A stretch of DNA of 37,373 nucleotides from Rhodanobacter sp. PCA2 (lineage in GTDB: Bacteria > Pseudomonadota > Gammaproteobacteria > Xanthomonadales > Rhodanobacteraceae): positions 42,650-80,022 of the forward strand of contig NZ_NJIC01000010.1 of NCBI RefSeq assembly GCF_013620825.1, written 5' to 3'. Position numbers and translations under genes: made by a program. Every line of letters starts with the position of its first letter. Positions within the stretch are counted from its first letter, which is position 1. Shown here piece by piece: positions 1-37,373 of the stretch. The notes below the pieces were generated by a model. The model was given only the letters and a program-made list of their open reading frames with translations, did no database searches and was not told the origin of the DNA.

Positions 1-45
1 TTCTCTTTGCGTGCCCAAAGAGAAAGTAGCCAAAGAGAAAGTAGC
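1..45. repeat. Short palindromic/tandem repeat at window edge
   Basis: TTCTCTTTG (1-9) and CAAAGAGAA (16-24) form a perfect 9-bp inverted repeat. The 15-mer CAAAGAGAAAGTAGC is then repeated exactly in tandem (16-30 and 31-45). Elements of this CAAAGA(G)AAAGTAGC type recur in xanthomonad intergenic DNA (family knowledge). The copy is cut by the window edge, so its full extent is unknown. Confidence 0.6.
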
Positions 46-185
46 TCGGGCGCCGTCAGGCGCACGAAACCGCTCTGAAATATGCAAAATGAGCATACGG
101 AACCGCTGCGCAGAGTCCTCTCACGCGAGCAAGCAAAGGCAGGCATGCATGCAATGGCGGCGTGGCGAGGGCGGCCCCTCACCCA

Positions 186-210
186 ACCCTCTCCCCGGAG
201 GGGAGAGGGT
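186..210. repeat. REP-like palindrome downstream of pilR
   Basis: ACCCTCTCCCC (186-196) and GGGGAGAGGGT (200-210) are perfect 11-bp complements around GGA, immediately beyond the pilR stop. Read on the minus strand it is a strong hairpin without a clear T-run, so it looks more like a REP-type element than a classical terminator, although it may block 3' decay. The rest of 46-222 shows no gene that I can support. Confidence 0.65.
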
Positions 211-222
211 CAGCAGCGGGCA

Positions 223-1623
223 TCAATCGATGCCGAGTTTCTTGAGCTTGTAGCGCAGCGCGCGGAACGTGATGCCCAGTTTCTTCGCGGCGGCGGTCTT
301 GTTGTAGCGCGATTCTTCCAGCGCCTTCACGATCGCGCTGCGTTCCAGGTTGCTGATGTAGTCGTCAAGGCCGCCGTCGCCGGTGGCGCCGGGTGATGGC
401 GCGGCTGGTACGGGGGGCGGATGGCCGTTGCTGGCTGCGGGCGTCGCTTCCGCGCGCGGCAGGCGTTGCGGCAGCATCAGGTCGCCGGCGTCGATGAGGT
501 CGCCGTCGCACATCGCGGTGGCGCGTTCGAGGATGTTTTCCAGTTCGCGCACATTGCCGGGAAAGTCGTAGGCGTCCAGCGCCTGCCGCGCCTCGGGGCT
601 CAGCTGGCGCGGGTTGCCGCCGTCCTTGCGCGCCAGGCCCTGCAGGATGAAGTTCGCCAGCAGCGGCACGTCGCCGCGGCGCTCGCGCAGCGGCGGCACG
701 CGCAGCTCGATCACGTTGATGCGGTAGAACAGGTCCTGGCGGAACTGGCCTTGTTCGACCAGGGCGGCGAGGTTCTTGTGCGTGGCGGAGAGGATGCGCA
801 CGTCCACCGGCACTTCCTCGCGCGCGCCGATCGGGCGCACCGCCTTTTCCTGGATCGCGCGCAGCAGTTTCACCTGCATGTGCAACGGCAGCTCGGCCAC
901 CTCGTCGAGGAACAGCGTGCCGCCGTGGGCGGCCTGGAACAGGCCTTCCTTGTCGCTGCCGGCGCCGGTGAAGCTGCCCTTCTTGTGGCCGAAGAACTCG
1001 CTTTCCATCAGTTCGGACGGAATCGCGCCGCAGTTCACCGGCACGAACGGGCCGGTGGCGCGCGGGCCTTGTTCGTGGATCAGGCGCGCGACCAGCTCCT
1101 TGCCCACGCCGGATTCGCCGGCGATGTACACCGGCGCCTGGTTGCGCGCGAGTTTGCCGATGGTGGAGCGCACCTGCTCCATCACCTGCGAGGCGCCGAT
1201 CAGCCGCTCGCCCGCGCTGCCGGCCTTCGCCGCCGCCTTGCCGCTGCGCCGCTCCTCGGCCAGCCGCAGCGCGGTGCGCACCAGCTGGCGCAGCATCTGG
1301 ATGTCCACCGGCTTGGAGACGAAGTCGAACGCACCGGCCTTCAACGCGGTCACCGCGGCATCCACGTTGCCGTAGGCGGTGATCATCGCCACCGGCATCT
1401 CCGGGTGGTTGGCGGCGATGTGCTCGAGGATCTCGTGGCCGCTGCCGTCCGGCAGGCGCATGTCGGTGAAGCAGAGATCGTAGGCCTTGTCGCCCAGCGA
1501 GCGACGCGCCTCGGCGACGGTGCCGACGGCGTCGACCTTGAGGTCCATCCGACCCAGCGTGATGGTGAGCAGTTCGCGGATGTCGCGTTCGTCGTCGATG
1601 ACCAGGACGGTCTGTTGGCTCAT
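223..1623 (-). CDS. pilR: PilR, sigma-54-dependent response regulator of type IV pili
   Basis: This is a 466-residue NtrC-family regulator that, when phosphorylated by PilS, activates sigma-54 transcription of pilin (pilA). The receiver domain spans about 1-120, with acidic pocket D10/D11 and phospho-acceptor D54 in TDMRLPDG. The AAA+ domain spans about 145-375 and has Walker A GESGVGKE and the sigma-54 contact loop as GSFTGA, a mild variant of GAFTGA. A proline/alanine-rich linker follows, then a Fis-type helix-turn-helix near the C-terminus (NKTAAAKKLGITFRALRYKL). The PilR assignment rests on this architecture plus pilS and sucCD in the same neighbourhood. Unusually, pilS is not adjacent: about 15 kb of sugar genes lie between. 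The 86 bp upstream hold only a poor promoter candidate (TTGCCC-N16-TATCCT), so readthrough from the sugar operon is possible. Confidence 0.9.
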   Translation of the reverse strand: MSQQTVLVIDDERDIRELLTITLGRMDLKVDAVGTVAEARRSLGDKAYDLCFTDMRLPDGSGHEILEHIAANHPEMPVAMITAYGNVDAAVTALKAGAFDFVSKPVDIQMLRQLVRTALRLAEERRSGKAAAKAGSAGERLIGASQVMEQVRSTIGKLARNQAPVYIAGESGVGKELVARLIHEQGPRATGPFVPVNCGAIPSELMESEFFGHKKGSFTGAGSDKEGLFQAAHGGTLFLDEVAELPLHMQVKLLRAIQEKAVRPIGAREEVPVDVRILSATHKNLAALVEQGQFRQDLFYRINVIELRVPPLRERRGDVPLLANFILQGLARKDGGNPRQLSPEARQALDAYDFPGNVRELENILERATAMCDGDLIDAGDLMLPQRLPRAEATPAASNGHPPPVPAAPSPGATGDGGLDDYISNLERSAIVKALEESRYNKTAAAKKLGITFRALRYKLKKLGID

Positions 1624-1709
1624 GGCCTGTCGCGGTGGTGGCGTTGCCGTTCAGGATAGCGCGCCGCCGCCGGGGGGCAAAGCGGCAGGCGCGGCGAACT
1701 TGACCTGGG

Positions 1710-2786
1710 TCAACGGGCCAGCCGGCGCTCGAAGAAGTCGACCATGGCGGCGTACGCCTGCCGCGACTCCGGCAGCTCCGGGTCGGAGAAGAACGAGTGC
1801 CACATGCCCTCCCACACGCGCAGCTCGGTGGGCACGCCGGCCTGGCGGAGCAGCTCGTTGCTGTGCACCACCGAGCTCATGGCCATGTCGCGCGTGCCGG
1901 CGATCAGCAGGGTGGGTGGGAATTTCGCCAGCAGCGCGGGTGACACGCCCGGCTGCACCAGCGGGTCGTTCATGTCGGCGCCGAGGAAGTAGGGGATCAC
2001 GCGCAGGCCCAGCGGATGCGCGGGCACGCCCTGCCCGCCGAGCATGGGGGCGACGAAGGACGAGTCGCCGGCGAAGTCGGTCAGCCCGCCGCAGAACATG
2101 CCGATGGCGCCGGGCACCGGCAGCTTGTCGGTGATGAAGCGCGCCACCGCCTCGCCGGTGAGGACGCCGCCGGCCGAGCAGCCGTAGATGCCGATCTGCC
2201 CCGGCTTGTGGGTCTTCAGCAGCTCGCGGTAGACCTTCTCGACATCCTCGCTGGCGGCGGGGAAGACATTTTCCGGGCCCAGCCGGTAGTTGATGCCGAT
2301 CACCTCGATGCGGCCGAGGCTGGCGACGGGGATGGCCTCGACCAGGGCGCCGCTGTGCGAGCCCCACATGAAGGCGCCGCCATGCAGGTTGATCAGCACG
2401 CGGTGGCGGTTTGCCGGCGATACGCCCTGCGCCGGCGACACCACTTCGACGCTGACGCCGGCGATCGTGTCGCTGCGCGCCTTCACCGGGTAGAGCTTCT
2501 CCATGCGCGCGGCGCGGTCGCTGTTCATGCGGTCGTAGAAGGCGCGGCTGTCGGCGATGGGCGCCAGGAGCGACGGCGCCTTGGCGCCCTCCGCGAGCAT
2601 CTTCGGGAAGAACGCCCGCGCCTCCGGCGAAGCGAGCGCGGAGAACGGCACGCTGGCAGACGACGCGGTGACGGTGCCGTCGGCCTGCACGCCCGGCCGG
2701 ACGTCCTGGGCGCAGGCGCCGGTGGCGAACAGGCCGCCGCAGAGCAGCAACATCGGGATGAAGCGCGAAAGGCGTGGGCGGTTCAT
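1710..2786 (-). CDS. Secreted alpha/beta-hydrolase (acetyl-esterase/HSL-like)
   Basis: The 358-residue protein begins with a signal peptide (MNRPRLSRF then a hydrophobic core, probable cut after ACA), so it is predicted to be periplasmic. It carries the hallmarks of the hormone-sensitive-lipase/acetyl-esterase branch: an HGGAF oxyanion motif, nucleophile S204 in GCSAGG, probable acid D300 in GTRD and H330 in GMWHSFF. Substrate is not determined, but removal of acyl groups from a sugar would fit its place as the last gene of a carbohydrate locus, 62 bp after the GH37 gene. The ATG at 2786 was chosen because it directly precedes the signal peptide; the frame stays open further upstream into the GH37 gene, which is coincidental. 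It could also act on unrelated esters. Confidence 0.82.
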   Translation of the reverse strand: MNRPRLSRFIPMLLLCGGLFATGACAQDVRPGVQADGTVTASSASVPFSALASPEARAFFPKMLAEGAKAPSLLAPIADSRAFYDRMNSDRAARMEKLYPVKARSDTIAGVSVEVVSPAQGVSPANRHRVLINLHGGAFMWGSHSGALVEAIPVASLGRIEVIGINYRLGPENVFPAASEDVEKVYRELLKTHKPGQIGIYGCSAGGVLTGEAVARFITDKLPVPGAIGMFCGGLTDFAGDSSFVAPMLGGQGVPAHPLGLRVIPYFLGADMNDPLVQPGVSPALLAKFPPTLLIAGTRDMAMSSVVHSNELLRQAGVPTELRVWEGMWHSFFSDPELPESRQAYAAMVDFFERRLAR

Positions 2787-2848
2787 GGCGGTTCCTCGCT
2801 GGGTGCCGATGGGCGTGCTAGGGAGGCGATGCGCGTTGCCGATACGGA

Positions 2849-4513
2849 TCAGTGTAGCGGTGCAGGCCGGGCGGCGTCCTTTCCGGCCGTGCCGTCGAGC
2901 AACTGGCGAAGCTTCAGGTACACGCCGTTGGTCCAGCCGAAGCCGATGACGTTGGTGCTGTAGCCGGCGCTCACTTTCACGTCGGCGTTGCCGAGCGCCA
3001 TGTTGTATTTCTCGCGGATGGTGCCGTCTTCGGCGAGGCTGCGATCCACCGTGGCGGTGAACTTGCCGGCGAGGCGCCGCGCGTCGTCGTGGAAGCCGTA
3101 GGCGTCCAGCCCGGCGATGGCGAGCCAGTTGGTCGGCGCCCAGCCGAACGGGGCGTCCCACTGCACTTCGCTGGGGCGGTTGTCCATGCTCAGTCCGCCC
3201 GGCAGTTCGAACACGGCGAGCTGGTCGCGCACGGCCCGCGCCTGCGCCGGGGAGGCCGCGCCCGCCCACAGCGGATAGAAGGTGGTGAGGTAGGGCGCGT
3301 CCGAGGGCTTGCCGGCGACGAAGTCGTAGTCGCGGTACATGCCGGGCTTCGGCTGCCAGAGATATTTGTCCATCGCCGCCTTGCGCGCGGCGGCGGCCGC
3401 TTCCCAACGCTGTGCATCGGCGGTCCTGCCCAGTTGCCGGGCGAAGTCGCGCAGGTCCAGCTCGTAGCGGTAGAGCAGGCTGTTCAGGCCCACGCCGGCG
3501 TAGTGGTGGGTGGAGCCGCCGAACGGCCCGAAATGGAAGTTGGTGTCGAAACCGGATTCGCGCATGGCGCGGTCGCCGCGGTAGTAGTCGGCGGTGAGCC
3601 GGTAGCCGCCCACCCAGTTGCCGGCGCAGACCTTCGAGGCGCGCACGTCGCAGCTCGACGTCTTCAGGCGCGCGGCTTCGGCATCGTCCGGGTGTTCGGA
3701 CGCCTTCAGCAGGTAGCCGGGATCCTGCGCGGGATGCGCGATCAGCCACTGGATGACGCCGCGGTAGAACGAGCTGTCCTGCGCTTCCAGCACCGGGCCA
3801 TTGCCGAGGTCGTCGTAGCGGGCGAGCCCGGTGTCGCCAGCCCGGTGCTCGGGCCGCGTCCAGATTTCATAGTTGCGCACCGCCAGCGGATAGGCCTGCG
3901 CGAGCCATGCGTGCTTTTCGTCCGCGTTGGCGAAGCTCGCCGGATCGGCGAGCACGGCCGCCATCATCGCGCTCAGGAAGGGCGGCTGCGAGCGGCTGAG
4001 GTAGTAGGTGCGGTTGGCGTTGAGCACGCCGCCGTAGTGCTGCACCTCGAACAGCGCGTTGTCGGTCATGTCGCGCGCCAGTTCGGCGTGGCGGTCGGCA
4101 AGCAGGCCGAGCACGATGAAGTAGCTGTCCCAGCCGTACATCTCGTTGAAGAAGCCGCCCGGCACCACGTAGGGATGCGGCAGGTAGAGCAGGCCCTGCT
4201 CCGGCAGTTTCGTGGCATCCACCTCGCCGAGTTCGCGGATGACCTGCGGCAGCGGGCGCACTTCCACGTTGCAGCGTTTCGCCGTGCGTTGAAGGTCCGC
4301 GGGCACCGCGAATTGCGCGGGCACGTAGATCACCGGGCGGCCCTCGATCTTGGGGTCGGCCAGCGAGGCGCAGTTGTCCATCGAGCGTGTGAGGGTGCCC
4401 CACGCGTGGAGGATGTAGTCCAGCGTCTTCGCGGCATCGGGCGTGGCTGCGGAGGCGAGCGGTGCCGACAGCAGGGCCAGCACGAGGGCGGACAGGCGGA
4501 TGCGGATGTTCAT
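2849..4513 (-). CDS. Secreted GH37 trehalase-family glycosidase, divergent active site
   Basis: The 554-residue protein has a signal peptide (cleavage after ASA near residue 22), hence periplasmic. GH37 hallmarks are clear: PGGFFNEMYGWDSY (about 118-131), NRTYYLSRSQPP and QWDAPFGWAP. By alignment from memory with E. coli TreA, the catalytic acid corresponds to D323 (ESGFD) and the base to E501 (REKYN), so the machinery is intact. Two substrate-contact positions differ: the Arg of TreA PGGRF is F121 here, and the RPE triplet is replaced by a GPV/L segment after YDD. It may therefore cleave something other than trehalose, so no symbol is given. Its ATG overlaps the stop of the upstream GH65 gene (ATGA at 4510-4513), indicating translational coupling. 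Confidence 0.88.
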   Translation of the reverse strand: MNIRIRLSALVLALLSAPLASAATPDAAKTLDYILHAWGTLTRSMDNCASLADPKIEGRPVIYVPAQFAVPADLQRTAKRCNVEVRPLPQVIRELGEVDATKLPEQGLLYLPHPYVVPGGFFNEMYGWDSYFIVLGLLADRHAELARDMTDNALFEVQHYGGVLNANRTYYLSRSQPPFLSAMMAAVLADPASFANADEKHAWLAQAYPLAVRNYEIWTRPEHRAGDTGLARYDDLGNGPVLEAQDSSFYRGVIQWLIAHPAQDPGYLLKASEHPDDAEAARLKTSSCDVRASKVCAGNWVGGYRLTADYYRGDRAMRESGFDTNFHFGPFGGSTHHYAGVGLNSLLYRYELDLRDFARQLGRTADAQRWEAAAAARKAAMDKYLWQPKPGMYRDYDFVAGKPSDAPYLTTFYPLWAGAASPAQARAVRDQLAVFELPGGLSMDNRPSEVQWDAPFGWAPTNWLAIAGLDAYGFHDDARRLAGKFTATVDRSLAEDGTIREKYNMALGNADVKVSAGYSTNVIGFGWTNGVYLKLRQLLDGTAGKDAARPAPLH

Positions 4514-6777
4514 CGGTGCGGATTCCCGGTGGAGGGCAGGGCGGTCATCGACAGCACGGGCTTGCCGTCGGCATCGCGTCGCACGGCGATGTCGTAGTGC
4601 TGCCCGCGGAAAACGAGGTTGCGCAACGTCAGCGATTTCCAGTGCGCGGGCAGCATCGGCGGATAGGAAGGTAGCAAGCCCTGCGCTTCGATGCGCAGGC
4701 CGGTGAAACCGTAGAGGATGTTCTGCAGCATGCCGGCGCTGGCGGTGAGGAAGTAGCCGGTGTTGTTGTTCGCCGTTTCGGTGCGCACGTCGAATGGCGG
4801 CTTCACCACGTTCGCGCGGATGTTGCGCTCGAACCACATGGCGGCATCCGCGTGGTTGCCGGCGGTGGCGGCGGCGATCGACAGCGGCGCGAGGCCCATG
4901 CTGTTCGGATCGCGGCTCGAATGCTCGATCGGCCCCAGCGCGTAGGCGTAGTCGCGGCGGCGCACGTCCTCGCTCATCGGCAGGTCCAGCGCGGGCAGCG
5001 CGAGCATGGGCAGCGAGCTGCCGCCCCAGGTGTCGCGGTCGTGCGGCACCGACGGATCGAAGTCGAGATGGTGGCCGTCCTTGTCGGAGAACGGCAGGTA
5101 GAGGCCGTCCGCCACCTTGGCCCAGCGCGGATCGGGCTTTGCGCCCACCGCCGCTGCCGCCGCGGTGGCGATGTGCAGCGCCTTGCGCGCCACGGCGTTG
5201 GTGTAGGTGTCGTTCGGCACGTCGGCGTAGTCCTCGTCCACCGAGGTGACATGCTCGATCTCCCAGCGCTGCCTTGCCGCCACCCAGGTGGCGCGGCTGG
5301 CCCAGAAGTCGGCGACGGCGCGGATCACCGGCCAGCCGTGCTGCCGCAGCCAGGCCTTGTCGCCGCTGGCCAGCGAGTACTGCCACTGCGCGATGGCGAC
5401 GTCGCCGTTGACGTGGATCTCGTGCTCATCCAGCACCTGGGCCGAGTGCGGTGTCTGCGAACTGCCGTCGTCGGGATCGGCCTCCCACGGGTACATCGCG
5501 CCGTGCAGGCCGCGCGCTTGGGCGCGCGCCTCGGCGGCCGGCAGCGTGCGTGCGCGGAACGCCACCAGCGACTTCGCGCGCTCCGGGTGCAGCAGGAGCA
5601 GGGCGGGGAACACCCAGGTGTCGCTGTCCCAGAACACGTGACCCGCGTAACCCGGCGTCATGCCGCAGGCGCCGGCGCCCCAGGCGGTGCCGGGCGTGAC
5701 GTTGGAGAGCAGGTAGTAGAGGTCGGCGTGCACGATGCGCTGCGCGGCGGGGTCGCCGTCGATCACCACGTCGGATGTCCACAGCGCATGCCAGGCATCC
5801 TGGTGCGCGTGCAGCAGCGCGTCGAAGCCCTGCGTGCGCGCCTGTACGGCCAGCGCAAGATCGGCCTGCGCGTCGCCGCCCCAGCCTTCGCGCGAGACGG
5901 CGACGAACTTGGCGAAGCGGTAGGGATGGTTCTTCCGCACGTCCACCACCACGTTCAGCGCGAGTCGCAGGCCGTCGCGAACCACGCTCGCCGAGACCGG
6001 GTGCATGCCTTGCGGCAGCGACACGGCCACGGCTTCCGCCATCGCCGCGCTGCTCGCGGCGCGGCCGTCGAGCCACAGGGTGAGTAGTGCGGCATCGCCG
6101 TCGTGCGCCAGCACTTCGGTGGTGCCGGGATACCACAGCGCGGCGCGGTCCGGCGTGGCGGGTGCTACCGGTTCGAGTTTCAGGTGGTACTTGTCCAGTT
6201 CCCGGTGCATCTCCGCATCGGTGATGCGGGCCAGCGCGAAGCGCGGCTGGTGCGGCACCCAGGCGTCCAGCGCGAACGACAGTTCCACCCGGCCGTCGAA
6301 ATGCGGCGTGAGCGTGAGCCGACTGCCGGCGAGGTGCGGCGAGGCCTGGCTCACCAGCGAGAGCACCTCGACATCGGTGGCGCGTGCGCCATCGTGGTAG
6401 GTGTAACGCGTAGCCAGCGTGCCGTCGTGCATGTCCAGCGTCTGCGCGTAGCCCTGGAAGTGCGCGGCGTCCAGCGGCGCGGCGTTGAGCCAGGCGCCGC
6501 CGTCGGCGCGGTAATCGATGCCGCTCCACGCGGGCACGACCGCGGGGCGCGCCATGTCGCCGGGTGTGCGATCCATGAAGGCGGCGAGATAGGCCGGCGT
6601 GTTCTCGGTGCCGCGCGGCGCGGTCAGCGTGGAGGCGTAGCCGTTGCCGAGTTGTCCGGGAAAATAGCTGGCCCAGTCCGCGGCGCCGGCCTTGAGCACG
6701 AAACTGGGGTCGGTGGCGGCGAACGCAGGCGTGGCCGCCAGCGCGAGCAAGGCCGTGGCGACGAGAGCGCTTTTCAT
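4510..6777 (-). CDS. Secreted GH65 glycoside hydrolase (acid-trehalase/kojibiose-hydrolase-like)
   Basis: The 755-residue protein has a clean signal peptide (MKSALVATALLALAATPAFA, cut before ATDP), placing it in the periplasm. It has the GH65 layout: an N-terminal beta-sandwich, then an (alpha/alpha)6 barrel with FWDSDTWVFPALLL, HVNGDVAIAQWQY and the catalytic-acid segment VTSVDEDYADVPND (candidate E515). The HDSTLS phosphate-site motif found in the cytoplasmic paralogue of this window is here HSSRDPNSMG, and an acidic residue E667 (RTETANNN) lies where an inverting hydrolase would need a base. I infer a hydrolase rather than a phosphorylase, which also makes sense in a compartment without much phosphate sugar chemistry. 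Linkage specificity is unknown. Start and stop overlap both neighbours by ATGA. Confidence 0.85.
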   Translation of the reverse strand: MKSALVATALLALAATPAFAATDPSFVLKAGAADWASYFPGQLGNGYASTLTAPRGTENTPAYLAAFMDRTPGDMARPAVVPAWSGIDYRADGGAWLNAAPLDAAHFQGYAQTLDMHDGTLATRYTYHDGARATDVEVLSLVSQASPHLAGSRLTLTPHFDGRVELSFALDAWVPHQPRFALARITDAEMHRELDKYHLKLEPVAPATPDRAALWYPGTTEVLAHDGDAALLTLWLDGRAASSAAMAEAVAVSLPQGMHPVSASVVRDGLRLALNVVVDVRKNHPYRFAKFVAVSREGWGGDAQADLALAVQARTQGFDALLHAHQDAWHALWTSDVVIDGDPAAQRIVHADLYYLLSNVTPGTAWGAGACGMTPGYAGHVFWDSDTWVFPALLLLHPERAKSLVAFRARTLPAAEARAQARGLHGAMYPWEADPDDGSSQTPHSAQVLDEHEIHVNGDVAIAQWQYSLASGDKAWLRQHGWPVIRAVADFWASRATWVAARQRWEIEHVTSVDEDYADVPNDTYTNAVARKALHIATAAAAAVGAKPDPRWAKVADGLYLPFSDKDGHHLDFDPSVPHDRDTWGGSSLPMLALPALDLPMSEDVRRRDYAYALGPIEHSSRDPNSMGLAPLSIAAATAGNHADAAMWFERNIRANVVKPPFDVRTETANNNTGYFLTASAGMLQNILYGFTGLRIEAQGLLPSYPPMLPAHWKSLTLRNLVFRGQHYDIAVRRDADGKPVLSMTALPSTGNPHR

Positions 6778-8594
6778 GCGGGAACTCCCGGTACGGCGTC
6801 GAAGGCGATCGTGAGCCGCGCCTGTTCGCTGCGGAACGGCACGGTGCCGTGCCAGACGTAGGAAGGAAACAGCACCAGCAGACCGGGCTCGGGACGTACC
6901 GCGTGCTGCGCATGCAACGGCGGCGCCGTGGCGATGCCGGGCTCGCCGAACGCGAGGCAACCGTCCTGCGTGGATGCTGCCGCCATGCCGTCGGGCAGGT
7001 CCACGTAGAACGCCGAGGAGATCCAGCCGCGCGGGTGCACGTGGTTGGCATGGAAGCCTGCGTCGCGCAGCCGCACCGACCAGCTGCCGTTCCAGCGGTA
7101 GCTGCCGCGGTTGCGCCGGCGCAGCGGATCGACGCCGTGGCCGACATGCGCGAGGTAGTCGCGGATCGGCGCATCGAACGCCGCGAACAGCGCCCGTATC
7201 GCCGGGTCGGCGTGACGGGCCAGGTCGCCGGTGGTCTCGGTGCCGTGGCGCAGCGACTGGAACAGCAGCGGATGGCCGTGCGGATCGTGCAGGCGTTCCA
7301 GGCTGCGCTTCAGGTCGGAGAGGAAGCTGGCGAGGTCCGGCCAGCCATCCGGCGTGGGCAGGCGGTAGGGCTGCACCAGTTGCGCGTAATTGCAATACGC
7401 GTCGTGACGCGGGTCGCCCAGCAATCGCCAGGCAGTGGTCTGCAGCGCGATCAGGTACTGGTCGTCGGGCGCGTTGGCCAGCAGGCTTTCGCAATGTTCG
7501 AGGGCGCCGCGTGCATCGCCGGTGCCGAGCAGGGCTGCGGTGAGCAGGCTGCGTGCCGCCGTGCTGGCGGGCGACAGGCGCAGCGCGCGTTCCGCCAACT
7601 CGCGTGCGTTGGCGGGATCGAATGTCAGGGCGGAGAGTCCCGCGCGTACCAGCAGGGCTGGTGCCGCTTGCGCATGCGCGGTGGGCGCGGCGAGGCAGGC
7701 GTAGGCGCCGTGTGCATCGCCCGCGCCTTGCAGGATGGCGGCCTTCGCGGCGAGCAGGGCGGTATCGCCGGGGAAAGTCTGCAAGGCGGCATCGAGCGCG
7801 GCGGTGGTCTGCGCGGGATCGCCGGTACGCATCCATGTGAGCCGGGCGAGGTGGTCATGCGCGCCGGCGTTGCGCGGATCGAGTTGAAGGCCGTCGCGCA
7901 GCGCAGTTTCGGCGCGCGCGAACTCGCCCAGCGCGACCAGGCTGCGCGCACGGGTGAAACAGGTGGCCGCATCCGGCGTGCCCAGCGCGATCGCCTGTGC
8001 TGCCGCGCTTTCGGCCTCGGCATGCCGGCCGGTCGCGGCGAGCGCGATGGCCAGCGCATGCGCGGCGGACGGCTCGTTCGGGGCGGCTTCGGCCGCACGG
8101 CGCCAGAAGCCCACGGCTTCGTCGTGGCGGCCCAGCGCGACCAGCGCCGCCACATGTTGCGTCACCAGCGCGGCGTCGGGCTTGCTCGTCCGGCACAGCG
8201 GCGCCAGCAGCGCGAAGGCCTCGGCCGGGCGCTGGCTGTCGTTGCAGTGGCGCGCCAGCAGCAGGGCGGCCTGCGGCAGTTTCGCGGCCGCACGCCGCAG
8301 CAGCGGTTCGGCTTCGTCGGCGCGGCCGGCACTGAGCAGCAGTTCGCCCAGCGTGGCGAGCGTGGGCGCCCAGTTCGGGTCCAGCGCCAGCGCACGGCGC
8401 AGCAAGGCTTCCGCGCCGGCGGCGTCGCCGAAACCCAGGCGCAGGCCACCGAGCAGGCGGAGGGCCTCCACGCAGTCCGGATGCTCCACGACGATGGCCT
8501 GCAGCCGCCCGTGCGCGCCCCGCAGATCGCCGCCCTGCAGCAGCGCACCGACCTGGCGCAGGGCATCGAGCGGCATGGGCGCAGGGGCGGGCAC
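6774..8594 (-). CDS. TPR protein with C-terminal 2OG-Fe(II) oxygenase domain
   Basis: This is about 606 residues from a GTG at 8594, chosen because GGCGA lies 7 nt upstream; the ATG at 8576 (MPLDALRQ) is an alternative without a visible ribosome site, and starts further upstream would run into the MFS gene. Residues up to about 400 are TPR-like helical repeats rich in alanine (LRLLGGLRLGFGDAAGAEAL and similar). The C-terminal ~200 residues match the putative 2OG-Fe(II) oxygenase family: HVHPRGWISSAFYVDLP (proximal metal His), EPGLLVLFPSYVWHGTVPF (distal His) and ARLTIAFD (the Arg that usually holds 2-oxoglutarate). No signal peptide, so cytoplasmic. Its stop overlaps the next start (ATGA, 6774-6777), tying it firmly to the sugar operon. 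Its substrate is unknown. Confidence 0.8.
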   Translation of the reverse strand: MPAPAPMPLDALRQVGALLQGGDLRGAHGRLQAIVVEHPDCVEALRLLGGLRLGFGDAAGAEALLRRALALDPNWAPTLATLGELLLSAGRADEAEPLLRRAAAKLPQAALLLARHCNDSQRPAEAFALLAPLCRTSKPDAALVTQHVAALVALGRHDEAVGFWRRAAEAAPNEPSAAHALAIALAATGRHAEAESAAAQAIALGTPDAATCFTRARSLVALGEFARAETALRDGLQLDPRNAGAHDHLARLTWMRTGDPAQTTAALDAALQTFPGDTALLAAKAAILQGAGDAHGAYACLAAPTAHAQAAPALLVRAGLSALTFDPANARELAERALRLSPASTAARSLLTAALLGTGDARGALEHCESLLANAPDDQYLIALQTTAWRLLGDPRHDAYCNYAQLVQPYRLPTPDGWPDLASFLSDLKRSLERLHDPHGHPLLFQSLRHGTETTGDLARHADPAIRALFAAFDAPIRDYLAHVGHGVDPLRRRNRGSYRWNGSWSVRLRDAGFHANHVHPRGWISSAFYVDLPDGMAAASTQDGCLAFGEPGIATAPPLHAQHAVRPEPGLLVLFPSYVWHGTVPFRSEQARLTIAFDAVPGVPA

Positions 8595-8610
8595 GGTGAT
8601 GTCGCCGGCG

Positions 8611-9879
8611 CTATTTCGCCACGAGGCGGATGCCCGGCGTGGCCGCGGCCACGCCATGGCGATCGGTTTCGCGCTTGAAGAAGAACAGCGCGGCCAGGAT
8701 CAGGCACATCGGCAGCAGCGAGAAATAGAACGCGTCGATGCCGTTGGAGCGGGCGAACACGATGGCGGTGATGCGCGAGCCCAGCGTGCCGCCGAGCGCC
8801 GAGAAGATCACGATCAAACCCGTCATCGCCGCGTGCGAGGGCTTGGGCAGCGAGCTCAGCACCACCGAGTTGATCACCGGATAGATCGGCGCCATCAGCA
8901 GGCCCACCAGCGGGAACAGGTACGCCGCGACGGGCGCGTTGCGCCAGCCGGCCACGGCGCCCGGCGCGACGTCGCGGGCCAGCGGCAGGCTCAGCAGCAC
9001 GATCGCGGCCATGCCGACCACGCAGATGTTGAGCAAGGTGTACCAGTGCAGGCGCCGCAGCGCCTGTCCGGCGGCGAGGCGCCCCAGCGCGATCGCGCCG
9101 GGCAGGATGCTGGCGAGCTGGATGCTCATCGCGTTCGGCAGCTTGAGGATCTCGTTGTTGAAGGTCGGCAGCCAGGTCGAGAAGCTCTGCTCGATCAGCA
9201 CGTAGAGGAAGGCCGAGATCAGGAACACGTAGACCAGCGGCCGCACGAACAGCTGCAGCATCTCCACCAGCGAACCCTTCATGGTCGAGGTGTGCGCGTT
9301 GTGCGCCGCGGACTCGTCCATGCGCGAGCCGGCCAGCAGGACGATCGTCACGACGCACAGCGCGGCGAGCACCCAGTACACGTCGAGCCACGCCAGGTCG
9401 GCCGGTGCGGCGTGGTTGATGAAGGCGCTGAACAGCCAGTTGCCGACCAGCACGCCGAGCATGAAGGTGCCTTCGATCGTCGTGGTCAGGCGGCCATGCG
9501 CGGCGCGGTCGGCGGTGAGCAGGCCGATCGAGGAATACACGCCGACCTTGGCCAGCGCGAACGAGACGCCGACGCAGGTGAACAGCGCCTCGGTGGTGCG
9601 GAAGCTTGGCCACAGCGGCATCAGCACGCAGGCCGCGCCGAGCAGCGCCAGCGCCAGGATCATCGCGCGCCGGTAGCCGATCAGCGGCAGGAACGAGGCC
9701 ACGCCGAACGAGACCACGGCGATGGTGAGGTCCTTGAACAGTTCGAGCAGGCTGGCTTCGGTCTTGCCCACGCCGAAGCTGGCGATGGACTGCAGTATCA
9801 CCGTGCCCACGCTGTTGAGCAGGATCGCGAAGACCACGTAGGTCAGCGCGAGCGCGGCGATCATGCGGAAACGATTCAT
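8611..9879 (-). CDS. MFS sugar transporter
   Basis: The 422-residue inner-membrane protein has about 12 hydrophobic segments from residue 5 on, and major-facilitator features such as a charged loop after TM2 (GYRRAM) and a long cytoplasmic loop near the middle (residues about 185-210, DESAAHNAHTST). Its company suggests sugar:proton symport, delivering the products of the periplasmic glycosidases or an intact disaccharide. The ATG at 9879 is preceded by GAGGTG five to six nt upstream, which decides it over a start 23 codons earlier. A hairpin separates it from the receptor gene upstream. It resembles the fucose/glucose/galactose-type permeases seen beside TonB receptors in xanthomonads, but the substrate cannot be read from the sequence. 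Confidence 0.85.
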   Translation of the reverse strand: MNRFRMIAALALTYVVFAILLNSVGTVILQSIASFGVGKTEASLLELFKDLTIAVVSFGVASFLPLIGYRRAMILALALLGAACVLMPLWPSFRTTEALFTCVGVSFALAKVGVYSSIGLLTADRAAHGRLTTTIEGTFMLGVLVGNWLFSAFINHAAPADLAWLDVYWVLAALCVVTIVLLAGSRMDESAAHNAHTSTMKGSLVEMLQLFVRPLVYVFLISAFLYVLIEQSFSTWLPTFNNEILKLPNAMSIQLASILPGAIALGRLAAGQALRRLHWYTLLNICVVGMAAIVLLSLPLARDVAPGAVAGWRNAPVAAYLFPLVGLLMAPIYPVINSVVLSSLPKPSHAAMTGLIVIFSALGGTLGSRITAIVFARSNGIDAFYFSLLPMCLILAALFFFKRETDRHGVAAATPGIRLVAK

Positions 9880-9910
9880 GCGCACCTCGGCCGTGGTCCA
9901 CGTCGAAAAC

Positions 9911-9946
9911 GGCGGCCCGGACCGCCATCGCACGATCCGGGCCGCC
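9911..9946 (-). terminator. Intra-operon hairpin, possible attenuating terminator
   Basis: GGCGGCCCGGA (9911-9921) and TCCGGGCCGCC (9936-9946) are perfect 11-bp complements with a 14-nt loop. On the minus strand the hairpin is followed by GTTTTC, a short T-run. It sits 22 bp after the receptor stop and before the MFS gene. It could be a partial terminator or an mRNA-stabilising barrier that sets a high receptor to low transporter ratio. Confidence 0.5.
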
Positions 9947-9967
9947 ACGCGGGGGAATGTTGCCTCG

Positions 9968-12538
9968 TCAGAACTGGTACTTCACCTGGAAGCTGTACTG
10001 GTGGCCTTCCAGCGCGCGCGCCAGCAGCACGCCCGACGAGCCGGTGGCATTGCCCGCGATGCGCGAGTTCGACTCCGTCAGGCCCAGCGTGTCGGTCACG
10101 TTGGAGCCCAGCAGGGTGAACACCCAGCGCTTGTCGTAGGTGTACTGCGCGCCCACGTTGAAGTCGGTGTAGCTGCCCAGTTGCTGCAGGGCCAACTGGT
10201 CCTGGGTGTGCGCCCCCACGTATTCCATGGTCACCCACAGGCGCAGGTCGCCATGGGCCGTGGGCAGGGTCAGGGTCGGCGTCAGGCGCACCTGGAACTT
10301 CGGCTGGCGCTGCAGCTGCATGCCCTGGTAGGTGCCCACGAATTCGCCGGTGGGATTGCCTGGCGTGGGCAGGCCGTAGAACACCGCGTTGCCCTTGAAG
10401 TGCGAGTAGTGGCCGTCCATCCAGTCGCCGGAGGCGATCATCGAGAACATCTTGTCCGGCGTGGTGGCGATCAGGTTGAAGTTGATGCCCCGGGTATCCG
10501 AGCCGTAGGTGGACTTGCTGCCGAACGGCACGCCGAGCAGGGAGGGCTGGTAGCTCAGGCCGTTGAACTGGCGGTGGTAGAACGAGACGTCGGCGTTCAG
10601 CCAGTTCGCCTGGTACTTCCAGCCCACCTCGAAGTTCTGCACCTTGAGCAGCGGCGGCGTGTCGCCGGTGACGCTGCCGCGCATGTCGTCGAAGCTGTTG
10701 AAGTGCGCGCCCTTGTTGGCGCGGGCGTAGACGGACATGTTGTCCATGATCTTGTAGGTGGCGCCGACCGTCCACGAAGTGTGGGTCTTGTCGTAGTTGG
10801 TGCGCGCGTACGTGCCGTTGCACATCGAGACGGCGTTGTTGTACAGCGTGTTCGGGTTGCCGTCGAGGTCGACGTTGGACAGGTTGCAGACGGTGTTGTG
10901 CGCGTCCTCGTTCTCCACGCGGACCGAGGCGTCGAGGATCCACTTGTCGAGGTTCCACATGTCGGACAGGTAGAGCGCCTTGTTGGTGGCGACGCCGTTC
11001 TCGGTGATGTTGTAGCCGCCGTTGTAGATCAGGCCCTGGCCGTTGGTGACCTGGTAGGTCTGGCCGCCCTGCACGTAGCTCACCGCGATCGGGATCGCGT
11101 TCGGCGTGTTGGTCATCAGCATCGGGTTGCCGAGCGACCAGCGGTCGTTGTCGGTGTAGTGCGCGAGGTACAGGCCGGCGGTCAGCGTGTTGCCCTCGAA
11201 CAGTTCCTTGCTGAGGCGGAAGTCGTTGATCACGCTCTTCAGGTTCTTGTGGATGTGCCACAGGCCCTGGCTGATCACGTCCAGGTTCGGGTTGGTGATC
11301 ACGCCCGCGCCGTTGGCGTAGCTGGCGGTGTACACGGCGCCGGCGGGAACGGCGTTGCCGGGATAGGTTCCGGCGGTGTTTTCCCAGGCGCTGAGCGACT
11401 GGGGATTCGCGCCGGAGAACAGCGCGTTGGTGTCCATGTTGCCGCCGTTGACCAGGAACTTGTCGCTCACCGTCCAGCCGTTGCCGAAGTCCCAGTCGAA
11501 GTTCGCGCCGAGGAAGCCGAGTTGCGCGCCGCGGCCGTCTGCTAGGTCGACGCTGGTGCCGCCGCCCGGATAGCTTTCCAGGTAGGTGTGCTGCATGGCG
11601 CGGCTGTAGTAGGTGCTGGTCAGCGGGTCGAAGCCCGGATAGGCGGAGAAGATGCCGGGGCGGTCCTGGATCATCGGCACCGGCGTGATGAACTGGTTCT
11701 TGTCGTCCAGGCCGCGGGCCCAGAACACCAGCGAGCCGTTGTCCCAGTCCTTGGTCAGCGTGGCGGTGAGCTGGCCGCCCTTGTCGGACGGATACTGCGG
11801 CTTGCGCACGCCGTCGGAGACGCGGTAGAAGCCGCCCACGCTGCCGTACCAGCCGTTCTTGCCGATCGGGAAGCCGTAGAAGCCGTCGACGCGGCGCAGG
11901 TTGCCGGTGCCGTAGGTGACGCCGATGCTGCCGGACGGCGTGTCGGTGCCCTGCTTCAGGATGTAGTTGGAGGTGAGGCCGATCTGGCCGTCGCCGAACA
12001 CCACCGATGGGCCGCCCAGCAGCAGTTCCACGTGGTCGATGGTGTCGTCGAGGCGGAACATCGAGCTCTGCTCGAAGAACGACAGCGAGGGCATGCCGTA
12101 CAGCGGCGTGCCCATGATCTGGTTGGTGTAGAACGGGGCGTCGCCGCCGCCCGGGAAGCCGGCGATCTCGATGTTCGCGCCGGTCTCGCCGCCGGTGGAC
12201 TCGGGCCATACGCCCGGCGCGAGCTTCAGCAGGTCGGCGGAGCTGCGCGGGTTGGCCTGCTGGATCTGCGCCGAGGTGGCGGTGGTGATCGAATAGCTGG
12301 CGTCGACCTTGCGCACGCCGGTGGTGCTGGCCGAACCGGTGACGACGACCTGTTCCAGCGACTGCACGGACTTGCCGTTTTTCGACTTGCCGTCCGGGCT
12401 CTGCCCGGTGGCGGGGGCGGCCGGCGTGGTGGCCTGGGACTGGGCCTGTCCGTTGTCCTGGGCCTGGGCGTTGCCGGAGGCGAGGGCCGCCGCGATCGCC
12501 GCGGACAGGGTCAAGCTTGTGAGTAGCCGAGTGCTCAT
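9968..12538 (-). CDS. TonB-dependent receptor of the sugar locus
   Basis: The 856-residue outer-membrane protein starts with a signal peptide (MSTRLLTSLTLSAAIAAALA..., cut after AQA). A low-complexity Gln/Ala/Pro/Ser stretch follows, then a TonB-box-like EQVVVTGSAS near residues 60-70. A plug domain comes next (QQANPRSSADLLKLAPGV..., DHVELLLGGPSVVFGDG). The remaining ~650 residues are a beta-barrel with alternating Trp/Tyr-rich strands and a terminal Phe (FQVKYQF), the usual signal for BAM insertion. There is no N-terminal anti-sigma-interacting domain, so control is probably by the adjacent LacI repressor. The start follows GGGGAG by 7 nt and lies 14 bp after the GH65 fusion gene, so the two are co-transcribed. 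It is expected to import an alpha-glucoside too large or too dilute for porins. Confidence 0.92.
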   Translation of the reverse strand: MSTRLLTSLTLSAAIAAALASGNAQAQDNGQAQSQATTPAAPATGQSPDGKSKNGKSVQSLEQVVVTGSASTTGVRKVDASYSITTATSAQIQQANPRSSADLLKLAPGVWPESTGGETGANIEIAGFPGGGDAPFYTNQIMGTPLYGMPSLSFFEQSSMFRLDDTIDHVELLLGGPSVVFGDGQIGLTSNYILKQGTDTPSGSIGVTYGTGNLRRVDGFYGFPIGKNGWYGSVGGFYRVSDGVRKPQYPSDKGGQLTATLTKDWDNGSLVFWARGLDDKNQFITPVPMIQDRPGIFSAYPGFDPLTSTYYSRAMQHTYLESYPGGGTSVDLADGRGAQLGFLGANFDWDFGNGWTVSDKFLVNGGNMDTNALFSGANPQSLSAWENTAGTYPGNAVPAGAVYTASYANGAGVITNPNLDVISQGLWHIHKNLKSVINDFRLSKELFEGNTLTAGLYLAHYTDNDRWSLGNPMLMTNTPNAIPIAVSYVQGGQTYQVTNGQGLIYNGGYNITENGVATNKALYLSDMWNLDKWILDASVRVENEDAHNTVCNLSNVDLDGNPNTLYNNAVSMCNGTYARTNYDKTHTSWTVGATYKIMDNMSVYARANKGAHFNSFDDMRGSVTGDTPPLLKVQNFEVGWKYQANWLNADVSFYHRQFNGLSYQPSLLGVPFGSKSTYGSDTRGINFNLIATTPDKMFSMIASGDWMDGHYSHFKGNAVFYGLPTPGNPTGEFVGTYQGMQLQRQPKFQVRLTPTLTLPTAHGDLRLWVTMEYVGAHTQDQLALQQLGSYTDFNVGAQYTYDKRWVFTLLGSNVTDTLGLTESNSRIAGNATGSSGVLLARALEGHQYSFQVKYQF

Positions 12539-12552
12539 GTTCTGACTCCCCG

Positions 12553-15500
12553 TCAGGTCTGGTTGCTGGGTGATGCGGCGGCGGCGGGATGCCGGGCCGA
12601 TGGGCCGCTTGTCGTTGTGATCCGGCCGATGTCGAACGCGGCGATGTTCGACAAGAGCACGTCGGCGTCGGCCAGGGCTTCCGCCCGGCCTATGCCTATC
12701 GCCGCCATCCCCGCGGCATGAATGCTGGCGATGCCTGCCGCGGCGTCCTCCACGCCGAGGCATTCCGCCGGCGCCAGACCGAGACCGGCGGCGGCGGCGA
12801 GAAAGATTTCCGGGTCGGGCTTGGAGCGCGCGATGCGGCTGGCGTCGACCACGTAGTCGAACAGCCCGGCGATGCCCAGCCGCTCGATCAGCTGCGGCGC
12901 GTTGCGGCTGGCCGAGGCCAGCGCGGTCTTCAGCCCCGCGCGGCGCACCGATTCCACCGCGGCGCGCGCGCCCGGCAGCAGGTGCTGCGGGTCCAGGCGG
13001 TCGATCAGCTCGACGTAGCGGGCGTTCTTGCGCGCGGCCAGTTCGGCCTTTTCCGCGTCGTCGTAGCGGCGCGGCGCGCGTTCCAGCAGGATCTCCAGCG
13101 AGCCCATGCGGTCCACGCCCTTCATGCGCTCGGCGATCGCCTCGTCGAACGGCGCGTCGATTTCGGCGGCGAGCTGCTGCCAGGCCGCGCGATGCAGCAC
13201 GGCGGTGTCGGCGAGCACGCCGTCGAGGTCGAAGATCACGCCTTTCGGCGCACAGGTGGCTGTCGCCGGATGGGCGAACTGCAGCGACTCGCCCGTGCGC
13301 ACATGCTGCGGCTGGCCGCGATGCAGGAAGTCCAGCGCCTCGCCATCCACCAGCGTATAGCGCACGCCGTCGGCATCCACTTCCACGCGCAGCTGCGCAT
13401 CGCGCCAGCGCAGGCCGAAGCGATAGCCCTGCCAGGCGTGGGGCAGCTGCGGCGCCAGCGCGGGGCGGCCGCCGGTCACGCGCAGGCCGCCGAAGCCCCA
13501 GACCAGCGCCAGCCAGCTGCCGGCCATGCCGGCCATGTGCAGGCCGTGCCCGGCGTTGCCGTGCGAGTCGTCCAGGTCCATCCGCAAGGTGTCGAGGAAA
13601 TACCGGTACGCCTGCGCCCCGCGGCCCACCTCGGCGGCGACTACCGCGAAGGTGGAGGCGGACAGCGTGGAGTCGTGCACGGTGACGCCTTCGTAGTAGT
13701 CGAAGTTGCGTCGCTTGGCGGCGACGTCCACGTCATCGCCGGCCAGCATCAGCGCCAGCAGGGTATCGGCCTGCTTGCACACCTGGTGGCGGTAGATCGT
13801 GAGCGGGTGCCAGTGCAGCAGCAGCGGGCGCAGCGCGGGGTCGTGCAATTGCGCGGGCGCGAGCCGCGGCTTGTCGAGGAAGCCGTCGTCCTGCGGGAAG
13901 ACGCCCAGCTCCGCGTCCACCGGCAGGTACATCGCGTCGGCGGCGCGCCGCCATCGGGCGGCTTCGTCCGCGGCCAGGTCGATGCGCTGCGCCAGCGCGG
14001 CATGCTTGGCCGGGTGCGTCGCGGCCAGCCACTCGACGGTGGCGGCGGCGTCGCGCAGGTGCCGCTGCGCCATGCGGTTGGTGTAGTGGTTGTTGTCGAC
14101 CAGGGCGGAGTATTCGTCCGGCCCGGTCACCTCGTGGATGCAGAACGCGCCGCCGCGGCGCGGGTTGCAGTGGCCGAGGTCCAGCCAGATGCGCGCGGTT
14201 TCGCACAGCATCTCCGCGCCCATGTCGCGCAGGAACGCCTCGTCGCCGCTGGCGTCCACGTACAGGCGGATCGCCCAGGCGATGTCGGCGTTGATGTGGT
14301 ACTGCGCCGAGCCGCCGGGGTAGTAGGCCGAGCATTCGTCGCCGGCGATGGTGCGCCAGGGATACAGCGCGCCGCGCGCATGGTTCAGCTCGCGGGCGTG
14401 GGCGCGGGCGCGGTCCAGCGTGGCATGGCGCCAGGCCAGCATGTGCCGTGCGAGCCGCGGCGCCGCGGTGGCCAGCACCGGCAGCATGAAGGCTTCGGCA
14501 TCCCAGAAATAATGGCCTTCGTAGCCTTCGCCGGTGAGGCCCTTGGCGGCCACGCTGCCGCCGTCGTCGCGGCTGGCGGACTGGAACAGCTGGAACAGGT
14601 TGAAGCGCAGCGCCTGCTCCGTGTCCGGCGCACCGTCGATGGCGAGGTCGGCCGCGCGCCACAACGCGTCGAGTTGTCCCGCCTGGCCGGCCAGCAGGGA
14701 GGGGAATCCTGCGTGGCCGGCCGATTCCAGTGCTTCCGCGGCACTGGACAGCAGGACAGGGTCGACGCTTGCCGCAGCGCCGGGCGTGGACCAGGCCCAG
14801 GCCGCGAATTTCTCCAGGGTCACCTCGCCGCCGGGAACCAGCGTGCCGGCGTAGGTCTGCACCACGCCGCGCAGCGTGCGGGTGGCGCCGTGAAAGCCCA
14901 GTGCAGGATCGGGCAGCGCATGCATCTGCGCGCAGACCAGCCGGATGCCGCTGTGCGTGGTGTGCTGGCTCACCCAGGCGAGCGCTGCGGTGGCGCGGGC
15001 GTCGTGCAACTGCAGGCCGCCGCTGAGGTGGGCGCCGATGCGCGGGTCGTCGCCCTGCGCGGCGGCCGTGCGCACGGTGTCTATCATCGAGTCCAGCGCG
15101 ATCGGGCCGCTGTAGTCGATCGAGCGGACGCAGTAGCGGATCGCCAGCACGCCGGGTCGGTCCAGCGGCACCAGCCGTTCGGCGACGATCTCCAGCGTGC
15201 CGCCGCGCGGCGCGCGCCAGCGCAGCGTGCGGCGGTAGCAGCCGGTGCGCAGGTCCAGCCGGCGATCCAGCGCCAGCCACTCGCCTTCGTCCAGGTGCAC
15301 GGGGACGTCGTCCAGCCGCAGCCGGATGCGGCTGGCATCGGCCACCGGCACGCGGGTGTCGGTATGGCTGGCGAAACCGGTGAAGCGCTCGTGGTAGGCG
15401 ATCGGCGAGCGTTCCCACACGCCGGCCAGGAAACAGCCCTGGCTGGGGCTTTCGTCCTCTTCCAGGCCGCCGCGTACGCCCAGCGAGCCGTTCGCGAGCG

Positions 15501-15642
15501 CGAACAGGCTTTCGTCCTGGGCGAAGCCGGCGCGGTCGTGGCCATGGCGGACGAGCTGCCAGGGATCGGCCCCGGTGGTGGCGTGCGCCGTCGTGCCCGC
15601 ATCGGCGGGCAGGGCAGTCGCGGCCGCATCATGAGTCCGCAC
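12553..15642 (-). CDS. GH65 disaccharide phosphorylase fused to beta-phosphoglucomutase
   Basis: This is a 1029-residue, two-enzyme polypeptide without a signal peptide, so cytoplasmic. Residues about 25-790 are a GH65 phosphorylase: HYFWDAEAFMLPVL, AQYHINADIAWAI, general acid E510 in VTGPDEYSALVDNN, and the phosphate-binding HDSTLSASTFA (from H656). Residues about 800-1010 are a HAD-superfamily beta-phosphoglucomutase: nucleophile D805 and acid/base D807 in IFDLDGVLADT, then ASASRNAP and SKPDPEIF motifs. Together they would turn a glucose disaccharide plus phosphate into glucose and glucose-6-phosphate. The disaccharide (maltose, trehalose, kojibiose or nigerose) is not determined. Start: GTG at 15642, with GAGGGG 9 nt upstream; longer frames reaching 15735 start upstream of the predicted transcript and are unlikely. 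Confidence 0.9.
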   Translation of the reverse strand: MRTHDAAATALPADAGTTAHATTGADPWQLVRHGHDRAGFAQDESLFALANGSLGVRGGLEEDESPSQGCFLAGVWERSPIAYHERFTGFASHTDTRVPVADASRIRLRLDDVPVHLDEGEWLALDRRLDLRTGCYRRTLRWRAPRGGTLEIVAERLVPLDRPGVLAIRYCVRSIDYSGPIALDSMIDTVRTAAAQGDDPRIGAHLSGGLQLHDARATAALAWVSQHTTHSGIRLVCAQMHALPDPALGFHGATRTLRGVVQTYAGTLVPGGEVTLEKFAAWAWSTPGAAASVDPVLLSSAAEALESAGHAGFPSLLAGQAGQLDALWRAADLAIDGAPDTEQALRFNLFQLFQSASRDDGGSVAAKGLTGEGYEGHYFWDAEAFMLPVLATAAPRLARHMLAWRHATLDRARAHARELNHARGALYPWRTIAGDECSAYYPGGSAQYHINADIAWAIRLYVDASGDEAFLRDMGAEMLCETARIWLDLGHCNPRRGGAFCIHEVTGPDEYSALVDNNHYTNRMAQRHLRDAAATVEWLAATHPAKHAALAQRIDLAADEAARWRRAADAMYLPVDAELGVFPQDDGFLDKPRLAPAQLHDPALRPLLLHWHPLTIYRHQVCKQADTLLALMLAGDDVDVAAKRRNFDYYEGVTVHDSTLSASTFAVVAAEVGRGAQAYRYFLDTLRMDLDDSHGNAGHGLHMAGMAGSWLALVWGFGGLRVTGGRPALAPQLPHAWQGYRFGLRWRDAQLRVEVDADGVRYTLVDGEALDFLHRGQPQHVRTGESLQFAHPATATCAPKGVIFDLDGVLADTAVLHRAAWQQLAAEIDAPFDEAIAERMKGVDRMGSLEILLERAPRRYDDAEKAELAARKNARYVELIDRLDPQHLLPGARAAVESVRRAGLKTALASASRNAPQLIERLGIAGLFDYVVDASRIARSKPDPEIFLAAAAGLGLAPAECLGVEDAAAGIASIHAAGMAAIGIGRAEALADADVLLSNIAAFDIGRITTTSGPSARHPAAAASPSNQT

Positions 15643-15651
15643 GTGATGAAT

Positions 15652-15657
15652 CCCCTC
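15652..15657 (-). promoter_or_regulatory. Ribosome binding site deciding the GTG start
   Basis: GAGGGG on the minus strand lies 9 nt before the GTG at 15642. No comparable site precedes the in-frame ATGs at 15687 or 15735, and the latter lies inside the operator, upstream of the predicted transcription start. Confidence 0.6.
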
Positions 15658-15706
15658 GCATGGTCGCAAAGGGCGCCGAAGCGACATCGACACCCGTTCG
15701 GTGGCG

Positions 15707-15735
15707 AGCATACGGGCGAATGATATCGATATCAA
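15707..15735 (-). promoter_or_regulatory. Sigma-70 promoter of the sugar operon
   Basis: On the minus strand TTGATA (15730-15735, five of six consensus bases) is followed after exactly 17 bp by TATGCT (15707-15712, four of six). Transcription would start near 15700, leaving a leader of about 58 nt to the GTG. The -35 box lies inside the twin operator, so a bound repressor would exclude RNA polymerase. Confidence 0.65.
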
Positions 15736-15750
15736 GATATCGATATCATT
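15719..15750. promoter_or_regulatory. Twin LacI-type operator, perfect 15-bp inverted repeat
   Basis: AATGATATCGATATC (15719-15733) and GATATCGATATCATT (15736-15750) are exact complements around AA. Each half contains its own CG-centred palindrome (TGATATCGATATCA at 15721-15734; near-identical AGATATCGATATCA at 15735-15748), with centres 14 bp apart. CG-centred even palindromes are the usual target of LacI-family repressors, and the gene for one starts 134 bp away. It is strikingly AT-rich against its GC-rich surroundings. The remaining spacer (15751-15883) shows no convincing promoter for lacI. Confidence 0.8.
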
Positions 15751-15883
15751 ACATTTGAAACGGCTTTGGACGGCCTCTGGGCCGGTGATGATGCATTGAA
15801 CATGCTGCGTTCGCGGGCGACACTAGCCCCCGCTTGAGGAGGGCGCTTGCGCCCGCGTCCATCGCCGCCCGGAGGGCCGTCCC

Positions 15884-16894
15884 GTGAGTCCTGCCAAGAA
15901 GAAGCAGCCCGTCGCGGCCCAGGCCGGCCTGACCATGGCGGACCTGGCGAAGCTGGCGGGGGTGTCCAAGATCACTGTGTCGCGGGCGCTGGGCGACAGT
16001 CCGCTGGTGACGCCGGAAACCCGCGAGCGCATCCAGGCGCTGGCGCGCAAGCACGGCTACAAGCTCAACGTCAGCGCCCGCAACCTCCGTCTCCGGCGTA
16101 GCCACACGGTGGCGGTGATCGTGGAGATGAAGCCCTCGTCCAGCCGCACCATGTGGGATCCCTACCCGCTGTCCCTGCTGGGCGGCATCACGCAGGAACT
16201 GACCTCGGCCGGCTACAGCGTGCTGCTGACCACCCGCCACGACGCGGCGAACGCCGCGGTGCAGGCCGCCGACGGGCTGATCCTGCTGGGCCAGGGCGTG
16301 CACCAGGACGCGGTGAAGCTGTACGACCGCATGGGCCTGCCGATGGTGGTGTGGGGCGCCGAGTCCGACCACGACAACCACATCGTGGTGGGCAGCGACA
16401 ACCGCCAGAGCGGGGTGAGCGTGGCCGAGCGCTTCCTCTCGATCGGACGGCGCCACCCGGTGTTCATCGGCAACTCCGACCACCCGGAAATGGCCCAGCG
16501 CCTGCACGGCTTCGTGGACGAGTTGGCCGGCCACGGCATCAAGCCGCTGCTGCTGCAGCGGGTGGACTGGACGCTGGAGTCCGGCGTGGCCGCGGTGCAC
16601 TCGCTGGCCAGCCGCAAGGTGCATTTCGACGCGATCTTCGCCTGCAGCGACCTGCTGGCGATGGGCGCGATCCGGGCGCTGGTGGAGCTGGGCCTGTCGG
16701 TGCCGAACGACGTATCGGTGGTGGGTTACGACGACACGCCGCACGGCGTCAGCTTCCTGCCGCCGCTGTCCACCGTGCGGCAGAACTGGCAGGAGGGCGG
16801 CGTGCTGCTGGCGCGCAAGGTGCTGGCGCTGATCGACGGCCAGCCGGTGGCCTCGCAGATGCTGCCGACCAGCCTGATCGTGCGCGCGACCTGA
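15884..16894 (+). CDS. LacI-family transcriptional repressor of the sugar locus
   Basis: The 336-residue protein starts at a GTG 7 nt after GGAGGG. The helix-turn-helix covers about residues 16-40 (MADLAKLAGVSKITVSRAL), and the hinge helix SARNLR holds the Leu that in this family wedges into the central CpG of the operator, matching the CG-centred palindromes upstream. Residues about 75-336 are a periplasmic-binding-protein-like effector domain (VAVIVEMKP, FIGNSDHPEMAQRL, DAIFACSDLLAMGAIRAL, VSVVGYDDTPHG), so the inducer is probably a sugar or sugar phosphate. It is divergent from the GH65 operon and the natural candidate to bind the twin operator and repress it. Its stop lies only 9 bp from the convergent pilS stop, giving a very tight right border of the inserted locus. 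Confidence 0.9.
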   Translation: MSPAKKKQPVAAQAGLTMADLAKLAGVSKITVSRALGDSPLVTPETRERIQALARKHGYKLNVSARNLRLRRSHTVAVIVEMKPSSSRTMWDPYPLSLLGGITQELTSAGYSVLLTTRHDAANAAVQAADGLILLGQGVHQDAVKLYDRMGLPMVVWGAESDHDNHIVVGSDNRQSGVSVAERFLSIGRRHPVFIGNSDHPEMAQRLHGFVDELAGHGIKPLLLQRVDWTLESGVAAVHSLASRKVHFDAIFACSDLLAMGAIRALVELGLSVPNDVSVVGYDDTPHGVSFLPPLSTVRQNWQEGGVLLARKVLALIDGQPVASQMLPTSLIVRAT

Positions 16895-16903
16895 AACCGG
16901 ACC

Positions 16904-18547
16904 TCAGCCGGCGACCGCTTCGCTGGCCAGCCGGTTCATCTGCGGCGGCGTGAGCAGCAGGCGGAAGCAGCTGCCGCCGCCGGCCACGCGCACGTATTCC
17001 AGCGAGGCCTGGTTCGCCTCGGCCATCTGCCGCGCCAGGTACAGGCCCAGGCCGGTGCCGTATTCGTGGGTGGTGTAGAACGGCTCGAAGATCTGCGTGG
17101 CCACCTTGGGCGCGATGCCAGGGCCGCGGTCGGTCACTTCCAGGATCGGCTCGCCGTGTTCGCCGTTGCGCACGATCACCATCACCCGCGCCGGCTCGCC
17201 GGGCAGGCGGCCGTAGCGCAGCGCGTTCTGCACCAGGTTCCACATCACCTGCTGCAGTTGCTGCGGGTCGGCCACCGCGGCCACCGCGACGGCGCCGCCC
17301 ACCACCACGCGCAGGGTGTCGTTGCCGATGTCGTTGCCGAGCTTGTATTCGTCCACGAAGGCCTGCGCCCAGCGGCCCAGGTCCAGCGTTTCCGGGCGCG
17401 AGCGCTCGCGGCGCGACAGCTGCAGGATGTTCTCGATGATCTCGTTGAGCCGCACGCAGTGGTTGTTGATGATCTCCACCATGCGCTGGTCGGTGCTGTC
17501 CATGCTCTCCGACTCGGCCAGCAGCTGCGCCGAATAGCGGATCGCCGCCAGCGGGTTGCGGATCTCGTGCGCGATCGAGGCCGACAGCCGGCCCAGCGAA
17601 CTGAGCGTGAGCTCCTCGGCGCGGCGCGACAGCAGCGAGGTGTCGTCGAGGAAGATCAGCACCAGCGAATCGTCGTTCGGCGCGAGGCGGGAGAAGCGCG
17701 GCACCACCTCGGGCACGCCGTCGGCGAGCTGGGTGGCGGTCTCGTCCAGCTTGCCCGAGGTCATCCAGTGGTACAGCCGGCGCGACAGCTCCGGCGCCAG
17801 CCGGCCCAGGTCGCGCTGCTCGGCGCTGGGGTTGCCCAGCAGCATCCACGCCGACTCGTTGATCTGGTGGATGCGGTTCGCGTCGTCCACCAGCAGCACG
17901 CCGGTCTTCATGCGACGGATGATCAGCTCGTTCACCTGCGAAAGGTTCGCCAGGTCGGTGCTGCGCTGCTCGGCCAGCGCCTCGCTGGCGCGCAGTTGCC
18001 GCCCCAGCACGCTGCACAGCGAGGTGATCGAGAAGTAGGCCAGGCCGAACAGCGCCGACTCCAGCAGGTTGCGGTCGGCGATGGGGCTGCCGGGCTCGGA
18101 GAGCAGGGCGTGGGTGAGCAGCCCCAGCGTGGCCAGCGCGGCGAAGAAGCTGGACAGCCGCAGCGACAGGATCAGCGCGCCCACGCCCAGGTTCACCGCC
18201 AGCATCATGGAGATGCCGATGCGGGCGTAGTCGATCAGGCTGAGCGACAGCAGCGCGGCGGCGATGTCCACCACCAGCCAGATCGACACGGCGGCCTTTA
18301 CGTGGAACACGGCGCGGCTGGTCAGCCCCAGCGCGACCACCGCGAACAGCAGGTAGGGCAGGGTGACCAGCAGGACCAGCTGCGGCGAAGCCGTCTGCGC
18401 GCTGCCGATCTGCATCGGCGCGAACGCCAGGCCGATGTACACCAGGGCCTGGATCAGCCGGAAGGTGTTGAGGAACAGCATCTCGTGGCGGGTCGCCGCC
18501 GGAACAACCCGCTGGACGCGCAGCGGTGGGAAGGTGGTGCTGGACAC
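16904..18547 (-). CDS. pilS: PilS, membrane sensor histidine kinase of type IV pili
   Basis: This 547-residue kinase monitors pilin level in the inner membrane and phosphorylates PilR (family knowledge). Six hydrophobic segments occupy about residues 25-185, then a PAS-like domain (MKTGVLLVDDANRIHQIN). The HisKA segment is SIAHEIRNPLAAIRYS with the phospho-accepting His, and the ATPase domain has QVMWNLVQNALRYG, DRGPGIAP and YGTGLGLYLAR. The start is a GTG at 18547 (VSSTTFPPL), with GGAG 11 nt upstream; a later ATG (MLFLNTF) would cut close to the first membrane segment. It lies divergent from sucC, as in Xylella and Xanthomonas, but downstream of it, where pilR is expected, lies the sugar locus instead. 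Confidence 0.9.
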   Translation of the reverse strand: MSSTTFPPLRVQRVVPAATRHEMLFLNTFRLIQALVYIGLAFAPMQIGSAQTASPQLVLLVTLPYLLFAVVALGLTSRAVFHVKAAVSIWLVVDIAAALLSLSLIDYARIGISMMLAVNLGVGALILSLRLSSFFAALATLGLLTHALLSEPGSPIADRNLLESALFGLAYFSITSLCSVLGRQLRASEALAEQRSTDLANLSQVNELIIRRMKTGVLLVDDANRIHQINESAWMLLGNPSAEQRDLGRLAPELSRRLYHWMTSGKLDETATQLADGVPEVVPRFSRLAPNDDSLVLIFLDDTSLLSRRAEELTLSSLGRLSASIAHEIRNPLAAIRYSAQLLAESESMDSTDQRMVEIINNHCVRLNEIIENILQLSRRERSRPETLDLGRWAQAFVDEYKLGNDIGNDTLRVVVGGAVAVAAVADPQQLQQVMWNLVQNALRYGRLPGEPARVMVIVRNGEHGEPILEVTDRGPGIAPKVATQIFEPFYTTHEYGTGLGLYLARQMAEANQASLEYVRVAGGGSCFRLLLTPPQMNRLASEAVAG

Positions 18548-18580
18548 GATGTGCGGCACTCCGGAGCGATCCCGGCGGAG

Positions 18581-18586
18581 TTTATA
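18581..18586 (-). promoter_or_regulatory. Possible -10 box for pilS
   Basis: TATAAA on the minus strand lies about 34 bp before the GTG start, in otherwise GC-rich DNA. No good -35 hexamer is visible at 16-18 bp, so the call is weak. Confidence 0.3.
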
Positions 18587-18685
18587 GGCGGGTTGCAGTT
18601 TCGTGAACCTTGGGACCCGCCGCCGGGCCGCGGGCGCGGCGTCCGGACGCCCCCGGCCGGGCCCGTGTCGGCGCCGGAATATGCG

Positions 18686-18709
18686 GCGCCCCTTTCCATC
18701 AGGGGGCGC
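18686..18709. other. Hairpin in the sucC upstream region
   Basis: GCGCCCCT (18686-18693) and AGGGGGCGC (18701-18709) pair with one bulge around TTCCATC. It lies in the 323-bp divergent spacer between pilS and sucC (18548-18870), which is otherwise very GC-rich and shows no convincing sucC promoter by eye. A leader structure or REP-like element are both possible. Confidence 0.3.
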
Positions 18710-18870
18710 TTCCGCGAAAATGGGCGGCCGTTTCGCGCGGTTCCTGCCTCGTCGGGGCACCGCCGCGCACTCCGCAAGCCGGCAGCGTCCGCGCCGTCCG
18801 ACTCCCCGCAAGCCCGCGCCGCGTTCCATCTGCGCGAGCCCGTGTTTCCCCGTTCGCTCGAGGCTATCGA

Positions 18871-20031
18871 ATGAATTTCCACGAATACCAGGCCAAAGAA
18901 CTGTTCGCGCAGTACGGCATCGCCGTGCCGCCGGGCAAGGTCGCCAATTCCCCCGACGCCGCCGTCGACGCTGCCAAGGCGCTGGGCGGTTCCCAATGGA
19001 TGGTCAAGGCGCAGATCCACGCCGGTGGCCGCGGCAAGGCCGGCGGCGTGAAGTTCTGCCGCAGCTTCGACGACGTCCGCACCGCCGCCAAGGCCATGCT
19101 GGGCACGAAGATGGAAACCTACCAGTCCGCCGGCCGCGCGCTGCCGGTGAACCTGGTGCTGGTCACCGACGCCACCGACATCGCCAAGGAGCTGTACCTC
19201 TCGGTGCTGGTGGACCGCGACTCCAGGGCCGTCTCCTTCATCGCCTCCAAGCACGGCGGCGTGGACATCGAGCAGGTCGCCAAGGACACCCCCGAGGACA
19301 TCCACACCATCGTGGTGGACTTCGTCGAGGGCCTGCAGCCCTACCAGTGCCGCCAGCTCGGCTTCGCGATGGACCTGAACCCCAAGCAGGTCAACCAGCT
19401 CACCAAGATCATGCTGGGCCTGTACAAGCTGTTCAACGACAAGGACCTCTCGCTGGTCGAGCTGAACCCGCTCGCCATCCTCGCCGACGGCAACCTCGCC
19501 GCGCTGGACGGCAAGGTGAACTCCGACGACAACGCCGAGTTCCGCCACGCCGACCTCGCCGCGATGCGCGACCTCAGCCAGGAGGATGCCGCCGAGGCGG
19601 CCGCGGTGCAGAACAACCTCAACTACGTGACGATGGACGGCACCATCGGCTGCATGGTCAACGGCGCGGGCCTGGCCATGGCCACCATGGACGTGATCAA
19701 GCTGGCGGGCGGCGAGCCGGCCAACTTCCTCGACGTGGGCGGCGGCGCCACCAAGGAACGCGTCACCGAGGCGTTCAAGCTGATCACCTCCTCCGACAAG
19801 GTCAAGGCCATCCTGGTCAACATCTTCGGCGGCATCGTCCGCTGCGACATGATCGCCGAGGGCATCATCGCCGCGGTGAAGGAAGTGGGCCTGAAGATTC
19901 CGGTGGTGGTGCGCCTGCAGGGCACCAACGTGGAGAAGGGCCGCGAACTGCTGGCCAACTCCGGCCTGGCGATCACGCCGGCCGACGATCTCAACGACGC
20001 GGCGCAGAAAGCCGTGGCCGCCGCGAAGTGA
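18871..20031 (+). CDS. sucC: Succinyl-CoA synthetase beta subunit (ADP-forming)
   Basis: The 386-residue subunit carries an ATP-grasp domain ([32 protein letters not shown]) and the C-terminal CoA-ligase flavodoxin-like domain ([30 protein letters not shown]). With SucD it converts succinyl-CoA, ADP and phosphate to succinate and ATP in the TCA cycle. Length is normal for the family (about 388). The ATG at 18871 follows GAGG by 7 nt; the frame remains open upstream through GC-rich leader DNA, which is not coding. sucD follows after 13 bp. Confidence 0.97.
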
Positions 20032-20044
20032 GGAGCTAAAAGCA

Positions 20045-20920
20045 ATGAGCGTTCTCGTCAACAAGAACACCAAGGTGATCGTGCAGGGCTTCACCGGCCA
20101 GCAGGGCACCTTCCATGCACAGCAGGCGCTGGACTACGGCACCAAGGTCGTGGGCGGCGTCACCCCCGGCAAGGGCGGCAGCGAGCACATCGGCCTGCCG
20201 GTCTTCAACAGCGTGCAGGAAGCGGTGGACGACACCGGCGCCGACGCGTCGGTGATCTTCGTGCCGCCGCCGTTCGCGGCCGATTCCATCCTGGAGGCGG
20301 TCGACGCCGGCATCCGCGTGATCGTGGCGATCACCGAAGGCATCCCGGTGCTCGACATGCTGCGCGTGAAGAACGTGCTGGCGCAGCATCCGGAAACCGT
20401 GCTGATCGGGCCGAACTGCCCCGGCGTGATCACCCCGGGCGAATGCAAGATCGGCATCATGCCGGGCCACATCCACAAGCCGGGCAAGGTCGGCATCGTG
20501 TCGCGCTCCGGCACGCTGACCTATGAAGCCGTGTTCCAGACCACCAACGAAGGCCTGGGCCAGTCCACCTGCATCGGCATCGGCGGCGACCCGATCAACG
20601 GCCTCAGCTTCATCGACTGCCTGAAGCTGTTCCAGGACGACCCGCAGACCGAGGGCATCATCATGGTCGGCGAGATCGGCGGCAGCGCCGAGGAAGACGC
20701 CGCCGAATTCATCGGCGAATACGTCAAGAAGCCGGTGGTGTCCTTCATCGCCGGCGCCTCGGCCCCGGCCGGCAAGCGCATGGGCCATGCCGGCGCGATC
20801 ATCTCCGGCGGCAAGGGCACCGCCGCGGCGAAATTCGCCGCGCTGGAGAAGGCCGGCGTCACCACCGTGAAGTCGCCTGCCGACCTCGGCAAGACGCTCG
20901 CCGGGCTGATGAAGAAGTAA
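20045..20920 (+). CDS. sucD: Succinyl-CoA synthetase alpha subunit
   Basis: The 291-residue alpha subunit has an N-terminal CoA-binding Rossmann domain ([19 protein letters not shown]) and a C-terminal ligase domain. The phosphorylated active-site histidine is H248 in [35 protein letters not shown] is the usual conserved loop. It is co-transcribed with sucC; a GAGGAG ribosome site overlaps the sucC stop region, and a strong terminator closes the operon 22 bp after the stop. Confidence 0.97.
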
Positions 20921-20942
20921 TCGGGTCTTTCCGACCGATGCG

Positions 20943-20976
20943 AGAAGGGCCGCCACCGTGCGGCCCTTCTTGTTTT
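20943..20976 (+). terminator. Rho-independent terminator of sucCD
   Basis: AGAAGGGCCGC (20943-20953) pairs perfectly with GCGGCCCTTCT (20960-20970) around a 6-nt loop and is followed by TGTTTT. The convergent argP gene ends 8 bp beyond. Confidence 0.85.
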
Positions 20977-20984
20977 CCGTCCAC

Positions 20985-21890
20985 TCAATGCGCCCGCGCG
21001 GGACGCAGGCTTTGCCGGGCCGCGCGCTGCAGCGCGTCGGTGACCTTGGCCAGCGCGGTGGAGCGGATCGACCAGTGCTGCCAGTACAGCGGCACGTCCA
21101 GCCAGCGCCTGGGCGCGATCGGCTGCAGCGTGCCTTGGGCGAAGGGCTGCTCCAGCATCGACTCCGGCGCCATCGCCCAGCCGAGTCCCAGCGCCGCGCC
21201 TTCGACGAAGGCGGTGGAGGAGGGCAGGTAATGCATGGGCGGACTCAGCCGGGCGCGGGTCACGCTGCGCACGAAGCGCCATTGCAGGGCGTCCTTGCGG
21301 TTGAACACCAGCATCGGCGCCGCGCCCAGCGAGGCGGCATCGAGGCCCTTCGCGAAGTGCCGGGCGACGAAGTCCGGCGCGGCGACCGGCAGGTAGCGCA
21401 TCACGCCAAGCGTCTTCACGGTGCAGCCCTGCACCGGGCGGGCGTCCGTGGTGATCGCGCCCAGCACCGAGCCGTCGCGCAGCAGGTCGGCGGTGTGGTC
21501 CTGGTCCTCCACCCGGACGTCGAACAGCAATCCGTCGCGCCGATGCGGTTCGGCCAGCGCGCCGAGCACCCAGGTGGCGAGCGAATCCGCGTTCACGGCG
21601 ATGGATATCGTGACGGGCGCGGCGCGTTCCGTTTCGACGAGGAAGTCGCCGAGGATCTCGGCTTCCAGCAGGCGCATCTGCTGCACGCCGCGCAGCAGGC
21701 GCTCGCCCGCTGGCGTGGGCCGGCTGGGGGACTGGCGCAGCACCAGCACCTGGCCCAGGCGGTCCTCCAGCGCCTTGATGCGCTGGGAGATCGCGGACGG
21801 GGTCAGCGAGAGCCGCCGCGCGGCGCCCTCGAAACTGCCCTCGTCCAGCACGGCGACGAAGGCGGCCAGTTGCGGGTTGAGCAGGCGCAC
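20985..21890 (-). CDS. argP: ArgP/LysG-type LysR regulator
   Basis: This 301-residue LysR-family activator has an N-terminal winged helix (AAFVAVLDEGSFEGAARRL, LTPSAISQRIKALEDRLG) and an effector domain with ISIAVNADSLATW, a signature shared with E. coli ArgP and Corynebacterium LysG. Those proteins sense lysine/arginine and activate the adjacent exporter gene. Here the exporter is divergent and 102 bp away, the classical arrangement. The GTG at 21890 was chosen because GGAG lies 5 nt upstream; an ATG 11 codons earlier lies in the AT-rich regulatory spacer. Confidence 0.88.
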   Translation of the reverse strand: MRLLNPQLAAFVAVLDEGSFEGAARRLSLTPSAISQRIKALEDRLGQVLVLRQSPSRPTPAGERLLRGVQQMRLLEAEILGDFLVETERAAPVTISIAVNADSLATWVLGALAEPHRRDGLLFDVRVEDQDHTADLLRDGSVLGAITTDARPVQGCTVKTLGVMRYLPVAAPDFVARHFAKGLDAASLGAAPMLVFNRKDALQWRFVRSVTRARLSPPMHYLPSSTAFVEGAALGLGWAMAPESMLEQPFAQGTLQPIAPRRWLDVPLYWQHWSIRSTALAKVTDALQRAARQSLRPARAH

Positions 21891-21905
21891 GGGCGCTCCA
21901 CTTGG

Positions 21906-21942
21906 TAAGAAAAACTGCATCAAGTTAAGAAAATACAGTTTT
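21906..21942. promoter_or_regulatory. argP-argO divergent control region (candidate ArgP site)
   Basis: A short AT-rich island contains AAAACTG (21911-21917) and its inverse CAGTTTT (21936-21942), and the direct repeat TAAGAAAA at 21906-21913 and 21926-21933, offset 20 bp, about two helical turns. Repeated half-sites on one face of the helix are typical for LysR-type binding. No consensus promoter is obvious. Confidence 0.5.
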
Positions 21943-21992
21943 ACTCATGATGGCGTCCATCCGAAAGTGGGCCTCCCTTGGTGAGGTCGATC

Positions 21993-22610
21993 ATGTTTCC
22001 ATCCGCTTATTTCGCCGGGCTGGGCACCGGCGCCGCCCTGATCGTCGCGATCGGCGCGCAGAACGCGTTCGTGCTGCGCCAGGGCCTGCAGCGCCTGCAC
22101 GTGGGCACGGTGGTGCTGGTCTGCGTGCTGGCCGATGTCACGCTGATCGTGCTGGGCGTGGCCGGCATGGGACTGGCCGTGCAACAGCAGCCCGGACTGC
22201 TGCAGGTGCTGCGTTTCGTCGGCGCGGCGTTTCTCGCCGCCTACGGGCTGCTGGCGGCCAGGCGCGCGTGGCGCGGCGAAAGCGGCCTGCGCCCGGCCGA
22301 TGCGGCGGCCAGCGGCCGTGGCCGCACGGTGCTGGCCTGCCTGGGCTTCACCCTGCTCAATCCGCATGTGTATCTGGACACCGTGGTGCTGCTGGGCAGC
22401 CTGTCCACCCATTACGACGGCGGCGGCCGCTGGTGGTTCGCCGCGGGCGCGGGCACGGGGAGCGTGCTGTGGTTCACGGCGCTGGGCTACGGCGCGCGGC
22501 TGCTGCTGCCGGTGTTCCGCAGTCCGGTGGCGTGGCGGGTGTTCGACCTGCTGGTGGCCTTGCTGATGTGGACGCTGGCCGCGCTGTTGCTGCTGCAGCC
22601 CATGGCCTGA
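21993..22610 (+). CDS. LysE/ArgO-family basic amino-acid exporter
   Basis: The 205-residue inner-membrane protein has about six hydrophobic segments and the LysE signatures GTGAALIVAIGAQNAFVLRQG at the N-terminus and GFTLLNPHVYLDTVVLLG in the middle. It should export lysine and/or arginine. The ATG at 21993 follows GAGG by 6 nt; a TTG 15 bp upstream is in frame but would lack its own ribosome site. Control by the divergent ArgP-like regulator is expected. I cannot tell arginine from lysine preference, so no symbol is given. Confidence 0.9.
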   Translation: MFPSAYFAGLGTGAALIVAIGAQNAFVLRQGLQRLHVGTVVLVCVLADVTLIVLGVAGMGLAVQQQPGLLQVLRFVGAAFLAAYGLLAARRAWRGESGLRPADAAASGRGRTVLACLGFTLLNPHVYLDTVVLLGSLSTHYDGGGRWWFAAGAGTGSVLWFTALGYGARLLLPVFRSPVAWRVFDLLVALLMWTLAALLLLQPMA

Positions 22611-22715
22611 GGGAGCGGTGGTTGGCGACCGGGAGCGGGCGCACGCGGTTCCCACGGCGGGGCGATGCACTACCATTTCGTCCGCGATTCCGCCGTTCCC
22701 CGAGGGACCCGATAC

Positions 22716-24407
22716 ATGGCTGTTCTCAGGCTGGCGCTGGCCCAGCACGATTTCCCGGTCGGCGCGGTCGCGGCGAACGCCGCGAAGATGGGCGACCTCA
22801 TGGCGCAGGCCCGCGCCGGCGGCGCCGAACTGGTGGTGTTCCCCGAGCTGGCGCTGTCTGGCTATCCGCCGGAGGACCTGCTGCTGCGTCCCAGCTTCCT
22901 CGCCGCCTGCGAGGAGGCACTGCAGGCGCTGGCGGCCGCGACGGACGGGCTGGCCGCGCTGGTCGGTTTTCCGCACAGCGAGGGCGAGGTGTTCAACGCC
23001 GCCGCGCTGCTGCGCGAGGGCCGCGTCGTGCAGATCGCGCACAAGCAGGCGCTGCCGAACTACGGCGTGTTCGACGACAAGCGCTATTTCCGCGCTGGCC
23101 ACGCCAGCGCGGTGACCACGTTGGGCGGCGTGCGCATCGGCCTGTTGATCTGCGAGGACGTGTGGCAGCCCGAGCCGGCCGCCGCCGCGGCCCGCGCCGG
23201 CGCCGAGCTGATCGTGGTGATCAACGCCTCGCCCTGGGACGACGAGAAGCAGGCCGGGCGCGAGGCCGTGCTGGTCGAGCGCGCGAAGGAAACCGGCTGC
23301 GCCCTCGTCTACCTCAACCTGGTCGGCGGCCAGGACGAGGTGGTGTACGACGGCGGTTCGCTGCTGGTGAATGGCGACGGCAGCATCGCCGCGCGCGCAC
23401 CGGCCTTCGTCGATGCCTTGCTGTGGGCCGAATTCGACCCGGCCACGCGCAGCCTGCGCGCCGACGGCTGGCCGGCACGCCCGGAGCAGCCGCCCGAGGC
23501 CGTGCTGTACGCCGCGCTGGTGCGCGGCATCCGCGACTACATCGACAAGAACGGCTTCGCCGGCGTGCTGCTGGGACTGTCCGGCGGCATCGACTCGGCG
23601 TTGACCCTGGCGCTGGCGGTGGACGCGCTGGGCGCCGGGCGCGTCACCGCGGTGATGATGCCCACCCGCCACACCTCGCAGCTGTCGCTGGACGGCGCCC
23701 GGGCGCAGGCCGTGCAACTGGGCGTGGACTACCACGTGATCGACATCGAGCCGACCTACCGCAGCTTCCTCGACGCGCTGGCGCCGGCCTTCGCCGGCAA
23801 GGCGGCCGATACCGCCGAGGAGAACCTGCAGTCGCGCACCCGCGGCGTGATGCTGATGGCGCTGTCGAACAAGCACGGCAAGCTGCTGCTCGCCACCGGC
23901 AACAAGAGCGAGATGGCGGTGGGCTACTGCACGCTGTACGGCGACATGTGCGGTGCCTATGCGCCGCTCAAGGACGTCTACAAGACGGTGGTGTATCGCC
24001 TCGCGCGCTGGCGGAATGGAGCCGGGATTCGGGATTGGGGATTCGGGATTCGGGAAAAGCCTCCGGCTGGCGGGGGGGCGCTTTACCCAATCCCCAATCC
24101 CGAATCCCCAATCCCGCACGAAGTGATCGAACGGCCGCCTTCAGCCGAGCTGCGCGACAACCAGACCGACCAGGATTCGCTGCCGCCCTACGAGGTGCTG
24201 GACGCGATCCTCGAACGCTTCATCGAAGGCGAGCAGTCGCAGGCCGAGATCGTCGCGGCCGGATTTCCCGCCGACGTGGTGCACCGCGCGGTGCGGCTGG
24301 TGCTGGTGAACGAATTCAAGCGCCGCCAGTCGGCGCCGGGGCCGCGCGTCACCACCCGCGCGTTCGGCCGCGAGCGGCGCTATCCCATCACCTCCGGCTG
24401 GCGCTGA
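22716..24407 (+). CDS. nadE: Glutamine-dependent NAD+ synthetase with in-frame repeat insertion
   Basis: The 563-residue protein makes NAD from deamido-NAD, ATP and glutamine. The N-terminal nitrilase-type glutaminase domain (about 1-265) has the triad E44 (FPELALSGYPP), K110 (HKQALPNYG) and C146 (LLICEDVW). The C-terminal synthetase has the PP-loop LSGGIDSALTLALA (S289 on), then NKSEMAVGYCTLYGD and PPSAELRDNQTDQDSLPPYEVLD. Between VYRLARWRN and HEVIERPPSAELR about 32 residues (about 436-467) are encoded by a palindromic repeat and match nothing in the family; the protein is longer than the usual ~540 by about that amount. The frame is kept and all motifs survive, so it is probably functional. 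The ATG at 22716 follows GAGGGA by 8 nt. Confidence 0.93.
   Translation: MAVLRLALAQHDFPVGAVAANAAKMGDLMAQARAGGAELVVFPELALSGYPPEDLLLRPSFLAACEEALQALAAATDGLAALVGFPHSEGEVFNAAALLREGRVVQIAHKQALPNYGVFDDKRYFRAGHASAVTTLGGVRIGLLICEDVWQPEPAAAAARAGAELIVVINASPWDDEKQAGREAVLVERAKETGCALVYLNLVGGQDEVVYDGGSLLVNGDGSIAARAPAFVDALLWAEFDPATRSLRADGWPARPEQPPEAVLYAALVRGIRDYIDKNGFAGVLLGLSGGIDSALTLALAVDALGAGRVTAVMMPTRHTSQLSLDGARAQAVQLGVDYHVIDIEPTYRSFLDALAPAFAGKAADTAEENLQSRTRGVMLMALSNKHGKLLLATGNKSEMAVGYCTLYGDMCGAYAPLKDVYKTVVYRLARWRNGAGIRDWGFGIREKPPAGGGALYPIPNPESPIPHEVIERPPSAELRDNQTDQDSLPPYEVLDAILERFIEGEQSQAEIVAAGFPADVVHRAVRLVLVNEFKRRQSAPGPRVTTRAFGRERRYPITSGWR
24023..24116. repeat. Heptad palindromic repeat element inside nadE
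   Basis: The left arm (24023-24054) is four to five copies of GGGATT(C/G). The right arm (24086-24116) is the same in inverse orientation, (C/G)AATCCC. Inner bases AAAGC (24056-24060) and GCTTT (24080-24084) extend the hairpin. Arms differ only at some C/G positions. It is read in frame within nadE as GIRDWGFGIRE on entry and YPIPNPESPIP on exit. A second copy of one arm lies at 37282-37310, so it is a dispersed element, not native nadE sequence. Confidence 0.85.
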
Positions 24408-24439
24408 ACGGCGCTGGCCGCCCGTGTGCGCCGGCCATG

Positions 24440-24470
24440 AAAAAAGACGCCGGGCCAGGCCCGGTGTCTT
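24440..24470 (-). terminator. Terminator of bamD
   Basis: AAGACGCCGGGC (24444-24455) pairs with GCCCGGTGTCTT (24459-24470) with one weak pair. On the minus strand the hairpin runs into six T (24445-24440), a good terminator for bamD. On the plus strand it may also end nadE transcripts, though the T-run there is poor. Confidence 0.75.
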
Positions 24471-24488
24471 CGTGTGCGGTTGCGGTGT

Positions 24489-25355
24489 TCAGTGGTGGCG
24501 CATGAACGGGATCATCTTGCGCCACATCGCCACCTCGTGCGGCCACTTCGGATCCTTCAGGTAGGGATGGTCCGGGTAGTTCAGCGCCAGCACCTGGCGG
24601 GTCTGGTCGGCCAGCTTGTCCTGCTTCAGCGCGAGGTAGCTGCGGGTGAGGATGGCCAGCGCGTCGCCGGTCTGCGGCGCCTGCTGGTAGTGCTCGATCA
24701 CGTACTGCGCGCGGTCGGCGGCGCCGATGTAGACGCGGTTGTACAGGTAGAACTCCGCCACGTTGATCTCGTACTGCGCCAGCACGTTGCGCAGGTAGAT
24801 CATGCGCTGGCGCGCGTCGGCCGCGTAGGCGCTGTTCGGAAAGCGGCGCGACAGCTCCGCGAAGTCGTCGAACGACTGCAGGTTGTAGCCCTGGTCGCGG
24901 CGGGACTGCGCTTCCTTGTCGTGCGAGATCTTGTCCATGAAGCCGGTGGTGCGGTCGAAATTGATCAGGCCGCGCAGGTAATAGGCATAATCCACATGCT
25001 TGTTGGCCGGATAGGTCTTGATGAAGCGGTTGACCGTGGAGTACGCGTCCTCGGACTCGCCGTCCTTGTATTGCGCGTAGGCCAGTTCGAGCTGGGCCTG
25101 CTCGTTGTAGTCGCCGGACGGGAAACGGGCGATCAGGCGCTGGTAGGCCTTGATCGCCGCGGCGTAGTCGGCGTTCTCCAGCGAGGTGTGCGCGTTGTTG
25201 TACAGCGCGCCTACCGGCATGGTATCGATGCTGTCGCGCTTGTGGCCGAACAGCGAGCATGCGCTCATGGCCAAGGCCAGGGCGAGTACGGCGAGCGTCC
25301 GGAGGCACGACCGCGTGGTCGTCGGCAGCTTGAGCGAATCGAAGGTTGGACGCAT
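24489..25355 (-). CDS. bamD: BamD, outer-membrane assembly lipoprotein
   Basis: The 288-residue protein is an essential part of the BAM complex that inserts beta-barrel proteins. It has a lipoprotein signal with lipidation Cys in ALAMSACSLFG, then TPR-like repeats (YNNAHTSLENADYAAAIKAYQRLIARFP as the start of the first, written here only to ARFP) through about residue 260. AYYLRGLINFDRTT is a conserved BamD segment. Gene order (bamD divergent from rluD-pgeF-clpB) is the same as in E. coli and supports the call. The ATG at 25355 has no obvious Shine-Dalgarno, but no better start precedes the lipobox. Confidence 0.93.
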   Translation of the reverse strand: MRPTFDSLKLPTTTRSCLRTLAVLALALAMSACSLFGHKRDSIDTMPVGALYNNAHTSLENADYAAAIKAYQRLIARFPSGDYNEQAQLELAYAQYKDGESEDAYSTVNRFIKTYPANKHVDYAYYLRGLINFDRTTGFMDKISHDKEAQSRRDQGYNLQSFDDFAELSRRFPNSAYAADARQRMIYLRNVLAQYEINVAEFYLYNRVYIGAADRAQYVIEHYQQAPQTGDALAILTRSYLALKQDKLADQTRQVLALNYPDHPYLKDPKWPHEVAMWRKMIPFMRHH

Positions 25356-25388
25356 GGAAAAGGGTCGTTGATGTTTGATCGAAAAGGC

Positions 25389-25394
25389 ATGATA
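25389..25394 (-). promoter_or_regulatory. Possible -10 box for bamD
   Basis: TATCAT on the minus strand (five of six consensus) lies 33 bp before the bamD ATG in the 95-bp divergent spacer. No clear -35 partner is visible. Confidence 0.35.
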
Positions 25395-25450
25395 GCCGAA
25401 ACCGGCGCCGCACCGCGGCCTGCCGCCGCCTGCCCTGCGGGAGGCCGCGC

Positions 25451-26425
25451 ATGACCGCGATACGCCATGAAGCCCGGGTGCCGCTGACGGCGGCCGGACG
25501 CAGGTTCGACCAGACGCTGGCCGAGTTGTTCCCGGACTATTCGCGTTCGCGCCTGTCCGCCTGGATCAAGTCCGGCGCGGCCACCCTGGACGGCGCCACC
25601 GCGGCGCCCCGCCAACTGCTGCGGGGCGGCGAACAGGTGCGGCTGGAGGCCGAGCTGGAGGCCGAGGTGGCCAGCGCGCCCGAGGCGATCGAGCTGGCCA
25701 TCGTGCACGAGGACGAACACCTGCTGGTGCTGGACAAGCCGCCCGGCCTGGTGGTGCACCCTGGCGCGGGCAACCCCTCCGGCACCTTGCTGAACGCGTT
25801 GCTGCACCACGACCCCAGGCTGGCCGAGCTGCCGCGGGCCGGCATCGTGCACCGGCTGGACAAGGACACCTCCGGCCTGATGGTGGTGGCGAAGACCCTG
25901 CCCGCGATGACCGCGCTGGTGGAGATGCTGTCGCGCCACGACGTGGAGCGCCAGTACGAAGCCGTGGTGCTGGGCAGCCTGGTGGCCGGCGGCACCGTCG
26001 ATGCGCCGATCGGCCGCAGCATGGGCGACCGCCTGCGCCAGGCCGTGCGCGACGACGAAAGCGGCAAGCACGCGGTCACCCATTACCGGCTGCGCGAGCG
26101 CTTCCGCGCCCACAGCCTGATCCAGTGCAACCTGGAAACCGGGCGCACCCACCAGATCCGCGTGCACCTCACCCACGTCGGCCATCCGCTGGTCGGCGAC
26201 CCGCTCTACGGCGGCGGCCTGAAACTGCCCAGGCGCGCCACGCCGGAACTGGTCGCCGCGCTGCGCGGCTTCCGCCGCCAGGCGCTGCACGCCGAACGGC
26301 TGGCGTTCACGCATCCGGTCAGCGGCGAGGCGCTGGCGTTCGCGGCCGAACGCCCGGCCGACATGACGGCGCTGATCGCCGCCCTGCGCGACGATCTCGC
26401 GGCCCACGGCCACGACGACGACTGA
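25451..26425 (+). CDS. rluD: RluD, 23S rRNA pseudouridine synthase
   Basis: The 324-residue enzyme isomerises uridines of helix 69 of 23S rRNA (1911, 1915, 1917 in E. coli numbering). It has an N-terminal S4 RNA-binding domain ([19 protein letters not shown]) and the RluA-family catalytic core with nucleophile D137 in [30 protein letters not shown] and [11 protein letters not shown] are further family motifs. The ATG follows GGGAGG by 6 nt. pgeF and clpB lie downstream in the same direction. Confidence 0.93.
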
Positions 26426-26554
26426 GCGTCACGTGTCGCCCTTCCCTGCATGCAGGGGAGGGCCGGGGCAGGCTGCTCTTGCCGCGTCCAGTCTGTCCGG
26501 GCATCGGCGGCGCGCCTATGCGATGCTTGTCGCTTCCCAGCTTCGCCCGCGTCG

Positions 26555-27310
26555 ATGGACATGACCGACACCTGGATCTTCCCCGACTGGCCGGCGCCCG
26601 CCCGCGTGCACGCGGCGGTGAGCACCTGCGCGGGCCCCGGCGTTTCGGCGCCGCCGTTCGCACGCTTCAACCTGGGCCTGCGCAGCGGCGAGGCGGTCGA
26701 GGTGGTGGAAAGCAACCGCGGCGTGCTGCGCCAGGCGCTGAACCTGCCCAGCGCGCCACGCTGGCTGCACCAGGTGCACGGCGCAACGGTGGCCGAACTC
26801 GGCCCCTTGCCCGGCACGGGCGAACCCCAGGCCGATGCCGCGGTCTCGCGCATCCCGGGCACCGTGCTGGCCATCCTCACCGCCGACTGCCTGCCGGTGC
26901 TGTTCTGCGCCGACGACGGCAGCGCGATCGGCGCCGCCCACGCGGGCTGGCGCGGCCTTGCCGCCGGCGTGCTGGAGGCCACCGTCGAACAGATGCAGTT
27001 GGCGCCCGGGCGCCTGCAGGCGTGGCTGGGGCCGTGCATAGGCGGCCCGTCCTACGAAGTGGGCGAGGAAGTACGCAGCGCCTTCGTGGGGCATTCGGCG
27101 GAGGCTGCCGCCTGTTTCCAGGCCACGCGCCCCGGACACTGGCGCTGCGACCTGGCCGCGCTGGCGCGGCAGCGGCTGGCCGCCGCCGGCATCGCGCGGG
27201 TGCACGGAGGCGGCTTCGATACCTTCACCGACCAGCGGTTCTACTCGTACCGGCGGGACGGCGCGCGCAGCGGACGTTTCGCGAGCCTGATCTGGCTGGC
27301 TGGCGGCTGA
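26555..27310 (+). CDS. pgeF: PgeF (YfiH), peptidoglycan editing factor / multicopper-oxidase-like
   Basis: The 251-residue protein belongs to the YfiH/LACC1 family, which removes wrong amino acids from muropeptides in E. coli and has purine-nucleoside activities in other members. The metal triad is H72 (WLHQVHG), C112 ([10 protein letters not shown]) and H129 (AAHAGWRG), with [12 protein letters not shown] downstream. ATGs at 26555 and 26561 are both possible; neither has a strong ribosome site. It lies 129 bp after rluD, in the conserved rluD-pgeF-clpB order. Confidence 0.9.
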
Positions 27311-27346
27311 TCCGCGCGCCAGGATGCCGCTGGCGCGCTGCATCTG

Positions 27347-27374
27347 CTTGAATCGCCGGGCGTCGTCCGCATTT
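27347..27374 (+). promoter_or_regulatory. Sigma-32 heat-shock promoter of clpB
   Basis: CTTGAA (27347-27352) is followed after 14 bp by CCGCATTT (27367-27374), one base from the CCCCATTT heat-shock -10 pattern. Transcription would start near 27381, about 43 nt before the ATG. Confidence 0.7.
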
Positions 27375-27423
27375 CCGTGGGCAGTGGCGGCGTGGCCGCC
27401 AAACCTTTGTGGGGATTGCACCG

Positions 27424-30006
<2,583 letters not shown>

Positions 30007-30033
30007 GCGACGGGCGATCGACGCGGCACCCAA

Positions 30034-30066
30034 CGAAAACCCCGGCGTGCGCCGGGGTTTTCGTTT
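30034..30066. terminator. Bidirectional terminator between clpB and a TonB receptor
   Basis: CGAAAACCCCGGC (30034-30046) pairs perfectly with GCCGGGGTTTTCG (30051-30063) around GTGC. T-runs are built into both 3' arms. It serves the converging clpB (+) and receptor (-) genes. Confidence 0.85.
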
Positions 30067-30088
30067 CAGCGGACTGCGATACCTGCCG

Positions 30089-32581
30089 TCACCAGCTGTA
30101 GCGCACCTTGCCGTACACGTAGGCGCCGTTGTAGCCGAACGGCGAGTAGGTGGAATAGGGCAGCGTGCCGTTGTTGGTGTTGTTGGCGATGTTCTTGTCC
30201 GGGTGGTTGTTCAGCACGTTGTCCGCGCCCAGGGTGAAGGTCCAGTGCTGCCAGCGGTAGTTGCCTGCCAGGTCCAGGATCCACTTCGGGGTGAAGGTCT
30301 GGTCGACGATGCCTGCCGCCGGGTTGTAGGTGGACAGGCTGCTCACGTAGCTGGTGTAGCGGCCGTAGCGGGTGAGCGTGCCGGTGAAGCCCCAGTTGCC
30401 GACGTCGTACTGCTCGCTGAGGATCAGCTTGCTGCGCGGCGTGGTGTTGGCCAGATAACCCTTGATGTCCTGGCGGTTCAGGCGCACGAAGCTGACGCCG
30501 AGGTTGTCCAGCACGGCCGGGTTGGCTTTGACGCTGGTGACCTTGTTCTGGTTGTAGTTGGCGCTGAGCGTGCTGGTGAGGGTGCCGGCGTCGCCGAGCT
30601 TCGCCACGTAGGTGCCCACGAAATCGACGCCGCGCGTGCGCGTGTCGGCGGCGTTGGTGAAGTAGTTGACGCTGCTGTACTGCAGGTTGGTGATGCCGTT
30701 GGCGGCGAGGTAGGAGACCACCTTCGGCGTGGTCGTGGAGATCGCGCCGGAGAGCGCGATGCGGTTGTCGATCTCGATCTGGTAGACGTCCACGCTCAGG
30801 TTCAGCGCTTCAGTGGGATTCCACACCGCGCCGAGGGTGAAGTTCCTCGACTTCTCGGCCTTCAGCGGTTCGGCGCCAAGCAGGGTGGCGATCGGACTGC
30901 CCACCGGCACCAGGCCGCGGTTGTAGATGCCTGCGGGAAGACCCGGCAGGCTGCCCGCGGCATAGAACAGCGAGGAGATCTGCGAGAAGTATTCCTGCCC
31001 CAGCGACGGTGCGCGGAAGCCGGTGGAAGCGCCGCCGCGCAGGGCGAAGCTGTCGGTGAAGTCGTAGCGCGCCGACAGCGAACCCGAGGTGGTGCTGCCG
31101 AAGTCGGAGTAGTTCTCGTGGCGTACCGCCAGCGAGGCGCCGAGTTTGTCGGTGAGGTTGGTCTCGAAGTCGATGTATTCCGCCACGTCGTGGCGCGAGG
31201 CGTTCACGGCGTTGGCCGGTTGCCAGCCCGCGAAACCCTGCGCGCCGCCCGCGGTGCCCGAGGTGCCCACGTACCAGGACGGCAGCGCGCCTGCGGCGAT
31301 CTGGTAGCCCTGGCGCAGGTATTCGGTGCCAAAGGCCACGGTGAGCGGGTTGGGCAGCCAGCTGGGGCGGAAGTCCTTGGCGATGTCGATGTCGAAGGAC
31401 TGCTGGGTGGCCTTGAGGATGCCGTCCTGGAACGCCGTGGGCGTGTTGCCGAAGTCGTGCAGGTAGGCGTAGTTCAGGCTGTTGCGCGTTTCGTAGGAGA
31501 CGCGGTTGCCGCCGTAGTTGGCCGACACGTCCCAGCGCCAGCCGTTCACGGTGCCGCGCACGCCGGCCACCAGCGACTGGTCGGTGGAGTCGGCGTTCTC
31601 CAGCGGCAGGAAGCCGTTCGGGTAGAGCGAGGCCATCAGCGGGTTGTTCGGCTTCGGGCTGTTCAGGCCGTAGCGGAAGAACGCCGGCGAGGTGCTGTTG
31701 CGGTGGCCGTAGTGGCCGAACGCGTAGAACTCCACGTCCGGCGTGATGTTGTACTGCGCGTTCAGCAGCACGTTGTTGCTGTGCACGTCGGGGTCGCCCT
31801 GGCGGAAGTTGACGCCCAGCGCTTCCCAGGCCGGCGAGCGGTTGTCCGGGCCGGCGCGGTTGGTGTGGTCCTGGTTGCCGCTTTCCAGGGTGAGGCGCAG
31901 CCAGCCCTGGTCGCCGTTGAGCGGAATGCCGAAGTTGGCCGAGCCCAGCCACTGCCGGCCGTCGCCTGCGGAATACTGGCCGCCGCTCACTTCCACGTCG
32001 CCGCCCGCCGCGCCCTTCTTCAGGATCACGTTGATCACCCCGGCGATCGCGTCGGAGCCGTAGTGGGCGGAGGCGCCGTCGCGCAGCACCTCGATATGGT
32101 CGATCGCCGAGAGCGGGATGGTGTTGAGGTCCACCGGTTGCGAACCGCGGCCGATCACGCCGTTGTTGAGCAGGATCGCGCCGGGATGCCAGCGCTTGCC
32201 GTTCACCAGCACCAGCACCTGGTCCGGCGACAGGCCGCGCAGCTGCGCGGGGCGCTGGGTGTCGGCGGTGTCGGCGGCGGCCGGGCGCGGGAAGTTCAGC
32301 GAGGGGATGATGCGCGCCAGCGCGGTGGGCAGGTCGGTGGTGCCGGTCTGCTGCAGCGCCTGGGCCGAGACCACGTCGATCGGCGTCAGCGAGCTGCTTT
32401 CGGTACGGCTGGCGGAGCGGGTGCCGGTGACGATCACGGTCTGCAACTGCTTCGCCTTGGCGGCCGCGTCGGCGCTGCCGGCGGCGTTGGCGTCCTGGGC
32501 GGCAACCGGGGCGCTGGCCAGCGCCAGCAGCACGGCGGCGGCCAGGGCGGCCGGGATCAGGGTATTGGTTTTCTTGTTCAT
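30089..32581 (-). CDS. Orphan TonB-dependent receptor
   Basis: The 830-residue outer-membrane protein has a signal peptide (cut after VAA, before QDAN) and a TonB box LQTVIVTGTR at about 45-54. A plug domain follows (RGLSPDQVLVLVNGKRWHPG, IDHIEVLRDGASAHYGSDAIAGVINV), then a beta-barrel ending in VRYSW. The final residue is Trp rather than the commoner Phe. The substrate is unknown, and no transporter or enzyme gene accompanies it, unlike the receptor at 9968-12538. The start is preceded by GGGGA about 5 nt upstream. A candidate promoter with an upstream tandem octamer suggests its own regulation. Confidence 0.92.
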   Translation of the reverse strand: MNKKTNTLIPAALAAAVLLALASAPVAAQDANAAGSADAAAKAKQLQTVIVTGTRSASRTESSSLTPIDVVSAQALQQTGTTDLPTALARIIPSLNFPRPAAADTADTQRPAQLRGLSPDQVLVLVNGKRWHPGAILLNNGVIGRGSQPVDLNTIPLSAIDHIEVLRDGASAHYGSDAIAGVINVILKKGAAGGDVEVSGGQYSAGDGRQWLGSANFGIPLNGDQGWLRLTLESGNQDHTNRAGPDNRSPAWEALGVNFRQGDPDVHSNNVLLNAQYNITPDVEFYAFGHYGHRNSTSPAFFRYGLNSPKPNNPLMASLYPNGFLPLENADSTDQSLVAGVRGTVNGWRWDVSANYGGNRVSYETRNSLNYAYLHDFGNTPTAFQDGILKATQQSFDIDIAKDFRPSWLPNPLTVAFGTEYLRQGYQIAAGALPSWYVGTSGTAGGAQGFAGWQPANAVNASRHDVAEYIDFETNLTDKLGASLAVRHENYSDFGSTTSGSLSARYDFTDSFALRGGASTGFRAPSLGQEYFSQISSLFYAAGSLPGLPAGIYNRGLVPVGSPIATLLGAEPLKAEKSRNFTLGAVWNPTEALNLSVDVYQIEIDNRIALSGAISTTTPKVVSYLAANGITNLQYSSVNYFTNAADTRTRGVDFVGTYVAKLGDAGTLTSTLSANYNQNKVTSVKANPAVLDNLGVSFVRLNRQDIKGYLANTTPRSKLILSEQYDVGNWGFTGTLTRYGRYTSYVSSLSTYNPAAGIVDQTFTPKWILDLAGNYRWQHWTFTLGADNVLNNHPDKNIANNTNNGTLPYSTYSPFGYNGAYVYGKVRYSW

Positions 32582-32622
32582 GGGGGTCCCCAGGGAAGTG
32601 GATGATGCATTGCAACAATTGC

Positions 32623-32651
32623 AGGCTAGTGCCGCAGAAACTTTTCGTCAA
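32623..32651 (-). promoter_or_regulatory. Promoter of the orphan receptor
   Basis: On the minus strand TTGACG (32646-32651) and TAGCCT (32623-32628) are spaced by 17 bp. The -35 is good, the -10 weak (three of six), which would suit an activated promoter. A small palindrome TGCAA-CAA-TTGCA (32611-32623) lies at the start point and could be an operator. Confidence 0.5.
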
Positions 32652-32666
32652 TAGACGTATAGACGT
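32651..32666. repeat. Tandem octamer upstream of the receptor promoter
   Basis: ATAGACGT occurs twice without a gap (32651-32658 and 32659-32666), abutting the -35 box on its upstream side. The position suits an activator half-site pair; function is not shown. Confidence 0.4.
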
Positions 32667-32777
32667 CCAAAACGAGCGGCCTGGCGCGTTCCCTGGCGCG
32701 GATGCGGCGGTCCGGAATTCCCTCGCGCCGGCAGCCTGACCCCGCCGCACCCGGGTGTCCATGCGCCGCATGGCGCA

Positions 32778-32805
32778 TTGAAAAGCCACGGAACGGGCCG
32801 ATAAT
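32778..32805 (+). promoter_or_regulatory. Sigma-70 promoter for fmdB and perhaps aspS
   Basis: TTGAAA (32778-32783, five of six) and GATAAT (32800-32805, five of six) are 16 bp apart. The predicted start near 32812 leaves a leader of about 56 nt before fmdB. Confidence 0.65.
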
Positions 32806-32867
32806 GGGGCGCTGTGTGCCCCGTCCGGCCAGTCCGGACGTTGCGGGCGCCAGCTTCCGGAGTACCC

Positions 32868-33173
32868 ATGCCGATCTACGAATTCGAATGCAGCCAGTGC
32901 GGTCACCGCTTCGACCACCTGCAGAAACTGTCCGATGCCGATCCCGTCGACTGCCCCCACTGCGGCGCGCCCAAGCTGCACCGGCGGGTCAGCGCGCCCG
33001 CGTTCCGGCTCGCCGGCGGCGGCTGGTACGAGACCGATTTCAAGAAGGACGGCGACCGGAAGCGGAACCTGGCCGGCGATGGCGGCGCCGCTCCCGCTCC
33101 CGCGCCTGCGCCTGCTGCCGCGGCTCCGACCCCGGCGCCCGCACCCGCTCCGGCGGCCGGTTCTGGCGACTGA
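32868..33173 (+). CDS. FmdB-family zinc-ribbon protein
   Basis: The 101-residue protein starts MPIYEFECSQCGHRFDHLQ and has two CxxC pairs (CSQC and CPHC) that should hold one zinc ion. The family's function is poorly known; the name comes from a proposed regulator of a formamidase operon. The C-terminal third is a flexible Ala-Pro repeat tail typical of proteobacterial members. The ATG follows GGAG by 5 nt. Family members often lie directly before aspS in gammaproteobacteria; here one extra gene intervenes. Confidence 0.88.
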   Translation: MPIYEFECSQCGHRFDHLQKLSDADPVDCPHCGAPKLHRRVSAPAFRLAGGGWYETDFKKDGDRKRNLAGDGGAAPAPAPAPAAAAPTPAPAPAPAAGSGD

Positions 33174-33279
33174 TCGCGCAAGCTGAATCGACGCAGGCTG
33201 TTGCGACAGCCCGGTGATACCGGACGGAGTACAGCTCGGCTACCTTGTCCGCACCATCCATTCGCAGGGAACGGCCGTC

Positions 33280-33825
33280 ATGCAGAACGCGCTCAAGATC
33301 GTGCTGGCTTCCACCGTGCTGCTGGCCGCAGGCTGCTTCGCCTCCGGCGACGCGCTGGCGCAACGCTGGGGCGACGGCCAGGGTCCGGGCCAGGGCGGCC
33401 GCGGGCAGGAAGTCTATTGCGCCAGCAACGACAACCGCGGCACCCGCTGCCAGATGCCGTGGCGCGATTCGTCGCTGGCCCAGCAGATGTCCAAGACCGC
33501 CTGCATCCAGGGCCGCACCTGGGGCAGCGATCCCCACACCGTGTGGGTGAAGGACGGTTGCCGCGCCAACTTCCGCGATGCGCGTGGCTACGGCGGCCGC
33601 CCGGGCCATGGCGGCGGTCCGGGCTACGGCGGCCAGGAAGTCTATTGCGCCAGCAACGACAATCGCGGCACGCGCTGCAGGATGCCGTGGCGCTCCTCGG
33701 CGCTGTCGCGGCAGATGTCCAGCGCGGCCTGCATCGAGGGTCGCACCTGGGGTTCCGATCCCTACAGCGTATGGGTGAAGGACGGCTGCCGGGCGCAGTT
33801 CCGCGAAGGCCGCTGGGGCCGATAA
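33280..33825 (+). CDS. Secreted DUF3011 protein with two tandem domains
   Basis: The 181-residue protein has a signal peptide (hydrophobic core, likely cut after ALA before QRWG; LLAAGC resembles but does not fit a lipobox well). Two copies of a domain of about 60 residues follow, each beginning QEVYCASNDNRGTRC and ending VWVKDGCRA.FR, separated by a Gly-rich linker. Each copy has four conserved Cys, probably disulfide-bonded in the periplasm. This pattern matches DUF3011, whose function is unknown. The ATG follows AGGGA by 9 nt. The gene sits between fmdB and aspS, which are often neighbours elsewhere. Confidence 0.82.
   Translation: MQNALKIVLASTVLLAAGCFASGDALAQRWGDGQGPGQGGRGQEVYCASNDNRGTRCQMPWRDSSLAQQMSKTACIQGRTWGSDPHTVWVKDGCRANFRDARGYGGRPGHGGGPGYGGQEVYCASNDNRGTRCRMPWRSSALSRQMSSAACIEGRTWGSDPYSVWVKDGCRAQFREGRWGR
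33406..33801 (+). repeat. Intragenic duplication in the DUF3011 gene
   Basis: CAGGAAGTCTATTGC recurs exactly at 33406-33420 and 33634-33648, and the similarity continues through each domain. The offset is 228 bp (76 codons). DNA-level identity stays high at the start of each unit, suggesting fairly recent duplication or gene conversion. Confidence 0.7.
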
Positions 33826-33895
33826 CGCCGGCCGTTTCGCCGGCGCCGCCACGCGGCGTGCGCCGGCCGGCCCGCGGCGGCCCGCGGCGCCGTGA

Positions 33896-33904
33896 TGCTA
33901 ACAT
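33896..33904 (+). promoter_or_regulatory. Possible extended -10 promoter for aspS
   Basis: TGCTAACAT contains an extended -10 (TG one base before TAACAT, four of six). It lies 51 bp before the aspS ATG, after very GC-rich spacer. No -35 box is visible. Confidence 0.35.
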
Positions 33905-33955
33905 TCCGGGTCTTTCCTCCCGTTTCCAGGGGCTGCGGCCCGGAGTTCCAAGCGC

Positions 33956-35719
33956 ATGCGCACGCATTACTGCGGCCTCATCGACGAGTCGATGTCGGGC
34001 CAGGCCGTCACCTTGTGCGGCTGGGTCAACAAGATCCGCCTGCAGGCCCACGTGGCCTTCATCGACCTGCGCGACCACGAGGGACTGGCGCAGGTGGTGG
34101 TGGAGCGCGACAACGCCGATGCGTTCGCGGTGGCCGGCGAGCTGGGCCACGAATACTGCGTGCGCGTCACCGGCACGCTGCGCAAGCGGCTGGCGGCGAA
34201 CGACAAGCTGCGCACCGGCACGGTGGAAGTGCTGGCGGACAAGGTGGAGATCCTCAACGCCGCGAAGGACCTGCCGTTCGCGCTGCACGAGAATCCGAAC
34301 GAGGACATGCGGATGACCTACCGCTACCTCGACCTGCGCCGTCCCGAGATGCAGGCGATGATGCGCCGGCGCATCCGGCTGGTGCAGGCGCTGCGCCGCT
34401 ACCTGGATGCGCGCGGCTTCCAGGACATCGAGACGCCCATCCTGACCAAGGCCACGCCGGAAGGCGCGCGCGACTACCTGGTGCCCAGCCGCGTGCATCC
34501 GGGCCAGTTCTACGCGCTGCCGCAGTCGCCGCAGCTGTTCAAGCAGATCCTGATGATGGCGGGCTTCGACCGCTACTACCAGGTCGCGCGCTGCTTCCGC
34601 GACGAGGACCTGCGCGCGGATCGCCAGCCGGAATTCACCCAGCTCGATCTCGAATTCGCCTTCGTCGAAGAGAAGGACGTGCAGGACTTCGTGGAGGCGA
34701 TGATCCGCCACGTGTTCAAGGAAGTGCAGGGCGTGGAACTGGCCCAGCCGTTCCCGCGCATGACCTGGGCCGAGGCGATGCGCCGCTACGGCTCCGACAA
34801 GCCCGACCTGCGCATCGCGCTGGAACTGGTGGACGTGGCCCAGGCGCTGAAGCACGTGGAGTTCAAGGTGTTCGCCGAGCCCGCGAACGATCCGGCCGGG
34901 CGCGTGGCCGCGCTGCGCGTGCCGGGCGGCGCGGCGCTGTCGCGCAAGGAGATCGACGGCCTCGCCGAGTACGTCGCGAAGTACGGCGCGAAGGGGCTGG
35001 CCTGGATCAAGGTGGACGACCTGGACAAGGGCCGCGAAGGCATCAACTCGCCGGTGGCGAAGTTCCTCGACGACGCGGCGCTGGACGCCGTGCTGCAGGC
35101 CACCGGGGCGGCCTCCGGCGACATCGTGTTCGTGGGCGCGGGCAAGTGGAAGACGGTCACCGACTTCATGGGCGCGCTGCGCATCAAGGTCGGCAAGGAC
35201 CGCGGCCTGGTCGACGAGGGCTGGCAGCCGCTGTGGGTCACCGACTTCCCGATGTTCGAGTACGACGAGGAGGCGCAGCGCTACGTGGCCCTGCACCACC
35301 CGTTCACCGCGCCGAAGATCGACGACATCGCCGACCTGCGCAGCCACGCCGCCACCGCGGTGAGCCGCGGCTACGACATGGTGCTGAACGGCAACGAGAT
35401 CGGCGGCGGCTCGATCCGCATCCATCGCCCCGAGATGCAGAGCGCGGTGTTCGAGCTGCTGGGCATAGGCGCCGAGGAGGCCGAGATGAAGTTCGGCTTC
35501 CTGCTCAAGGCGCTGAAGTTCGGCGCGCCGCCGCATGGCGGCGTGGCGTTCGGCATCGACCGCATCGCGGCGCTGATGGCCGGCACCGAATCGATCCGCG
35601 ACGTGATCGCCTTCCCCAAGACCACCAGCGCGCAGGACCTGATGACCGACGCGCCGTCGATGGTGAGCGACGCGCAGCTGAAGGAACTGCACGTGGCGGT
35701 GGCGGTCCAGAAGGCCTGA
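33956..35719 (+). CDS. aspS: Aspartyl-tRNA synthetase
   Basis: The 587-residue class II synthetase charges tRNA-Asp. The order is an N-terminal anticodon-binding OB fold (about 1-105), a catalytic core with motif 1 near [12 protein letters not shown], motif 2 [20 protein letters not shown] and motif 3 [13 protein letters not shown], and the bacterial GAD insertion (about 290-420). Length is typical of the bacterial type. The OB-fold loop after GWVNK reads [11 protein letters not shown], unlike the RRRDLG/RRRDHG loops used to tell discriminating from non-discriminating enzymes, so charging of tRNA-Asn cannot be judged from it. The ATG follows GGAG by about 10 nt. Confidence 0.96.
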
Positions 35720-35727
35720 CCTTGTTC

Positions 35728-35832
35728 CTTCCCGCGCGCGGGAAGATGATGGCCTGCAGGGCCGGATGAGGGGCGGCGCCGGTGTTGGCACAACACCGGA
35801 TGCCGGCCCCGACCCTCCTCCCGGAAGGAGGG
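35728..35832. repeat. Three successive palindromes between aspS and the hydrolase gene
   Basis: CTTCCCGCGCGCGGGAAG (35728-35745) is a perfect 18-bp palindrome. CCGGTGTTG (35779-35787) and CAACACCGG (35791-35799) pair around GCA. CCCTCCT (35813-35819) and AGGAGGG (35826-35832) pair around six bases. None is followed by a T-run. The last contains a purine stretch that could serve the next gene's translation. Confidence 0.6.
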
Positions 35833-35849
35833 CACACCCCGGGAAGCTC

Positions 35850-36509
35850 ATGATCGAACACGTGATCCTGCTGCACGGCCTGTGGATGCGCGGCTTCGCG
35901 CTGGGCATGCTGCACCGCCGGCTGATCGCCGACGGCTACCGCGTGCACCGCTTCGACTACCTCAGCGTGGCCTCGTCGCAGGAACGCATCCTCGCGGGGT
36001 TGCAGGCGCGGATGAGCGGCTATGCGCCGGATACCGTGCATCTGGTGGGTCACAGCCTGGGCGGCCTGCTGGCGCTGCGCGCCTGCCTCGATGCCGCGAC
36101 GCTGCCGCCGGGGCGCGTGGTTTGCCTGGGCTCGCCGCTCAAGGGCAGCGCCGCGGCGCGCGCATTCGCGGCGTGGGGGCGCAGCGGCGAGGTGCTGCTG
36201 GGGCACAATCGCACCTTGCTGGAGCAGGGTTTCGACCGCTGGGACGGTCCGCGCGAGGTGGGCGTGATCGCCGGGCGCATGCCGCTGGGGCTGGGCGCGA
36301 TGCTGGGCCAGCTGGCCGGCGAGCACGACGGCACCGTGGCGGTGGAGGAAACCCGGCTGCCGGGCGTGGCCGACCACTGCGTGGTGGAGGCGAACCATAC
36401 CGGCCTGCTGTTTTCGCAGGAAGTAGCGCAGCGGGTCGACACGTTCCTGCGGCTGGGGCGCTTCGACGCAGGGGCGGAGACTGGCGGCAGCTCGCCCGAC
36501 TTGCAGTAA
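35850..36509 (+). CDS. Alpha/beta-fold hydrolase (lipase/PGAP1-like)
   Basis: The 219-residue protein has a compact alpha/beta-hydrolase fold with an early HGLW oxyanion segment ([11 protein letters not shown]), nucleophile S69 in [14 protein letters not shown], acid D160 in [11 protein letters not shown] and H183 in [10 protein letters not shown]. No signal peptide, so cytoplasmic. It resembles small triacylglycerol-lipase/PGAP1-like esterases; substrate unknown. The ATG follows GGGA by 5 nt. Its TAA stop overlaps a TAAAAT box that may belong to the yebC promoter. Confidence 0.82.
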
Positions 36510-36512
36510 AAT
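36507..36512 (+). promoter_or_regulatory. Possible -10 box for yebC
   Basis: TAAAAT (five of six) starts on the hydrolase stop codon, 38 bp before the yebC ATG. No -35 hexamer is convincing. Confidence 0.3.
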
Positions 36513-36550
36513 CGCCGGCTTGTCCTTTTCACGCACGTCCGGGTATTGCC

Positions 36551-37264
36551 ATGGGTAGAGGTCCGTCCATCGAAGGCCGCAAGAACGCCGAAGACGCCAA
36601 GCGCGCCAAGGTGTTCACCAAACTGATCCGCGAGATCACCGTCGCCACCCGCGCCGGCGTGGCCGACCCCGCCAGCAACCCGCGCCTGCGCGCGGCGGTG
36701 GACAAGGCGCTGGCCGCCAACATGACCAAGGACACCATCGAGCGCGCGATCAAGCGCGGCTCGGGCGCCGACGGCGCCGGCGAGGACATGCGCTACGAGG
36801 GCTACGGTCCTGGCGGCATCGCGCTGATCGTCGACTGCTTCACCGACAATCCGGTGCGCACCGTGGCGGACGTGCGCCACGTGCTCACCAAGCACGGCGG
36901 CAACCTCGGCACCTCGGGCTCGGTGGCGTTCCAGTTCAGCCGTTGCGGCGAGCTGGTGTTCCCCACCGACGGCGACGAGGCGCAGGAGGAGAAGGTGCTG
37001 GAAGCGGCGCTGGAGGCCGGCGCCGACGACGTGGTCAACGAGCACGGCGAAAGCACGGTGCTGTGCGCGCCGGAGCATTTCGAGGCGGTGCAGCAGGCGC
37101 TGGCGGCGGCCGGGCTGGAATCCGAGCACGCCGGCGTGGGCATGCGCCCGAACAACCGCGTGGCGGTGGCCGGCGACACGCTGGATGCGCTCAACACCTT
37201 GCTCGACAAGCTGGACGCGCTTGACGACGTCAGCGAGGTGTATCACAACGCGCTGCTGCCCTAG
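36551..37264 (+). CDS. yebC: YebC/PmpR-TACO1 family protein
   Basis: The 237-residue protein has the full YebC fold: [50 protein letters not shown] and [14 protein letters not shown]. The N-terminus is [12 protein letters not shown] rather than the usual MAGHSKWANI, a variant I associate with xanthomonads. The family has been described as transcriptional regulators, and more recently as ribosome-associated factors that help translate difficult proline-rich stretches, like mitochondrial TACO1. Commonly followed by ruvC; the window ends before that can be seen. A 16-bp palindrome (37255-37270) spans its stop codon. Confidence 0.93.
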
Positions 37265-37270
37265 GGCAGC
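37255..37270. other. Perfect palindrome over the yebC stop codon
   Basis: GCTGCCCTAGGGCAGC is its own reverse complement, with the TAG stop at its centre. No T-run follows, so a terminator role is doubtful. Confidence 0.4.
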
Positions 37271-37281
37271 AAGGCGTTGTC

Positions 37282-37310
37282 GGGATTGGGGATTGGGGAT
37301 GGGGGATTCG
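37282..37310. repeat. Second copy of the heptad repeat (one arm)
   Basis: GGGATTG is repeated here, with one variant unit (GGGGATG) and a last GGGATTC. It is the same unit as in the nadE insertion. Only one arm is visible before the window ends; the remainder to 37373 shows no gene. Confidence 0.75.
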
Positions 37311-37373
37311 GTCTGAGTACGGAGCCGGTGTGGCTGCGTGCTCCGGGATCGCGAAGCAGATAAAGGTGTCGCT

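Follow-up and report, generated by a model that had tools for sequence, protein, structure and literature searches.

The window, by which we mean the whole analyzed stretch of 37,373 nucleotides from Rhodanobacter sp. PCA2, contains at positions 1710-16894 a group of genes that is very probably a CUT-type sugar locus, and trehalose is probably the core substrate of the whole locus. A gene for a TonB-dependent receptor lies beside genes for carbohydrate-degrading enzymes, an inner-membrane transporter and a sugar regulator, which is the combination that defines a TonB-dependent CUT locus in the excerpted text of PMC1790865. On balance, we regard it as a CUT locus of the Rhodanobacteraceae for trehalose and for trehalose with extra groups. 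Trehalose is proposed as the core sugar because of the motif of the phosphorylase, the presence of a GH37 enzyme, the observation that either of these two can be missing but not both, and a shared operator.

Gene content and organization

Pfam and NCBIfam scans recovered every gene that had been named beforehand, namely a LacI gene and seven co-directional genes, which together span 1710-16894. The features are listed from high to low coordinates, which for the seven minus-strand genes gives the order from the fusion to the esterase:

16904..18829, minus strand, flank: PilS-like histidine kinase (PF25323 6TM_PilS, PF00512, PF02518)
15884..16894, plus strand, LacI-family repressor, divergent from the operon (PF00356/PF13377)
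15719..15750, no strand, predicted twin LacI operator, perfect 32-bp palindrome
12553..15642, minus strand, cytoplasmic fusion of a GH65 phosphorylase and a beta-phosphoglucomutase (beta-PGM), putative trehalose phosphorylase by motif (PF03632, TIGR01990)
9968..12538, minus strand, TonB-dependent outer-membrane receptor (PF00593 and PF07715)
8611..9879, minus strand, MFS permease (PF07690, MFS_1)
6774..8594, minus strand, cytoplasmic TPR and 2OG-Fe(II) oxygenase-like protein (PF13759, 2OG-FeII_Oxy_5, and TPR families)
4510..6777, minus strand, predicted secreted GH65 hydrolase, B type (GH65 family match)
2849..4513, minus strand, secreted GH37 enzyme of the trehalase family (Pfam Trehalase)
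1710..2786, minus strand, secreted or lipid-anchored carboxylesterase of the hormone-sensitive-lipase type (GCSAG; Abhydrolase_3, NF058650)
223..1623, minus strand, flank: PilR-like sigma-54 response regulator

The coupling of most genes, deduced in the preliminary description from ATGA overlaps and short gaps, holds: both overlaps (4510-4513 and 6774-6777) are exact, and the intergenic gaps, which depend on the start codons chosen here, measure 14 bp between fusion and receptor, 88 bp between receptor and MFS, 16 bp between MFS and TPR-oxygenase, and 62 bp between GH37 and esterase. The fusion starts with GTG, preceded by GAGGGG, and the start codon of the TPR-oxygenase is uncertain, with a longer open reading frame reaching 8657. 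Judged by eye, the esterase, GH37, GH65 and receptor have signal-peptide-like N-termini, and the fusion and the TPR protein have none. The same description had counted three secreted hydrolases; three enzymes are indeed predicted to be secreted, but one of them is a carboxylesterase and not a glycosidase (NF058650, 488 bits, above the cut-off of 410). Family searches of the genome revealed no second GH37 gene and no third GH65 gene; the single GH37 gene and both GH65 genes sit within the locus. PF13759 also occurs only once in the genome, in the TPR-oxygenase of the locus.

The phosphorylase-mutase fusion

The GH65 part of the fusion matches PF03632 with 382.9 bits, and the beta-PGM part, which contains the DxD nucleophile motif, matches TIGR01990 with 229.6 bits, above the cut-off of 189.4. 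The acid Glu, the Trp-Asp and Lys-Gln of subsite -1 and both beta-PGM aspartates, whose roles we take to be those of the DxD motif, are invariant in all 53 distinct fusion sequences. At the phosphate site, Lys (in AKGL), His (in LHMA) and the first Ser are equally constant (53/53), and Thr takes the place of the second Ser in 52 of the 53.

According to the part of PMC8537180 used here, the motif of a verified trehalose phosphorylase is TRIGPP at CsKP positions 64, 392, 394, 402, 416 and 585, and other GH65 specificities have EEAPxx (kojibiose), KV[MF]NES (maltose), FAITQA (oligonigerose) or DQGQDE (trehalose-6-phosphate). Our comparison covers positions 392, 394, 402, 416 and 585, as position 64 was not placeable. 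R392, I394 and P585, read from the alignment with CsKP, are found in 53/53 fusion sequences, and so is P416, which was placed by hand across an alignment gap. At position 402, whose placement was also manual, 43 sequences have A, 8 have S and 2 have G. Since the motif residues R392, I394, P416 and P585 are kept, the fusion is likely to act on trehalose and is predicted to be a trehalose phosphorylase. The incomplete TRIGPP and the Thr in place of the second phosphate-site Ser count against trehalose. A kojibiose phosphorylase would require E392 and A394 and was rejected on the motif, as R and I are present in 53/53.

Compared with the GH65 trehalose phosphorylases of subgroup 1, as far as described in the excerpted PMC8537180, the fusion thus shares R392, I394, P585, the manually placed P416 and the phosphate-site Lys, His and first Ser, but differs in being fused to a beta-PGM, in having mostly A at 402 and mostly Thr for the second phosphate-site Ser. 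A review from 2023 (PMC10969515, excerpt), which surveyed the enzymes that degrade trehalose, reports GH65 from Gram-positive bacteria only in that survey. If our prediction is true, a Gram-negative trehalose phosphorylase-mutase fusion would be tied to a dedicated uptake route.

The motif also bears on the substrate put forward earlier, which was not plain trehalose but an alpha-glucan oligomer of mixed or branched type, to be hydrolyzed outside and phosphorolyzed inside the cell in parallel. Several alpha-glucoside-active families within one operon would suit such a substrate, but none of the families typical for alpha-1,4 or alpha-1,6 linkages (such as GH13 or GH31) is among the Pfam matches of the locus, and in the 53 sequences the fusion motif matches neither the MP, the KP nor the oligoNP pattern. 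We therefore consider this substrate highly improbable; the phosphorylase motif, the GH37 enzyme, the distribution of GH37 and fusion, and the operator favor a trehalose core instead.

The GH37 enzyme

The GH37 enzyme scores 312.9 bits with the Pfam Trehalase family, above the cut-off. D323 and E501 are invariant in 16/16 GH37 sequences, two of which belong to a quite different GH37; after TreA, we take D323 to be the catalytic acid and E501 the base. Against the TreA equivalog model PRK13272 the enzyme reaches 220 bits, far under the cut-off of 941. This other GH37 (31-34% identity to that of the window) adjoins GH65 relatives in L074 and L108. This second, separate pairing of GH65 and GH37 hints that both enzymes act in sequence.

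The secreted GH65 hydrolase

The secreted GH65 matches its Pfam family with 150.8 bits. The closest solved structures by sequence are the kojibiose hydrolase FjGH65A and then human PGGHG, both alpha-1,2 enzymes, and the AlphaFold model (pLDDT 79.0, pTM 0.83) gives FjGH65A as the first fold match, followed by maltose and kojibiose phosphorylases and then PGGHG. Acid E515 and base E667 correspond to E472 and E616 of FjGH65A, and W431 and E432 to the +1 site residues W391 and E392; all four are invariant in 21/21 sequences. In an excerpt of PMC8626586, W391 and E392 are tied to the recognition of kojibiose, and FjGH65A, fungal acid trehalases and PGGHGs are reported to share the -1 residues without exception. 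T407 of the FjGH65A +1 site, however, is aligned to L449. The subsite -1 Lys-Gln (K538-Q539) is kept in 53/53 fusion sequences but occurs in none of the 21 secreted GH65 sequences within the corresponding part of the alignment (query 556-620), where the placement around the -1 loop is uncertain and an A-type lysine (HDKITW) could lie nearby in space. Furthermore, the enzyme scores 346 bits against the kojibiose hydrolase model NF053734, under the cut-off of 800. An assignment as firm kojibiose hydrolase was rejected on these three grounds. That GH37 and secreted GH65 stay below the cut-offs of the TreA and kojibiose hydrolase models, respectively, also counts against trehalose.

Two types of the secreted GH65 can be distinguished. 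Nine A-type rows of the alignment have TWMGSS and DEAY. There are eleven B-type rows, most of which (eight) show [TS]WGGSS and DEDY, with L026, L027 and L036 departing from this; the GH65 of L039 is intermediate. The strain of the window has only a B-type GH65 and no A gene, and in the relative G106 the A type is present only as a short broken piece.

Due to the absence of Lys538-Gln539, the change of T407 to L449 and the low score, the glycone of the secreted GH65 may be something other than plain glucose. Our best guess for its substrate, a tentative one, is glucosylated or otherwise substituted trehalose. Two other readings of this enzyme have to be weighed. It is unlikely that the locus serves plain trehalose only, the secreted GH65 then being a bacterial equivalent of acid trehalase, a GH65 enzyme of fungi, with three routes for one sugar. 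Every other enzyme suits trehalose, and core loci with the same operator dispense with the GH65. But the best sequence matches are the alpha-1,2 enzymes FjGH65A and PGGHG, the +1 Trp and Glu are conserved, the -1 residues that acid trehalases are reported to keep as well (PMC8626586, excerpt) are those missing here, and two divergent GH65 copies next to a GH37 would be highly redundant. It is quite unlikely, too, that the locus targets glucans with alpha-1,2 linkages or oligosaccharides that contain kojibiose (branched dextran, for example) and that GH37 and the fusion only clear side products. While the proximity to FjGH65A and the kept W391/E392, in the light of the same excerpt, would speak for it, the locus has no Pfam match to GH31, GH66 or GH97, the fusion is devoid of the EEAPxx motif, and the secreted GH65 does not keep T407 and the -1 Lys-Gln.

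Returning to substituted trehalose, it is possible, although doubtful, that A- and B-type GH65 form a new clade which acts on a substituted or non-glucose terminal sugar and frees trehalose from decorated trehalose, and that the locus is the first described system of this kind. Soil fungi, plants or bacteria would be the sources of such glucosylated, acylated or sulfated trehalose. If true, this GH65 hydrolase clade would have a sugar-binding subsite departing from the hydrolases compared in the excerpted PMC8626586.

Genomic site and conservation in relatives

The locus is flanked by pilS and pilR. Ten locus-free genomes were checked for these two genes; eight are family members without a GH65, GH37 or fusion match, and two come from a different family within the order. 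Both genes are present in nine of the ten, and in seven of these nine pilR and pilS are neighbors with 82-368 bases between the matches, whereas they are apart in G004 and G026. Among the seven is G022, which belongs to the same genus. In the best 80 of 150 relatives, comprising 77 distinct loci, the genera Rhodanobacter, Dyella, Frateuria, Fulvimonas and Rudaea are represented, plus metagenome-assembled genomes titled Gammaproteobacteria and others.

In 41 loci that span from the fusion to pilR, including that of the window, the order of the genes present is constant with five exceptions, in which the fusion (and the receptor where seen) lies on the opposite side of LacI. As the same relative order recurs across these loci, the grouping is not by chance. 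The MFS gene is present in 41 of them, the receptor in 38, the esterase in 37, GH37 in 29, the TPR-oxygenase in 20 and a sulfatase in 5; A- and B-type GH65 are found in 31 loci each, and 21 loci have both.

Counting long matches, and in related genomes rather than as independent events, 71 of 147 family genomes have the secreted GH65, 66 the GH37 ortholog and 66 the fusion. All 71 GH65-bearing genomes carry GH37 (58) and/or the fusion (54), that is both in 41, GH37 alone in 17 and the fusion alone in 13, which again argues against a locus for alpha-1,2-linked glucans. Outside this count is G035, whose distant GH65 match (33% identity, 177.6 bits) comes with neither GH37 nor fusion. The fusion adjoins GH65 in 52/54 genomes, the two other cases being G061, where the locus is cut at contig ends, and G142, a fragmented assembly. 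GH65 lies next to GH37 in 48/58 genomes and apart from it in 10/58, and 29 of the 71 genomes have GH65 in at least two places. After removal of eight duplicate contigs and with one further locus cut at the edge, fusion and MFS were present together in 47 distinct GH65-bearing loci (30 with GH37, 17 without) and both missing from 18 (13 with a GH37, five without). The latter five are L100, L110, L115, L118 and L121 from uncultured Gammaproteobacteria, with GH65 but no nearby fusion, MFS or GH37. That the members travel together is supported by this co-occurrence and the kept gene order. The 10/58 genomes with separated GH65 and GH37, the five loci without fusion, MFS and GH37, as well as G035, count against trehalose.

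In L131 the fusion stands alone between pilS and pilR without receptor or MFS, which likewise counts against trehalose. Apart from L131, the MFS accompanies the fusion, as expected if the substrate for phosphorolysis by the fusion enters the cell through the MFS. A core of LacI, fusion, receptor and MFS without secreted GH65 is found in L130, L133 and L134, with the esterase added in L128 and L129, and L132 has the core, GH37 and esterase, also without secreted GH65. The loci form a graded series of modules from the fusion alone to the core, the core with esterase, the addition of GH37 and fuller sets.

At order level the GH65 profile matched 23/250 genomes, all within the own family, and at phylum level 2/398, both again within the family. 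Among chosen neighbors of the distant GH65 relatives in seven loci (L074, L080, L100, L108, L110, L115, L121) are GH31, melibiase-like, GH92, halogenase and Gfo/Idh/MocA genes, and these gave no single answer as to the substrate.

The LacI operator

The predicted operator at 15719-15750 consists of two GATATCGATATC boxes around TT, and the palindrome overlaps a sigma-70-like promoter at 15735-15707 (minus strand, 9 of 12). The 3.9-Mb genome contains three exact GATATCGATATC boxes, two at this operator and the third inside an ORF; due to this position of the third box, a regulon beyond the operon was set aside. In 43/44 LacI-fusion intergenic regions the 22-base core of the operator recurs with no more than 3 mismatches, the exception being L130 with 6 mismatches (half copy), whereas the best core match in 20 shuffles of each region had 8-11 mismatches. 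The same operator is present in L128, L129, L132 and L133, all of which are without secreted GH65, and therefore the regulator in such loci probably senses the same sugar as here.

Proposed function

Judged from its family, the receptor would carry the sugar across the outer membrane. In the periplasm, the GH65 may split off a sugar held by an alpha linkage, probably glucosyl in 1,2-linkage. The esterase would strip acyl groups, and a sulfatase that some relatives also have would strip sulfate, so that trehalose is left. Part of the trehalose would then be cleaved to glucose by GH37, as its conserved catalytic residues suggest, and the MFS would import the remaining trehalose. Inside the cell, going by the conserved catalytic and motif residues, the fusion would convert trehalose to glucose and beta-glucose-1-phosphate and the latter to glucose-6-phosphate. 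The conservation of the operator suggests that LacI represses the operon via the predicted twin operator. The idea of one coordinated uptake-and-degradation system is supported by the gene families, the coupled genes and the members traveling together, and the families also suggest that the path would lead to glucose and glucose-6-phosphate.

Comparison with known systems

Similar to the sux sucrose CUT locus of Xanthomonas campestris, as excerpted from PMC1790865, the locus has a TonB receptor, an inner-membrane transporter, a sugar enzyme and a sugar regulator. However, sux consists of four genes and serves sucrose, whereas the present locus has the fusion of phosphorylase and mutase as well as three hydrolases that are secreted; the word trehalose is absent from the main text of PMC1790865. 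With the FjDexUL branched-dextran locus of Flavobacterium johnsoniae, to which FjGH65A belongs (excerpts of PMC8626586 and PMC10316084), it has in common that it is a glycan locus whose secreted GH65 hydrolase is of the inverting kind, with the same acid and base and with W391/E392. Unlike FjDexUL, it is of the proteobacterial CUT type, has no dextranase and contains GH37, the phosphorylase fusion and an esterase, and T407 and the -1 Lys-Gln of FjGH65A are not conserved in its GH65.

In the titles and abstract starts among the matches listed from open-licence literature, we found no description of a trehalose CUT locus or of this gene set, and within this range the earlier remark that the set is not recognizable as a described system is supported. 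Judged by title or abstract start, none of the 11 papers listed on glucosyl-trehaloses concerned a bacterial pathway for these sugars, and 'selaginose' together with 'trehalose' gave 0 matches. If our reading is true, a trehalose-type substrate would join the sugar classes of proteobacterial CUT loci.

The TPR-oxygenase

The AlphaFold model of the TPR-oxygenase has a pLDDT of 86.8. Its fold matches are mainly TPR domains, with AspH, a protein of TPR and oxygenase, appearing first at rank 28 and with a weak likeness (query-normalised TM 0.22-0.26). Going by this fold, the TPR-oxygenase could hydroxylate a protein.

Location of the sugar locus

In the window, the 15-kb sugar locus holds apart a pilS-like and a pilR-like gene:
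223-1623, minus strand, pilR-like gene
16904-18829, minus strand, pilS-like gene
These two genes are adjacent in seven of the nine genomes tested that contain both of them and no sugar locus, one of the seven belonging to the same genus as the window strain. No mobility genes were found among the scanned genes of the window.

TonB receptor and TPR-oxygenase

6774-8594, minus strand, TPR-oxygenase protein (2OG-FeII_Oxy_5), within the sugar operon
30089-32581, minus strand, second TonB receptor gene, outside the sugar locus
The TPR-oxygenase combines a TPR and an oxygenase part and has AspH among its weaker fold matches; the genome encodes no other 2OG-FeII_Oxy_5 protein. The second TonB receptor gene adjoins a ClpB-like gene.

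Variation among related loci

A sulfatase gene adjoins the MFS gene inside the operon in seven (L053, L061, L068, L075, L083, L086, L098) of the 77 named loci, taken from the best 80 of 150 relatives, and additionally in L033; the three sulfatase genes scanned belong to PF00884. The presence of a sulfatase in the operon hints at a sulfated substrate in these relatives. In another related locus, L148 (G106:C22:26000-29000), a sulfatase gene and the TPR-oxygenase gene flank a truncated remnant of GH65 A, one of two secreted GH65 types, that ends in a stop, from which we read that this copy is undergoing ongoing loss.

In one sublineage (L061, L073, L076, L078, L079), the GH65-beta-PGM fusion gene lies on the opposite side of lacI, in the same direction as lacI and apart from the MFS and hydrolase genes, with the receptor, where seen, likewise located beyond lacI. 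L074 groups a GH65 relative with GH37, GH31, a melibiase-like enzyme, a tryptophan-halogenase-like protein and a sugar transporter.
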